Shown: piece after piece, positions 1 through 64,000 of the stretch
Layout: every line of letters starts with the position of its first letter
How positions within the stretch are numbered: position 1 is the first letter of the stretch
Assembly (NCBI RefSeq): GCF_026262505.1
Contig: NC_067207.1
Span: 15,282,082 to 15,346,081 of the forward strand
DNA length: 64,000 bases
Direction of reading: 5' to 3'
Source of the DNA: Trichomonas vaginalis G3
Lineage: Eukaryota > Parabasalia > Trichomonadida > Trichomonadidae
Notes under the pieces: generated by a model
What the model was told of the DNA's origin: nothing
The model's database searches: none
The model's input: the letters and a program-made list of their open reading frames with translations, nothing else
Position numbers and translations under genes: made by a program

Positions 1-321
1 TTCAATTTCGTCGAATTCAGGAATAGTGAGCTTTTGTTGTTGAATTTCAGGTAGTTTGGGTAAATGTTCCACCAGATCCTCCATTTCATAAAGATACTGT
101 TTATTTGTTTCATCTTTCGCACTACAGTCTAAATTACTTGTTAAAAGTTCTTGTTTGATCTTCTGGATTTCTGTTTCAAAAGTATATGAAGAAGGAATAA
201 AGCTTTTCATCTCTACCAACATTGACGTAGGATTCATGACTAATGAATTTGGTGCTGTAGTTGTGGACAGAGTCCCGCCGTTCGTGGCTTGAATTGTTTT
301 TGTGCCGATTGTTGAAAATCT
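1..321 (-). pseudogene. Gene X, conserved Maverick protein of unknown function, 5' part (cut by window edge)
   Basis: This is the N-terminal ~105 residues of the protein that is complete at 18634-19599 (element B) and 45168-46082 (element C). The reading frame is well conserved through the TTSPNSL-like start and the KLTIPEFDEIE segment. Compared with element B, one extra T next to the start (GATTTTCA versus GATTTCA) removes the ATG from frame, so this copy may be broken or start at a later methionine. Function unknown; no enzymatic motif is visible in this part. Confidence 0.6.
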
Positions 322-394
322 TTTATACAAAATAAAAAAATAAATAAAAATAAAACTAACTTTATTTTTTCTATCTTAAGGAAATTCATGAATT

Positions 395-465
395 TTCATG
401 AGGGTGAAAAAAGAGGTGAAAAAACAGGTGAGATCTCACCTCTTCACCTAAAAATTATTTTTGGT
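395..465. repeat. GGTGA palindromic repeat unit
   Basis: The sequence runs through three direct GGTGA steps into the perfect palindrome GGTGAGATCTCACC and on to CTCTTCACCTAAA followed by an A/T-rich tail. The same unit occurs in elements A, B and C at many gene boundaries, for instance near 8727, 18015, 18578, 19690, 30300, 32330, 43830, 46095 and 59160. Confidence 0.85.
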
Positions 466-466
466 C

Positions 467-530
467 ATGGGCTATGCCCCGCCGCTTCGGTCTGAAAGAC
501 CTTCAGGACTCAAAGAGTCCGTTTGAGTCT
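467..530. repeat. GC-rich multi-hairpin insert, intergenic copy
   Basis: A string of small hairpins: GGTCT-GAA-AGACC, GGACTC-AAA-GAGTCC and a GGGC/GCCC pair. Read on the minus strand it closely matches the insert inside the fibre gene of element B (13945-14007). It sits between the integrase end and the GGTGA repeat, and differs from its A+T-rich surroundings in base composition. Confidence 0.8.
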
Positions 531-608
531 TTATGTTAAAATAAATGGTACCATTAATAATTCCATGATTGTTCTCATTCATGTCTGATTTACATCTAAT
601 GAAAAAGT

Positions 609-1690
609 TTAGATGAATTTTCTTATTCTTTCTGGCATATTTTTGTCTTTCCAATACTCCCGCTCTAATGGTCCCAGATGAGTTGGCTTTGACTCTCTCA
701 AGTTCTTAGATGGTATAACATCTTCAACGCCTCCTTCATATCTTACTTTATAAGTGTCATCGTTTATGTTGTAGTCAAGTATTTCAATAACCACTCGCTT
801 TGCTTCGTCAATGGTTTCAGCAAGTTTGCCATTACTACTTTCGACTAATTTATGACGAGGGTAAAATGCTATGGAGTCGTCAGCAGCTTTTATAAGATAT
901 CCATTACCTTGTGTAGAGTCTACGATATAATAATTTCGACTTAACCTTAAACGTTTCTTTGTCAATGGTTTGTCGTCAAGAACTACACGAACTTTTGTAC
1001 CAGGAATGAGGGTAAATTGTGTTGAATTTCTGATATTTTGTGTTTGACTTCGTTTCTTTTGTATATACTTTTCTTCTTGTTGTTGTGTCATTGAATTTGG
1101 TGTATGTCCTGTTGTAGAATGTGTTGAGGAATTATATACTTCGAGAAAGTGTTTCATTGTTTCTTCGGTAAAGTCTCGCTCTTGATTTAAATCTCTGAGA
1201 GTCCTTATGAAGCGATTAATGATGCCGAGTATGTTATGGTTATGGTCTTCAGTGGTGTAGTGAGTTATGTTATGCTTAATGAGAAATTCTGTGATTTCGT
1301 TGCTGAGGTATGCACTGTCTTGGTCTGATGTTAAAGTACTTGGGTTATGTTCTGCTACAAACTTTTGTAAAACTCTTAACACTTCATGAGTTCCTTTATT
1401 TCTCATTATATACGCATATGCTTTACGAGTGTTAACATTTATGAAGATGAGGAATGGTTTATGTCCTCCTTTTCTGCTTTGAATGAGAGTGTCAAATTGG
1501 TATGCGTCAGGAGTGTTGGAGTAAATTGGTAAAAAGTAGTCGTAAGGATTTATTTTTGTTTGATGTACAACATTTTTGTAAAGAACCTTTTCACTTCAGC
1601 TCTGTTAGTAAATCCCGAACTCTTTGCAGCTTCATTGAATTTCTTAAAAGACCTCCATGGATGTTGTTCGAATACTTCTTTCAAGCTCAT
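609..1690 (-). pseudogene. Maverick integrase (retroviral-type DDE), element A
   Basis: Retrovirus-like integrase that would insert the element into the host genome. The minus-strand frame starts at ATG 1690 (MSLKEVFEQHPW-type start, shared with element B) and ends at 609. The core has the second catalytic Asp in the T-S-D-Q-D segment and an R-F-I-R-T-L helix; exactly 36 residues after the Asp, where Glu is expected, there is Asn. A C-terminal chromo-like segment (V-I-E-I-L-D-Y ... Y-K-V-R-Y-E-G-G) follows. Relative to element B, one base is missing near 1576 (TTCTTTACAAA versus TTCTTTGACAAA), which breaks the N-terminal part from the 265-residue open part. The start lies 19 bases from the convergent fibre gene end. 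Confidence 0.88.
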
Positions 1691-1709
1691 TTATGTAAAG
1701 TTAAAGATT

Positions 1710-4700
1710 TCATTGAACTCGGCACCATGCGAATACAGTCACAAATGGTGGCATATAATCTTCACCCGAGCCTGTTGGATTTGTTGTGAAAGTGTGTGAA
1801 TGATTTCCTCCTGGTTCAGTTGGTCGAAAAATCTTTTTTGCTGCATTGTTATAAGATGGAGATAAAACGTCATTGCCAGCTTCATATTCTGAGTTGTATA
1901 ATGGTGGTCTCTTAATGAGTGGCTATGGTCGCCAGAAAAGTTTGTAGTTCCTGTATGAGTGTGCGGTGGAAGGTTTGCTTCTTTAATTTTCTTCGAACCA
2001 CCTGTTTGCTTTGAAGAGTTCGCACAATAGAGGAATTTATCTACAATCTGTTCCCACGTACCAAAACCTAAAACACTTGCCGGATTTGTTGAATTCATTG
2101 ACGTATAAATAGAGCCTATAGGATATATGGTTTCAAGAATCTGAGTCTTCATTGTTAGAAGTTCATGTTTAACGTTTATAGTTTTATTGCCTTCTACAAT
2201 ATTTATATTGTTTGTTATTAAACCATTAGGAAAAGTAGGAGGATAAATTCTTTGTTCTTGTACAGTTGCACCGTCTCTTCCTGTTTTTGTTACTATTTCG
2301 GTGCATGCCTTAATTTCTTTAATCTTGATTGTTTGAAATTCTTCATGCACGTGCTCTTTATCGGCTTTTCCATTAAGCGCAGCATTTACTTCCGACTTCT
2401 TTGCATAATTTTCATCTACATAAGTTTTGTCGGCTTTCTTATCATATAAATCTTGAGCAGTGAATTTAACGTTATTTTCATCATCCATGACATAAACATT
2501 TCTACATCTAATGTCTTTCTTCGTTGTTATGTTTTCATTCGATGTTAAACCTTGTGGAAAGTTAGGAGGTTTACAATATAATGCATCCCCATCAGTTCCT
2601 TCAACCGTTCCTTCAATACTTTCTATACCAACAGTAGTGAAGGATTCATGTGTATGGTTTTTGTCTGCTTTGTTGTCTAAAGAAGTTTGAAGTTCATTTA
2701 TATCGGAGATATTGTGTTTATGAGATTTCAAAACTTTGTTCATTGCTTCGAGTTCATCTTTGTCAGCTTTACTTTTAATAGCATCTTCAAACGTTATTTT
2801 TGCCTTAACTCTCAAAGTAAATCTTGGTTCAACTAATACACCTTTAACAGAGAAAGTAGAGGCATAAATTTCATCGTTATAACCAAATGTTTGTGGTGCT
2901 TTACCCGTGTCATACTGTACAGTACAGCTTATGTCATAACCTTTAGCACGAATGAATTTATATCTTCTTTCATTGGGGTCTTCCGTCTTCACTTCATCAC
3001 TTCGTGTTAAATATCCATGGTAGTCCGTTATAATCTGTTCGTCTGAAGTTATATAATGAACGTGGTTCTTGACTTTATCACTCAGAGCTAAAAGCTCATT
3101 TTTGTCTGCTTTTTCGGCTAATTTCTCATTAACATCATTCACTTCTAATTCAACTCTTCCGCCAGAACTCTTATTATCATTAATCTTTTTCATTAATTCG
3201 GTAATTACGTCATAAAGACTATATTCTGTTTTCGGTTTTGTAAATAATGAGTCAAAATTTCTTTTCATCATTACATCGCTGACATTAATGATATCACCAA
3301 TTCCTTTTTCATTTATTCTCTTCATTAATTCTGCAATAATGACGAATATATAATCTGTTAATTTATTCTCTTCATCGAGGGTTATAGAATGTTTTGAAAT
3401 TGAATCATTAACTCCTCTAAATAAATCAATAACTTCAGGATACACGTTTTTAATGTCTCGAATAACCCGACCAGTATCCTCTGGTTTCTTCTCTTCTTCG
3501 TTCCCGTCGTTACGTGGTTTTATATCTCTAACCATCATCAACGCAGCCATAACCGGAGGGTTTGTTGCTACCTGTTCGAAAATCTGACCGTTATGTATGG
3601 TATATCTAAATAATTTCTTTGTGTTTGTTAAAACATTTGAAACAAGTCTTTTAAAACCATCTACAAAATTTCCTGTTTCACCTAATGTTCTTGCAGCATT
3701 TACAAGCTCACCCATTCCCGCTTTTGACCCCAAAAACGTCCATATTGCATTTATTTCACTCTGTATAGTTGTCCATTCAGCAAAATTAATACCCGCATTC
3801 GCTAAGCTGAAAATGAAATTCAGTGGATCGAACTTAATTCCACCTTCTTTTTCAATTTCAACGAACTCACTAACATGAGATTTTAAGTATTCTTTCGTTA
3901 AAATTGTTTTCCCCGATGTTATGTCATTAACGAAACTATCACCGTCAAAAGTTAACGAATTCGATTTCGTCGTTGATGCTTTTATTTCATACACCGCTTT
4001 ATCAATAGTTTTTGGCTCACCTTCTTTAGAAGCATATGAAACATTAATGAATGAATTATATGTATTCGTGAATGAGTTAAAATCAATGATTTTCATTAAT
4101 GACGCCTTTAATGATTCATTTACTGTCGAATCCCTTAAAGTAATTAATGAACTGTCATTTATGAAAGGTACACTACAAACCGTCGAGTTTGGATCAAATG
4201 CTGTAGTTGGTGCAGGAATATTAATGATATAAGTCATTAAATCATTAAGTGACGTAAATAATGTTGTCGTTTTTGATTTAATTTCTTTAGCATCTGTTAT
4301 ATATGGTAATTTTATTTCTGTAGTTTCTGAATTAAAGATATTCGCTAAAATGTTTTGTAAACTGTTTTGAACAGCTGTGTAAACCGTTGAATCCGGAACT
4401 CTTACGATTTCACCGTCCTTAATAAAAGGCATTGCACATGGTGTAGTGCTTGGGTCAAATCTTTCGGGATTATAATTCAACATATATTCTAACGCTTCAT
4501 GAACAGACTTATATACTGTTGTGTCGTTCTTCATGACAACTTCACCATTTACAATGAATGGCATAGTACATGGAGTTAAAATGGGGTCAAACTTTTCATA
4601 GTCCTTCCATGTTATGTATTTCTCGGTATTTCCATCAGAAATAACAATATATTTGTCAGTAAGTGTGAGAGAGTATTGACCAAAATATAAACGTTTAGCT

Positions 4701-4735
4701 CTGTCAGCTTCATACGCATATGCAGCTATACTCAT
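1710..4735 (-). pseudogene. Tail-fibre-like structural protein with C-terminal collar-type domain, element A
   Basis: A ~1000-residue protein, probably a trimeric receptor-binding fibre of the virus-like particle. The N-terminal third has repeated segments of the type F-D-P-x-x-T-x-C-x-x-P-F-I followed by S-T-V-y-x-a. The middle has many K-A-D-K-x-H-x-H units typical of phage and giant-virus fibres. The C-terminus has Y-P-I-G-S-I-Y-T-S-M ... W-E-Q-I ... G-G-S-K-K-I, the hallmark of phage tail-collar-type heads. One frameshift near 1915 sends the last ~60 residues out of frame; the conserved ending (M-P-P-F-V-T-V-F-A-W) is in another frame and stops at 1710. Otherwise open. Confidence 0.85.
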
Positions 4736-4752
4736 ATTTTAATGAGAATAAA
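4736..4752. promoter_or_regulatory. Divergent start region fibre/penton-like
   Basis: Only 17 bases separate the two start codons. Towards the fibre gene the strand reads TCATTAAAATATG, matching the trichomonad initiator TCAYTW just before ATG; towards the penton-like gene it reads TTTTAATGAGAATAAAATG. The same sequence separates the same genes in element B (13350-13366). Confidence 0.6.
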
Positions 4753-5529
4753 ATGTTGTTCTATTTGCAAAGTACAGACCCAAACGAATACGGGACAGTA
4801 AAGCTACAAACAAACTTAGGTCTACAGAATGAGCCACTTGCATTCAGAATGGTTGACTTCAATACTATCGCTTCATTCGTTATAACAGATGAAACAGATT
4901 TCATGGAGCTTGAAATAGATGGAAAGAAGCACGAAATAAGATTTCACAATAATGTAGAATATAAGATGGAAACATTAGCTGGAGTGTTAAATGCTCTCAT
5001 AAATACTACAATAAACAAGGATAACGAAGAAAACTTAATGAATGTTAAACTTATTGCAGGAGTTTTGAAGTTCAGTTATGCGAAGGAGTTTAAGATACCA
5101 AGAATGAGTCATAGAGTACAACTTCTTTTGGGTGCATACCATATGACATTTCCTTTGAAAAGTGTTGACAAAACGATTGAGATGAAATCTGTTCCATACG
5201 TATGTTATGGTAATTGTTTGTACATTGAGTCAAAAATAGCTAATGTCACAGGTATTTCAGGAGTTAATAGTAAAGGTTCAGTAGAATATAAGTCTTTCTG
5301 TTATGCAGTCAATTCAATGTTCATTCCAAACGTTCCTGTCATAGCAACTCATTTAGGTAAATGGGTTCGCATTAGTCCTCATAATTTGAAAGACATGCAA
5401 TTTAGACTAGTTGACTTTCAAGGCGAGCCTGTAGAACTGAAGGCACCAGTGCGAATGACTGTTGAAGTTGACTTTTTAGAAAATATTAAATGCAACAGCT
5501 TACAAGAGAACTCAGAGCTAAAAATATAA
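4753..5529 (+). CDS. Putative penton/minor capsid protein, element A
   Basis: A 258-residue protein, intact. I chose the ATG at 4753 because an upstream in-frame ATG at 4720 lies inside the divergent fibre gene. The C-terminal part ends in L-K-D-M-Q-F-R-L-V-D-F-Q-G-E-P-V-E-L, then a beta-rich tail; this f-x-L-x-D-x-x-g-x-P-v-x-L pattern ends many Polinton/adenovirus-type penton or minor capsid proteins and recurs in element C (52352-53133). This suggests a pentameric vertex protein. Its end overlaps the start of the next gene by 40 bp. Assignment is by pattern and context; the level of identity to characterised pentons cannot be measured here. Confidence 0.6.
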   Translation: MLFYLQSTDPNEYGTVKLQTNLGLQNEPLAFRMVDFNTIASFVITDETDFMELEIDGKKHEIRFHNNVEYKMETLAGVLNALINTTINKDNEENLMNVKLIAGVLKFSYAKEFKIPRMSHRVQLLLGAYHMTFPLKSVDKTIEMKSVPYVCYGNCLYIESKIANVTGISGVNSKGSVEYKSFCYAVNSMFIPNVPVIATHLGKWVRISPHNLKDMQFRLVDFQGEPVELKAPVRMTVEVDFLENIKCNSLQENSELKI

Positions 5530-5729
5530 AGTATGAATGTTATGTATTAGATCATGAACTTTGGTTGTTGCTGTTTGATGAAACAAATGAGTTAGTTATG
5601 TCAGTCAAGAGAACAGAAAAATATTGTGTTAGTGAAAACTGCACCAAGTCAATAAGATTAGGTTTGCATTATGAAGATGAGTTCGATACTGTTGAAGAAG
5701 TTTTGGATAGATACTATAAGTTGCTTTAA
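5490..5729 (+). CDS. Small conserved Maverick protein (79 aa), element A
   Basis: Unrecognised 79-residue protein beginning MQQLTRELR. It overlaps the end of the penton-like gene by 40 bp and converges on the next gene with a 4 bp overlap. The homologue in element B (12343-12612) is the same protein plus a 10-residue hairpin insert between the K of R-T-E-K and Y-C-V-S-E; this copy is the empty site. Conserved acidic C-terminal half; no catalytic motif seen. Confidence 0.7.
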   Translation: MQQLTRELRAKNIKYECYVLDHELWLLLFDETNELVMSVKRTEKYCVSENCTKSIRLGLHYEDEFDTVEEVLDRYYKLL

Positions 5730-6376
5730 TTTACTAAAACATATTTCAAACAAAGCTTATATTCTGTTGAAAGTTTTGTATACTCGTTCGAATATTTATA
5801 CTTAAACTCAACTCCTGTAGTTCCTGGTATTTCAATGATGCGGATGTTACCTATTTTCATGAATATTGGAGTTTGACCACAGCATTCGATTTCAGGGTCG
5901 AGATAGTCAATGACACATTGCTTTCCTGTTATTCGTGAGATAACATTTTCAAGGTCCTCCTTTGTTAGAATTATTTGGTTCTTACTTATAAGATTTATCA
6001 AAAGCTTCTTATCGTCTTTGAGTAAAATTGTTTGGTATAACTGAAGAAGGTAATGGTCTACGTTATCTGAAGGATTTGTTTGAACATTTGTGTAAGGGTT
6101 GTCGTTGACTTCTCTTGAAAGAATTTGGTCCAGTGGTGGATACTCTAACTTAACATCTGATGTAGCGTTAGCGTTTGAAGCTGTGTTTAAATTTACGGCG
6201 CCATGCGCCATGATGGGCTCTTTGAGCCCTCCGGATTTCAGTTCTGGTTCTTTTTCTTTCAAACACTCTGAACTATAGTTCTTTATGACAATATTGTTTG
6301 TCGTTCGTGAGTCAACATTTGATGTTGGTTCAATTGGAACATTAACGGCACCAGCTAAGATGGATTTGCTTCTCAT
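5726..6376 (-). CDS. Conserved Maverick protein with Cys-Cys-Gly motif (216 aa), element A
   Basis: An intact 216-residue protein of unknown function. The N-terminal ~90 residues are polar and low in structure; the C-terminal half has L-L-Q-L-Y, helical segments, then E-I-E-C-C-G and a beta-rich end. Element C has a shorter relative (53138-53718) keeping D-I-S-C-C-G, so the C-terminal half is the conserved domain. It contains a 12-codon hairpin insert (6197-6232) missing from element B's copy. Starts divergently from 6402 with a 25 bp gap. Confidence 0.65.
   Translation of the reverse strand: MRSKSILAGAVNVPIEPTSNVDSRTTNNIVIKNYSSECLKEKEPELKSGGLKEPIMAHGAVNLNTASNANATSDVKLEYPPLDQILSREVNDNPYTNVQTNPSDNVDHYLLQLYQTILLKDDKKLLINLISKNQIILTKEDLENVISRITGKQCVIDYLDPEIECCGQTPIFMKIGNIRIIEIPGTTGVEFKYKYSNEYTKLSTEYKLCLKYVLVN
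6197..6232. repeat. In-frame 36 bp double-hairpin insert
   Basis: On the minus strand it contains GGGCTC-AAA-GAGCCC and GGCGC-ATG-GCGCC. Element B at the equivalent place (about 11880) reads directly from GAAATCC to GTGAATTTAAA, so this copy is filled and B is empty. It adds 12 codons and keeps the frame. Confidence 0.85.
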
Positions 6377-6401
6377 TTCATATAGAATAAAAACCTTTTA
6401 T
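6377..6401. promoter_or_regulatory. Divergent start region
   Basis: The 25 bp between the start codons at 6376 and 6402 carry ATAGAATAAAAACC and flanking TCATTT, an initiator-like match about 28 bases upstream of the plus-strand gene. Conserved in element B (11707-11731). Confidence 0.5.
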
Positions 6402-6803
6402 ATGTATGAAATGAACAATATACTCGACAAGGGTTTGAATGTAAAGCTAACGAATGAAAATATTGTTGAATTCACTGAGACAGGTGCTGTGTATAAAGAT
6501 GTAGAACTACTGAACAAAAGAGCAAAGGGAAGAAGCAGGAACATGAACAAAGGGTGGAAGCCTATAAAAATTTATGTCAATGATGGCTCAGGAGGTTCAA
6601 ACATAAAGTATGCAGAAAGTTATAGAGTTTATGCTCTCAAAGGTGAAAAGCCTTCATTTAAGAACAGCTATTCTAACGCATATCCTCAAAAGCTAACGGA
6701 TGGGGAAGTGGATGATATGAATGACAGCAAAAATATTAACAGAAATGGCGACAGAGATGCATGGAATTTGTTTACCATCAGTCAATTAAAGCATAAGATT
6801 TAA
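6402..6803 (+). CDS. Conserved Maverick protein (133 aa), element A
   Basis: The frame is open further upstream, but the first ATG after the divergent promoter is at 6402 (MYEMNNIL). The product is unrecognised: polar, with a K-G-W-K-P-I-K-I-Y-V-N-D segment and a Gly/Ser-rich stretch. It overlaps the convergent ATPase end by 4 bp, as in element B. Its position next to the ATPase and the CCG-motif protein suggests a virion or packaging role, which is inference only. Confidence 0.6.
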   Translation: MYEMNNILDKGLNVKLTNENIVEFTETGAVYKDVELLNKRAKGRSRNMNKGWKPIKIYVNDGSGGSNIKYAESYRVYALKGEKPSFKNSYSNAYPQKLTDGEVDDMNDSKNINRNGDRDAWNLFTISQLKHKI

Positions 6804-7687
6804 AACAATGTTGGTCGTTCCCATGGAATATTTTTGACTTTAATGGTATTAGTCATGATATGAATCTCAAGGTATGAACGAGGAGAGATGAGAGACTTAT
6901 ATGCTTCCCAAATTTCTTCAAAAGGTAATGTTATACCTGACTGTTTCCAAATGAGTTCAATATCATAACGTGAGAAACCTTGAAAGATAACGAAGTCAGT
7001 TATGAGACGTTTTATGTTTAAAGCAAGGAAACGCCATGTTTGCATAAGTATTGCTACAGTTAAATGGTAATGTCTGACTTTAGTAATGATGTTAGCTAAT
7101 GGTGAGTCAGGCTTTGACACTAAACCTTTTCCGGCGAAGTCGTCACAAACGAGCAGAGTGTTTGAAGGATACTTTTTGAAGGGGTATTTTGAAAGTTTTG
7201 ATAGAATGTAGTTTGTAAGTCGTTTCATATCGTAAACTCCTGAGTATTGACGTAAGTGGTGTTTGTCAATAATTCTTTCCATCTCTTCTGAAGTCTTTTG
7301 CATTCCTGACTGTATGAACTCTACAATAGCATAATATTTTCTCTTACGTCGAATGTAACGTTGAAGAAATTCAATGAGTTCGCTATCTGGAACTTTAACG
7401 ACGGAGGCTTGAACTTTTGACATGAATGTTTTCGCTGTTGAATCCATAGAGTCTGAAGTTGCTGATATAATGATTTGGTCATAGTAAGAGTCGTTTCCTA
7501 AACGCTCTGTTATGAGTATATGACGAATGAGGTTAAATGTCTTACCTGAACCCATCTTTCCACAATAGAAATACACACCATTTGAACAGAACTCATAATC
7601 TTTGCTGAAAGGAAGAATGAGAGAAGAGTTAAGTTTGTCTGTAGTTTCATTCATGTCTTCATCTACGTCATGTATTAAATGCTTCAT
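6800..7687 (-). CDS. FtsK/HerA-type genome-packaging ATPase, element A
   Basis: An intact 295-residue protein. It has a Walker A loop G-K-M-G-S-G-K-T-F-N near residue 45 and a Walker B strand L-L-V-C-D-D-F near residue 185, followed by a segment L-A-N-I-I-T-K-V-R-H and a predicted sensor T-V-A-I-L-M-Q-T-W. This is the pattern of the A32-like packaging ATPases of Polintons, virophages and large DNA viruses, which pump DNA into capsids. Length fits the family. Starts 16 bp from the divergent minor-capsid-like gene. Confidence 0.9.
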   Translation of the reverse strand: MKHLIHDVDEDMNETTDKLNSSLILPFSKDYEFCSNGVYFYCGKMGSGKTFNLIRHILITERLGNDSYYDQIIISATSDSMDSTAKTFMSKVQASVVKVPDSELIEFLQRYIRRKRKYYAIVEFIQSGMQKTSEEMERIIDKHHLRQYSGVYDMKRLTNYILSKLSKYPFKKYPSNTLLVCDDFAGKGLVSKPDSPLANIITKVRHYHLTVAILMQTWRFLALNIKRLITDFVIFQGFSRYDIELIWKQSGITLPFEEIWEAYKSLISPRSYLEIHIMTNTIKVKNIPWERPTLF

Positions 7688-7703
7688 TTTATCTCCATTA
7701 AAA
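7688..7703. promoter_or_regulatory. Divergent start region ATPase/minor capsid-like
   Basis: The 16 bp between start codons read TTATCTCCATTAAAA on the plus strand and TTTTAATGGAGATAAAATG towards the ATPase. This matches the start motif seen at 4736, 10404 and 13350. Confidence 0.55.
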
Positions 7704-8089
7704 ATGCAAGTCAGAAATATTCAGAACATAGCACCGAGTCTAACTGACAAGAGTATAAAGATATACTATGAACACGTTATGATGAAACCAACCAAAATTC
7801 AAGAAAGTCAGTATACTTATGAATATCCAAGACACTGGGTAGAGTATGTAGGAGGTGAGAAAGCTATTGAAATAAGACAAGTTAGAAGTATTCCAGCAGG
7901 AAGGACAATATTATTGAAGAACTTTAATGTTTTGAGATATAATGATGAAACAAAGAAGCAAGATAGTTTCCCTGTTGCTGTGTATGTGAACTTAGATACA
8001 GGAGATGACATGAAAGTTTTTAACACAAAGCTTCAAATGGTAGTGAGAGAACAACTGACTGCGGAAGGGCATCCATTACCTTCAGAAGT
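7704..8089 (+). pseudogene. Minor-capsid-like protein, element A, 5' fragment (cut by element B)
   Basis: The first 128 codons, from ATG 7704 (MQVRNIQNI), are intact, then the frame runs into element B at 8090. The remainder continues at 30981. The segment Y-P-R-H-W-V-E-Y ... K-A-I-E-I-R aligns with Y-P-L-R-W-L ... K-A-I-G-F-R in the 305-residue protein of element C, so this is one conserved family. The probable role is a minor capsid or vertex protein, based on family conservation and its place next to the packaging ATPase. Confidence 0.8.
8085..8089. repeat. Target-site duplication of element B, left copy
   Basis: GAAGT immediately before the element; the right copy is AAAGT at 30981-30985 with one substitution. 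The intact gene at 9521-10403 has a single GAAGT at this place. Confidence 0.8.
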
Positions 8090-8800
8090 AGTTAGTATAC
8101 CTAAGTTGTGTACTGAGGCACTGCGCGCCTCCATACACCACTTAGCGGTTTTGACACTTTACGAAACCGTTAACGTATATTTTACAACACAAACGACAAC
8201 ACTAACTTAACCTTAAATATTTATAAAACCGCCAACCACTTCACCTCACTAATGAAAAAATAAACGTTTTCACTAACGAACTCACTAATGAAAAAATAAA
8301 CGTTCTCACTTACAAACGTATTGCAACTCCTCCCATTGCTGTGCTTCACATAACAGCTCATAATCTTCTGACTCACTTTCTTCTTCATATAGGTCAAAGT
8401 CACTGTCAAAATAAATGTTAGTAAGTTTTGACAAAGCTAATGAAACACGTTTACCGTTTGTATCGTATGCTTGTATAAACTTTCCATTCTTCATTCCTTC
8501 ATAAACGCTCAAACTAACTTTACCTTTTCTCCCTCGTATCTGATAGAATGTATTTTCACGAGGAACGAAGAACAAATTCTTGAACTCATGACCGTTGTAG
8601 TTTGTTATCTCAATAGTTTTCGTCATTTACATAAAAATAAAATAAAAATAAAATAAAAAATAAACTTAAAATTAATGATATCACCACTCCCACACGTATG
8701 AAAACATAGCGCAAAAATAAATTTAGGTGAAGTGGTGAAATCTCACCTCTTTTTTCACCTCTTTTTTCACCTCATGAATTCATTGCTTTATAACTCTCTT
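8090..8800. repeat. Terminal inverted repeat of element B, left
   Basis: About 711 bp matching 30267-30980 in reverse complement with only a few differences. It includes an imperfect palindrome at 8101-8145, runs of CACTAAYGAA-type repeats, a 106-codon ORF and a GGTGA unit, and it reaches into the end of the pVI-like gene. Confidence 0.9.
8306..8626 (-). CDS. TIR-encoded small protein (106 aa), left copy
   Basis: Starts MTKTIEITNYNGHEF and ends in an acidic tail. An identical copy lies in the right TIR (30444-30764). A diverged relative lies in the TIR of element A (32477-32761), and another forms the C-terminal half of the HNH protein in element C. The shared pattern is I-x-I-T-x-Y-x-x-H-x-F-K ... 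F-Y-F-x-I ... K-L-x-x-x-Y. Because element C links it to an HNH nuclease, a DNA-binding or nuclease-associated domain is plausible but unproven. Confidence 0.7.
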   Translation of the reverse strand: MTKTIEITNYNGHEFKNLFFVPRENTFYQIRGRKGKVSLSVYEGMKNGKFIQAYDTNGKRVSLALSKLTNIYFDSDFDLYEEESESEDYELLCEAQQWEELQYVCK

Positions 8801-9295
8801 CCTTGGTTTCTTTTTAGTTGCTTTCTTCACGTCTGTCTCCAACTTGACTGTCTTTCTTCTTCGTCCGTAATGATACCAGTTACTTCCACCAGTCAATGGG
8901 TCAAATGGTCTTTCGTAAGGGTTTCCATACATTCCATAGGGACCATACGGAAGAACTGCTGGTGGAGGAAGAGTTCCATCGACTCTATTTAAATGCATTG
9001 TTTCACCTTTCATCTGGTCATTAAAGTCTTTTGCGTGTTTTGAAAACTCATCGTCCTTTCCTAAAGCATTTTCCGACTCAGTCGCAACCAAATTGGATGC
9101 TTTATTTATGAGCCCTATTTTATTTAATCTTAACTTCTTTGCAACCCAGCCTCCAATCTTCCCTTTATTTGCATCTAATGTCTTCGAAACCCTTCCTCCA
9201 CTCATTTTATTTACTGCGTCATAAGCTCCAAGTGCTTTTGCTCCAAATGCTAATGCTTTTGTTCCCATTGCGCCTAAAGCTGCCCAAGCTACCAT
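8780..9295 (-). CDS. pVI-like minor capsid protein (171 aa), element B
   Basis: The N-terminus is Gly/Ala-rich and amphipathic (W-A-A-L-G-A-M-G-T-K-A-L-A-F-G-A-K) and the C-terminus very basic (K-K-A-T-K-K-K-P-R-K-R-V-I-K). This layout resembles adenovirus pVI-like cement proteins of Polintons, which line the capsid interior and disrupt membranes. The middle holds a P-Y-G-P-Y-G-M-Y-G-N-P stretch. The gene's 3' end lies inside the TIR. Intact here, broken in element A. Assignment is by composition and neighbours. Confidence 0.5.
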   Translation of the reverse strand: MVAWAALGAMGTKALAFGAKALGAYDAVNKMSGGRVSKTLDANKGKIGGWVAKKLRLNKIGLINKASNLVATESENALGKDDEFSKHAKDFNDQMKGETMHLNRVDGTLPPPAVLPYGPYGMYGNPYERPFDPLTGGSNWYHYGRRRKTVKLETDVKKATKKKPRKRVIKQ

Positions 9296-9520
9296 TTACA
9301 CCATATTAAAATCATCTCTCTTCAATATTATCTCATAAAAGTTCTCGTTACTGGAGAAAGTCAATGAAACATAAACATTCTCACGGGCTTCGCCCTCACC
9401 GCTTTGCGGTCTATCTAACTTCTTTCTTATCTCATCTATTCGCTTCAAAATGTCTGAACAATTGCTAACATCTTCTACAACAGTTATTTCATCATGACTG
9501 ACCTTCAAGAACAAGCTCAT
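9296..9520 (-). CDS. Small conserved protein (74 aa) with hairpin insert, element B
   Basis: Unrecognised 74-residue protein starting MSLFLKVSHDEITVVEDV. It abuts the pVI-like start with no gap and sits directly after the minor-capsid-like gene. Residues coded by 9384-9410 (P-Q-S-G-E-G-E-A) derive from a double-hairpin insert. Element A has a decayed copy at 31477-31692. Confidence 0.6.
   Translation of the reverse strand: MSLFLKVSHDEITVVEDVSNCSDILKRIDEIRKKLDRPQSGEGEARENVYVSLTFSSNENFYEIILKRDDFNMV
9384..9410. repeat. In-frame 27 bp double-hairpin insert
   Basis: GGGC-TTC-GCCC followed by CCGC-TTT-GCGG inside the 74-residue gene. Element A has a mutated version of the same insert near 31590, so insertion here predates the A/B split. 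Confidence 0.8.
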
Positions 9521-10403
9521 TTAATATGCAATTAAAATCATCTCAATAATGAGTCCATCCTTTCCATCTTTAGGTAGCACAACATCTTTCATTGAAGAAG
9601 GTTCGACAAGTCTTATGTTAAACTTACTGACAAAGTTTGTTATACTATAATGCTTCGGTGGCGAATACATGTAGTTTGAAAGACATAATATAGATTCTTC
9701 AGCAAATTCACTTATACTGGATTTTATAACAATGTTCTCACGAGACCAAAATACCACCAATTGACAATCTTGTAAGCAATCCTGCTGAACCTTCTACTGT
9801 AAACATCGATGGTAACATTCCACGAAGGTCATCTATTGACATCGTTGAGTCACTGAATTTAAATATTTTCTTAAAGCAATCGTCATTATCTAACCATGCA
9901 ATAGCTTTGAAGTTTTCATTCGAATATACATCTGCTTCATTAAATGTAAAACCTGACTTCTTTGCAGAGATGACTTTAAAATCTATTGAGTTTGTTTCAA
10001 AATTATATGCTATGGTAACTTCTGAAGGTAATGGATGCCCTTCCGCAGTAAGTTGTTCTCTCACTACCGTTTGAAGCTTTGTGTTAAAAACTTTCATGTC
10101 ATCTCCTGTGTCTAGGTTCACATACACAGCAATGGGAAAACTATCTTGCTTCTTTGTTTCATCATTATACCTCAAAACATTAAAGTTCTTCAATAATATT
10201 GTCCTTCCTGCTGGAATACTTCGAACCTGTCTGATTTCAATAGCTTTCTCACCTCCTACATACTCTACCCAGTGTCTTGGATATTCATAAGTATACTGAC
10301 TTTCTTGAATTTTGGTTGGTTTCATCATAACGTGTTCATAGTATATCTTTATACTCTTGTCAGTTAGACTCGGTGCTATGTTCTGAATATTTCTGACTTG
10401 CAT
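9521..10403 (-). pseudogene. Minor-capsid-like protein, element B (one frameshift)
   Basis: The homologue of the split gene in element A. The start at 10403 (MQVRNIQNI) faces the ATPase start across 16 bp. The frame is open to about 9755, where one extra T (TATTTTGG versus CATTTGG in A) shifts it; the conserved ending V-L-P-K-D-G-K-D-G-L-I-I-E-M-I-L-I continues in the next frame to 9521. The segment I-V-I-K-S-S-I-S-E-F ... L-C-L-S-N aligns with I-I-V-H-A-S-F-S-G-A ... L-C-L-A-N in element C's 305-residue protein. Probably a virion vertex or minor capsid component. Confidence 0.75.
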
Positions 10404-10419
10404 TTTTAATGGAGATAAA
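10404..10419. promoter_or_regulatory. Divergent start region minor capsid-like/ATPase
   Basis: Same 16 bp start region as at 7688-7703, in mirror orientation: TTTTAATGGAGATAAAATG leads into the ATPase. Confidence 0.55.
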
Positions 10420-11306
10420 ATGAAGCATTTAATACATGACGTAGATGAAGACATGAATGAAACTACAGACAAACTTAACTCTTCTCTCATTCTTCCTTTC
10501 AGCAAAGATTATGAATTCTGTTCAAATGGTGTGTATTTCTATTGTGGAAAGATGGGTTCAGGTAAGACATTTAACCTCATTCGTCATATACTCATAACAG
10601 AGCGTTTAGGTCAAGATCCATATTATGACCAAATCATTATATCAGCAACTTCAGACTCTATGGACTCAACAGCGAAAACATTTATGTCAAAAGTTCAAGC
10701 ATCTGTCGTTAAAGTTCCAGATAGCGAACTCATTGAATTTCTTCAACGTTACGTTCGACGTAAGAGGAAATATTATGCCATCGTTGAATTTATACAGTCA
10801 GGAATGCAAAAGACTTCAGAAGAGATGGAAAGAATTATTGACAAACACCACTTACGTCAATACTCAGGAGTTTACGATATGAAACGACTTACAAACTACA
10901 TTCTGTCAAAACTTTCAAAATACCCCTTCAAAAAGTATCCTTCAAATACTCTGCTCGTTTGCGACGACTTCGCCGGAAAAGGTTTAGTGTCAAAGCCTGA
11001 CTCACCATTAGCTAACATCATTACTAAAGTCAGACATTACCACTTAACTGTAGCAATACTTATGCAAACATGGCGTTTTCTTGCTTTAAACATAAAACGT
11101 CTCATAACTGACTTCGTTATCTTTCAGGTTTCTCACGTTATGATATTGAACTCATTTGGAAACAGTCAGGTATAACATTACCTTTTGAAGAAATTTGGGA
11201 AGCATATAAGTCTCTCATCTCTCCTCGTTCATACCTTGAGATTCATATCATGACTAATACCATTAAAGTCAAAAATATTCCATGGGAACGACCAACATTG
11301 TTTTAA
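10420..11306 (+). pseudogene. FtsK/HerA-type packaging ATPase, element B (one frameshift)
   Basis: Nearly identical to the intact ATPase at 6800-7687, with Walker A G-K-M-G-S-G-K-T and Walker B V-C-D-D-F. One A is missing near 11128 (TTTCAGGTTTC versus TTTCAAGGTTTC), so translation leaves the conserved frame after D-F-V-I-F-Q and stops at 11175; the original frame ends at 11306. The Walker motifs are upstream of the break, but the C-terminal ~60 residues are lost. Confidence 0.85.
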
Positions 11307-11706
11307 AGTTTAACCTTCAATTGACTGATGGTAAACAAATTCCATGCATCTCTGTCGCCATTTCTGTTAATATTTTGCTGTCATTCATATCATCCACTTC
11401 TCCATCCGTTAGCTTTTGAGGATATGCGTGTAGAATAGCTGTTCTTAAATGAAGGCTTTTCACCTTTGAGAGCATAAACTCTATAACTTTCTGCATACTT
11501 TATGTTTGAACCTCCTGAGCCATCATTGACATAAATTTTTATAGGCTTCCACCCTTTGTTTCATGTTCCTGCTTCTTCCCTTAGCTCTTTTGTTCAGTAG
11601 TTCTACATCTTTATACACAGCACCTGTCTCAGTGAATTCAAACAATATTTTCATTCGTTAGCTTTACATTCAAACCCTTGTCGAGTATATTGTTCATTTC
11701 ATACAT
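11303..11706 (-). pseudogene. Conserved Maverick protein, element B (frameshifted copy of 6402-6803 gene)
   Basis: Homologue of the 133-residue protein of element A. The start region to about 11640 is in frame; a stop and several single-base changes then break it, including an altered stretch around 11560 and 11430. Same overlap with the ATPase end as in element A. Function unknown. Confidence 0.65.
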
Positions 11707-11731
11707 ATAAAAGGTTTTTATTCTATATGAA
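11707..11731. promoter_or_regulatory. Divergent start region
   Basis: Mirror copy of 6377-6401: GGTTTTTATTCTATATGAAATG leads into the plus-strand gene. Confidence 0.5.
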
Positions 11732-12346
11732 ATGAGAAGCAAATCCATCTTAGCTGGTGCCGTTAATGTTCCAATTGAACCAACATCAAATGTTGACTCA
11801 CGAACGACAAACAATATTGTCATAAAGAACTATAGTTCAGAGTGTTTGAAGAAAAAGAACCAGAAACTGAAATCCGTGAATTTAAACTCAGCTTCAAACG
11901 CTAACGCTACATCAGATGTTAAGTTAGAGTATCCACCACTGGACCAAGTTCTTTCAAGAGAAGCCAACGACAACCCTTACACAAATGTTCAAACAAATCC
12001 TTCAGATAACGTAGACCATTACCTTCTTCAGTTATACCAAAACAATTTTACTCAAAGACGATAAGAAGCTTTTGACAAATCTTATAAGCAAGAACCAAAT
12101 AATTCTAACAAAGGAGGACCTTGAAAATGTTATATCACGAATAACAGGGAAAAATGTGTCATTGACTATCTCGACCCTGAAATCGAATGCTGTGGTCAAA
12201 CGCCACCATTCATGAAAATAGGTAACATCCGCATCATTGAAACACCAGGAACTACAGGAGTTGAGTTTAAGTATAAATATTCGAACGAGTATACAAAACT
12301 TTCAACAGAATATAAGCTTTGTTTGAAATATGTTTTAGTAAATTAA
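11732..12346 (+). pseudogene. CCG-motif conserved protein, element B (frameshifted, empty insert site)
   Basis: Homologue of the 216-residue gene at 5726-6376. It lacks the 36 bp hairpin insert. An extra A near 12042 (CCAAAACAATT versus CCAAACAATT) ends the frame at 12064, and further small changes around 12150 follow. The conserved C-C-G region is still readable near 12190. Ends overlapping the convergent small gene by 4 bp, as in A. Confidence 0.75.
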
Positions 12347-12612
12347 AGCAATTTGTAATATCTATCCAAAACTTCTTCAACAGTATCGAACTCATCTTCA
12401 TAATGCAAACCTAATCTTATTGACTTGGTGCAGTTTTCACTAACACAATATAGCGCTTTGCGCTCGGCGCCTTTGACGCCTTTTTCTGTTCTCTTGACTG
12501 ACATAACTAACTCATTTGTTTCATCAAACAGCAATAACCAAAGTTCATGACCTAATACATAACATTCATACTTTATATTTTTAGCTCTGAGTTCTCTTGT
12601 AAGCTGTTGCAT
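12343..12612 (-). CDS. Small conserved Maverick protein with hairpin insert (89 aa), element B
   Basis: Same protein as 5490-5729 plus ten residues (G-V-K-G-A-E-R-K-A-L) coded by a 30 bp GC-rich hairpin insert at 12451-12480. The frame is kept and the rest is nearly unchanged. This gene overlaps the penton-like gene by 40 bp. Function unknown. Confidence 0.7.
   Translation of the reverse strand: MQQLTRELRAKNIKYECYVLGHELWLLLFDETNELVMSVKRTEKGVKGAERKALYCVSENCTKSIRLGLHYEDEFDTVEEVLDRYYKLL
12451..12480. repeat. In-frame 30 bp double-hairpin insert
   Basis: On the coding strand GGCGTC-AAA-GGCGCC (one G-T pair) and AGCGC-AAA-GCGCT. The homologous site in element A (about 5619) reads straight from GAAAAA to TATTGTG. 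Confidence 0.9.
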
Positions 12613-13349
12613 TTAATATTTTCTAAAAAGTCAACTTCAACAGTCATTCGCACTGGTGCCTTCAGTTCTACAGGCTCTCCTTGAAAGTCAACAAGTCTGA
12701 ATTGCATGTCTTTCAAATTATGAGGACTAATGCGAACCCATTTACCTAAATGAGTTACTATGACAGGAACGTTTGGAATGAACATTGAATTGACTGCATA
12801 ACAGAAGGATTTATATTCTACTGAACCTTTACTATTAACTCCTGAAATACCTGTGACATTAGCTATTTTTGACTCAACGTATAAACAATTACCATAACAT
12901 ACGTATGGAACAGATTTCATCTCAATCGTTTTGTCAACACTTTTCAAAGGACATGTCATATGGTATGCTCCCAGAAGCAATTGAACTCTATGACTCATTC
13001 GTGTTATCTTAAACTCCTTCGCATAACTGAACTTCAAAACTCCTGCAATAAGTTTAACATTCATTAAGTTTTCTTCGTTCTCCTTGTTTATTGTAGTATT
13101 TATGAGCGCATTTAACACTCCAGCTAATGTTTCCATCTTATATTCTACATTATTGTGAAATCTTATTTCGTGCTTCTTTCCATCTATTTCAAGCTCCATG
13201 AAATCTGTTTCATCTGTTATAACGAATGAAGCGATAGTATTGAAGTCAACAACTCTGAAAGCAAGCGCTTCATTCTGAAGACCTAAGTTTGTTTGTAGCT
13301 TTACTGTCCCGTATTCGTTTGGGTCTGTACTTTGCAAATAGAACAACAT
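12573..13349 (-). CDS. Putative penton/minor capsid protein, element B
   Basis: An intact 258-residue copy of the protein at 4753-5529, with only scattered substitutions (for example I-T-R-M for I-P-R-M). I chose the ATG at 13349 to avoid overlapping the divergent fibre gene; a longer frame opens at 13382. It has the same L-V-D-F-Q-G-E-P-V-E-L ending. Probable vertex protein. Confidence 0.6.
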   Translation of the reverse strand: MLFYLQSTDPNEYGTVKLQTNLGLQNEALAFRVVDFNTIASFVITDETDFMELEIDGKKHEIRFHNNVEYKMETLAGVLNALINTTINKENEENLMNVKLIAGVLKFSYAKEFKITRMSHRVQLLLGAYHMTCPLKSVDKTIEMKSVPYVCYGNCLYVESKIANVTGISGVNSKGSVEYKSFCYAVNSMFIPNVPVIVTHLGKWVRISPHNLKDMQFRLVDFQGEPVELKAPVRMTVEVDFLENIKCNSLQENSELKI

Positions 13350-13944
13350 TTTATTCTCATTAAAATATGAGTATTGCTGCATATGCGTATGAAGCTGACA
13401 GAGCTAAACGTTTATATTTTGGTCAATACTCTCTCACACTTACTGACAAATATATTGTTATTTCTGATGGAAATACCGAGAAATACATAACATGGAAGGA
13501 CTATGAAAAGTTTGACCCTATTTTAACTCCATGCACTATGCCATTCATTGTAAATGGTGAAGTTGTCATGAAGAACGACACAACAGTTTATAAGTCTGTA
13601 TATGAAGCGTTAGAATATATGTTGAATTATAATCCCGAAAGATTTGACCCAAGCACTACGTCATGTACAATGCCTTTTATTAAGGATGGTGAAATCGTAA
13701 GAGTTCCGAATTCAACGGTTTACACAGCTGTTCAAAACAGTTTACAAAACATTTTAGCGAATATCTTTAATTCAGAAACTACAGAAATAAAATTACCATA
13801 TATAACAGATGCTAAAGAAATTAAATCAAAAACGACAACATTATTTACGTCACTTAATGATTTAATGACTTATATCATTAATATTCCTGCACCAACTACA
13901 GCATTTGATCCAAACTCGACGGTTTGCAGTGTACCTTTCATAAA

Positions 13945-14007
13945 GTCGCAAACGGACTCTTTGAGTCCTGAAGGTCTTTCAGACCGAAGCGACCAGGGCG
14001 AAGCCCA
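13945..14007. repeat. In-frame 63 bp multi-hairpin insert in fibre gene
   Basis: GGACTC-TTT-GAGTCC and GGTCT-TTC-AGACC lie inside an outer GTCGC/GCGAC pair, followed by GGGC-GAA-GCCC. It interrupts AAA/TG in the fibre gene; element A's copy has the uninterrupted ATAAATGACAG. It is 21 codons and leaves the frame open. Reverse-complement relative at 467-530. Confidence 0.9.
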
Positions 14008-14681
14008 TGACAGTTCATTAATTGTTTTAAGGGATTCAACAGTTAATGAATCATTAAAGGCGTCATTAATGAAAATCATTGATTTTAATTCATTCACGAA
14101 TACATATAATTCATTCATTAATGTTTCATATGCTTCTAAAGAAGGTGAGCCAAAAACTATCGATAAAGCGGTGTATGAAATAAAAGCATCAACGACGAAA
14201 TTGAATTCGTTAACTTTTGACGGTGATAGTTTCGTTAATGACATAACATCGGGGAAAACAATTTTAACGAAAGAATATTTAAAATCTCATGTTAGTGAGT
14301 TCGTTGAAATTGAAAAAGAAGGTGGAATTAAGTTCGATCCACTGAATTTCATTTTCAGCTTAGCGAATGCGGGTGTTAGTTTCGCTGAATGGACAACTAT
14401 ACAGAGTGAAATAAATGCAATATGGACGTTTTTGGGGTCAAAAGCGGGAATGGGTGAGCTTGTAAATGCTGCAAGAACATTAGGTGAAACAGGAAATTTT
14501 GTAGATGGTTTTAAAAGACTTGTTTCAAATGTTTTAACAAACACAAAGAAATTATTTAGATATACCATACATAACGGACGGATTTTCGAACAGGTAGCAA
14601 CAAACCCTCCGGTTATGGCTGCGTTGATGATGGTTAGATATAAAACCACGTAACGACGGGAACGAAGAACATGAACAACAG

Positions 14682-14712
14682 AGCCCAACGGGCTCAGAGC
14701 CACATAGTGGCG
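14682..14712. repeat. Double-hairpin insert in fibre gene
   Basis: AGCCC-AAC-GGGCT followed by GCCAC-ATA-GTGGC. Element A has a short Glu/Lys-coding stretch at the same place (about 3480) without these hairpins. Confidence 0.75.
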
Positions 14713-16893
14713 AGGATACTGGTCGGGTTATTCAAGACATTAAAAACGTGTATCCTGAAGTTATTGATTTATTTAGAGGAGTTAATGATTCAATTTCAAA
14801 ACATTCTATAACCCTCGATGAAGAGAATAAATTAACAGATTATATATTCGTCATTATTGCAGAATTAATGAAGAGAATAAATGAAAAAGGAATTGGTGAT
14901 ATCATTAATGTCAGCGATGTAATGATGAAAAGAAATTTTGACTCATTATTTACAAAACCGAAAACAGAATATAGTCTTTATGACGTAATTACCGAATTAA
15001 TGAAAAAGATTAATGATAATAAGAGTTCTGGCGGAAGAGTTGAATTAGAAGTGAATGATGTTAATGAGAAATTAGCCGAAAAAGCAGATAAAAACCACGT
15101 TCATTATATAACTTCAGACGAACAGATTATAACGGACTACCATGGATATTTAACACGAAGTGATGAAGCGAAGACAAAAAATGTTAATGAAAGAAGATAT
15201 AAATACATTCGTGCTAAAGGTTATGACATAAGCTGTACTGTACAGTATGACACAGGTAAAGCACCAGAAGCATTTAGTTATAACGATGAAATTTATGCCT
15301 CTACTTTCTCTGTTAATGGTGTATTAGTTGAACCAAGATTTATGTTAAGAGTTAAGGCAAAAATAACGTTTGAAGATGCTATTAAAAGTAAAGCTGACAA
15401 AGTTGAACTTGACGCAACGAACAAAGTTTTGAAATCTCATAAACACAACATCTCCGATATAAATGAACTTCAAACTTCTTTAGACAGTAAAGCTGACAAG
15501 AACCATACACATAAATCCTTCACTACTGTTAGAGCAGACGACATAATATTGAACTTTGACCTTGGTTCAAGTGCACCATTAGAAAAATCCAAGTACAAGC
15601 GTAAAAGATACTCTTAACAGTTTAGATAACAGTTGCAGGAACATTGAAAGTCATGCCAGAAACTTTGAAGCACATGAACTACCAGCAATGTTAGATAAGA
15701 AAGCAGACAAGAACCATACACATAAATCCTTCACAACTGTTGCTATAGAAAGTATTGAAGGAACGGTTGAAGAAACTGGTGGGGATGCATTATATTGTAA
15801 ACCTCCTAACTTTCCACAAGGTTTAACATCGGATGACGACATAACGACGATGAGAAACATTAGATGTAAAGATGTTTATGTCATGAAGGATGAACATAAT
15901 ATTAAATTCACTGCTCAAGATTTATATGACAAGAAAGCAGACAAGAACCATACACATAAATCCTTCACTACTGTTAGAGCAGACGACATAATATTGAACT
16001 TTGACCTTGGTTCAAGTGCACCTTTAGAGAATCCGAGTACAAGCGTAAAAGATACTCTTAACAATTTAGATAAGAGTTGCAGGAATACCGAAGATCATGC
16101 CAGAAACTTTGAAGCATATGAACTACCAGCAATGTTAGACAAGAAAGCAGATAAAACTTATGTGGATGCAGAACTAACAAAGAAATTTTCGAAACCAGAT
16201 ACAATGACATTTACAACAGAAATTATAAATGGTGAACCAGCAACTCCATTTGAATTTGTTAGAGGTCTTCAACCAGATACTTTTGAATTTTTCTTGGATA
16301 ATTCTATTGAACTAACATTACATTATAAAAGTGGAACAAATGCAACATTTCATCCGGGAGATACATTCCAAATGGTATTTAATGACATAAGTTCTTTAGA
16401 ATATGTTTATAGAGTTATGAGCATATATGATTTAATATATCCTATAGGAGCTGTTTATACGTCTATGAATCCAATAAATCCAAACACTTTATTTGGTGGT
16501 AGATGGTATGAAATAGTTGACAGTTTTCCATTCTACACTAATACGCAGTCAATGAAGATGGGAGGTTCAAAGAAAATAGGTATTGAAAACCTTCCTTCAC
16601 ATATGCATAGGTTCAGTGGAAGAACATCTGTGGAAGGAAACCATTCACATTCAATAACAAAAAGAGGTTATACAAATCTTGCAGCGGGTTCGGATAGACA
16701 GGGAATGCATAGATATGATATCACAACTGACCCCAAAGATGTTAGCACAGGTATTTTCTGTGGAACTGCAGGAAATCATACACATGTTGTAGCTGGTATT
16801 ACAGACCCAGCAGGTAATGGAAAAGATTATATGCCTCCTTATATAACAATGCACGCTTGGATACGAGTTGGTTAAAATCTTTAACTTTACATA

Positions 16894-17979
16894 AATGAGC
16901 TTGAAAGAAGTATTCGAACAACATCCATGGAGGTCATTTAAGAAGTTCAATGAAGCTGCAAAGAGTTGGGATTTACTAACAGAGCTGAAGTGAAAAGGTT
17001 CTTTGACAAAAATGTTGTACATCAAACAAAAATAAATCCTTACGACTACTTTTTACCAATTTACTCCAACACTCCTGACGCATACCAATTTGACACTCTC
17101 ATTCAAAGCAGAAAAGGAGGACATAAACCATTCCTCATCTTCATAAATGTTAACACTCGTAAAGCATATGCGTATATAATGAGAAATAAAGGAACTCATG
17201 AAGTGTTAAGAGTTTTACAAAAGTTTGTAGCAGAACATAGCCCAAGTATTTTAACATCAGACCAAGACGGTGCATACCTCAGCAACGAAATCACAGAATT
17301 TCTCATTAAGCATAACATAACTCACTACACTACTGAAGACCATAACCATAACATACTCGGTATCATTAACCGCTTCATAAGGACTCTCAGAGATTTAAAT
17401 CAAGAGCGAGACTTTACCGAAGAAACAATGAAACATTTTCTCGAAGTATATAATTCCTCAACACATTCTACAACAGGACATACACCAAATTCAATGACAC
17501 AACAACAAGAAGAAAAGTATATACAAAAGAAACGAAGCCAAACACAAAATATCAGAAATTCAACACAATTTACTCTCATTCCTGGTACAAAAGTTCGTGT
17601 AGTTCTTGACGACAAACCATTGACAAAGAAACGTTTAAGGTTAAGTCGAAATTATTATATCGTAGACTCTACGCAAGGTAATGGATATCTTATAAAAGCT
17701 GCTGACGACTCCATAGCATTTTACCCTCGACATAAATTAGTCGAAAGTAGTAATGGCAAACTTGCTGAAACCATTGACGAAGCAAAGCGAGGAGTGGTTA
17801 TTGAAATACTTGACTATAACACAAACGATGACACTTATAAAGTAAGATATGAAGGAGGCGTTGAAGATGTTATACCATCTAAGAACTTGAGAGAATCTAA
17901 ACCAACTCATCTGGGACCATTAGAGCGGGAGTACTGGAAAGATAAAAACATGCCAGAAAGAATAAGAAAATTCTTCTAA
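16894..17979 (+). pseudogene. Maverick integrase (retroviral-type DDE), element B (one frameshift)
   Basis: ATG at 16894 lies 18 bp after the fibre stop. A one-base change near 16966 (AGAGTTGGGAT versus AGTTCGGGAT in A) shifts the frame; the rest is open from 16966 to 17979. A first Asp candidate lies in Y-Q-F-D-T-L, the second in T-S-D-Q-D-G-A-Y, and Asn stands in G-I-I-N-R-F, where integrases carry Glu 36 positions after the second Asp. A C-terminal chromo-like domain is present. It lies downstream of the fibre on the same strand, as in A. Confidence 0.88.
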
Positions 17980-18004
17980 ACTTTTTCGTTGGATGTAAAT
18001 CAGA

Positions 18005-18066
18005 CAAAAATATAATTTAGGTGAAGAGGTGAGATTTCACCTGTTTTCTCACCTCTTTTTTCACCT
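18005..18066. repeat. GGTGA palindromic repeat
   Basis: TTTAGGTGAAGAGGTGAGAT followed by TTCACC and repeated CTCACC steps, between the convergent integrase and 164-residue genes. Confidence 0.8.
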
Positions 18067-18555
18067 CTTGAACTTTTTATAACATTCGGTCATAACTTCA
18101 TCAATTTCATTTAAATCACGATTTAAAAACTCATTGACTTCATCTTCAACCGTGTCATCTTGTAATAAGAATATTTTCTTTAGTTTCATGTCAACATCCC
18201 GAACAGCACAAAGGATAAAATCATATTCATTTCTTCCGTTAAACATACTTTTTCTTTCTCGTTCATCGTTAAATAAATTATTGAAAATATAAACAGCGGT
18301 GTAAAAGTTATGTACTGTGTTAAATGTTGAAGCTTCACCTATTTTAGATTTTAGGATTCTTTTAGTAAGTAAATTGTTATCGTTCTTTCTCTTTTCCTTA
18401 TCGTTCATGTCGAATCTGTCGAACCACATATCCTGTATTTCATCGAATTTACGAACTATAGAATCCGTCATTTCCCTGGTTAATGAGGGGTAATCATTAT
18501 TAATTTTTTCATATAATTTGTCCATATGATTTTCATCGACGTTTCCGGAAAGCAT
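18061..18555 (-). CDS. Unrecognised Maverick protein (164 aa), element B
   Basis: An intact, highly charged, mostly helical protein (MLSGNVDENHMDKLYEKI ...). The end overlaps a GGTGA unit, whose last repeat supplies the final codons. No homologue was recognised in A or C within the window. No catalytic motif; it could be a regulatory or host-interaction protein, which is a guess. Confidence 0.65.
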   Translation of the reverse strand: MLSGNVDENHMDKLYEKINNDYPSLTREMTDSIVRKFDEIQDMWFDRFDMNDKEKRKNDNNLLTKRILKSKIGEASTFNTVHNFYTAVYIFNNLFNDERERKSMFNGRNEYDFILCAVRDVDMKLKKIFLLQDDTVEDEVNEFLNRDLNEIDEVMTECYKKFKR

Positions 18556-18569
18556 TTAATTAAAGCAAA

Positions 18570-18632
18570 AATATATTATAGGTGAAGAGGTGAGATGTCA
18601 CCCGTTTTTCACCTGTTTTCTCACCCCAGTTT
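18570..18632. repeat. GGTGA palindromic repeat
   Basis: AGGTGAAGAGGTGAGATGTC followed by ACCCG and CACCTG/CTCACC steps, between two minus-strand genes. Confidence 0.8.
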
Positions 18633-18633
18633 T

Positions 18634-19599
18634 TCACAAGCGTTTTACATGAATTGTACGATGTATATTTGAAATCCTAAACAATTTCGTAGCTTCTATT
18701 TCTTCTGTCAGTATGTCAAAAGTTTTAACAATGCCGAAAGTTTCTTTATATTTCTTCTTGACGTCAGATAGAAGGAAATCGTCAGCAGTTGGATAGTTTT
18801 TGTTCAGAAATGCTAACATGTCCATTTTATTTTCTGCTGGCTTTTCTGCTTCTTTCTTTAAGTCTGCATAGTCGTTTCGCATTCTTTCTATCTCTTTGAC
18901 GGAGTAGTTATATTTCCTAATTGCTGCTTTACATTTAGAACATTGCGGATTCATTTTTGCGTTATATTCTGAAACCTTACCTGCTAAAACAACTAAGGCG
19001 TCAATGGTTTTCTTTAACTCAAAAGCAGTTGGTCTTATCTGTTCGTTCCATATTTTACCTCTTCTATCTTTATCTCTTATCTGCCATACACATTCAGCAA
19101 CTAACGAAACAAAGTTATCGTAGGTCTTAAACTCCCCGGATTTATATATGTCAGAAACATTCTTATATACCATGTCGCAATCTTTGTCCATAACCTTATG
19201 GTTGCAATGAAATCCTAGAAACTCATAGTTTACCTTTCGAATGAACTTCTTTATTTCTACTGAGTCAGTTGGTTTCACTTCTATTTCATCGAATTCAGGA
19301 ATAGTTAGTTTTTGATGCTGAATTTCAGGTAGTTTAGGTAAATGGTCAATAATGTCCTGCATTTCATAAAGATACTGTTCATTTGTTTCATCTTTCGCAC
19401 TACAGTCTAAATTACTTGTTAAAAGTTCTTGCTTTATCTTCTGGATTTTTGTTTCGAAAGTATATGAAGAAGGAATGAAGCTTTTCATCTCTACTAACAT
19501 AGATGTTGGATTCATGACTAACGAGTTTGGTGAAGTTGTTGTGGACAGAGTCCCGCCGTTCGCGGCTTGAATTGTTGTTGTGCCGATTGTTGAAATCAT
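18634..19599 (-). CDS. Gene X, conserved Maverick protein (321 aa), element B
   Basis: Complete copy of a protein found in all three elements (1-321 partial, 45168-46082 full). The N-terminus is Thr/Ser-rich, then a conserved P-S-S-Y-T-F-E-T block, E-I-Q-H-Q-K-L-T-I-P-E-F-D-E-I-E, a single C-S-K-C pair near residue 220, and a coiled-coil stretch (S-V-K-E-I-E-R-M-R-N-D-Y-A-D-L-K-K-E-A). The two-cysteine pair alone does not define a zinc finger. High conservation between otherwise divergent elements B and C implies recent exchange or strong selection. Function unknown. Confidence 0.8.
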   Translation of the reverse strand: MISTIGTTTIQAANGGTLSTTTSPNSLVMNPTSMLVEMKSFIPSSYTFETKIQKIKQELLTSNLDCSAKDETNEQYLYEMQDIIDHLPKLPEIQHQKLTIPEFDEIEVKPTDSVEIKKFIRKVNYEFLGFHCNHKVMDKDCDMVYKNVSDIYKSGEFKTYDNFVSLVAECVWQIRDKDRRGKIWNEQIRPTAFELKKTIDALVVLAGKVSEYNAKMNPQCSKCKAAIRKYNYSVKEIERMRNDYADLKKEAEKPAENKMDMLAFLNKNYPTADDFLLSDVKKKYKETFGIVKTFDILTEEIEATKLFRISNIHRTIHVKRL

Positions 19600-19669
19600 A
19601 TCTTTACATACAAAATAAAAAAATAAATAAAAATAAAACTAACGTTATTTTTCTATCTTAAGGAAATTC

Positions 19670-20042
19670 ATGAAAATTCATGAGGGTGAGAAATTAGGTG
19701 AAAAAAGAGGTGACATCTCACCTCTTCACCTATAATATATTTTTGGTCATTTACACTCATTTACGAAGAAGTTATGACAAAGCATTTACGAAGAAGTTAT
19801 GACAAAGCATTTACGAAGAAGTTATGACAAATTCATGAGGGTGAGAAATTAGGTGAGAAAACAGGTGAGATGTCACCTCTTCACCTATAATATATTTTTG
19901 GTCATTTACACTCATTTACGAAGAAGTTATGACAAAGCATTTACGAAGAAGTTATGACAAAGCATTTACGAAGAAGTTATGACAAAGTCACGAGGGTGAA
20001 AAAAGAGGTGACATCTCACCTCTTCACCTAAATTATATTTTA
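19670..20042. repeat. GGTGA units interleaved with 25 bp tandem repeats, element B
   Basis: Three GGTGA palindromic units alternate with two arrays of a 25 bp repeat starting ACGAAGAAGTTATGACAAAG. A close 25 bp relative forms long arrays in element C (59041-59510 and 59887-60290). The segment holds no gene. Confidence 0.9.
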
Positions 20043-20265
20043 GGTCAAAGCTTCCACGAGAGAAAAGATTCCTCATTCGCTAAGGATTCCAAAAATGAAA
20101 AAATCATTGATTTCGGCTGAGAAAAAACAGCAAAACCCTTCTTCCACGGGAACAAAGAAATAAAGAAGAAATAAAGTAAATTTTTTATTTATTCCCGTGG
20201 AAGATAGAGCACTTTTATGACACTTTTTATTCACGACAAACAAGACAAATAAAGAAAATAAGAAA
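20043..20265. other. A+T-rich stretch before tRNA-like sequence, inverted TTCCACGGGA-type motifs
   Basis: No convincing gene. It contains CTTCCACGGGAACAAAGAAA near 20140 and TTCCCGTGGAAG near 20192 in inverted orientation, and CTTCCACGAGAG near 20050, forming loose stem arms. Confidence 0.4.
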
Positions 20266-20271
20266 ATACGG

Positions 20272-20347
20272 CGCTGTCGCGGTTCGAACCACAGACCTTG
20301 ACCCCTCCATAACACCACCTTAGACCACTGTGCTACGTAGCCTGTCG
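20272..20347 (-). tRNA. tRNA-like sequence, probably not a functional tRNA
   Basis: On the minus strand GTAGCACAGTGG resembles a D-arm and GGTTCGAACC a T-loop, with CAGCGCC as a possible 3' acceptor half. The 5' halves of the acceptor and T stems do not pair well (GGCTACG rather than GGCGCTG). A similar defective tRNA-like sequence lies at 47150-47222, also upstream of a KilA-type gene. A decayed tRNA or a tRNA mimic are both possible. Confidence 0.35.
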
Positions 20348-20383
20348 ACATAAGATTTTATAAATTGCATATTTGACGTAAAT

Positions 20384-20758
20384 TTATTTCCATCTGGCTT
20401 CCCACTGCATAAGATATTCATACGTGTTTGTAAGACATTCATTAAACTTCTTTTCTATTGCATCTAATCTTGCGTTATTTTTTTCAATAACTTGTCTGTA
20501 TTCTTCATCATCTCCAGCAGTGTTTGGGTCTTCACGTTTAAAATATTCATTGTTAACCAATTTTTTATCTACAAATTTTATTAGTGTTTGATTCACTTCG
20601 TTATGATAACGGTCATATTCTTTCAATACGTAAGTGAAGACAAAATGCGTCGTACCTTCAATCTTAAAGCTTAAAGAACTTTCAACACAGTTTTGAGGGT
20701 CTGTCAGTGCGTCAATGAGATAGTATTCGAAGTCAGTCAATAATCTTTTTAAAGTCAT
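20384..20758 (-). CDS. Unrecognised protein (124 aa), element B
   Basis: An intact small helical protein (MTLKRLLTDFEYYLIDAL ...) with a coiled-coil-like C-terminus (V-I-E-K-N-N-A-R-L-D-A-I-E-K-K). It starts near a TCATACAGGATAAAATTTAATG start region and is divergent from the KilA-N gene 107 bp away. No homologue recognised in the window. Confidence 0.6.
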   Translation of the reverse strand: MTLKRLLTDFEYYLIDALTDPQNCVESSLSFKIEGTTHFVFTYVLKEYDRYHNEVNQTLIKFVDKKLVNNEYFKREDPNTAGDDEEYRQVIEKNNARLDAIEKKFNECLTNTYEYLMQWEARWK

Positions 20759-20865
20759 TTCATACAGGATAAAATTTAATGTTGTGAAGAAATAGTGTTT
20801 ATCTCAGAAAAAATAAAGTTAGTTTTTATTTTATTTATTTTTTTATCCTGTATGTAAGAACAGTA

Positions 20866-21657
20866 ATGTCAACATTAGAGAACACAACAACTGCTATCGT
20901 TCATGAAGCCATAAATGAAGAATACGAATACATACAATATAACAAACAATTGAGACTCATTCGTTCAGTCAAAGATGATATGTATCAAATGCAAAGTATA
21001 ATGAACGCTCTTCGTTCTACAAAGCAAGCATATCATTGGTTTGAAAACCAACAGGCAAAAGAACTTTTAGAAGAATTTCCTCATATGATTGCTTCCCTCG
21101 GAAAACCGAGGGAAGAGATTCCGTACGAAAATCGCAAGAATTTGGCACCTGGTTTGAAAGGTTATTATGTTCATAGACTTTTAGTAAATGCTGTAGCAAT
21201 GTGGGCTTCACCTCGTTATGCTTGTTATATTTTCATGATGTTAGATGAACTATATAAAGCAGAACGTGGAGAGATGGAAAAGAAACTTCAAGCAAAAGAT
21301 GAAGTCATTGAATCCAAAGACAAAAGCATACAGAAAAGAATACCACGTTCAGTACCAAAAGGAAAGGAAAAGAGTTATAAGTATATGATTTATACTGAAG
21401 AGTTGGAGAAAGAAGAAGATAGAGATATGGTTATGTTGCATTTAGTCAGAAGAAACAACAAAAGCTTTTACGACCTTGCTAAAATATATAAATCTGACAG
21501 AAACTGGTTCTATCGTGAAAACTTACCGATTTCAATGACACCGAATGAGCAAATAAAAGAAATTGTCAAAAATACTCTTCCTCAAACACACTATGACATC
21601 AAAGGTTGCACAATACTTACCTTCAAAGAAGACTTAACATTACTGAAGAAAAAATAA
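20866..21657 (+). CDS. KilA-N / DUF3627-type DNA-binding protein (263 aa), element B
   Basis: Residues ~95-125 (G-Y-Y-V-H-R-L-L-V-N-A-V-A-M-W-A-S-P-R-Y) match the end of KilA-N domains of phages and large DNA viruses. The C-terminal half (Y-K-Y-M-I-Y-T-E-E ... F-Y-D-L-A-K-I-Y-K-S-D-R-N-W) is the DUF3627-like segment often found behind KilA-N. The early KilA-N core is shortened and replaced by a stretch coded by a perfect hairpin (21092-21115). KilA-N proteins bind DNA; a regulatory role in the element is inferred. Element C holds a decayed homologue (48034-48829) and another KilA-N gene (44341-45006). Confidence 0.75.
   Translation: MSTLENTTTAIVHEAINEEYEYIQYNKQLRLIRSVKDDMYQMQSIMNALRSTKQAYHWFENQQAKELLEEFPHMIASLGKPREEIPYENRKNLAPGLKGYYVHRLLVNAVAMWASPRYACYIFMMLDELYKAERGEMEKKLQAKDEVIESKDKSIQKRIPRSVPKGKEKSYKYMIYTEELEKEEDRDMVMLHLVRRNNKSFYDLAKIYKSDRNWFYRENLPISMTPNEQIKEIVKNTLPQTHYDIKGCTILTFKEDLTLLKKK
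21092..21115. repeat. Perfect 10 bp hairpin inside KilA-N coding region
   Basis: CTTCCCTCGG-AAAA-CCGAGGGAAG. The corresponding place in the element C copy (about 48292) has a different, shorter hairpin TGGGG-AAAAAA-CCCCA. Confidence 0.8.
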
Positions 21658-21743
21658 CAGAATATTTCGATAACTTCAAAGAGGAAGAATGAAGTCACGA
21701 CAACATTAACGAAGAAGTCACGACAACATTAACGAAGAGAGAA

Positions 21744-21830
21744 TGAGGTGAAAAAAAGACCCAAAGGGTCAGAGCCGCAAAGCGGCTAGGTGATATCTCA
21801 CCTCTTCACCAAAAATATATTTTTGGTTAA
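21744..21830. repeat. GGTGA unit interrupted by a double-hairpin insert
   Basis: GACCC-AAA-GGGTC and AGCCGC-AAA-GCGGCT (21758-21788) lie between GAGGTGAAAAAAA and TAGGTGATATCTCACC. Other GGTGA units have these two parts joined directly. Confidence 0.85.
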
Positions 21831-22300
21831 ATAGCTTCAGGGTCAATTTCTTCAACCATTTCACTTCCTTCGTCAATGTCAATTGAAGCTTCTTCAACCT
21901 TTGGTAAGAACTTTTGTATAACATCTTTGTTCGTTATTGTCTTCAGAGATGAAGGATAATATTTCACAGATGTTTCACCCTTCTTATATTCTTTCTGTTC
22001 GGAAAGATTCATAGCAATACTGAAGAAGTCAATGTTGGAGTTCTTTATGACAGTATAGTGTGTATCTTTGACATTCACGAAGAAACCCTTTTGTTTCAAA
22101 ACTACTGCTAACTCTTGTGAAGTATAACGTTTGCGGTCAATGACGATAGCTAATGGTCTGACATACTGACCAAACTTAGATTCTTTCACAAACTTCTTGT
22201 TAAAGATAACATTAACGTTTGAAGCATTATTGAACTCATTCTTGATGGCAGTAGCGAGAGCATTGTATGAAAAGAACTTGCAATCTTGCATGTGTTTCAT
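21827..22300 (-). CDS. Unrecognised protein (157 aa), element B
   Basis: An intact protein starting MKHMQDCKFFSYNALATAI with an acidic tail. Mixed alpha/beta composition, no recognised motif. It starts divergently from the polymerase gene with a 91 bp A+T-rich gap. Placement between KilA-N and polymerase hints at a replication or regulation role, unproven. Confidence 0.6.
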   Translation of the reverse strand: MKHMQDCKFFSYNALATAIKNEFNNASNVNVIFNKKFVKESKFGQYVRPLAIVIDRKRYTSQELAVVLKQKGFFVNVKDTHYTVIKNSNIDFFSIAMNLSEQKEYKKGETSVKYYPSSLKTITNKDVIQKFLPKVEEASIDIDEGSEMVEEIDPEAI

Positions 22301-22558
22301 TAAAATAAAAATATTAAATTATTTTGAAAAATAACTTAAAAAAAATCTAATCTAATTTTTTCAAAAAATATTTTTTTATTTCCTACTAAAGATGTATCGG
22401 AAGTTGTCTAAGTTAGAACACTCGGAAATAAAACAACTTCTTACAGAAGCTAATATAGATGTTGCAAAGCATTACGCAACAAACAAAAAAGCACTCGCTG
22501 ACTTCATTAAAGACTATAATGGTGCAATAAGTTATGATAGAATTCATGAGTTCATAAA

Positions 22559-22585
22559 GCCGCAACGCGGCGAGGACGAAGTCCA
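22559..22585. repeat. In-frame 27 bp double-hairpin insert
   Basis: GCCGC-AAC-GCGGC and GGAC-GAA-GTCC between AAA and TG in the polymerase N-terminal region. Confidence 0.85.
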
Positions 22586-22639
22586 TGCAAGAGCATTTCC
22601 TTTAAATGACATTGCTATTGACTTATATCATAGACGTTC

Positions 22640-22800
22640 AGTACCTCATGAAGTAAGAAGAGAGATGTTTGACATAACAAATGCAAACGTTGGTGAAACA
22701 AGAAGAGCTGTACCTCATGAAGTAAGAAGAGAGATGTTTGACATAACAAAGCCGCATGACGGCGCGGGCGTAGCCCATGCAAACGTTGGTGAAACACGAA
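22640..22800. repeat. Internal coding duplication, one copy with a hairpin insert (22751-22777)
   Basis: The block coding V-P-H-E-V-R-R-E-M-F-D-I-T occurs twice. The first copy continues directly as ACAAATGCAAACGTTGG; the second has a 27 bp insert, GCCGC-ATGA-CGGC then GGGC-GTA-GCCC, between ACAAA and TGCAAACGTTGG. The insert therefore has a filled and an empty version side by side. Confidence 0.9.
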
Positions 22801-25800
22801 AGAGAGATGACACACTGAAACAACAGAGAAGAGAGATGTTTAAAAGTGCTATAGAACAAGTTCGCAAAGCTAACGATGTCATTCGTTCCATTGACGACAA
22901 ACCAAAAGAAGGTGAGAGATGGTTAAAGAAAGATGAAGAGAATAGGAAGAGAAATGTGAAGTCAGGCAATAGACTCATTGACTTTAACATCGAAGCTTTA
23001 GATGAACCAAACAGAGACTACTTACACAAACATTTCGGTAAGGTTTTCATGAGACTCTTAGAGAAAATTAAAATAAACTCGCAACAGAGATGGATGGTAT
23101 GTTATAAACTTGGTGGAAAGTATGAATGTTCTACGTTAAACCTCAATAATATTGGAACATTACTACATCAGCTCTTGAAGGAGAACTTTATATCAGAGAT
23201 AGAAGCAAATGCTGCAGGTATTGTTGAAATGCACTATGACTTCTTCTTGACAAACATAAAGAATCTTACCGAAATAAAGATGTATGATTTAACAGAATAT
23301 GAAGGCTTAACGATGTCAGATGTAAAGAAAGGCAAACCAAAAAAGAGACCATATAGAGATGAAAGCACACTGACAAATGACCAGAAAGCCATTTTGGAAG
23401 CTCTTAAGCAAACAGGAAACCCAGCACTTATAGAAAGCTTTTGGAAAGATAATGGTGAAAAGAAGTTTTATAAGAAGAGAAGCGGTCAGTTAGTATCTTT
23501 AGCACTTAATATAATCGTTGGAACGCTACAAATCTTCAATGAATGAACAAAAGAACTGCAACACTTATGAAGAGGACGATTGATTTCGTTTTATGGTTGG
23601 CATTCAGGATGGAGTGGTAAATGAAGAAACTATTGACCACATGAGAGAAGTCATTCGTGTTAGATGATTTCCTCAAATGTAAGAGTAAAGAATTTCCGAT
23701 TTCAACAGTTAGCATTTAATGTTACCCATTGGTTTATTATCAATGACTAAGACATTAATGAAATAAGAGATATAGATAACAAAAGAAGGTTGCTGAAACT
23801 GTTAGAATTATTGTGACCTTACTTCTTGTTGAAGACTACTGACAGCTAAATGAAGATGTACCTAATGACAACATACATTTCATATCAAATATATAGATTT
23901 TTAAGGAGTTGTGGTGGAGATGAACATTGAAACAGATGAAGGATTTATACAAAGAGAGAAAGATAAATATGTAGTTCGTTATGATGAAAAACAAGCTATG
24001 GGATGTTTGATAATAAAATTGTGGGAGTTATGGCAAATGAATTGTCTGTGAAAACTAATGTTGTTATAGAGAGATATATTCAGACCATAGTTCTACTGAT
24101 TTATAATAATTGTATGAAAATATAGTGCGACTGCCATTTGAATGATTTGAAATATGCTCCAAGTATTGTGTAACAATGAAGAAGAAAGCAGAGTCAAACG
24201 AAGTAAAATAAGCTAAATGTAAATTCATTCTGAGCACGTTTTCTTTGGCTGACTTTGAGTGTAGCACAGACGGTTTCATAAAGTTTATACATTGTTTGAC
24301 AGTGAAGATGGTTAGTGATGACAAGATTTGGGTCAAAATGTTGCAAAGAATTTTGGAAAGAATTCCCTGACAAGAGTTTATATATGGTTCACCCTCAGTT
24401 ATTGAATAATTTCATCTTAAAGCACATGACAGAAGTGAAGGATCTCCATCATTAAAGGTTTCAAGACAATGCAATATAATGGTTATATAGGACGGGCAAT
24501 TATTATAAAGATCTTCAGTGTTTAATAAAAGCTAAACTATTTCCTGTATGTTTAACTTACACAGGACGAAAGAAGTATGATTAAGATTTCATATAATATA
24601 AGAGTGTTTTTGGTTAGAAATGAAACAGGAATGGTGTCATTTCTGAAGCATGTAGTTTTCCATGTGCAGATACATTATGAAGACATAGATTCCATAAGGT
24701 TGCAGAATAGATGAAAACCGATTAGACTTGAAAAAGTATAGGGCACGTTTTAAACTGGCAAAAAAAAGATGTAATATTTTAAAGAAGGTTTTTGTAAAGT
24801 TTCCAATTGACTTATTTGAAGTATTTGGATTTAAACGTTTATGATAGCGTTATATTTGGTATCTATTGCTAACAATTTGTTTGAGAACAGAGTATATCCT
24901 TTCGATGATTATATGACTCTCAAATTAAACAAGAGATTTATTTTCGAGATGCCATTAAGGTGGAAGATGTATTGTTGTAGATTACATGAAAAAAAAGAGC
25001 AAAAAGAAAACTCATTGCTTTGGAATTCGATCAGCTGTTTCATTATATCCTTCAGCTATAGCAAGACTTTTACCTTAGAGGAATTCAAAGTAATGAGGAT
25101 GAGATGCTAACACAGAGTATCTCATGAAAGAATATTATCTCCGAATGATGAACCAAAGGACACATTTGGTGAAAAAGTTATGTTGGCTTTTTGTTCTCAT
25201 TAAGATAACATAGAGATTGGGTAATACACAGCCACGGTGTTATTTAATAGGGTTGAACACTGAACTAAATCGGAATTAAACGTTCAAGAAGTTAAAACAT
25301 TTGCTGTTCATGTTAATGTTTGGCCATATAAATTACAAGCCTCATAAAATATCAATTGTGTTCAAAATGTGAAGTGGTTTGCAAGGATACTAATACGATG
25401 GACAGAGATATGAGCAAATAAGAGATGAAGTAAGAAGTTTGTTTGAGTTAGGTTAAAGTGATAAAGAAAGAAGGAACCCTTTAAAAGAATTATAAAATAT
25501 TCTGAAGCATTTATGGAAAATATTTATCTCCTATTGAGTCAAATACCATAGTATAATACATAAGATGTATAGATATGTATAGAAATTAAACTTAGTGAAG
25601 TTCGAAGGTTGGATGGTTAAGATAAAACTATTTTAGCTAACGAAAAGCATTTGCGACACCTTTATTCTGTCAATTGGGTGTTATATTCTGTTATGTAAAA
25701 GTATTATGGATGAAAGATATTATTTGTATGCAGAGAATGGGACTTCAAATTTTTACCAGGATACGAACAGTTAATGCCTATATAATGAACATCCCAAGCT

Positions 25801-26199
25801 TGCAGAGAGTTTAAGAAGAGATATGGGTGCAACTTATAGGAAAGAACTTGGTCAATTTCATAGGACTTTGCGAAATTAACCGGAAAAAAGTTTAGCTTAT
25901 AAAAGTATTTTTTTGTGGAAAGAAGACCTACATAGATTTACTCACTAACGATTTAATGAAGTTGATTCCTGGCAAGAATGAAGGCGTGAAGCAAGATGTT
26001 TATTGCTTTTAACCGTAATTGAAATGTTTTCCTGAAGTAATAACAATGCTATCAACATGAAGAAAGAACATTCACATACCTGTTGGATCAATATGAAAAG
26101 ACTCTGGATTAGTTTAAGAACTTTACAAGCACTTTATGACTGTCGAGATTGATTCGACTTATGTCAGTATGTAACCTTGCTTTTGCTGGAAAGTTCAAC

Positions 26200-27450
26200 T
26201 TTTTCAATACGACTAAAAACAGCTTATTCGTAGTTTGAAGTTTCTGAGGTCAATTTTTTTTGTCAACAATGAGGTCATGATGAGGTCATTTATTTTTTGT
26301 TCAGCATGAGGTATTGTGATAAAAATAAAAGTAGCGTAGATTTTACAATAGCTGTGTGCGTGGAATGGGTAGAGTTTAAGAGTTTGGTGCTTCAATGTAG
26401 AGACAGTCTTATTGGAGCAGACACTGGACATTTATGGTCATGGAGTGGAGAAATGTCTAATCCAAAATCACGGATTGAAGCCAGTTAATTTATGTATTAA
26501 TAGGGTTAGGAAAGTGGTGAATTCTTGTATGACAATGAACTCATTTTCACGCCTTTGGCTTTATTAGAGTAAAGTATTGCTTTTTCTATCCATGCAGGTG
26601 TTACGGATGCTTTGAAAATTATTTTTCTCGGAGGCATTGCATATAATTGAAAAATTCTTAAATCATACTTGGTTCGGAGATTTGAATCTTATACGTAAAT
26701 GGATTTTCTTCTTTTTAGCGATTTTTCTTGGAATGTGAGAATAAATGATTGAAGTCATGTGTTCCATCTTCATTTTCATTAAATTCTTGAAGTTCTGTAT
26801 AAGTGTGGTTGACTACTTTTTCCCTTCAGTTGTAGGCAAGAAATCACGTAAAGGCTGTAAAGTTTGGTACTTTTTAATGTTTTTGAAAAGCTTTTTCTCG
26901 GAACATCTCATTATGAATATAATTGCAAAATGTTGAAATGTCTTTTAAATATTTGTTACATGTGAATGTTTTGGGCGCTTTAAAGATGTTAGTGCATTTT
27001 CTATTCGATTGAAGTATAAGTCAACTTTTGAAGCAGTGTTTGATTACTAGAATGTTATGGCCGATATACTTCTCTTCATTTATGTTTCACATCCAGTGTG
27101 TGGAAATTAAACGTTTAACTGAACTGTTCCCTTATTTTGACGTCAGTTTCACTACTGAAGGCACAGAGTAAAGAGTAATTTGTCTTCATTTATTTGGATA
27201 AAATAACCATTTACTCTTTTTTGCTTCAGCTTCCTTGTTATTTTTCTTCTTTGCTTTTTGCTTCTGTCTTCTAGCTATTTTTGCCAGCAAACGTGGTTCT
27301 TTGTCTTCAGCAGCATAATGCAGTAGTTTGTTTTTCAACTCAGATTTTTTCTTTGGTCTATCTGGCTATTTGTTCTTTTTTTTGTTCTTCAGCATTCGGA
27401 TAAATAATTTTGTCGCGAATTTCTTTCATTCAAATGCTCAACATCTATGA
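26200..27450. other. Highly degraded Maverick segment, coding content unclear
   Basis: Short readable pieces occur on both strands: a plus-strand 63-codon frame at 26297 and a minus-strand stretch T-E-L-Q-E-F-N-E-N-E-D-G-T-H-D-F-N near 26760. A minus-strand lysine-rich piece (P-K-K-K-S-E-L-K-N-K) lies near 27340. No continuous gene can be supported. The maturation protease usual in Mavericks could lie here, but I cannot show it. Confidence 0.35.
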
Positions 27451-27453
27451 CCC

Positions 27454-27950
27454 TTGGGTCTGTGTCCATATGATTGTCTGAGTCATTTACTGATAGATAA
27501 AAACTACTTAAACTTTAACGATGTAAAATTGGCTTGTCAAAATCAGAGCCGAGAAGTCTTTATATTAAATGACGCAAGAGGAAGTACAACACTTTCTATT
27601 ACTAAGTCAGAAAGTAAAGATGTAAAATATACGTAAGAAGAAGAAAGGTACCATTAGCGAAATGCAGAGAGGACAACATTAAGGTGATGGCAAGGGTGAA
27701 GTCCAGAAGCCCATATAAACTTCTGTTCATTGAGCCAAAAGAACAAGAGAAAAGAGCAGATGTACTTTCAATAACGAACCAAGAGCTTATTGAAAGTTCG
27801 TGAATTTCATTGAAAAACAAACCGAGTCAAGAGACACTGACCGCCAGTGAAAGAAGTTGAGACAAAAGAGGAATGTACAGTTCATTGAAAATGTAAGAAA
27901 CACATTTCCCACGCATACCAGAAGGAGTGAGAATAATGAAGTAAATAGAT
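27454..27950 (+). pseudogene. Degraded coding fragment upstream of capsid remains
   Basis: A 60-codon frame (27454-27636) includes R-E-V-F-I-L-N-D-A-R-G-S-T-T-L-S-I, then lysine-rich stretches in shifting frames. Not recognised; it may be a separate small Maverick protein. Confidence 0.3.
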
Positions 27951-27959
27951 ATTTTTATT

Positions 27960-29790
27960 GAAGTAAATACATGCAGAAAGAACAGTTAAAACGAATTTAC
28001 TCAGCAGAGCATATTCATCAGATTCGCTCATATTTCGTATATAAGACATGCAGTTTAAATTGGTGAACTAATAGAAATATTCTGACGCAAAAGATTCCAT
28101 CACAACCTGGAATGCTAAAGATACACATGGGTAACATTAATCTCTCACCTCCTGGTGAAAATATGTTGGACCTTTACATACATTCATTACGTATAAAATG
28201 GAAGGTCAATTTATTGAGATAAAGAAATTGGTTCAGGCTTCCAATAAAACAAACCAGGATTTTGGATTGGTTTCGATGACGTTTCTATGCAGGTTGCTTG
28301 GATATAATCTTGCAAATGTGTATTCGTATATTCTCTAAGAAACGCAGAGAGAAGCATATTAAATTCAAACTCACAACTACGAACAAATAAGAAGTAGAAT
28401 GTTGTTTTCAAAGATCAGACATGGCAAGATGTTTGGAGTCATTCGGGAACTATGCCAGAACAGGACACCAATTGTTTTAGTGGTCAATTACAGAGCGAAA
28501 ATCATTTGATTTTAAGCTTCGTTTAAGAATTCCTGTTAGAAGATTCCTTCCATTAGAAGCTTTCGATTTATTCCAGTTTTTTTGCAGGAAACATTCAGCT
28601 TAAAGTTAAGTAGTAGACGCTTACAATGCACATCTATATTGTAAATGATATCATTGCTTTCCAATCCAATCTTAAGTTGCATTTGCTTCAGATTCAAATC
28701 ACCGACAATAAATTTGTTCCATGGATGAACATTCACTATGATAACGAAGGCAGTAGAAGCTAGTGAACAGTTACTATTACAACTGTAAACCAGCACTATT
28801 TCGAACAAAGATGGATTTTAATGAATGTTTCATTCATCAAAAGTCATTGCTCTTTAGACCCTAACATTTATACAGAACTTGTAGAACATTATAAAAACGG
28901 GCTTTATGTTTTCCTGTTAAAGTTATGGATTGGATTCCTATGGACGGTTCATTCTCAAAGAATACAGATAGTTCAAGTGCAACATTTACAGCAGATTATA
29001 CGCTATTAATGTTAAAGTATTTGGCACTATTTTAGAAAGAAAGACAACTATTATTGTTAATTTTGAGAACACTAAGTTTAATATCTTCAGCTTTAATGGA
29101 GCTTATGGAAATATGGCTGCAGAACCCTGAAAAAATCATATGGACTGTATTTTATGAAATGGTTGGAACGCTTGCAATACAAGACAATGATATATTGGAT
29201 TTAATGAGATGTTATGAAGGTCATTGGTGGATGATGGTAGTGTGGAACAATAAATGGGATAGCTATGACAACAACACATTTCTTATGTTGGTTTTCCAAC
29301 AGAAGTGTGACTTTTGCTTCAGCAAGGTAAACATCTACTGCTCCCAAAACATACAAATGTTCTGTTATAGGTATATTGCCTAGCAACTGAAAACGTACCA
29401 AAGCCACTTATGGATTTTATGAGGATTGTTGCTTTGCAATACAAGTAAGACAGTCAGGCATACCAAATAATAAGACTTGACGACTATAACTTAGCCACGG
29501 ACGACAGTGAGGAATAAAGGATGAAGTTTTATTTTAAAGTTATAAATGAGTTCTTCATCAAGCTCTCGTGAACTTTCACCATTATGAAACAAACTTTACC
29601 AACGATTATGGAGCACCTATTGAATATTTCTTACGAGTGCACAATGGCAAAGAAGCAGTCTCAACCAAGGTTAGGTGTTCACAGCTCCTGTAAAAATAGC
29701 ATTTGGTCAAGTCCTTATATAAAATATGGGTCTCCCACTAGGTTGCTACTACAGCAGGAGCAGTAATGATTGTGAAAAGAAATAAAGCAA
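27960..29790 (+). pseudogene. Major capsid protein (double jelly roll) remains, element B
   Basis: Near 28500 the sequence reads F-K-L-R-L-R-I-P-V-R-R-F-L-P and on into F-A-G-N-I-Q-L, which aligns with the K-L-K-L-R-V-P-L-S-S-F-L-I ... W-A-G-K-I-S-I-E-L segment of element C's capsid protein. Near 28920-28990 D-W-I-P-M-D-G-S-F-S-K-N-T-D and near 29060 N-F-E-N-T-K-F-N are readable. Many frameshifts. It occupies the usual capsid place downstream of the polymerase. Confidence 0.6.
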
Positions 29791-30069
29791 AATGTTATAA
29801 ATAATATGAAGTAGTCTGATTTGAACAACAATCAGACACCTCGCAAACCCAACGTCAAAACAACGACTTCACAAACAACACCTTCAATGACTTGAAACTA
29901 TGAAAGTACACATCCGTGTCAAAGTCAACTCCAAAAACCGACTCAACATTTAAACCAGAACCTACTCCAAATAAATGTAAATACTCGTTTCTTACTGACA
30001 AAAATAATGTTAGTTTTATTTTATTTGAACATTTTATTTAGAGTAAAATGAGACTAAGTCACTGAAGCA

Positions 30070-30210
30070 ATGAAACAAAATTTTTGGTAGATAATTAAAT
30101 CAGGAGCGGTTCAGAAGGTTTTTTACGTTCATACTATGAAGGATGGTAGAGTTCAGTTTAGAAAGATAAAGCAACCATTAGATGAGAGAAGGTATATTAA
30201 GGAAGATTAA
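30070..30210 (+). pseudogene. Small degraded ORF before right TIR, element B
   Basis: After an early stop, a frame reads A-V-Q-K-V-F-Y-V-H-T-M-K-D-G-R-V-Q-F-R-K and ends K-E-D-stop. It is preceded by a start region similar to others (TTTAGAGTAAAATG at 30040). Function unknown. Confidence 0.3.
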
Positions 30211-30266
30211 CCTTCATGAGGACAAACATTGCTGAACTTAGGAGAAGTTAGAAAGAGTTGGAGAAA

Positions 30267-30980
30267 GGAAGAGAGTTTAAAGCAATGAATTCATGAGGTG
30301 AAAAAAGAGGTGAAAAAAGAGGTGAAGATTTCACCACTTCACCTAAATTATTTTTGCGCTATGTTTTCATACGTGTGGGAGTGGTGATATCATTAATTTT
30401 AAGTTTTATTTTTTATTTTATTTTTATTTTATTTTTTATGTAAATGACGAAAACTATTGAGATAACAAACTACAACGGTCATGAGTTCAAGAATTTGTTC
30501 TTCGTTCCTCGTGAAAATACATTCTATCAGATACGAGGGAGAAAAGGTAAAGTTAGTTTGAGCGTTTATGAAGGAATGAAGAATGGAAAGTTTATACAAG
30601 CATACGATACAAACGGTAAACGTGTTTCATTAGCTTTGTCAAAACTTACTAACATTTATTTTGACAGTGACTTTGACCTATATGAAGAAGAAAGTGAGTC
30701 AGAAGATTATGAGCTGTTATGTGAAGCACAGCAATGGGAGGAGTTGCAATACGTTTGTAAGTGAGAACGTTTATTTTTTCATTAGTGAGTTCGTTAGTGA
30801 AAACGTTTATTTTTTCATTAGTGAGGTGAAGTGGTTGGCGGTTTTATAAATATTTAAGGTTAAGTTAGTGTTGTCGTTTGTGTTGTAAAATATACGTTAA
30901 CGGTTTCGTAAAGTGTCAAAACCGCTAAGTGGTGTATGGAGGCGCGCAGTGCCTCAGTACACAACTTAGGTATACTAACT
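30267..30980. repeat. Terminal inverted repeat of element B, right
   Basis: Inverted copy of 8090-8800, including the tail end of the pVI-like gene, a GGTGA unit, the small ORF and the terminal palindrome (30925-30970). Ends GGTATACTAACT. Confidence 0.9.
30444..30764 (+). CDS. TIR-encoded small protein (106 aa), right copy
   Basis: Identical in sequence to the left copy at 8306-8626, so the two TIRs have been kept the same. Preceded by an A+T-rich leader TTTTATTTTTTATGTAAATG. See the left copy for family and possible role. Confidence 0.7.
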   Translation: MTKTIEITNYNGHEFKNLFFVPRENTFYQIRGRKGKVSLSVYEGMKNGKFIQAYDTNGKRVSLALSKLTNIYFDSDFDLYEEESESEDYELLCEAQQWEELQYVCK

Positions 30981-30985
30981 AAAGT
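30981..30985. repeat. Target-site duplication of element B, right copy
   Basis: AAAGT, one base different from GAAGT at 8085-8089, followed directly by TACCATAGC of the interrupted gene. Confidence 0.8.
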
Positions 30986-31476
30986 TACCATAGCATATAA
31001 TTTTGAAACAAATGCAATAGATTTTAAAATCGCCTCTGCAAAGAAGTCAGGTTTTACATTTAATGAAGCAGTTGTATATTCGAATGAAAACTTCAAAGCT
31101 ATTGCATGGTTAGATAATGACGATTGCTTTAAGAAAATCTTTAAATTCAGTGACTCAAAGATGTCAATAGATGACCTTCGTGGAATGTTACCATCGACGT
31201 TTACAGTTGAAGGTTCAGCAGGATTGCTTACAAGATTGTCAATTGGAGGCATTTGGTCTCGTGAGAACATTGTTATAAAATCCAGTATAAGTGAATTTGC
31301 TGAAGAATCTATATTATGTCTTTCAAACTACATGTATTCGCCGCCGAAGCATTATAGTATAAAACTTGTCAGTAAGTTTAATCATAAGACTTGTCGAACT
31401 TTCTTCAATGAAAGATGTTTGTGCTACAAAAGATGGAAAGGATCTCATTATTGAGATGATTTTAATTGCATATTAA
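30986..31476 (+). pseudogene. Minor-capsid-like protein, element A, 3' fragment
   Basis: Continuation of the gene begun at 7704. It opens with V-T-I-A-Y-N-F-E-T-N and runs through I-V-I-K-S-S-I-S-E-F to a frameshift near 31365, with the family ending (I-I-E-M-I-L-I-A-Y) before the stop at 31474. Apart from the insertion of element B and this shift it matches element B's copy closely. Confidence 0.8.
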
Positions 31477-31692
31477 ATGAGCTTTGTTTTGAAGGTCATT
31501 CATGATGAAATAACTGTTGTAGAAGATGTTTAGCAATTGTTCAGACATTTTGAAGCGAATAGATGAGATAGAAAGAAGTTAGATAGACGCAAGGGTGAGG
31601 GCGAAGCACGTGAGAATGTTTATGTTTCAATTGATTTTCCCAGTAAGAGAACTTTTACGAATAATATTTGAAGAGAGATGATTTTAATATGG
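31477..31692 (+). pseudogene. Small conserved protein, element A (decayed copy of 9296-9520)
   Basis: ATG directly after the preceding stop. The first 18 codons are conserved, then a stop and several indels. A mutated form of the double-hairpin insert is visible near 31585-31612. Confidence 0.65.
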
Positions 31693-31697
31693 GGTAA

Positions 31698-32225
31698 ATG
31701 GTAGATTGGGCAGCTTTAGGCACAATGGGAACAAAAGCATTAGCATTTGGACAAAAGCACTTGGAGCTTATGACGCAGTAGTAATAAAATGAGTGGAGGA
31801 AGGGTTTCAAAGACATTAGACGCAAATAAAGGAAGATATGGGGCTGGTTGAAAAAGAAGTTAAATTAAATAAAATGGCTCATAAATAAAGCATCAATTGG
31901 TTGCGACTGAGTCAGAAATGCTTTTAGGAAAGAGGATGAGTTTGCAAAACATGCAAAAGACTTTAATGACCAGATGAAAGGTGAAACAATGCATTTAAAT
32001 AGAGTCGATGGAACTAAAGAAAATGTTTCTTCTCCACAACTTCCACCAGCAGTTCTTCCGTATGGTCCCTATGGAATGTATGGAAACCCTTACGAAAGAC
32101 CATTTGACCCATTGACTGGTGGAAGTAATTGGTATCATTACGGACGAAGAAGAAAGACAGTCAAGTTGGAGACGGACGTAAAGAAAGCAACTAAAAAGAA
32201 ACCAAGGAAGAGAGTTATAAAGTAA
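31698..32225 (+). pseudogene. pVI-like minor capsid protein, element A (frameshifted)
   Basis: Copy of 8780-9295. The N-terminal Gly/Ala-rich half has several indels between 31700 and 31970. The C-terminal 83 codons are open and keep the P-Y-G-P-Y-G-M-Y-G-N-P stretch and the basic tail K-K-A-T-K-K-K-P-R-K-R-V-I-K. A short insertion coding E-N-V-S-S-P-Q-L follows G-T-K. Confidence 0.65.
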
Positions 32226-32226
32226 T

Positions 32227-32917
32227 GAATTCAAGTGGGTGAAAAACCGGGTGAAAAAAGAGGTGAGATTTCACCTCTGACAACGTTTATTTTTTCATTA
32301 GTGAGTTCGTTAGTGAAAACGTTAGTGTGGGTGAAAAACCGGGTGAAAAAAGAGGTGAGATTTCACCACTTCACCTAAATTTATTTTTGTGCTATGTTTT
32401 CATACGTGTGAAGGTAGTGATATCATTTATTTTAAGTTTATTTTTTAAAATTATTTTTTATTTTATTTTTATATAAATGACAGAACAAAAGCAACTCATT
32501 CGAATTCCACAGTATAACAAACATACATTTAAACATTTATTCTTCCTTCCTGAGCATAACATGTTCTTTCAAATACATCCGAGACCAGTTGACTTTTCAT
32601 TGACTGTATATAAAGATAGAAATAGTTATATCATTAAACCATACGATGACGAAGGTAAGTTATGTAAATTGTACGTTAAGAAGTTAGAGAAAGTTTATGG
32701 CTTCAAGTATGACTACAATAGGGTTAACACTGATGATGAAGATATTGAGGAAAATTTATGAGAACGTTTATTTTTTCATTAGTGAGTTCGTTAGTGAAGT
32801 CATTAGTGAAGTCATTAGTGAAGTCATTAGTGAAGTCAGATGTTTTTGTAAATATTTAAGGTTAAGTTGGGTAAGGTGGAACGCAGTGCCACCATACCCA
32901 ACATAACCATACTAACT
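32227..32917. repeat. Right terminal inverted repeat region of element A
   Basis: Contains two GGTGA units, CATTAGTGA-type tandem steps, a small ORF and a terminal palindrome (32860-32908), ending ATACTAACT. It shares architecture and terminal bases with element B's TIR but is clearly diverged. Confidence 0.75.
32477..32761 (+). CDS. TIR-encoded small protein (94 aa), element A
   Basis: Starts MTEQKQLIRIPQYNKHTF. It shares spacing and residues with the element B TIR protein (H-x-F-K-x-L-F-F-x-P-E ... F-F-Q-I) and an acidic end, at low identity. Same position in the TIR, so a true counterpart. Function unknown; see the HNH-linked relative at 42359. Confidence 0.6.
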   Translation: MTEQKQLIRIPQYNKHTFKHLFFLPEHNMFFQIHPRPVDFSLTVYKDRNSYIIKPYDDEGKLCKLYVKKLEKVYGFKYDYNRVNTDDEDIEENL

Positions 32918-33133
32918 ATTGTCGAAATTTTTAATAAATTTAAAGCCTGCTGGGCAGCCTTCGTATTCGCATCGGTGGTAGATTAATACTCCTGTTCCAA
33001 TTGATAGTTTTTGTGGGTCTTTGACAAATCTTATGTTACCATGCAGCTCTGCAGCTATAACAAAACGAGAATATTCTAAATATCCTATGGCTTGATCAAC
33101 CTCGCATGGAGGATCGGGTGGAGGATGTTGCAT
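32918..33133 (-). pseudogene. Host gene fragment, FLYWCH-like zinc-finger candidate, truncated by element A
   Basis: From ATG 33133 (MQHPPPDPPCEVDQAIG) the frame runs 72 codons and is then cut at the end of element A. The segment Y-H-R-C-E-Y-E-G-C-P-A-G-F-K resembles the Y-x-C-x-x-x-x-C-x-A core of FLYWCH/GCM-type fingers that precede Mutator-like transposases or stand in host genes. The downstream part would lie beyond element A's left end, outside the window. Confidence 0.4.
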
Positions 33134-33380
33134 TGAGCAGCAAAAAGGAAAAATAAAATTGAAAACTCACATTGAAAAAATAACGGTTTAATAGAAAATA
33201 TTTTTTTTCTTCTGAAAAAGAATTATCTTTGAGTATCTAAATTGGGATAAAGGATATAGAATAGATAACTAGTACTTAATATATGATACATGTACATGAA
33301 ATGGAAGAATGTGTACTAAAAGAAAGAGAAATTTTAGCTTAATATTTTACATACGAATCAATTATCTTTGGTTAAAAGGT
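33134..33380. other. A+T-rich intergenic sequence
   Basis: No gene or repeat recognised; upstream flank of the host fragment and left flank of the hairpin array. Confidence 0.5.
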
Positions 33381-33381
33381 A

Positions 33382-34440
33382 GAATTGTTGGCTATGATGT
33401 ACTGATTCATGATCAGTACATCATAGCCAACAATTCCTTATACAAAATTCAAAAACTTGGGTGCAATCAGAACTGATTGCACCCAAGTTTTTGAACTTTC
33501 TTGAGGGAATTAAAGGGTGAGAGATTTATAGTCTATCTATATATCTCCCACCCTCTAATTCCCTCCCTGACAGCGGGAAACTTTGTCTGAATGTTAAACT
33601 ATTCAGACAAAGTTTCCCACTGTTTGCGAAGGAATTGTTGGCTATGATGTACTGATCATGAATCAGTACATCATAGCCAACAATTCCTTATATAAAGTTC
33701 AAAAACTTGGGTGCAATCAGTTCTGATTGCACCCAAGTTTTTGAGCTTTCTTGAGGGAATGGAAGAGTAAGAGGTATACATTATGAATATATACCTCTTA
33801 CCCTTCCATTCCCTCTCTGACAGCGGGAAACTTTGTCTGAATGTTAAACTATTCAGACAAAGTTTCCCGCTGTCAGCGAAAGAATTGTTCCATCTGGTGC
33901 ATAGAGTGTGAATCTATGCACCAAATGGAGCAAGTCCCTCGCGAAATTGCCAAAACTTGCGTCGCATTTCAAAGATTGCGACCCAAATTTTGGCGATTTC
34001 TAGTAGAGATGGAGTATTTTGAGTCACTGACCTATATGCAGTGGCTCAAAGGGCTCCATCTCTACTTTGAAGCAAGGAAACTTTCCTCGAAATTTTGATA
34101 ATTTGAAGAAAGTTTTCAAGCAATTAACAAAGGATTACTCGCTATGAGGTAAAAATTCTAGATTTTCACCTCATAGCGAGAGCTTCCCTTTCATTGCTTG
34201 AAAACTTTCCCCAGCTTCAAAATTGTGGAAAGGGCTGTAAAGTCGACTCCGATACCAGCAGGTACCAGAGTATTTAAAAGAGAAGCCCTCGTACGAGTTT
34301 CTATGAAGACCTTCTCATTCAAGAAGATCTTAATAGAAAATCGTACGAGGGCATTGGAAACTCGCGTCTGGTACATGTTGGTACCAGAGTGTTTGAGATT
34401 TGAAGACTCTGGTACTAACATGTACCAGAATTTATGATGA
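33382..34440. repeat. Array of about fifteen adjacent hairpins in units of four (~250 bp)
   Basis: Consecutive inverted repeats with 16-26 bp arms and short loops. Unit 1: 33382-33436, 33449-33494, 33503-33565, 33569-33624. Unit 2 repeats these at 33632-33686, 33698-33744, 33753-33815, 33819-33875. Unit 3 has the same order with different arm sequences (33887-33929, 33947-33997, 34004-34066, 34069-34123). Further, less regular hairpins follow to 34440 (34138-34180 and GGTACCAGAGT/ACTCTGGTAC arms). Arms of equivalent hairpins differ between units, yet each still pairs with its partner. Not coding. Confidence 0.9.
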
Positions 34441-34728
34441 ATTTAAGATGGACCATTATAAAATTGTAGCGGTTTGTTTCAAAAAATTTTAGATGAGATT
34501 TGCATATATATAGATTATATGATTTATACATATGAAAAATAATATATAAAAATATAATTTTGAGATAATTATGTAAATAATATTTTAAATATTTGAATTT
34601 GAGGTATAATTTTATAGTAAAATATATTATAAAGAGTATTTATATAAATATTGTAAAATAATATAAGTAATAAAAATTGAGACCCCCTCCCTGTTTTTGA
34701 TGTTTTGTCACTTTTTCGGTAATTCTTA
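34441..34728. other. Very A+T-rich stretch with a short Maverick-end-like segment
   Basis: No gene. Near 34699 GATGTTTTGTCACTTTTTCGG resembles the inner end of element C's left TIR near 36455, perhaps a remnant. Confidence 0.4.
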
Positions 34729-35091
34729 TTGTTTCAAAATAATGGAAAAGAAACAGCTGAGCTTCTTATTTCACATGGTATTAATATCAATGAAAAAGGT
34801 AATTATGGAGAAACTGCTCTTCATTATGCAGCATATGAAAATGATGGAAAAGAAACAGCCGAACTTCTTATTTCACATGGTATTAATATCAATGAAAAAG
34901 ATATTGATGGAAAAACCGCACTTCATCATGCAGCATGGCGTGATAATAAAGAAACTGCTGAAGTTCTTATTTCACATGGTATAAATATCAATGAAAAAGA
35001 TAAAAATGGAAAAACCGCTCTTCATTATGCAAAAGAAAATAATGGAAAAGAAACAGCCGAACTTTTTATTTCACATGGCGCAAAAATATAA
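34729..35091 (+). pseudogene. Ankyrin-repeat protein fragment
   Basis: Four ankyrin repeats of the trichomonad type (K-E-T-A-E-L-L-I-S-H-G-I-N-I-N-E-K ... G-K-T-A-L-H-Y-A). The frame opens without an ATG at its start, and the sequence upstream is unrelated, so only the 3' end of a longer gene is present. Such proteins mediate protein contacts; host gene remnant. Confidence 0.8.
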
Positions 35092-36294
35092 TGTTCTTAC
35101 ATAAGATACTATTTTTTATTTTCTGATATTTTCGAATATGAATTTCATTTGAAATATAAAATAATTAAGCATAATTTCCCATTAGATTTTATACATAAAA
35201 CGATTTTTTCGTTTATAATCTCTCATTTTATATCACTGTTTTTAGAGATACTTCCACTCCTATTATTGATGTAAATAGCTTGATGCTCAACATGTAAACA
35301 TAAGTCTAGTAAGTGATAGTAAATGCCTAACTAATGCTTATACTACTCTCAGCTTCACCAGATTTAGATATGAAATTCAATTATTAAATGCAAAATACTG
35401 AAAATACCAAAAATACAAACATGTAAAACTGGTTCTTCTTTTCATTATTTTCTGTATCTTGATTATCATGAAGATGTTTGGTATATTTAAAACAATGAAG
35501 TTATTTCAAGTTTAAAAAACAAAACAAATAATAACTATGTCTTTATTCCTGCAAAATAAAAACAATGAAGCTGTTCATTTGAATGTTCAATAAAACTCAA
35601 ATCAACTTTTTTAAGAGAATAAAGTTATGAAAAAATGATTCACAACATATCACAGAGATAGTATATTAGCCCGAAAATATCTATATATGTATAATACAAT
35701 ATAGGTGTTATATCCATCTTATTAGAATCTATTAATGTTCCTCACAAGATGAGATGCCAAAAATCAAACCTTCAAAGTGAGAAATATGCCTACACTTTTG
35801 GTTCCGGAAAAAGTGAGTAAAATATTTATAGTTACAAATATTACTATAAAAAATCACGATATATTGATGAAAAAGAGTAAAAGGAGAAAATTGGCATGTT
35901 TTACTGAGAAATCTACTTCGTCAAGTTATGGAATATTAATAATTAAGGGGAATATTAATAATTAAGGGGGATATTAATAATTAAGGATACCCTTACATTG
36001 CGTAGTTAGAAAGAGAATATGATATTGTCATGATTGCTAAAGTTTTAGGCTCCAGAAATGAATATACATCAAACTGAAACAATTGATAAATTGAATGAAC
36101 TTTTGAGAGGTTCTCAAATAAAAAAAATTATCTAATTTTTTACAATATTACTATTATTTTATCCACATATGTATATATAGTAATTTGAGAAAACTTTTAG
36201 GAAAAAATAAGTTTAATAAAAATCTGAATTTTACTTGTTGTGGGATTGTTATTAATTGACACTCCAGACGTATTACTAATAGTTATGCGTATGC
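35092..36294. other. A+T-rich intergenic region
   Basis: No supported gene. A short tandem repeat GGAATATTAATAATTAAG occurs at about 35928-35985. A 62-codon frame at 35777 has no support beyond being open. Confidence 0.5.
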
Positions 36295-36299
36295 AATTA
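36295..36299. repeat. Target-site duplication of element C, left
   Basis: AATTA, repeated at 60454-60458. Confidence 0.65.
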
Positions 36300-36511
36300 A
36301 AAAAAAAAAAAAAAAAAAAAGAGAGTGGGGCTTCCAGGCACTTCGTGCCTTCTAGCCCTGAAGATGTTTAGTACAAATGAAGAGGAGGACCGAACCCCAG
36401 CCGACCAGCCGTTAACTTTTTTGTGTCGCTTTTCACAAATTATATATGTTTTCATGTTTTGTCACTTTTCTGTCACTTTTCGGATAAAAACATTTTTATT
36501 ATTATATATAA
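36300..36511. repeat. Left terminal inverted repeat of element C
   Basis: About 21 A, then GAGAGTGG and the nested hairpin GGGCT-TCCA-GGCAC-TTC-GTGCC (36328-36358), then CTGAAGATGTTTAGTA. After a divergent middle the match to the right end resumes with TTTTCACAAATTATATATG. Confidence 0.85.
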
Positions 36512-37329
36512 ATGAATTTTACAAAACCACCGTTACCGTTCTTTGGAAATAAGAGTAAATGTAAAGATATTATATTGAGAGAACTTAAGAAACTACCGAA
36601 TGGTCTAACATTTGTAGATTTGTTCGGTGGAAGTTTCTATATATCCCATTTGTGCCATACAATATTCCCAGACTCAAAGATTATATGCAATGACTTCGAC
36701 AACTATATGGACCGTCTCAAACATATACCAGACACAAACAATATATTGAAAGCGTTAAAAGAAAAGATACCTATAGGTAAGATGGAACGTATACCATTAG
36801 ATAAGAAAAATACTGTCAGAGAGGTTTTGAAAAAAGCAGAGTATATTGACTGGGATAGTATATCTTCTAGACTATTATATAGTGGTGCTATAAGAGTTCA
36901 TGACATTGAAACACTTATGTCAAAAGTTTTATATCTTAACTATACAAATGTTTTCAAAGAGGACATAGAAAAATATATTGAGGGTATAGAGTTTGTAAGA
37001 TGTCATTGGACAGAGTTGTATGAAAAATATAAAGACAAGGAAAATGTTTTCTTTATAGTGGACCCGCCGTTCTATAACACATGGGATTTTCAATACCAAG
37101 TAGACTGGACTTTGAGAGACTCTTTAGAAACTTTAGACGTTACATAACCATCCATGCTTTTACTTTACATCCGATAAAAAGTGGTTTGGAAACCGTTATG
37201 AGATGGTTAGAGGACATACATGACTATGAGTTTATATATGACAAGATAGAATATGAGAGAGGTCCTATAAACTGGAGAAAGTGTCATAACAAAGAAATTT
37301 TATTAGTAAGTAAATGTGGTTTGAAATAG
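36512..37329 (+). pseudogene. DNA adenine-N6 methyltransferase, D12 (Dam-like) class, element C (one frameshift)
   Basis: The N-terminus has P-F-F-G-N-K-S-K, the motif X region of D12 enzymes, then F-V-D-L-F-G-G-S-F (AdoMet-binding motif I, with D-L-F-G-G) and V-D-P-P-F at residue ~187, where D-P-P-Y is usual. A frameshift near 37120 separates the D-P-P-F part from the C-terminal S-G-L-E-T-V ... I-L-L-V-S-K ending, read at 37110-37329. Maverick-linked adenine methyltransferases are known from trichomonads, where 6mA is abundant. It would methylate GATC-like or other adenine sites; specificity unknown. Confidence 0.85.
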
Positions 37330-37445
37330 GACTACTTGTTTTAGGTTTTTTCCATTGTGTCATTTACTTATTTGACGTGGCAGAAAGATATAGAGAATAT
37401 GAAGATGAACCAATGCCTGCAAATGTCCAGTATATGTACTCGTAA
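37314..37445 (+). CDS. Short membrane protein (43 aa), element C
   Basis: Starts inside the methyltransferase end (ATGTGGTTTG, overlap 16 bp). Residues 4-20 (E-I-G-L-L-V-L-G-F-F-H-C-V-I-Y-L-F) form one hydrophobic helix, followed by an acidic tail. Single-pass small membrane proteins are common near Maverick virion genes; role unknown. Confidence 0.5.
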   Translation: MWFEIGLLVLGFFHCVIYLFDVAERYREYEDEPMPANVQYMYS

Positions 37446-37468
37446 GAGATATTTTTATCTAATATTAA

Positions 37469-37831
37469 ATGGACGCACAGAACTTAGCGAATGCACAGCA
37501 ACCTGGACAACCAAACCCAGAGAATATTCCAAATGAAGTTAGAATACAAACTGCAATGGCAAACTATGGTCAAGTGCCAACAGATGTACAAATGCAAACT
37601 GCCATGTCAAATGACGCTGCGTTAGGTTTGCCACCATGGTATGCAAATATGAGATGGAAAGAGTTTTATACAAACCCTGAAGTGGGATATAAACAACTCT
37701 ATGCAGATGACGCGAACACAGGAGTTGACCCAGAGTATGTTTTCTACCAGAGGAGAAATAGAATGTATGAGCTCCAGTTAAAGAATGCAATGGAACTCAG
37801 AAGGAAACGTAAGAGACTAGGTGGACATTAG
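37469..37831 (+). CDS. Unrecognised protein (120 aa), element C
   Basis: Pro/Gln/Asn-rich N-terminal half, then W-Y-A-N-M-R-W-K-E-F-Y and a basic C-terminus (E-L-R-R-K-R-K-R-L). Intact. Lies between the membrane protein and the pVI-like gene on the same strand, 18-24 bp from each; a virion component is likely from context only. Confidence 0.6.
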   Translation: MDAQNLANAQQPGQPNPENIPNEVRIQTAMANYGQVPTDVQMQTAMSNDAALGLPPWYANMRWKEFYTNPEVGYKQLYADDANTGVDPEYVFYQRRNRMYELQLKNAMELRRKRKRLGGH

Positions 37832-37849
37832 ATTTTTACATATAGTAAA

Positions 37850-38092
37850 ATGGGTTTCTTTGGAAGAATAGGAAACTTCTTTCGAAATGTTGGAAGAGGT
37901 ATATGGAATGGAATAAAAACCGTAGGAAGAGGAATTTGGAACGGAGTCAAAAATATTGGTAAAAGAGTAGGTCAGTTTGTTGGTATTATACCTAAAGACC
38001 TGAACCAGAAGAACAAGCTCCTGTTATACAACAGCCTGAACCTGCACCACAGTCAAGTTGGCAACCAAATCCAACACCTCAACCGTATTAAA
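37850..38092 (+). pseudogene. pVI-like amphipathic minor capsid protein, element C (one frameshift)
   Basis: The N-terminus M-G-F-F-G-R-I-G-N-F-F-R-N-V-G-R-G-I-W-N-G is a classic Gly-rich amphipathic segment, repeated as G-R-G-I-W-N-G-V. After G-I-I-P-K the frame shifts; the alternative frame ends P-E-P-A-P-Q-S-S-W-Q-P-N-P. Start region TTTTTACATATAGTAAAATG. Likely membrane-active cement protein. Confidence 0.6.
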
Positions 38093-38941
38093 ATTATTTT
38101 TTACCGTTCGATAGTAGTTGTATATGAGACTAAGTTCTAAGTAAAACGCATGGTATAATGGAACTATTCTCTTTCTTCCATCTGTTGTAAACCATACTTG
38201 AAAGTCTGAAATACTTCCACTTGGTGGTTCATATAGCTTTGTAGGTTTTTCGTAAAAGTCATTTGCCAAGCATAAAAAAGAGTTTTGTGCACCAGAAAAT
38301 GAAGCATGAACGATAATAGCATCTGAGTCGAAAACATTTTCATATGTTCCATTAGGGTTTTCGACTTCATAAAAGTTCGGGTGTACTGGATATTCTGCAG
38401 GCTGATTTAACATCCTCAGAAACCTATACCATGCCAAGTTGTTATATTTTGTAGAAATATAAACGTCTTCTCCAAGGTCTTCTATTCTATTGAATTTAAC
38501 AGTTGCATTTTTCCTGTCATATAAAATATCTAGATGGTATTCTCCCTCGTCAATGTTGTACTGTTTTGCATATTCGAGATAGATATCGTTTATTTTTTCT
38601 TGAAAAGCTTGAAGAGTTGTTTCTAAGTTTACAAGCAAATTCACTTGTAAAAGTTTTCCCTGTTCAAATTTCTCATACGTACGTTTTTCTTTGTTATAGT
38701 ATCGAATTTCAAAAGCGACCGTAAATGGGAAACCATGTATGGCTTCTGAAATGAACTTCATTCTACGAAAGCCAATAGCTTTTGTGACGGATGGGTCTCT
38801 TAACCATCTCAATGGGTAGTCAAAACGATAGCCTTCATGCTTTACGGTCTCTGTCTCAAACTTTTGACCGACATTCGTAAAAAGTTCATCTAATGGTTTA
38901 GTTGTAGCAACTCTTGAATTTTCTTTTTCTATTGAAAGCAT
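38024..38941 (-). CDS. Minor-capsid-like protein (305 aa), element C copy 1
   Basis: Intact member of the family also seen at 9521-10403 and 42967-43806. Shared features: F-D-Y-P-L-R-W-L, A-I-I-V-H-A-S-F-S-G-A-Q-N-S-F-L-C-L, and a closing beta region with F-Q-V-W-F-T-T-D-G-R ... F-Y-L-E-L-S-L-I-Y, reminiscent of penton-type ends. Divergent from the fibre gene by 18 bp (ATTTTATCTAGAATAAAAATG). Probable vertex or minor capsid protein. The frame reads over the end of the pVI-like gene for ~70 bp. Confidence 0.65.
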   Translation of the reverse strand: MLSIEKENSRVATTKPLDELFTNVGQKFETETVKHEGYRFDYPLRWLRDPSVTKAIGFRRMKFISEAIHGFPFTVAFEIRYYNKEKRTYEKFEQGKLLQVNLLVNLETTLQAFQEKINDIYLEYAKQYNIDEGEYHLDILYDRKNATVKFNRIEDLGEDVYISTKYNNLAWYRFLRMLNQPAEYPVHPNFYEVENPNGTYENVFDSDAIIVHASFSGAQNSFLCLANDFYEKPTKLYEPPSGSISDFQVWFTTDGRKRIVPLYHAFYLELSLIYNYYRTVKNNFNTVEVLDLVANLTVVQVQAVV

Positions 38942-38959
38942 ATTTTATCTAGAATAAAA

Positions 38960-40176
38960 ATGTCGAAAGAAACAGCGTCTATGAGAGAAATACAACACAA
39001 CCGACAACTCATTTTGCAAGCTCTAAATAAGAACACAACAAACTTTTCAAACTATTCTAAGATATCTGAGTCATTGAAAGAAGGAAACTTAAAACTGACG
39101 ATAAACCCAATGACAGACGAGTTTCTGTTTCAAGACAGTAAGAACCATACTGTTTGTATAAATCCAACAAAAAGAACTTTAAACGAGAAACCTATAGATG
39201 AACTTCTTTTGAAAGCAGATATTGACAACAAAGCTGACAAAGAGTATGTAGATGCAACAAGAGACTATATTCTCGCATGGACAGATAGAACATACCCACA
39301 AAAACATCATACACATAACATCTATGACGTAGATGAACTACCAGCAATGTTAGATGACAAAGCAGATAAAACATATGTTGACAATAAAATGTCAAGTGAA
39401 GTGAAAGAGCTGACAAAGAATATTCTAAAAAGACTCATACACATACCATTGCAAATATTACAAACTTACAAGAAACCTTAAACAGGAAAAGTGACGTTGG
39501 ACATACACACGATTTCTTCGCAACTGTTGGTATAGAAAATATTGCAGGAACGGTTGAAGAAACTGGTGGGGATGTATTAAATTGGAAACCTCCTAACTTT
39601 CCACAAGGTTTAACATCGGATGAAGACATTAGATGTAGAAATGTCTATGTCATGGAGGATGAAAACAAAGTTAAATTCACTGCTCAAGATTTATATGATA
39701 AAAAAGCTGACAAAACAGAGCTTCAAACGTTAAAGACAGAAATACTTCAAACAGTATATCCTATAGGTTCTATTTACACGTCAATGAACTCTACCAGACC
39801 AGAAGTAGTACTTGGTCTCGGAACTTGGACTCAAATAGTCGACAGGTTTTTGTATTGTGCAAACTCTTCAAAGGAAACAGGTGGAAGTAAAACGATTTCA
39901 GGTGAAAACCTACCTGCACACAGTCACTACGTAGATTTAAGTACATCTCAAGCAGGTTGGCATAAGCATAGATTTTGGGATTGGTCAGCAATGAAAAAAG
40001 GTAAAGGATATGATGTTAAAGACGACGTTCAGTTTGCTATAAATTGTTTCTGGGGTAACACTCAGGGAGATGGAAACCATACACATCGCGTTACAGGATA
40101 TACGCAAACAACGGGACAAAGTAAAGAATACATGCCACCTTACATGACAGTTTACGCATGGTATAGAATTGCTTAG
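38960..40176 (+). pseudogene. Tail-fibre-like protein with collar-type head, element C (one frameshift)
   Basis: Much shorter than in A and B (~400 residues). It has a helical N-terminus, K-A-D-K-x-Y-V-D units, then a frameshift near 39430 followed by D-L-Y-D-K-K-A-D-K, Y-P-I-G-S-I-Y-T-S-M, G-G-S-K-T-I-S-G-E-N-L-P and M-P-P-Y-M-T-V-Y-A-W at the end. The middle (G-T-V-E-E-T-G-G-D ... P-P-N-F-P-Q-G-L) is close to B's fibre, suggesting exchange between families. Overlaps the convergent integrase by 4 bp. Confidence 0.8.
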
Positions 40177-41124
40177 TCGTCATTTTCAACTTCTTTAGCA
40201 TATTCGTCAGCAGTTGTCTTATATTTGTTAGGAACTGTCTTTGAAAGTATACCACCTTGAACTTTGACAAGTTTGAAACGAGGTCTGACAATAGTAGTTT
40301 TATCTTCTGCTTGCAGTGTGTACATTTTGCCATGTTTGCCTAAAACTTCATAATATTCTCTTGTATACTTTCTTCTATTTTTACGAACACGAATGTGAGT
40401 ACCTGTCGAGTTCCCATTGTTGTCATAGTCAATAGTATTTTCATATGGGTCGCGTTTGGGTATTTCTATTTTTACTTTGTCACCTTTCTGAAGTTTGAAG
40501 CCCGGCATTCTTTCTTGTTTGTCTCTTTTGACTAAATTATTAAATATATAGTCTTTCTCTAAGTCGGGGTTGTTTTTCATTTCTTCGGGGGAGTGGTTTC
40601 CCAAACCTTTTTGTTTACGGCTATTGTAAATATTTAAAACTTGTCTCATCTTTGCCATGGAGAAGTGTCTGTACTTGTCGTCATATGACATTTCATCTAC
40701 CTCACCACCTTGTGGTTGGTTTAAGTCTCTTAAGATTTTTATACAACTGTCAATGACACCAAGAGCAGAATGGTTTTGGTCGACAATGAAATATTGGTTT
40801 ACATTTTTTGAACGCAGATATTTTTAATATCGTCTGATTTGAAAGAACTTTCACAGTCAGATGTCAGTTTTGTTGGATGGTATTTGTCAACGAATATTGT
40901 CAAAGCAGTTTTCACATCTAAAATTTTTTGGACTGTAATGGTATGGCTTCACAGTATCTGTGTTTTACCAACAAATATTACCAGTATGGTGGTCCATCTG
41001 TTCTAACTCTCGGAATTTTCCAAGATATCCATAAACCAAGCATTTGGTGTTGAACTAAAGATTTTACCATGAGTGCTTTCTTTGTTGCTTTAGAAACATA
41101 CGGGTCCTTGTTTGGATTCGTCAT
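40173..41124 (-). pseudogene. Maverick integrase, element C (N-terminal half frameshifted)
   Basis: The C-terminal 172 codons are open (40173-40691) and include a basic SH3/chromo-like segment. Upstream, in broken frames, S-D-C-E-S-S-F marks the second Asp and I-V-D-Q-N-H-S-A-L-G-V-I-D the third site, with Asp where Glu is usual, 36 residues after the second Asp. The start at 41124 faces the pVI-like start across 16 bp. Confidence 0.75.
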
Positions 41125-41140
41125 TTTTTAACCATAAGAA

Positions 41141-41538
41141 ATGGGTTTATTTGGCGCATTAGCAGGAGTTGCATCCAGATTTTTACCGCAGTTGGAACAA
41201 TAGCCAGAGGTGCATTTGGAATTGGAAGGAAGATTTTGAGTACATTAGGTATACTTAAAGAGAAAGCACAACCTATTATACAAACTGTACAGAAAGGTGG
41301 GAGGTAGCACGAGATGCAACAAATCTTATTCCAAATCCTGAAACAAGAGGAAAAGTTCAAGGATGATGGACAATGTAGGAAGACAAGCAGGAAACTACTA
41401 TAACAAAGCAAATGACTACTATAACCAAGCAGGGCACTATATGGACCAAGGTGAAAGATTCTTTAACAGAGGATATAACCATGCACACAATGGGTAAACA
41501 ATAACCAACCTCAACCGCCTCAAACGTGGGGATTGTAA
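41141..41538 (+). pseudogene. Second pVI-like amphipathic protein, element C (frameshifted)
   Basis: M-G-L-F-G-A-L-A-G-V-A-S-R-F-L-P at the start, then, in a shifted frame, G-A-F-G-I-G-R-K-I-L-S-T-L-G-I-L and a Tyr/Asn-rich tail ending P-Q-P-P-Q-T-W-G-L. Composition and ending resemble 37850-38092. At least three frameshifts. Confidence 0.55.
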
Positions 41539-41556
41539 AGTTTTTACTGAGATGAA

Positions 41557-41676
41557 ATGAACAATACCAGCATTGAGACAAATGGGTTCAAGATGGATTT
41601 GTCGACTTCCAGCAGTTACACAACGTGTTTGTCAAGTTCTTCCTATACCTCAGGAAGTTTTTAGACCGACTTAAAA
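41557..41676 (+). other. Possible small gene behind a Maverick start motif
   Basis: TTTTTACTGAGATGAAATG precedes a 35-codon frame (41557-41664); an adjacent frame reads S-R-W-I-C-R-L-P-A-V-T-Q-R-V-C-Q-V-L-P to 41676. The same start motif precedes the next gene exactly, so a small protein gene, possibly frameshifted, is likely. Confidence 0.35.
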
Positions 41677-41730
41677 AACAACAACTAACCAGTTGAAAAC
41701 AAACAAACTAAAATTTTTTACTGAGATGAA

Positions 41731-42312
41731 ATGACCGAAGAAGTTGAAACGGTAGATTTGACACCACAAAACAAAAAGTTCAGAACCATTGTCAAACCTG
41801 TCAAAGAACTTACAGATGAAGAGAAAATTCAATATAGAAAGTGCCAGGTCTGGAAATACAAACCTAACTATAAAGTCACTTTTCATAGAAATGGAACGGC
41901 TAGTACTCAAAAAGAAACAGACTCTCACAAATAAAATATATTGAAGTCTGAAGGAGCTTTCGAGACAACAGATGGAAAAGTTTACTTCACCGACCAACAG
42001 TTAATTATAGAACATCTCATTGACTTAGAGTCGAAATATTCTAAACTTTACAACAAACACAAAAAGTTGAAAGGAAAACAAAAACAAATGGCATATGATA
42101 TTTACGAAGATGTTGACGACACAACCATACCTGCAAGTGAAGTAAAGTCAGGTGAACCGAAAAGTGACGAAAGACCGATAGAAGAAGGGGAGCCAAAAAC
42201 TGAAGATAAACCAAAACCAAAGTTTAGTTTCCAAACTAAACCAAGTCAACCTTCATTAGCTGGTATGGGTTGGCGTCAAAGGCTTATGGTAGCTGGTGGT
42301 TATGTTAAGTAA
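41731..42312 (+). pseudogene. Unrecognised acidic/basic protein, element C (in-frame stop at 41932)
   Basis: The 67 codons to a TAA at 41932 and the following 124 codons are in the same frame with only seven bases between them, so this is probably one ~190-residue protein with a stop mutation. The N-terminus has V-D-L-T-P-Q-N-K; the middle is a Lys-rich coiled coil (K-L-Y-N-K-H-K-K-L-K-G-K); the C-terminus ends W-R-Q-R-L-M-V-A-G-G-Y-V-K. Start motif TTTTTACTGAGATGAAATG. No family recognised. Confidence 0.5.
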
Positions 42313-42358
42313 AGGAAAAAACATATTTTAAAAAAAATATTTTTTTATTTTTATAGAA

Positions 42359-42941
42359 ATGTACGCTGAGTTTGTTGGAGAAGACCGTTGGGAAACTTGT
42401 TTGTTAGATGAGAAATATGAAATTCACTGTTGTGAGTCATTTGAAGTCAGAAACAAAAAGACAAAAAGAGTTTTAAGCGAATGTGAGCGAAATAACGGAT
42501 ATGCTATGATGAGTATGAGTGGAAAAAAATATTTTAAACATATTGTCATTGCAACTCATTTTTACCGAACCCTAACAATTTACCTCTTGTAGACCACATA
42601 AACCGTATAAGAAACGACAATAGACTTGAAAACTTACGCTGGTCACTTGTTCTGAAAACAGTAAGAACATAGGCAAATTTGGAGATATTGTATTCGAATT
42701 TGTCGACGAACTAGAAGATGAAACAATTGAAATTACAGACTATGGTAAGCATACGTTTGAGTTTTACTACTATAGCGAAGAACAAGACTCTTTCTACTTT
42801 TATACCGGCGTAAGCTATAGGAAATTACAAGTATGTTTTACTAAGGAAGGCTATGCTTATGTAAACACTAGAGATACAGATGGAAAAAACGTTAAAATAT
42901 TTCTTAACAAATTCAAGAAGCTATATGGCATACTATTTTAA
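42359..42941 (+). pseudogene. NUMOD4/HNH endonuclease-like protein with TIR-ORF-like C-terminal domain (two frameshifts)
   Basis: The start W-E-T-C-L-L-D-E-K-Y-E-I resembles NUMOD4, then I-V-I-A-T-H-F and, after a one-base shift near 42560, L-P-L-V-D-H-I-N-R-I-R-N-D-N-R-L-E-N-L-R-W, the HNH_3 core. A second shift near 42645 leads to S-K-N-I-G-K-F-G-D and a C-terminal domain I-E-I-T-D-Y-G-K-H-T-F-E-F-Y ... L-N-K-F-K-K-L-Y-G, matching the small proteins in the TIRs of A and B. Homing-type nucleases cut DNA to spread; as written it is broken. Confidence 0.8.
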
Positions 42942-42966
42942 AACAGTATATTTTTACATATATTAA

Positions 42967-43806
42967 ATGTTTCAGGTTGAAAAACAAAGAACAAAAGTAG
43001 CAGATACAAAACCGTTAGACTATATCTTTACAAATGCCGGTAGAAATATTTCAGATGAAGAAATTTCATCCCGTACTTACAGGTTGACTATCCAATTCGT
43101 TGGCTTCAAAGTCCTTCAGATGCAAAGGCAATAGGATTAGAAGAGTTTGTTTTCAAAAAGAACGAACGCTTTTATGTTCGCAGTATATTTTCATGGGCAG
43201 TATATAGAGGTTCTGATGGTCTAATAGACAAATTTGATGAAATGAGAATCTTTACAGTTCGTTCAGACGAAAGTCTTGAGAAAACTCTAAATGACTTTCA
43301 AACTCAAATGAACAAATATTATTGGGAATTTCAAGAAAAATACGACTCTTTACTAAATGGAACATACTATCTGAAACTAGAATATGACAAGATGAACTCC
43401 ACCGTTTCATTTCAAAAGATTGAAATTAACCCTCCAAGAGATACAGAGTTTTTATTTTGGAAAGTAGACAACGTTCTTGGCACAATTTCTTCGTTACTAA
43501 ACAGAACGAACCATTGCCACCTGACGGTCCGTTAAATTTATACGTCCACCAGCAGATTTGACAGTTTATAGAAACGTGTTTGACCCTCAAAATGTTATGT
43601 GTCATGCAAGTTTCAGTTCAAGCAACAACAGTTTTCTTTGTATCGGTAAGGACTTTTATGACTTTGCTTCTAAATTCTACGAACCACCTAGTAACAGTTT
43701 CTCTGACTTTCAAGTTTGGTTCACAACAAATGGTGTGCAAACATATTATTCCATTGTACTATGACTTTTATCTCGAATTGTCTTTCATATACTACGAAAA
43801 GTGCTG
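42967..43806 (+). pseudogene. Minor-capsid-like protein, element C copy 2 (frameshifted)
   Basis: Diverged paralogue of 38024-38941: V-D-Y-P-I-R-W-L near 43085, N-S-F-L-C-I-G-K-D-F near 43630, F-Q-V-W-F-T-T-N-G and Y-L-E-L-S-F-I-Y-Y at the end, spread over at least three frames. Having two diverged copies in one element suggests two virion positions or a replaced ancestral copy. Confidence 0.7.
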
Positions 43807-43819
43807 AAAAAGTATTGAA

Positions 43820-44110
43820 AAATACTTTTAGGTGAAGAGGTGAGATGTCACCTTTTTCTCACCTGTTTTCTCACCCGTTGAATTTTCATGAATTTTGTGC
43901 TGAATTCGACAAAAATGAGTTTTTGTTGAAAAAAGAGGTGGAGCCAAAAGTGGCTCGACCTCAAAACAAGCATTTTGTGAAGAATATACCCCCGCGAAAA
44001 CAGCGGGTTGCTTTTTATACAAAATTCAACAGGTGAATTTTCATGAATTTCCTTAAGATAGAAAAAAATATATTTTAGGCGACAGGTCACTCGGTCACTC
44101 GGTCACTCGG
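43820..44110. repeat. GGTGA unit, hairpins and a GGTCACTC tandem
   Basis: GGTGAAGAGGTGAGATGTCACC at 43832 is followed by hairpins GAGCCA-AAAG-TGGCTC (43942-43957) and CCCGC-GAAAACA-GCGGG (43991-44007), then ACTCGGTC repeated three times at about 44088-44113. Confidence 0.75.
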
Positions 44111-44257
44111 TCTCAACTAACATCTTTTTGAAAAAGTGTGACAACATGACATTTTGACAACAACACAGGAAATAGATTTCATCGTAAATGTTTTGTCAAG
44201 ACTTCTTCGTTTATGTTTTGTTGAACTTCATCGTATATGTTTTTGTCGAGATTTTTA

Positions 44258-44305
44258 TCGTTGTGGTCCGACGGTTAAGCCACAAACGAATGTCCGACGT
44301 CCACC
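44258..44305. repeat. Interspersed ~45 bp repeat
   Basis: GTGGTCCGACGGTTAAGCCA plus CAAACGAATGTCCGACGT. An inverted copy lies at about 46642-46690, and a partial copy CACAAACGAATGTCCGACGT at about 49175-49195. Confidence 0.75.
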
Positions 44306-44340
44306 AAAAAATATTTTTTATTTTTATTGTAAGAACAGAA

Positions 44341-45006
44341 ATGTCAGTCGAAGCAAAAACGTTCACGAACAAATCTAATGGCGAAAACATTCACAAAAGG
44401 CACTTACAACGGTATTGAAGTCTTACGTAGAGACAAGGATGGTTATATAAATGCAACAAAATATGTGTCAGCAGTTTAGGAAGGACTTTAGAAGGTTGTT
44501 GGAAAATAAGTCCTGGGAAGAGTATTTTGAGGCATTTTGTGAAGAATATACCAACCCGCGGAAAACAGCGGGTTGCTTTTTATACAAAATTCATGCAGGA
44601 ATTCCTGATGAAATCAAACAGGTTAGAGGAATGTATGTAGACCCAAGACTTGTAAAACTATATAGCAATGTGGGCTTCTCCAAAATATTGCATAGCAGTT
44701 GGAAAAATTATGGACTCCATAGACAAGAAAGTTCATGAGAAATTAGATGAAGAAGAACTTGAAGATACAGTAGAGAATGCAAAACTTTGTTCGAAGAAGA
44801 AGTTAGAAAAATGCATGAAAAACAAATAGAACATGAACGTGAGATATGTTCTGGTTATAGAGACTCGCCATACGAACTAGACAATGGGAACAAGAAGATT
44901 TAAAGAGAGAATTTAGAGAATATGAACTCGCTAAGATAGCATTAGAAGCTGCAGAAGAGAGGTTAAAAGCTTGGGGTTGTTTTGTACAAAATATTGTGAG
45001 TAAATG
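44341..45006 (+). pseudogene. KilA-N domain protein, element C (frameshifted)
   Basis: Start behind TTTTTATTGTAAGAACAGAAATG. T-Y-N-G-I-E-V-L-R-R-D-K-D-G-Y-I-N-A-T-K is the KilA-N entry, then in a second frame F-R-K-D-F-R-R-L-L-E-N-K-S-W-E-E-Y-F and R-G-M-Y-V-D-P-R-L-V-K-L-Y, and in a third I-A-V-G-K-I-M-D-S-I-D-K. The tail is a charged coiled coil. A hairpin insert AACCCGC-GGAAAACA-GCGGGTT (44553-44574) lies in the coding region and its surroundings also occur near 43970-44030. Probable DNA-binding regulator. Confidence 0.75.
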
Positions 45007-45029
45007 AACCATTTTTTTCGACAAAAATA

Positions 45030-45110
45030 TATTTTAGGTGAAGAGTGAGATGTCACCGTTTTCTCTCACCTGTTTTCTCACCCGTTGGATTTTCATGAAT
45101 TTCCTTAAGA
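45030..45110. repeat. GGTGA palindromic repeat
   Basis: TTTTAGGTGAAGAGTGAGATGTCACC, then CTCTCACCTGTTTTCTCACC and TTTCATGAATTTCCTTAAGA, the shared flanking motif. Confidence 0.75.
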
Positions 45111-45167
45111 TAAAAAATATATTTTAGTTTTTTATAAAATATTTTTTTTTATTTTTATTGTAAGAAC

Positions 45168-46082
45168 ATGTTAGCAACAACTTCACCAAACTCGTTAGTC
45201 ATGAACCCAACGTCAATGTTAGTAGAAATGAAAAGCTTCATTCCTTCTTCATATACTTTCGAAACAGAAATCCAGAAGATAAAGCAAGAACTTTTAACAT
45301 GTAATTTAGACTGTTGTGCGAAAGATGAAGAAAATGAACAGTATCTTTATGAAATGCAGGACATTATTGACCATTTACCCAAATTGCCTGAAATTCAGCA
45401 GCAAAAACTAACTATTCCTGAATTCGATGAAATTGAAGTCAAAGCAACTGACTCAGTAGAAATAAAGAAGTTCATACGAAAGGTAAACTATGAGTTTCTA
45501 GGATTTCATTGCAACCATAAAGTTATGGACAAAGATTGCGACATGGTATATAAGAACATCTCTGACCTTTACAAAACCCGGGAGTTTAAGACATACGACA
45601 ACTTTGTTTCGTTAGTTGCTGAATGTGTATGGCAGATAAGAGATAAAGATAGAAGATGTAAAATATGGAATGAACAAATAAAACCAACTGCTTCAGATTT
45701 AAAGAAAACCATTGACGCCTTAGTTGTTTTAGCAGGTAAGGTTTCAGAATATAACGCAAAAATGAACCCGCAATGTTCTAAATGTAAAGCGGCAATTAGG
45801 AAATATAACTACTCCGTCAAAGAGATAGAAAGAATGAGAAACGACTATGCAGACTTAAAGAAAGAAGCAGAAAAGCCAGCAGAAGATAAAATGGACATGT
45901 TAGAATTTCTGAACAAAAACTATCCAACAGCAGAAGATTTCCTTCTATCTGACGTCAAGAAGAAATATAAAGAAACTTTCGGCATTGTTAAAACATTCGA
46001 TGTACTGACAGAAGAAATAGAAGCTACGAAATTGTTTAGGATTTCAAATATACATCGTACAATTCATGTAAAACGGTTATAA
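45168..46082 (+). CDS. Gene X, conserved Maverick protein (304 aa), element C
   Basis: Close homologue of 18634-19599. It is conserved from T-T-S-P-N-S-L-V-M-N-P to the identical ending F-R-I-S-N-I-H-R-T-I-H-V-K-R-L, including C-S-K-C and the coiled coil. The leader TTTTTATTTTTATTGTAAGAACATG resembles that of the KilA-N genes. Nearly the same protein in two Maverick lineages whose other genes are diverged points to module exchange. Function unknown. Confidence 0.8.
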   Translation: MLATTSPNSLVMNPTSMLVEMKSFIPSSYTFETEIQKIKQELLTCNLDCCAKDEENEQYLYEMQDIIDHLPKLPEIQQQKLTIPEFDEIEVKATDSVEIKKFIRKVNYEFLGFHCNHKVMDKDCDMVYKNISDLYKTREFKTYDNFVSLVAECVWQIRDKDRRCKIWNEQIKPTASDLKKTIDALVVLAGKVSEYNAKMNPQCSKCKAAIRKYNYSVKEIERMRNDYADLKKEAEKPAEDKMDMLEFLNKNYPTAEDFLLSDVKKKYKETFGIVKTFDVLTEEIEATKLFRISNIHRTIHVKRL

Positions 46083-46087
46083 AATAA

Positions 46088-46335
46088 CTAGGGTGAGAAA
46101 AGAGGTGAGAAAACGGGTGAGATGTCACCTCTTCACCTAAACATTATTTTTGCTGAATTCAGCAACAAAATTCTGAGTAAAATAATTTTTAGGGCTTGTG
46201 TCAAACCGTTGAGTTTTCACAAAATTTAAAAAATAACGTTTACGAAGAAGTCTTGACAAATTCAAGAGGTGAGAAAACAGGTGAGAAAACGGGTGAGATG
46301 TCACCTCTTCACCTAAATTATATTTTTGGTCCGGG
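46088..46335. repeat. Two GGTGA units and flanking motif
   Basis: Units at about 46092-46145 and 46266-46325, with ACGAAGAAGTCTTGACAAATTCA between them, a single copy of the 25 bp repeat family. Confidence 0.8.
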
Positions 46336-46640
46336 AACAACTTTCTCTCAATTGGAGCTGTGGCATAATCTTTGCGTAAACGGTTCAGACCTTCTTCGAA
46401 GTCTTGGTCTCTCTTCGATTGAGATTGAGATTGGAATTGCTGGGGGTGGAGCTTGCTGGAACATCAAGGGTTGGGGAAGTAAGGCATAGGCTGAGGAAGG
46501 GTAGTTCGGGAAGCCTTGTAGTGGAAATTGGTAGTAACCTTGAGGTGGAAATTGGTAGTAATTTGGATTGAGATTGGAATTGCTGGAACTGAGGTGCAGG
46601 GGCTGGTGCTTTAGTTCCTCTGGTTTGAGATTGGACTCGG
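46336..46640 (-). pseudogene. Gln/Pro-rich coding remnant
   Basis: On the minus strand A-P-A-P-A-P-Q-F-Q-Q-F-Q-S-Q-S is followed in shifted frames by Q-S-Q-S-K-R-D-Q-D-F-E-E-G-L-N-R-L and P-I-E-R-K-L-F. It could be the tail of a low-complexity Maverick protein. Weakly supported. Confidence 0.3.
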
Positions 46641-46688
46641 TTGGTGGGGACGTCGGACATTCGTCTGTGGCTTAACCGTCGGACCACA

Positions 46689-47044
46689 ACGATAAAAATC
46701 TCTGCTCCTAGCAGTATGCTACTGACAGTAGCAGTACTTTTACTGACAGTAGCAGTACTTTTTCTGACAGTAGCAGTACTTTTTCTGACAGTAGCAGTAC
46801 TTTTACTGACAGTACAGTACTTTTACTGACAGTAGCAGTACTTTTACTGACAGTAGCAGTACTTTATCGTCGAAAACCCTCTCAAATTTTCCTTTTTACT
46901 GACATTAGCAGTACTTTTACTGACAGTAGCAGTACTTTTTACTGACAGTAGCAGTACTTTTTCTGACAGTAGCAGTACTTTTACTGACAGTAGCAGTATT
47001 TACTGACAGTAGCCAGTACTGCTAGGAGCAGAGATTTTTATCGT
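46689..47044. mobile_element. Foldback-type element with internal minisatellite
   Basis: Inverted ends of 28 bp (46689-46716, ACGATAAAAATCTCTGCTCC..., and 47017-47044) enclose about thirteen copies of a ~21 bp repeat starting ACTGACAGTAGCAGTACTTT, interrupted near 46863-46900 by unrelated sequence. No coding capacity. It lies beside the interspersed GTCCGACG repeat. Confidence 0.75.
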
Positions 47045-47149
47045 CCAACTTTACAAATGTAAACTTATATCGTTCTATTTTCTTCACTAGGGTCTAACAC
47101 CAAAGTAACCTATGTACATGAAATTTCACTGCATAAAAGGAAAAAAACC

Positions 47150-47222
47150 TGGGCGAATCGGGATTTGAACGAGGTCTTCGACGCCTTTAACGAGGTAGCC
47201 CATACCACTGAGCTATGAGCCG
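47150..47222 (-). tRNA. tRNA-like sequence, probably not a functional tRNA
   Basis: On the minus strand TAGCTCAGTGGTA fits a D-arm, GTTAAAG a possible anticodon loop (UAA would be at the centre) and GTTCAAATCCCGA a T-arm, with TTCGCCC as a 3' acceptor half. The 5' acceptor (GCGGCTCA) and the 5' half of the T stem (CCTCG) do not pair with their partners. Like 20272-20347, it precedes KilA-type genes. Confidence 0.4.
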
Positions 47223-47340
47223 CTGCATATTTTTAAGTAAATATATATAATTTGTCATACCGTGAAGGATGACCAAACTTTAAAAAAATAAAGTTAGTTT
47301 TATTTTTATTTATTTTTTTATTTTGTATGTAAGAACAGAA

Positions 47341-47949
47341 ATGACAAACATTGAGTTTGAAACAGTTAGAAAGATAGACAATAACACCAAATTGGTTAGA
47401 ATTGGTGATTTAAACGTAAGATACTCAAAGAAATACAACAAAATATTCTTTGTCAGACATTATATCTCCATCTGGAAAGAAAACAACGACTGGGTTAAAA
47501 TTGCTTCTACTCAGAAAATTTTGACAAGAATCCTGAGCTTATGATATCGGTAAGATTCTATGGAACTACAGCATATCTTATAGACAAAAGTCTTATACCA
47601 ATAGTTTTTGTTATGGTTAGACCCAGTTTGTTGATATAACTTCATAACATATGGTTTATTGACTCAGAACGTTGCAGTGAAAGGCTTACTTTACATCGTT
47701 CAGAAACCGAAGGACTTCAATACAAGAGATATAAGATAGAAGAACATATAATATAACTCAAAGATATGACAGTACAGTCAATAGAGTTAAGGTTGTGTTC
47801 GTTAACGATATGAGAGCTGCAGAAACAGAACTACTTGAAAAGTTTGAGAAAATATATGGTGCTCCCACGAAAGGTAAAGAAACGTTTGAGTAGATGAGAT
47901 AGATAAAGCTATAAAATTATTTGACGAAGTTGCTGAAAAATACATGTAA
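47341..47949 (+). pseudogene. Unrecognised Maverick protein, element C (frameshifted)
   Basis: The first 67 codons are open (M-T-N-I-E-F-E-T-V-R-K-I), the rest readable in pieces, ending K-F-E-K-I-Y-G-A-P ... K-L-F-D-E-V-A-E-K-Y-M. The leader ATTTTGTATGTAAGAACAGAAATG is shared with the KilA genes. The K-F-x-K-x-Y-G pattern is like the end of the TIR-ORF/HNH-linked domain, so it may be another member. Confidence 0.4.
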
Positions 47950-48033
47950 AGCGTTTATTTTTGGTCTTTGTGAAAGTCAGAAATAAAGTTAGTTTTATTT
48001 TATTTATTTTTTTATTTGTATGTAAAGACAGAT

Positions 48034-48829
48034 ATGTCACAACAGAGAACACAACAACAGTTATAGTCCATGAAGCTATAAATGAAGAATATGAGTACAT
48101 ACAGTTTAACAACAACTCCGTCTCATTCGTTCAGTCAAAGACGATATGTACCAAATGCAAAGTATTTTGACGGCTTGTTTTGCACCAGATACTAAGTTCC
48201 TAAAGACTGGTTTAGGAACCAAGCACACAAGAACTTTTGAGCGAAGCACAGCGAGACATACTTTTTTCTGAAAATCGTGAAGAACAGCGAGTGGGGAAAA
48301 AACCCCAGTCGCCAAAACTCTATGAAAATCGTGAAAAATTGCCAAATGGTTTGAGAGGATATTATGTTCATAGACTTCTCGTAAATAATGTGGCACAATG
48401 GCTTCAGCTCGCTATTCATGGTATGTTTGTAAACTTCTTGACGAACTTCACAGACAAGAACGTGAAGAGATGGAAAACAGCTTGAAGCAAAAGACAAAAG
48501 CATTCAGAAAAGAATACCACGTTCGGTACCAAAAGGAAAGGAAAAGAACTATAAGTATATGATTTATACTGAAGAGATGGAAAATGAAGAAGATAAAGAT
48601 ATGGTTATTTGCATTTAGTCAGAAGAAACAACAAAAGCTTTTACGACCTTGCTAAGATTTACAAATCTGACAGAAATTGTTCTATCGCGAAAACTTACCG
48701 ATTTCAATGACACCGAATGAAGATGTGAAACAAATAGTTCAAGATACGTTACCTCAAACACACTATGATATGAAAGGTTGTACAATTCTTACCTTCAAAG
48801 AAGATTTGCCATTGTTAAAGGAAAAATAA
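48034..48829 (+). pseudogene. KilA-N / DUF3627-type protein, element C (frameshifted)
   Basis: Homologue of 20866-21657. E-A-I-N-E-E-Y-E-Y-I-Q, R-G-Y-Y-V-H-R-L-L-V-N-N-V-A, I-P-R-S-V-P-K-G-K-E-K and Y-D-L-A-K-I-Y-K-S-D-R-N are all present but in several frames. The ~60 codons between N- and C-terminal parts differ from B and include another small hairpin. Leader GTATGTAAAGACAG as in B. Confidence 0.75.
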
Positions 48830-48849
48830 CAGAGTATTTTGACAACTTC

Positions 48850-49265
48850 AAACAAGTAGAGTAGATGAGCCATTTATTTTTCAAGCTTGACTTCAGATGG
48901 CTCAGGTACTCTATAAAGTATATTGCCTTGTCAAATCCTTCTGGCATTCCGAGTCCTTCCTTCCGACAAGAAAAGTTCTTCCTTCGACAGAAAAAAATTT
49001 TCCTTCCGACAGAAAAAATTTTCCAGTTGTCCGTCCGTAAACCATTCAAATTTTCGAAAATTGAGAACTTTTTGGTCGAATTCAGGAAAAGTTTTTCCTT
49101 CCAACGAAAAAAAATTTTTCCCGACAACTGGAAAAAATTTTCCCGACAACTGGAAAAGTTCTTCCTTCGACAGGACACAAACGAATGTCCGACGTACCAC
49201 CAACCGACAGCCCAAAGCCAGAAGAACGACAGACCCAGCACCACAACAGACTTACTAAGACTAAA
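48850..49265. repeat. Low-complexity region with degenerate repeats
   Basis: Repeated TTCCTTCCGACAGAAAAAAT and TTTTCCCGACAACTGGAAAA motifs in direct and partly inverted arrangement, plus a CACAAACGAATGTCCGACGT copy. Open frames exist on both strands but none resembles a protein. Confidence 0.6.
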
Positions 49266-49277
49266 CACTTACATTTT

Positions 49278-50148
49278 TCAAGCTTGACTTTTTACAATTT
49301 GAACTTTGTTCGCGTAGATATGAATTCTGAAAGAAGTATGAGGGTCTTGTATGACTTTGTACTTCTCCCATAGTTCATGTCTGTCAAACTTACCTGCCAT
49401 GGACTCTTTCATAAGTTCCATGAAATCGTCTTCGGACAATCCGGGGAAAAGTATGATATCAGTAAGTATTCTCTTTACATCCTTACTTAAACTCTTTGCT
49501 GTCTGTACACAAATGACAACAGAGATGTTAAAGTGTCTGAGCTTCTTAAGAATTCGACACATGTCTTGTTCTCTGTTTTTAACAAAGGATGAGAAGCAAA
49601 GTCATCTAAGATAAGAAGACATCTATGAGGGTATGTCTTCCAATCGTAAGATTGCAATTTCTTCGAAATGTATTCTATCTTTTCTGTTTGTTTCTGAAGT
49701 GTTTCTTCTCTAATATTCTCTGCATTTCCTCATTTGGGTCTTTAAACTTAGAATTGACATACTCATTTATAGCATTGTACTTCAAAACTTTCTTTGGTAC
49801 TTCTTTATCCAATCTAACAACTCAGTATCTTTTATACATACTAACTTAGACTTTTTTATAATATCTTTGAACGAATTTACGGTTTGGTCAAATTGACCAG
49901 AAGTACTACAAATGACAACTAACTCATAGAATGGGTTTTCTCATCTAGTTCTTGTTGTTGTGCAGCCATTTTAAGATAAGTGAAAGTCTTACCCGACCCA
50001 GGTGGTGCAATTAGACCTGTTATACCATTCTGAGCAAATAAGAACTTGTCATGTATGGGTTTTATCTGAGCATTTTTAACTTCCTCTTGTTCTTGTTTAA
50101 AACATTCTCAAATTTCTTGTCAATGTCAGCAAACTTTTTTTCTAACAT
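49278..50148 (-). pseudogene. FtsK/HerA-type packaging ATPase, element C (frameshifted)
   Basis: Start at 50148 (MLEKKFADIDKKF). The Walker A loop A-P-P-G-S-G-K-T-F-T lies near 50005 and Walker B C-L-L-I-L-D-D-F near 49610, both readable but in different frames. The C-terminal 94 codons (49278-49562) are open and align with the A/B enzymes (F-N-I-S-V-V-I-C-V-Q-T ... K-R-I-L-T-D-I-I-L-F-P-G). Genome packaging role as in A. Confidence 0.8.
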
Positions 50149-50183
50149 ATTTTTAGAAAAATTAAAATTTTTATCTTTTAGAA

Positions 50184-50633
50184 AATGTCTAGCGATTTCG
50201 CTATCTATATTCGAGACAAACTTTTTGACAGCAAAACATCTGTCGACCATAAAATCTTACATAGTGTAAACAAGAAAGGTGGAATTTGTTCTAAAGTTCT
50301 GTTTCTGGGAATATGACAAGAACCATAAAAATTACAAAGAGCAGTCTTAAAATTTGTCAATGACAGACTTGTTGACAGAGATGACGCCGATTGGAAAGAT
50401 GAAGTCCAACAAAAGTTCTTAGAATGCAAAGAAGACACATGCGCTGTTCTTGAAGATGAAATAGAAACAGAATAGATGAGCTATTACAGGACAAAGAACT
50501 TTTACATAAATATGGTTGCGCCAAATTTGACATAACTCCACCAGAGAAGAAGAAGAAGAGAGAAAAGAAAGAAAAGAAAGTAGAAGAAGAGAAGAAAGAA
50601 CCTGAACCAGAGAAAAAGAAATTTGACATGTAA
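50184..50633 (+). pseudogene. Unrecognised protein with Lys/Glu-rich tail, element C (frameshifted)
   Basis: M-S-S-D-F-A-I-Y-I-R-D-K-L-F-D at the start, F-V-N-D-R-L-V-D-R-D-D-A-D-W in a second frame, and a tail rich in E-K-K-K-K-R-E-K. At least three frameshifts. Divergent from the ATPase by 35 bp. The tail resembles nucleic-acid-binding virion proteins in composition only. Confidence 0.4.
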
Positions 50634-50648
50634 AAATAAAATTTTATT

Positions 50649-51066
50649 TTAGAACATTTCTGGGTCAATGTCAATGTTCTCTTCCTCTTAGGAGCAAACA
50701 CTGGCTTAGACTCTAAAATCTTTTTACCCAACTTACCTTGAACTTCAACTATCTTAGACTCATAATATTCATAGTCGTCTGCTTTCTTTGGTTCATAAGG
50801 TATAACAAGTTTGTATGCTTTGCCTTCTTTAAGTTTGAGAACCTTCTGTCAAAATTTTCTTTGACTGCTAACAAACCTTCTATGTCTAAGTCTTCAAATT
50901 TCGCACCATTTTTAGTCACAATAGCAAACTTAACTGGTTCGATGTTCCAAACTTTGCTGAATGAAGACTTTTCAAAATGGTAGAAGTAAACATTCAAATA
51001 AGCGAATGGGTCTAGTTCTTCTTTGACTTCTGTCATGTACTTATTTACTGAGATGAATTTTGCCAT
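50649..51066 (-). pseudogene. Unrecognised protein upstream-adjacent to helicase gene, element C (frameshifted)
   Basis: M-A-K-F-I-S-V-N-K-Y-M-T-E-V-K-E-E-L-D is open from 51066 to about 50850, then shifts; a conserved-looking acidic end (E-E-N-I-D-I-D-P-E-M-F) stops at 50649. Lies 5 bp after the helicase, same strand; a replication accessory such as an ssDNA-binding protein is possible but not shown. Confidence 0.45.
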
Positions 51067-51071
51067 CTTTT

Positions 51072-52326
51072 CTATCGGATAAAAAAATATTTTTTAAATT
51101 TACTCAGAAAAATTTTCTTTGTATATACGCCGTTCTGAACATCTAAAAGATTTTTGACATTTGCCAAGAATGTTCGTTTAGAACGCGTCATATAACCATA
51201 TTCTTGACAATATTGTTTATACGAATCGTACAATGACCTTTCATCTAATGACACAAAGTCAGTTTCATCTATGAACAGTTCATATACACTCTTGTTTGCT
51301 TCTAACAATGTTTGTCTTTCTTCGGTATGTGGAATTTGTCTTGGATTGAACTTAGAAATATCTAATGTCATGAAATATGAGAACAAGTGGTTGTAAAAGT
51401 CAGATGTCAAAGTTTCTGCTAAGTCGTCAAATATTCTGTATCTTGCATATGAGCTTCTGACGTTCTGACAACTACATATCTTCTGTCAGAACTTTCTAAC
51501 TTCATCGGAACAGCATTGTTTGAAACCATGACGAAGTTTGCAACATTTTCACAAACTCTTTGGTCTTTATATTTTCTTTCAACAACTCCAACTTTGTCTG
51601 TTATAAGACTCTTCAAAGCATCTGAGTTCAAAACTTTTGTTGTATCTATACTTTGAAGTTCATTGCAAACTATAAGTTTCATATTCTCTATTGAGGAGTT
51701 AAACTTACCACAGATGTTTTCTAAGTTTGTCATATTCGGATTCGAATAACCTTCTAACAGTTTGCACAAAATATCTGTAAAGAATGTGTTCTTACCTGTT
51801 CCTTGTTTTCCAATTATAATGAGAGCAGTTTCATTCTTAGCACTTGGATGTTGTAAGATGTTTGCAAACCAACATAAGATATACTCATAGACTCTTTCGT
51901 TTCCATTGCATATAATTTCTTTGACATGGTCTAACCGCTTCTATAATATTTTCTTTCCATTCTACTTGTTCGTATTTATATCCAGTGAAGATAGAATAGA
52001 AGTTTGGAGAAGGTGTATAGAACTTTATACCTCGAACTGAAAAATCTTCTAACTTTGACAATAAGATTCCCAAGCATCTAACATCTTCATGCCAACTTGT
52101 ACGACTTTTATTTTCTTAAGTTTCTGTCTACATTCTTGTTCTGAAACTATTGTTGCTCTTGTTTGTTAAAGACAAATCCCATTCTTTCATGACATAAATT
52201 CTGGGCAGAGTCAACATAAATGACTAAACGTTTCAAATTCTCGACTGCTTTGTTATAGTCTCGAAATGGACACATATTTCTGAATGCTTGGAAGTTCATA
52301 AAATCTGAAACATCTATTCTGTACAT
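51072..52326 (-). pseudogene. SF3 / D5-like helicase, element C (frameshifted)
   Basis: ATG at 52326 (MYRIDVSDFMNF). Walker A G-K-Q-G-T-G-K-N-T-F-F near 51805, a Walker B-like I-V-C-N-E near 51655 and motif C V-A-N-F-V-M-V-S-N-N near 51530 are all present, followed by D-R-R-Y-V-V-V-R and a C-terminal winged-helix-like region. This is the phage/NCLDV primase-helicase C-terminal architecture (DUF5906 type). The pieces 51072-51410, 51419-51769 and 51885-52073 are in different frames. It would unwind DNA for replication; in this element it may stand in for polymerase B-based replication. Confidence 0.8.
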
Positions 52327-52351
52327 TTTTATAAGAATAAAAAAAATATTT

Positions 52352-53133
52352 TTATTCTTGAGCTATTTGTTGTTCTTGAGCTATTTGTTGTTGAAGTTGT
52401 TCTTGTAATACAATACTTTCACCAGTTGCATCTTCCAATTCGAAACTTTCTGCCGTCATTGACAAATACATAGGACATAAAAGTTTTACAGGAACAAAGT
52501 TTGCGTCAACTAAGGTTAAGTTTATGTTTGCTAAAGTGTTTGAGTTACTAAAAGCTGAAAACTCTGCATTCGAATGAACAATAGGCAAACCAGCAGAGAA
52601 TGTGTTGTTTATACGCATGAGTATCTTTTTGGTCATAGTAGTTTCTGTCGACATTCGAATAAACACTTTGAACCTAAGTTTTGAAAACAATATAAAATAG
52701 GTGTACTTAAAGTCAATGGAACAGATAGACCTTGTATGACACCTTTTCCTGTTATAGGAAACTGTTGGTAGTAAAAACCAGATATAAGTTTGTATTATAG
52801 CTCATATCGTTTATAGTAAACTCGGTCGGACATCCAAACATAATGAAACCTGCTCTAGTTGCAGCACATGTTACATCCGTCCCTTAAAGTATTAAATAAG
52901 TCAACAAAACCTGTTGGTGGTATATCTGAGTAAGTATCTTCAAAGAAGTATTTTTTACCATTCACAACAAACAAAGTCTTCTGGTGTCAAAAGAGCAAAA
53001 CAGGCTTTAGTCGTCATTGTGTTTAAGGTTAGTTTACAATATCGTCCTTGAGGACTTTGTAAGTTTGTGTTATAGAATTATATGACTCAGGGTTTTTAGT
53101 CGTAATAGTATAAACCACTATGTCTTCTGCCAT
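52352..53133 (-). pseudogene. Putative penton/minor capsid protein, element C (frameshifted)
   Basis: Start at 53133 (MAEDIVVYTITT). The C-terminal 112 codons are open and contain L-A-N-I-N-L-T-L-V-D-A-N-F-V-P-V-K-L, aligning with F-R-L-V-D-F-Q-G-E-P-V-E-L of the A/B protein; a Gln-rich tail with I-A-Q-E-Q repeats follows. Frameshifts near 53030, 52960 and 52700. Vertex protein by analogy. Next to the CCG-motif gene as in A and B. Confidence 0.55.
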
Positions 53134-53137
53134 TTAC

Positions 53138-53718
53138 TTAGCAACTAAATTTTAATGAAATGTTGTGGTCGTCAAATATTTTTATAACGTCTGGGAAACT
53201 ATATTTAAGTTCAACGTTTCACCTCCTTTCATAACGTATATCTTGTCAATGACATTATATGAAACACCACAGCAACTAATGTCGGGTTCTATTTCTTTGA
53301 TGTTTATATCGTCTGCCTCTGTCAAAAGTTTCAATAGTTCTTTCAAAACTTCATGAGGTGCAATGACATATGAGTTCACCTTTACAGGGTTGTGTTCGAC
53401 CAAGTTTAACATTATACCTAAAGCTTGACAAATCTTCTCCTGAGTTTTAAGTTTGTCTTTAAGTTGTTGGTAGTCATTTCGAATATCTGCAACAGAACTT
53501 AAGTCTCTGCTAACTTCAGGGTATTTGGTTGTTCTTTTACAGGAACTATTGTTATACCATCTTGGTCTTCGTATGGTTTCCCCACTTCAACATCTCTTTC
53601 TTTGACATTGACAACAACACTTTGACTGTTGTTTGATTGTTGGTGAATTTAACTTCACATCTGCCACCGCCATTAAACCTTTTGAAACACTTACGCTTCT
53701 ATTTTTCGGAAATGACAT
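53138..53718 (-). pseudogene. CCG-motif conserved protein, element C (frameshifted)
   Basis: Start at 53718 (MSFPKNRSVSVSKGL). D-I-S-C-C-G-V-S-Y and K-I-Y-V-M-K-G-G align with E-I-E-C-C-G ... I-R-I-I-E-I-P-G of element A. Frameshifts near 53600 and 53200; the family ending lies in another frame and stops at 53138, 4 bp from the penton-like start. Confidence 0.55.
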
Positions 53719-53736
53719 TTTACTTAGAATAAAAAG
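53719..53736. promoter_or_regulatory. Divergent start region
   Basis: TTTTACTTAGAATAAAAAGATG towards the plus-strand gene and TTTTTATTCTAAGTAAAATG towards the CCG-motif gene, the same motif family as 4736-4752 and 38942-38959. Confidence 0.55.
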
Positions 53737-54110
53737 ATGGACGTATTTGAGTATCTCTTCGAATTGAAGCAAAACAAAGTTTAGTTCTTTACACAAACAA
53801 TACAAGTTCATTGATAGAATAGTTCTTTACACAAACAATGGAAAATGTTATAGAATAGCAGTCTTTGCTGAACCAAAATATTTTCATAAAGCAAAGAAAG
53901 TTGGTATAACCGAGATGGTGAAAGTTCTTGAAGCAGACAAAAATATAACAACAAAACTGACCGATATTTCTAAAGGTAAGTTTATAATACAATTTTATGT
54001 CAAAACTGGCGTACTGTCAATATTTGACGGAGAGAAGTCAGTTCAAGAACAACTTACTGACCTGCTGCCAAAATCTGCTCGATGGAAGCTGTCGTTATGC
54101 AATCTGAGGA
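53737..54110 (+). pseudogene. Unrecognised Maverick protein, element C (frameshifted, short duplication)
   Basis: M-D-V-F-E-Y-L-F-E-L-K-Q at the start, then a 31 bp direct repeat (GTTCTTTACACAAACAATRS twice, near 53782 and 53822) and a frame reading V-G-I-T-E-M-V-K-V-L-E-A-D-K-N-I-T-T-K. In place of the 6402-6803 gene of element A by position (divergent from the CCG-motif gene), without visible similarity. The duplication looks recent. Confidence 0.4.
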
Positions 54111-55659
54111 GCCCCAGCAGGTTTCATCGAACGAATCTTCAAAAGAGCATCTTCCGTGAAAAGTGCTATTGGTTTTGTAAACTTCTTTGCTCTCAGTTCA
54201 TCTGGACCGTCTCTGTCACCAGTATATTGTATTTGTACAGTACCAACAGTTGAAATACCACCCATAAAGTCTTCTGAGTCAGCAAATGGAATGCCAAGCC
54301 AAAAGTTTGAACGGTCTCTATTTGTATATTGAGTTTTTTGACCTCCTGTATGAGTCCATACTTTCACATATGGCATAATAGAACTTTGCATTTCAGGGTT
54401 AATGGTTGTTGTGAAGTTGTTGTTAAAGTTCATAGCATCTAATGTCAAGTTGTATGACCTCATATCCTCAACTGTAGAATATTCTTCTCTTGGATAATAT
54501 TTGCCATCTATGTTTATATGATATTTAATACCGGGGTTGTAGAAACAAGAATAGTCATTTATAGTTCGTCTGAACAGTACAAACATAGTATCTGCATGTT
54601 TCATTGCAGTTGTTAAAGCAATATCTGTTCTTGCACCTGGGTCAGCACTTTGGTTTCCAACTTCACCTGCAAAGTCTTTGACAGATATTTGGTGTATAGG
54701 GAACATAAGTGGAACTGCAATATATTTGGCAGCTAAAGCATTTGAAATATCTGGGTCCAACATATAGACTGCAAGTCTGCTTTCTATTCTCTTGCATTCA
54801 AATTTTTCGCATGTGAACTTAACTGGGTCCCAAGCATCTCCAGCAGCATTGAAATAATAGTTTACTTCAGTGTTGAGGTTTGAGAAACCAAAGTCTAAGT
54901 CAACTTTGTTTTTGCAAAAGTCGGCGAATGACATTTTATTTGTTCCACTACTTCTGTAAGAGTGAATGGGTCTTGTGTTGGTGCAATGACTAAGTTATTT
55001 TTGCTTGGAGTAAGTTCGATAGAAATTTTTCCTGCCCAGTTTGGCAAGTATCTTAAAAACCTGAAGATGAGGAAAGATGACAAAGGAACTCTAAGTTTCA
55101 GTTTTACTTTGGTTACTGCTGCTGCAGTTTGTCCAGAAAGGTTAACATAAACTCCTGGAACGTTAGGGTCAAGTCTTCTTATTTTCTCAATAGTTGCATA
55201 CTGGTCTGTTTGTTCTCTAGCTTGTGGTTGTACTGAGTTTCTCAAAGCGAACCATTCATAGTTTGCCCATGTTACTGTTTGAACTAAGTCAGAGTTAGAA
55301 TATATCTTATATCCCATGAAAACTTCTGGAGCATATTGGTATCCGACATAGAAAATTCCATTGCAACCTTTCTTGTCAGACAACTTGGCAGAAGGTTTTA
55401 TTTCAATGTCTTGTTCCACGTATAAGAAAGAGTTGTCAATAGAAATTATATGAAACCTGTCGCAAGCAATATCTACTGTTGTTGAAGAACCTTCTCCAAA
55501 CTCACCTACGTTTCCATAAGAAACAGCAGTTGTATATTCGTAAGTTCCAGGAACTATTTCTGACCTTCTAATGGCATTGTCGCATTCGTTATACCATTCG
55601 GAAACATTTCCATTCATAGCATCCAAAACTGTTGGCGTTATATTCTGAGCGGCGTACAT
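54095..55659 (-). pseudogene. Major capsid protein, double jelly roll, element C (one frameshift)
   Basis: About 520 residues in two open parts (54895-55659 and 54095-54934) joined by a frameshift near 54920. The first half contains K-L-K-L-R-V-P-L-S-S-F-L-I-F-R and W-A-G-K-I-S-I-E-L-T-P, the second A-M-K-H-A-D-T-M-F-V-L-F and N-F-W-L-G-I-P, a pattern of Polinton/NCLDV-type capsid proteins, which form the icosahedral shell as pseudo-hexameric trimers. Only one break, so decay is recent or the shift is an assembly error. Starts 32 bp after the large coiled-coil gene end. Confidence 0.75.
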
Positions 55660-55691
55660 TTCATATGAGTAAAAATATAGAATAGTTGGAT

Positions 55692-58600
55692 TTATATGTC
55701 ATAATAGAACCCACGTGGACCAAGCTTTACTTTCTTCCTGACTGAGTTTTTAACTCTTCTTTTTCCTTCATTGCCCTCTGCTTCAAGTTGTTGCATCTTT
55801 GCATTATGTTCATCTAGTATGTTGCAAATTTTCCATGCCCTTTTTGCCTTTTGGCTCTGGTCGCCCATCTCAGGTAACCTATATCCTAGAAAGAGTTTGT
55901 CATAGTCTGTATTTGAGTCTTCGCGTATTGTTTGCATGACTCTTTCCTGAGTTTCCGGTTCAAGCTCTTCAAACAGTGCCTGTCCATATGGAATATGCTC
56001 GTTTCCAAATATATGTTTTTGTAGCCATTCTGGTTTTCTTTCCATGTTACCAACTATATCTTTTGTGAATGGGAAAGCTTTTACCCAATCTTTCAGTCTT
56101 GCGTCGTTTATTTCTGTAGTTGGTTTTATTTTGTCAAGGAACATGTTTTTCAATACTAACATTTCATTTGGTACTGTCAATTTGAGTTTTCTTAAATATT
56201 CATCCCTTCTCAGTTCATTGTCTGCAAAGTAAGTTTTTATGACATTTTGCAAACTTTCATTTGCAAGGTCATGTACAATAGGTTCTCTTCCTTCTCTCTC
56301 CCTAACTGTCTTTCTAAACTCTTCACCAAATATACCATCTCTATGGTTCTGTGTAGTTCTTTGAGATAAATGTTCTAGAACGTCAGGTGTTATATTTCCA
56401 TCAGCCATGTTCATTTCATACTGGTCCAAAATATCTGCATGTTTCATATCTTTCAATGGCATTAAAGCCGCGCTTAAAATACCAGCTATATCTCGTTCAC
56501 CATTGACTTCCATTGCGTCTACAACTTCTTGGAATTGTGGTTGTAAGTTTATGAACCACCTATCCGGATTAGCTTTATGACCCCATCTCATTGTAGTTCC
56601 ATCGTCTGCAGAAACAAAAGTAGGTTTGTTTCCATCTTGGTTAGGTTCTGAATGAACTTTAAACAATGTTTCATTTCTATATGTTTTCTTGAAATTTAAC
56701 CTTTTATTTTCACCGAGTTCATCCAAAGATTGAACGTTAAATGCTCGTAAGTAAAAAGGGTTGTTGTATTTGTGTACATTTTTTTTCAGTTCTTCCATTC
56801 TATGCTGGATATTTTCATCTGATGTTGGAGTCTTTTGTATGTCGGCAAACATTTTTCGATATTCTTCTACTATGTCAGCCGAATTTTTTTTAGACTCTTG
56901 GAAATATTCCATATTCTCCGCATACTCTTGTTGAGGGTCAAGATTTTTCGGCTGTTCCAAATCTTCATCTAGTTCTGTGAAGTTAGTTTCCAAAGGAAGG
57001 ACTTGTTCGTTTCCTTCAGGCTCTTCTAGCTGTTGTTGCTGAACTATTTCTTCCATGTCTGGTTGTATCTGAACTTCTTCCTGTGGAGTTTCTTGTACCT
57101 CATCTGCTGGCATTTCATATATTCCGAGACCGTTTTCAACAATTTCCCTATCTACGTCATCCGCATTCATAAGCTTTTGTTCTTTCGTTCCGTCTCTATT
57201 TTTTACGCGTTTCATGACGAAAGTTGAATTGTCATTTAGCTCTGACATCAAATATCTCGGAGTAAATTCATCCATGTCATTTGGATGATATGCTATTAAA
57301 TCATATCCCTTAGCGAGCTTGTATTTTCCAGGTTTGAGATTATATCCGTTTTGGTGCTGAGCCATAAAGCTAAATAGGTTCGGGTCAGTATTTCCATCCT
57401 TGAACTTTCTAATAGCTTCTTTATATCTGTCACTAAAGTCAACAGTATCTGGGAAACCACACTCTTCTTTAAGCATTTTTAAGAATTCTTGGTTTCCTTG
57501 TTCTCTACTTCTTTTATGTCCTTGCTCTGTTTGTGGTTGTTGTTGTGCAGGGTTTTGAACTGTTGGTTGCTGTGCTGGTTGTTGTGTTGGTTGTTGTGCT
57601 GGTTGTGGAGGTGGTTGTTGTGCAGGGTTTTGAACTGTTGGTTGTTGTGCATGCCTGTGTCTGTGTCCATGTGACGATGTAAATGTTCTAGGTAGTCCTG
57701 GTGCAGGTGCTTCTCTTGGAGGGTTTGGTGGTATATAAGTTCCACCAGCTGGCACATATGTTCCATCTGCAGCGTAATGTCCTACCTGACTTTTCGTTTT
57801 TAAGAAAGCATTTACTAGGTCTGTTTTGGTCTGTTGTAACTCTTTTTCTTGACTTTTCACAACAGTTGCTCTAACGGCGTCATAGGCACTTTGAACTGCC
57901 TGTCTCGTTGCTGCATCTGTTATTTTCGTCATATTTTGTGCTACTTCTTTTAACTCTTTGTCGAAACCTTCAGACTTCAGTTTCTTTCCAGATGAGAAGT
58001 CGTTCACTTGTTTCACCTTACTATAAAGAGCTTCGAAGGCGTTCTTAAAGTCAGCATTTGTTAAAGCTTCATTTGAACTGTCTTCATCCGCTTGTATTTT
58101 TGTCCTTATTGACCCTATGAGTTGGGCTGCTTTGGCGTTGGCTTGGGCATCTAACCAGTCATTGTTGGCTTTTATATATTCTGCGCTTTTCATTGCCTTT
58201 TGCATGGCTGCGTCGTTATTTTTACTTTCTTGTGCTAAGTTTTCATACTGTACGGTTTGGTTTTGCAACTGTAAAAGTTTTTCTGCCTTTACATTTGCTT
58301 CAACTTCTTTTTTATACTCATCGCTATCCATATATGTCTTCAGGGCTTTTTGTTTTATTTCTTCATCTTTCAGTACTTTATATTGAGTAGTATGGTTTTT
58401 CAAATTTACAACATCTTGTTCCATTTTTGCTACTTCTGCTGCTTTTTCTGACACTTTTTTCGCATATTCCTCTGTACTTAGTTCTTTCAGTTGTTCTTCT
58501 TTCTTCTTTTTCTCTACGTTTAACTCATTGAGTTTCTTTGTGTGTCTGTCATATTCTAGTTTCTTTTCGTTTTCACTTATTTGCTTCTGTATGTCTATGT

Positions 58601-58907
58601 TTGACTTTTTGACATCTGTTATTTGATTTTTGAGTGAACTCAAATTCATTTGACTTTGAGGGTTATAGGCTGTTCCGTCTGCAGCTCCACCATAGCCTGC
58701 CATTTTCGCTAAAAGTGCCGCTCTTAAACCTCCACTCTGTGCACCAATGACTCGGTTTAAAAGCATAGGATTGCTTGACATTTGTTGCAACATAGTGGGG
58801 TCATTCATAATTTGTTGTTGCAACTGTTGTTGTGGTGTCAGTTTTACTATTGGATGTTTCAATGCTCTCTTCCTCTTATGTATATTCTTACGTAGCTTAC
58901 GTGGCAT
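55692..58907 (-). CDS. Very large coiled-coil protein (1071 aa), element C
   Basis: Fully open, remarkable among broken neighbours. The N-terminus is strongly basic (M-P-R-K-L-R-K-N-I-H-K-R-K-R-A-L-K), then a Gln/Met-rich part, a long coiled coil (residues ~90-290, heptads rich in Lys/Glu), a P-A-Q-Q-P-P-P-Q-P-A-Q-Q-P-T-Q-Q low-complexity zone near residue 430, an acidic middle and a C-terminal ~350-residue globular-looking part ending K-K-V-K-L-G-P-R-G-F-Y-Y-D-I. Encoded upstream of and on the same strand as the capsid gene. Candidate internal core, scaffold or polyprotein; no family recognised. Confidence 0.75.
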   Translation of the reverse strand: MPRKLRKNIHKRKRALKHPIVKLTPQQQLQQQIMNDPTMLQQMSSNPMLLNRVIGAQSGGLRAALLAKMAGYGGAADGTAYNPQSQMNLSSLKNQITDVKKSNIDIQKQISENEKKLEYDRHTKKLNELNVEKKKKEEQLKELSTEEYAKKVSEKAAEVAKMEQDVVNLKNHTTQYKVLKDEEIKQKALKTYMDSDEYKKEVEANVKAEKLLQLQNQTVQYENLAQESKNNDAAMQKAMKSAEYIKANNDWLDAQANAKAAQLIGSIRTKIQADEDSSNEALTNADFKNAFEALYSKVKQVNDFSSGKKLKSEGFDKELKEVAQNMTKITDAATRQAVQSAYDAVRATVVKSQEKELQQTKTDLVNAFLKTKSQVGHYAADGTYVPAGGTYIPPNPPREAPAPGLPRTFTSSHGHRHRHAQQPTVQNPAQQPPPQPAQQPTQQPAQQPTVQNPAQQQPQTEQGHKRSREQGNQEFLKMLKEECGFPDTVDFSDRYKEAIRKFKDGNTDPNLFSFMAQHQNGYNLKPGKYKLAKGYDLIAYHPNDMDEFTPRYLMSELNDNSTFVMKRVKNRDGTKEQKLMNADDVDREIVENGLGIYEMPADEVQETPQEEVQIQPDMEEIVQQQQLEEPEGNEQVLPLETNFTELDEDLEQPKNLDPQQEYAENMEYFQESKKNSADIVEEYRKMFADIQKTPTSDENIQHRMEELKKNVHKYNNPFYLRAFNVQSLDELGENKRLNFKKTYRNETLFKVHSEPNQDGNKPTFVSADDGTTMRWGHKANPDRWFINLQPQFQEVVDAMEVNGERDIAGILSAALMPLKDMKHADILDQYEMNMADGNITPDVLEHLSQRTTQNHRDGIFGEEFRKTVREREGREPIVHDLANESLQNVIKTYFADNELRRDEYLRKLKLTVPNEMLVLKNMFLDKIKPTTEINDARLKDWVKAFPFTKDIVGNMERKPEWLQKHIFGNEHIPYGQALFEELEPETQERVMQTIREDSNTDYDKLFLGYRLPEMGDQSQKAKRAWKICNILDEHNAKMQQLEAEGNEGKRRVKNSVRKKVKLGPRGFYYDI

Positions 58908-58959
58908 TTTAAGTAAAGTTAAAAAGCGGCTTTTGACAGATGGAACACATACTTTTTCA

Positions 58960-59530
58960 GTAAGGACATATGAGGTGAGATGTCACCTGTTTTCTCACCT
59001 CATTTCTCACCTCTTGAATTTTCATGAATTTCTTCGTAAAGACTTTGTTAAGACTTCTTCGTAAAGACTTTGTTAAGACTTCTTCGTAAATGTTTTGTCA
59101 AGACTTCTTCGTAAAGACTTTGTTAAGACTTCTTCGTAAATGACCAAAAATAATGTTTAGGTGAAGAGGTGAGATGTCACCTGTTTTCTCACCTCATTTC
59201 TCACCTCTTGAATTTTCATGAATTTCTTCGTAAAGACTTTGTTAAGACTTCTTCGTAAAGACTTTGTTAAGACTTCTTCGTAAAGACTTTGTTAAGACTT
59301 CTTCGTAAAGACTTTGTTAAGACTTCTTCGTAAAGACTTTGTTAAGACTTCTTCGTAAAGACTTTGTTAAGACTTCTTCGTAAAGACTTTGTTAAGACTT
59401 CTTCGTAAAGACTTTGTTAAGACTTCTTCGTAAAGACTTTGTTAAGACTTCTTCGTAAAGACTTTGTTAAGACTTCTTCGTAAAGACTTTGTTGAGATTT
59501 CTTCGTAAATGACCCTAGTAGTATATTTTT
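58960..59530. repeat. GGTGA units and a 25 bp tandem array (minus-type orientation), element C
   Basis: GGTGA units at about 58972-59018 and 59158-59208 are followed by repeats of a 25 bp unit beginning GACTTCTTCGTAAAGACTTT, about 4 copies after the first and 12 after the second. A few copies have the variant TAAATGTTTTGTCAAGA. No gene. Confidence 0.9.
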
Positions 59531-59880
59531 GGTGTAAATTTCATGAAAATTCAACGGGTGAAAAATTAGGTGAGAAAACAGGTGACATCTCACCTCTTCA
59601 CCTAAACATTATTTTTGGTGTAAATTTCATGAAAATTCAACGGGTGAAAAATTAGGTGAGAAAACAGGTGACATCTCACCTCTTCACCTAAACATTATTT
59701 TTGGTGTAAATTTCATGAAAATTCAACGGGTGAGAAATGAGGTGAGAAAACAGGTGACATCTCACCTCTTCACCTAAACATTATTTTTGGTGTAAATTTC
59801 ATGAAAATTCAACGGGTGAGAAATGAGGTGAGAAAACAGGTGACATCTCACCTCTTCACCTAAACATTATTTTTGGTCAT
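59531..59880. repeat. Four tandem 86 bp repeats containing GGTGA units
   Basis: Starts at 59531, 59617, 59703 and 59789. Each unit begins GGTGTAAATTTCATGAAAAT, has AACGGGTGA steps, the palindrome GGTGACATCTCACC and an A/T-rich tail. The first two differ from the last two (GAAAAATTAG versus GAGAAATGAG), showing a two-step duplication. Confidence 0.92.
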
Positions 59881-59886
59881 TTACAC

Positions 59887-60290
59887 TCATTACGAAGAAG
59901 TCTTGACAAAACATTTACGAAGAAGTCTTGACAAAACATTTACGAAGAAGTCTTGACAAAACATTTACGAAGAAGTCTTGACAAAACATTTACGAAGAAG
60001 TCTTGACAAAACATTTACGAAGAAGTCTTGACAAAACATTTACGAAGAAGTCTTGACAAAACATTTACGAAGAAGTCTTGACAAAACATTTACGAAGAAG
60101 TCTTGACAAAACATTTACGAAGAAGTCTTGACAAAACATTTACGAAGAAGTCTTGACAAAACATTTACGAAGAAGTCTTGACAAAACATTTACGAAGAAG
60201 TCTTGACAAAACATTTACGAAGAAGTCTTGACAAAACATTTACGAAGAAGTCTTGACAAAACATTTACGAAGAAGTCTTGACAAAACATG
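59887..60290. repeat. 25 bp tandem array (plus-type orientation), element C
   Basis: About sixteen near-perfect copies of a 25 bp unit beginning ACGAAGAAGTCTTGACAAAA. It is the reverse complement of the variant unit in the 59041-59150 array, so the two arrays face each other across the 86 bp repeats. Confidence 0.92.
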
Positions 60291-60453
60291 AAAACATATA
60301 TAATTTGTGAAAAGTGAAACATTATATAATGTTTTCGACCAAGAAGACTAACAATTTTCCGAATAAAAACTTCATTTATACTAAACATCTTCAGGGCTAG
60401 AGGGCACGAAGTGCCTGGAAGCCCCACTACCTTTTTTTTTTTTTTTTTTTTTT
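60262..60453. repeat. Right terminal inverted repeat of element C
   Basis: Inverted match to 36300-36511: CATATATAATTTGTGAAAAG near 60293, then the divergent middle, AAACATCTTCAG, the hairpin segment (60394-60424) and a run of 22 T. Confidence 0.85.
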
Positions 60454-60458
60454 AATTA
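60454..60458. repeat. Target-site duplication of element C, right
   Basis: AATTA, as at 36295-36299. Confidence 0.65.
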
Positions 60459-61248
60459 AAGTATTTCTGATGGACAAAATGTGAGATTTATATCAGATAA
60501 TTCATTTCTACTATTAAGTTATTCATTTATGAGTTTGCACTTATTCGCACTAAATAAATAACTATTAAAAATTGTTTTAATTAATTGACACCATATAATA
60601 GAGTGAAATTTGTTTGATCAAACAACAATAGATGATAGATATAAAGCCAAGAAACTTGCTATTAATATGCTCTACTTGCTATTTCAATGTAAGTATGATA
60701 TTTTCTAAATGTTTCGTTCAGATAACTTAGATATATTAGTCAAAATTTGAAATTTTAATAGCACATATATTAAAAATAATTATTATTCATAAAAGATTAA
60801 TGAAATAGTAAAAAAAAATCAATCAAATTATAAAAATACAACATATGGTTTTTTATGGTTGTCTCATAATAGCATTTCATGAGAAAAAATATAATACTAT
60901 TTATTTTTGCATAGTTCAATTTTTTTAAATAATGCAAGATATCCCGCCATTAGTTTTCATGAAATAATCCAAAAATCAACATACACTTGAGAACATAGCA
61001 GCTCTACATGTTTTCGCTATTTATTTTCCAATAATATGAGGGGTTCACGGGATAAAGCTTCATTAAGCATAATTGATTACAATATCATCATATATATAGA
61101 ACATATAACAAATGGGATATTTGTATACTAAAATAAAAAAGGAGCAAATTATATAATTTTTGTCATGCTACTTATAGGTTCAAAAATCTTATAATATAAA
61201 AATATTTTCAAATACAAAGAAAATATGTGTTTATTTCAAATTTGAAAA
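60459..61248. other. A+T-rich intergenic region
   Basis: No gene or repeat recognised. Confidence 0.55.
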
Positions 61249-62619
61249 TTAGATATCTTGTGGGGTCCACTTTCCTCCTCTGTAATCACCTGTAGGGTTA
61301 TCCTTAGGAAATCTTTTTGCATTTCTTGCCTTGTTGATCTCTTTTCTTGTTTCTGGTGTAGCTTTCTTTTGATTTCTGGATTTATTTTTCTCATATTCAA
61401 GTTTTTGGAGTTCGCGGATTGAAGGAGATATTTGGTAATTATTGACACGATTGTATATTTCTTGTTTGCATTTCTCTCCTTCGTTTTTTTGTAAAATTGT
61501 AACAGCCGTACGCATTTCAAACGATTTTGCGTTGTTTCCTTTGGGACACTGAGTAAGCATTGAGTGATGATGTATCGATTCATTTTGTTGTGTTTGAGCA
61601 TTAGGATCAATTTCTGGAATCAACTTTGCGGCATCATCTGTAAAACGTTGAAATTGCTTCGCTAAATCAGGTTTTGTAAGTGGCTGAAACACAGGATATT
61701 CTTTGTCTTTTTCGTGAAGGCAATTTTCATGCCTTCCGATAAAATGATTTAATGTATTCTTCCATAGGAAAATTTTTTTCGTTGTTTCAATTGGAAGCAT
61801 GATAATAAAAGTGAACCACTTAATAACTTTCGAATATATCTGATGAAATACTTTTTCTTGGTGTTTTAATGGTCTTCCACGTTTCTTCGGCTCTTCTGCT
61901 TTAGATTTGATTGGGAATGCTGGCTGTGATTCACTTTCTTTCTGTTGATTAACAGTTTCTTTTCCTGCTGCTTCTTTATATCCACCATTTTCAAGCTTTT
62001 CGAAAGCTCTGCCAACTGCACGTACACAATGACGAGGATCAAGTGTAATTTTAGCATTCGGAGCATATTGCTGGATGATGGCTTTCGTTTTATTGTCATT
62101 GTCATGAACCACTGTGGAAACATTTGTAAAGTCAAAATTTGACATCATCCTCTTTGTACATTCTGTTTCCATCATGTTGGATGGGCCTTCAAAGTCTCCT
62201 CCAGAGCTCTTTTTTATAACAGTTGTTTCACCAACAACTTTTCCACGGTTGTCCATCATTAAACTTTGGCACGCTGTAGCATTTCTGCCAACATTATAAT
62301 GCGAATCAGTGCTTAAAAATGTATCTTTCTTCATTGTTTGTTGAGCATTTTTAATAGATTGCTCTTTATATTCTAGTATTACCTTACCTATTTCTTTTTG
62401 ATGACGGTAAAACTCTTTTTCACTCGGCACTTTAATATTGTTATCTTGAAATAAATTCCTTGCTCGAGTATAAGAGTCACCATTAACAATTACAGAAGCA
62501 GTCCAGTGTTTTGGATCGACTTCCTTTGGCGCATTCTTTTCTTGGGAGTTTTTTCTTGCTTCAATTGATTTTTCGTTAGCTTCACGACTTTGTTGTTTGC
62601 GTCTGCTTGGTGGAGGCAT
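61249..62619 (-). CDS. Kolobok-like DDE transposase or derived host gene (456 aa)
   Basis: A complete frame. L-S-T-D-S-H-Y-N-V-G-R-N-A near residue 105, V-V-H-D-N-D-N-K-T-K near 185 and a L-D-P-R-H-C-V-R-A-V motif near 210 give the first and second acidic sites in a transposase-type core; N-E-S-I-H-H ... C-P-K-G near 370 resembles the N-E-S-x-N ... P-K end of Kolobok-type enzymes. The N-terminus is basic and Gln/Ser-rich. No terminal repeats were found around it, so it may be immobile or domesticated. Unrelated to the Maverick C insertion. Confidence 0.55.
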   Translation of the reverse strand: MPPPSRRKQQSREANEKSIEARKNSQEKNAPKEVDPKHWTASVIVNGDSYTRARNLFQDNNIKVPSEKEFYRHQKEIGKVILEYKEQSIKNAQQTMKKDTFLSTDSHYNVGRNATACQSLMMDNRGKVVGETTVIKKSSGGDFEGPSNMMETECTKRMMSNFDFTNVSTVVHDNDNKTKAIIQQYAPNAKITLDPRHCVRAVGRAFEKLENGGYKEAAGKETVNQQKESESQPAFPIKSKAEEPKKRGRPLKHQEKVFHQIYSKVIKWFTFIIMLPIETTKKIFLWKNTLNHFIGRHENCLHEKDKEYPVFQPLTKPDLAKQFQRFTDDAAKLIPEIDPNAQTQQNESIHHHSMLTQCPKGNNAKSFEMRTAVTILQKNEGEKCKQEIYNRVNNYQISPSIRELQKLEYEKNKSRNQKKATPETRKEINKARNAKRFPKDNPTGDYRGGKWTPQDI

Positions 62620-63166
62620 ATTACGTAAATGGTCGGCAAAAAATGTAATAAACGTAGTGAATAATTAAAAAGATTGCTTTATATAACAAATATAATCATT
62701 TTTTCCTTAGAAATCCCATTATTTGCATAACAATATTTAAAAATATTTTTTTGATATAGTTTACAGTCACATCAATATGAACTATATTAAACTATCAGAA
62801 ACTTATGTATGTTATTAGTAAAGTTGAAATTTTTATCATATTTACACATTAAATTTAATTTTCATGCATATTTAAGTTTTTTTCAACACAATCTTGTATT
62901 GTTAGTACCGACAATATGAAAGAAAGTTATACTGTATTTAATTTTAGCAATAAACAAAAAAATCTAAATTATATCTTTAGATACTAGGATTGATTTAATG
63001 ACTAAGAACGTTTTTATCAATAATACCATGATTCATAACATATAGACATAACCTAAATATACCAAAGCATTTCTACTTGGAACTAGCGCATCGCCAAAAT
63101 AATGGGTCAATATTCATTTGACGTAATGCTGATCGAGAGAAGTCTTTATATATAAGCCTTATCACA
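62620..63166. other. A+T-rich intergenic region
   Basis: No gene recognised. CTTATCACAATG at the right end has an initiator-like TCAC next to the following ATG. Confidence 0.5.
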
Positions 63167-63361
63167 ATGCCACGAATGCACCCAGCTGCAGGCGTGTCTT
63201 GTTTAACATTCATTCCTATATATGATGGAACATTAATCAATAATCATGGAAGTATCACTTTTCAAATAACATCATTGTTAAATGAAAGAAAATTGTATGC
63301 AAAATTACATTTTGGTAATGGTGAGACGCAATATGTTGAAGTATATATCATTATTATTTAA
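63167..63361 (+). CDS. Short ORF (64 aa), possibly host gene remnant
   Basis: Opens with ATG directly behind TTATCACA, an initiator-like start. The product M-P-R-M-H-P-A-A-G-V-S-C ... G-S-I-T-F-Q-I-T-S has no recognised domain. It could be a small host gene or the 5' end of a longer broken one. Confidence 0.35.
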   Translation: MPRMHPAAGVSCLTFIPIYDGTLINNHGSITFQITSLLNERKLYAKLHFGNGETQYVEVYIIII

Positions 63362-64000
63362 TATACAAACAAACTCTAGTACAAAATTGTATTAATTCAA
63401 CTTTCATGTCTAATATAAAAACTTTTTTTAAAAAAAGAGATATAATCGTGTATAATATGAGAAAAATGAATATCAATACAAAATAAAATATCAATTAGCT
63501 ATTGCTGATGACATATCATGAATATTGATCATTTGATTTGATTAATTTTGATAAATATTAGGCTTTTTGCTAGTTACATATTACAATAAGGCTTTTAAAT
63601 GGATATTTATTGATATGAGCTTATTTCAAAATGACAGTCTTTGATTTATCCACTAATAAGATTTGATGTCACAAAAATCTAGATTTTGGGGCATAAAAAC
63701 CTAACACCAAATCATAACTTCTGTGCATATACTAAATTGAGTACAGAAATATGTTAATTTTCAGTATTTTTAGAAGAATTCTTATTATCCTTCAAAAAGT
63801 CAGTATTTCTGCTGTAATTTTCTACAACATTGTAGTTATTGCACTTTGTCTATGGATTTGTATATATGTTATATATAAATTATATATCTAAACTGCCCAT
63901 AAGTGCAATTTTTATATAAATTGTTTATTTCTTTAACAATTTCATATGAAATATGCTTTTTTAAGCGTATCAAAGCTGTGTTCTTAATGTGCATGGATAT
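63362..64000. other. A+T-rich intergenic region
   Basis: No gene or repeat recognised. Confidence 0.55.

Follow-up and report, generated by a model that had tools for sequence, protein, structure and literature searches.

Short in-frame double-hairpin inserts in Maverick genes of Trichomonas vaginalis, a probable family of very small non-autonomous mobile palindromes

Introduction

The GC clusters of yeast mitochondrial genomes are short GC-rich palindromes that are polymorphic, in some cases lie in frame within a gene (VAR1) and merge into composites (PMC8811140; here and below, statements from the literature draw on parts of the papers cited). Their sequence is variable and changes fast (PMC8811140). 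Gene conversion or double-strand-break repair has been proposed for their spread. Rickettsia palindromic elements are dispersed palindromes that are found in frame in unrelated genes (PMC10969869). Haloarchaeal PATEs carry near-terminal palindromes and make no target duplication, and SMR-A repeats use palindromes of other elements as insertion sites (PMC3119063), much as a nested 36-bp element described below does. The mitochondria of fungi and sponges contain dispersed repeats of one or two hairpins that have no known function (PMC2800124). The inserts reported here, which lie in Mavericks of Trichomonas vaginalis and often within genes, resemble the yeast, Rickettsia, haloarchaeal and fungal and sponge elements in several of these respects.

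Mavericks make up about 73 Mb of the T. vaginalis genome, in about 5,000 copies (PMC7845603), and this abundance allows each insertion to be followed through tens to hundreds of copies, some filled and some empty. The spread of tiny palindromes within genomes and genes is an old question, which can here be tested directly in a nuclear genome. In the titles and abstract openings of the open-licence literature, preprints aside, we found no account of hairpin inserts in trichomonad Mavericks; PMC5799277, in the part considered, deals with other elements.

Results

Maverick copies and their double-hairpin inserts

The window analysed is a stretch of 64,000 nucleotides of T. vaginalis G3 (contig NC_067207.1, positions 15,282,082 to 15,346,081; GC 34%), part of a 181-Mb genome; the protein matches that bear a name, all but two, are to T. 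vaginalis G3. Maverick genes lie in bases 1-24000 of the window, with Pfam matches to Pox_A32-like ATPase, KilA-N, DUF3839 and phage-tail-like domains, and to an integrase core below the cut-off; one further gene has relatives that carry the name DNA polymerase type B. Two Maverick copies, A (~10018-18006) and B (~582-8089), lie side by side in inverted orientation and are 97%, 97% and 96% identical over three aligned segments, with A 15530-16823 left unaligned. A partial third copy lies at ~30265-32278. Elsewhere in the window, and separate from the Maverick genes, the open frame 55692-58907 (1071 aa) matches DUF4106 (E 1.2e-236). The open frame 61249-62619 resembles Mutator-like and ISL3 transposases weakly, and 59030-60289 consists of dense tandem repeats that have segments in common with 381-468 and 19664-20047.

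An earlier note on this DNA had named nine sites as short hairpin inserts, and all nine hold GC-rich paired hairpins (Table 1). We scanned the window for GC-rich hairpins that lie next to each other in pairs (stem of at least 4, loop of 3-4, gap up to 8). At a score of at least 24 the scan found seven pairs, all within 1-24000, and none in each of ten dinucleotide-Markov shuffles; at a score of at least 22 it found eight, with one each in two of the ten shuffles. The scan missed the inserts at 22751, whose first hairpin is imperfect, and 12451, which has a T.G pair; comparison of filled and empty copies confirms both. The decayed insert at 14645-14670 had been absent from the note's list. In 24 genome pieces sampled at round-number coordinates (76 kb in total, including 3.2 kb of N), one pair scored at least 23 and lies inside a Maverick fragment; nine of ten shuffles gave none and one gave one. 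The restriction of the inserts to Mavericks is based on these 76 kb of sampled sequence only. Lone GC-rich hairpins at 36336-36350 and 43941-43956, outside the Maverick part, may be relics or unrelated.

Table 1. Inserts, their parts and their empty counterparts in the window.
Feature	Position	Strand	Remarks
63-bp insert	13944..14006	+	in gene 13367-14653; copy B empty at 4158 (CATAAATGACAG)
Empty site of the 63-bp insert, copy B	4158..4159	-	A/B alignment
Outer first hairpin, left arm GTCGC and AAA loop	13945..13952	+	DNA fold
Outer first hairpin, right arm GCGAC	13989-13993	+	DNA fold
Nested 36-bp two-hairpin element	13953..13988	+	within the loop of the outer first hairpin
Second hairpin GGGC-GAA-GCCC, then ATG	13996..14006	+	fold and flank table
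Decayed 26-nt unit	14645..14670	+	3 of 9 pairs remain; L009 intact, P0017 and P0018 empty
30-bp insert, in frame	14682..14711	+	loops AAC and ATA; A/B alignment
26-nt unit, polymerase-type-B gene	22559..22584	+	27 bp including junction A
26-nt unit, tandem repeat of polymerase-type-B gene	22751..22776	+	27 bp including junction A
Empty counterpart of the 22751 site, preceding tandem repeat	22671..22689	+	GACATAACAAA^TGCAAACG
26-nt unit, in frame in a 74-codon open frame	9385..9410	-	copy L082
30-bp insert, in frame	12451..12480	-	copy B empty at 5621
36-bp insert, copy B	6199..6234	-	copy A empty near 11874
Non-coding composite	469..529	-	nested 33-nt core in diverged primary unit; target CATAAA...ATGACC
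Intergenic double hairpin	21758..21787	+	scan
Weak double hairpin	19543..19566	-	scan, score 23; inside DUF3839 frame

The alignment of A with B bears out the filled and empty pairs that had been proposed for these copies. It contains five indels of at least 9 bp (36, 30, 63, 30 and 33 bp). Each length is a multiple of three, and four of the indels (30, 30, 36 and 63 bp) are double hairpins, all in frame. The 33-bp indel at ~3068-3100 was rejected as a hairpin insert and is variation of a tail repeat. The lengths of 27, 30, 36 and 63 bp given at the outset are correct, except that 63 bp is a composite in which 36 bp are nested in 27. Likewise, the loops AAA, GAA, TTC and AAC are present, yet GTA, ATA, CAT/ATG and TTT occur too. 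The claim that the inserts keep the reading frame holds for the coding sites; the inserts at 467, where a stop is met in the frame used elsewhere, and 21758 lie outside clear genes. The 36-bp insert of copy B has CCG at each end, so its junction is ambiguous by 3 bp, and the insert at 14682 measures 30 bp against copy B and 11 residues (33 bp) against relatives such as P0010. A longer hairpin, with a 10-bp stem and an AAAA loop, lies in frame in the KilA-N gene at 21092-21115, and the related copy near 48288 has an extra 27-bp GC-rich inverted repeat close to it. These may represent another type of in-frame hairpin insertion.

Gain at empty sites and later spread

Annotated relatives of the interrupted genes were compared site by site. 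The 63-bp insert at 13945 is lacking in P0001-P0003 and P0005-P0007, three of which are only about half identical; the site at 22559 is empty in P0025, P0028 and P0033-P0038, diverged relatives among them; and at 14682 P0009 is filled and P0010 and P0012 are empty. No empty partner was found for the site at 9384. At the level of sequence, the empty sites in relatives at 13945, 22559 and 22751, diverged ones included, show that the inserts are gains and not losses.

Genome-wide, 82 filled and 292 empty copies were counted for 13945 (one junction each, with two mismatches allowed for filled and three for empty copies) and 26 filled and 1,275 empty copies for 22751 (three and two mismatches, respectively, the empty count including tandem repeats). 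Within one protein of the window, the repeat at 22751 is found both filled and empty. The unit at 22751 has 26 exact copies across the genome, the 20 that were fetched fall into 15 flank haplotypes, and its peptide recurs in P0036, a relative that is ~55-59% identical. The later spread of the inserts is through Maverick amplification, probably together with recombination among homologous copies.

These data also bear on an explanation by recombination only, in which old and rare inserts were copied between homologous Maverick sites by gene conversion or break repair and transposition played no part. The coexistence of hundreds of filled and empty homologous copies, the many flank haplotypes around one exact sequence and the peptide shared with P0036 all agree with it. 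Conversion, however, joins homologous sites, and leaves unexplained why identical cores lie in unrelated genes and why nesting occurred in the loops of different primary units (see below). We regard this explanation as possible and yet rather unlikely as a full account; recombination may have added to transposition, and the two readings overlap to this extent.

The primary unit and its target

The primary unit is 26 nt long and consists of a 5-bp stem with a 3-nt loop, two nucleotides (often GA), and a 4-bp stem with a 3-nt loop. We compiled its flanks in a table of 16 rows and 15 sites, L093 and L095 being one site. The target had been described as AAA^TG; restated as AA^ATG, it is found at 11 of the 15 sites, where AA and ATG flank the block. 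The exceptions are 9384 (TAG, GTG), L095b (GAA, CAT), L096 (AGA, ATG) and L125 (TGA, TAG). At gene sites with ATG or GTG the block measures 26 nt, or 62 nt where nested; it measures 61 at L095b and 467 and 63 at L125. Four further non-coding sites have blocks of 25, 25, 26 and 25 nt, and may not be independent of each other since they have a common left flank, AAAAATAA. In coding sequence the gain is 27 bp with one extra A, as the 22751 site shows directly: the tandem repeat that precedes it in the same protein is empty. There is no clear target duplication beyond one A for the primary unit, and none in the non-coding 25-nt form.

In the genome, 169 matches to the plain L095 unit were counted. 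The independent insertions are few, because most copies at the same site derive from Maverick amplification: among fetched loci that were mostly chosen by their match to the element, we count 15 clusters, two of which are forms of one site, and a few more. Apart from the nested element, the members of 30-36 bp, which have other stems, are linked to the family only by their architecture. Exact sequence patterns had no match in viral_contigs or, with one main-unit pattern, in genome_contigs; a search of viral_contigs for Maverick relatives, with one alignment and one protein as queries, found none. Several of the loci L011-L038 contain a minisatellite in which filled and empty repeat units alternate, the filled ones carrying GCCGCTAGCGGCAAGGGCGAAGCCC; of 2,325 genome matches, ~100 places are listed, and the GCAAGGG form accounts for most of these.

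A nested element and the case against local scars

In the 63-bp insert, the AAA loop of a 27-bp insert holds a 36-bp element of two hairpins. The same arrangement is illustrated by one gene position at which L095 has the plain unit and L093 the unit plus the 36-bp element. With up to three mismatches allowed, the 33-nt core of this nested element matches the genome 222 times, compared with none for the control, and is exact at all of the ~100 places among the matches listed. It occupies five sites (13945, 467, L093, a second site of L095, also seen in L130, and L125), at which the outer stems vary and the core is constant; in the fetched loci it always lies within a primary unit.

An alternative explanation is that the inserts are scars of local replication or repair, each formed in place through snap-back synthesis or template switching, with only the in-frame cases surviving. 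Template switching yields perfect inverted repeats naturally, the stems vary by site and the junctions are short, and the four double-hairpin indels compared at the DNA level are all multiples of three. Scars of this type would be expected to copy neighbouring sequence and not to have sequence in common, whereas one 33-nt core is found at five sites and the 26-nt architecture recurs with its linker at a preferred target. This largely refutes local scarring for the main and the nested elements, and it is improbable for the family as a whole; it could still apply to the inserts at 12451, 14682 and 6197.

Pairing between and within sites

In nine units from different places, a small set in which some may share descent, 80 of 81 pair cells are standard pairs and six of the nine pairs are altered on both sides; none of 500 shuffles scored as high, and controls with slid positions drop to 25-39%. 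The pattern GGHCGNAGDCCATG has 933 hits in the genome compared with three for the reversed control, and the matches listed (~100, from one chromosome) are all complementary and derive from few insertions. Within a site the picture is reversed: among four variants at the L015 site, those with indels having been dropped beforehand, all five changed pairs are broken and none is compensated. The contrast between covariation from site to site and breakage within a site suggests that pairing is important for the spread of the element and not once it has settled.

The single-stranded DNA is predicted to fold better than shuffled sequence in seven of eight windows tested (z from -2.35 to -4.68); the exception is 22751 (z -0.71), and at 467 the predicted fold departs from the model in the nested part. 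GNA loops such as GCGAAGC are stable in DNA.

A fold kept between sites, together with the intergenic cases, might be taken to mean that the hairpins are functional cis elements, RNA or DNA signals placed in Maverick genes by selection. However, the presence of the inserts varies by copy, the genes and the positions within them differ, pairing was lost within both sites that were checked, and Rfam matched no family in the window at the gathering score. We consider such a function very improbable.

Reading frame and peptide

Nine genic sites of the main family (13945, 14650, 22559, 22751, 9384, L015, L093/L095, L095b and L096) are all read in the sense orientation and in one frame; this count omits L125, where no sense frame is open over the whole fetched stretch, and does not take L094 as open. 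L094 is one of two copies seen at the L096 site and has a stop in the shared frame. The predicted peptide across the insert is K or another residue, about eight residues (about 20 where nested), and then H or R. Of the other two frames, one contains a stop and the third gives a stop if A follows.

The shared frame can largely be accounted for by the frame bias of the target itself. In 19 ORFs, A and B both counted, ATAAATG occurs 11 times, 10 of them in the sense orientation and all 10 as ATA-AAT-G, so that selection for one peptide, which we had considered as the cause, is largely not needed. For the shorter target AAATG, which is in the used frame in 39 of 107 occurrences on both strands of the 19 ORFs, the frame bias at eight sites would arise by chance with a probability of 3e-4. 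Given this residual bias, weak selection on the frame may have contributed.

The protein could also be unaltered if the ribosome skipped the insert, as has been described for genic GC clusters in Magnusiomyces mitochondria, which are bypassed in translation (PMC8811140). A bypassed insert would need neither an open frame nor a length that is a multiple of three, yet both are retained in the coding inserts, and the non-coding forms measure 25-26 nt. We give translational bypassing hardly any credence here.

Discussion

We consider it probable that the inserts are non-autonomous mobile palindromes of very small size, which form one family resident in the Mavericks of T. vaginalis. The family is gained at empty sites, has dispersed identical cores, prefers a target, nests, and keeps its pairing from site to site. 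Four observations favour a mobile element over local scars: the identical cores, the precision of the empty sites, the target preference and the covariation between sites. Of the two options that the earlier note had left side by side, the tiny mobile element is therefore better supported than independent local repair scars.

How such a unit might move can be outlined from these features. The unit would move as a folded single strand whose shape is recognised more than its sequence, with machinery supplied in trans, and Maverick replication may expose the single strands that it uses. Among PATEs and other derivatives of IS200/IS605 elements, a Y1 transposase mobilises the element via single-stranded hairpins. 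The loops of the hairpins may be nicked and in this way become targets for another element. An insert in a gene would, judging from the open frames, be translated into about nine residues, most of them hydrophilic (such as K-PRSGEGEA-H), and would afterwards decay or spread with Maverick amplification. A stronger version of this outline, which we think is rather less than even money, would place the 26-nt double hairpins among the smallest mobile DNAs, recognised by shape and not by sequence, copied via the single strands of Maverick replication and serving as targets in each other's loops. If true, these hairpins would parasitise virus-like transposons and introduce short in-frame peptides into viral proteins. 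The inserts would also give virus-like proteins a simple way to gain peptides in frame.

A comparison with described systems places the inserts near several of them. Classical MITEs have terminal inverted repeats related to a DDE transposon and a target duplication of at least 2 bp, whereas in the main unit both hairpins are internal and no more than one A is duplicated (for the insert at 6197 the comparison is affected by the ambiguous CCG). The likeness to Rickettsia palindromic elements to which the earlier note had pointed is one of behaviour and not of membership: here, too, palindromes lie in frame in unrelated genes, but the Rickettsia elements are bacterial, ~150 bp long and encode a conserved peptide (PMC10969869), and the inserts measure 26-63 bp and reside in a eukaryote, so that neither the length of ~150 bp nor a Rickettsia host is found. 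SMR-A repeats are ~110 bp long, archaeal, and tied to PATEs and IS605-type transposons (PMC3119063). The fungal and sponge elements are mitochondrial; most lie between genes, fewer in rRNA genes, and protein genes seldom contain them (PMC2800124). With the yeast GC clusters the inserts share that they are short GC-rich palindromes in AT-rich DNA and polymorphic among copies. Yeast GC clusters have AG/TAG terminal repeats, which are absent from the flank table, and they are mitochondrial, whereas the inserts are nuclear, lie mostly at AA^ATG and consist of a 26-nt two-hairpin unit. The contigs that carry the inserts are chromosome-sized, and Maverick integrase, KilA-N and A32 genes lie next to them, which speaks against a mitochondrial location. 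Size, terminal repeats or compartment separate the inserts from the systems that they resemble. On our best reading of these comparisons, they would come closest in behaviour to the yeast mitochondrial GC clusters and the Rickettsia palindromic elements, and would represent a separate and smaller kind.
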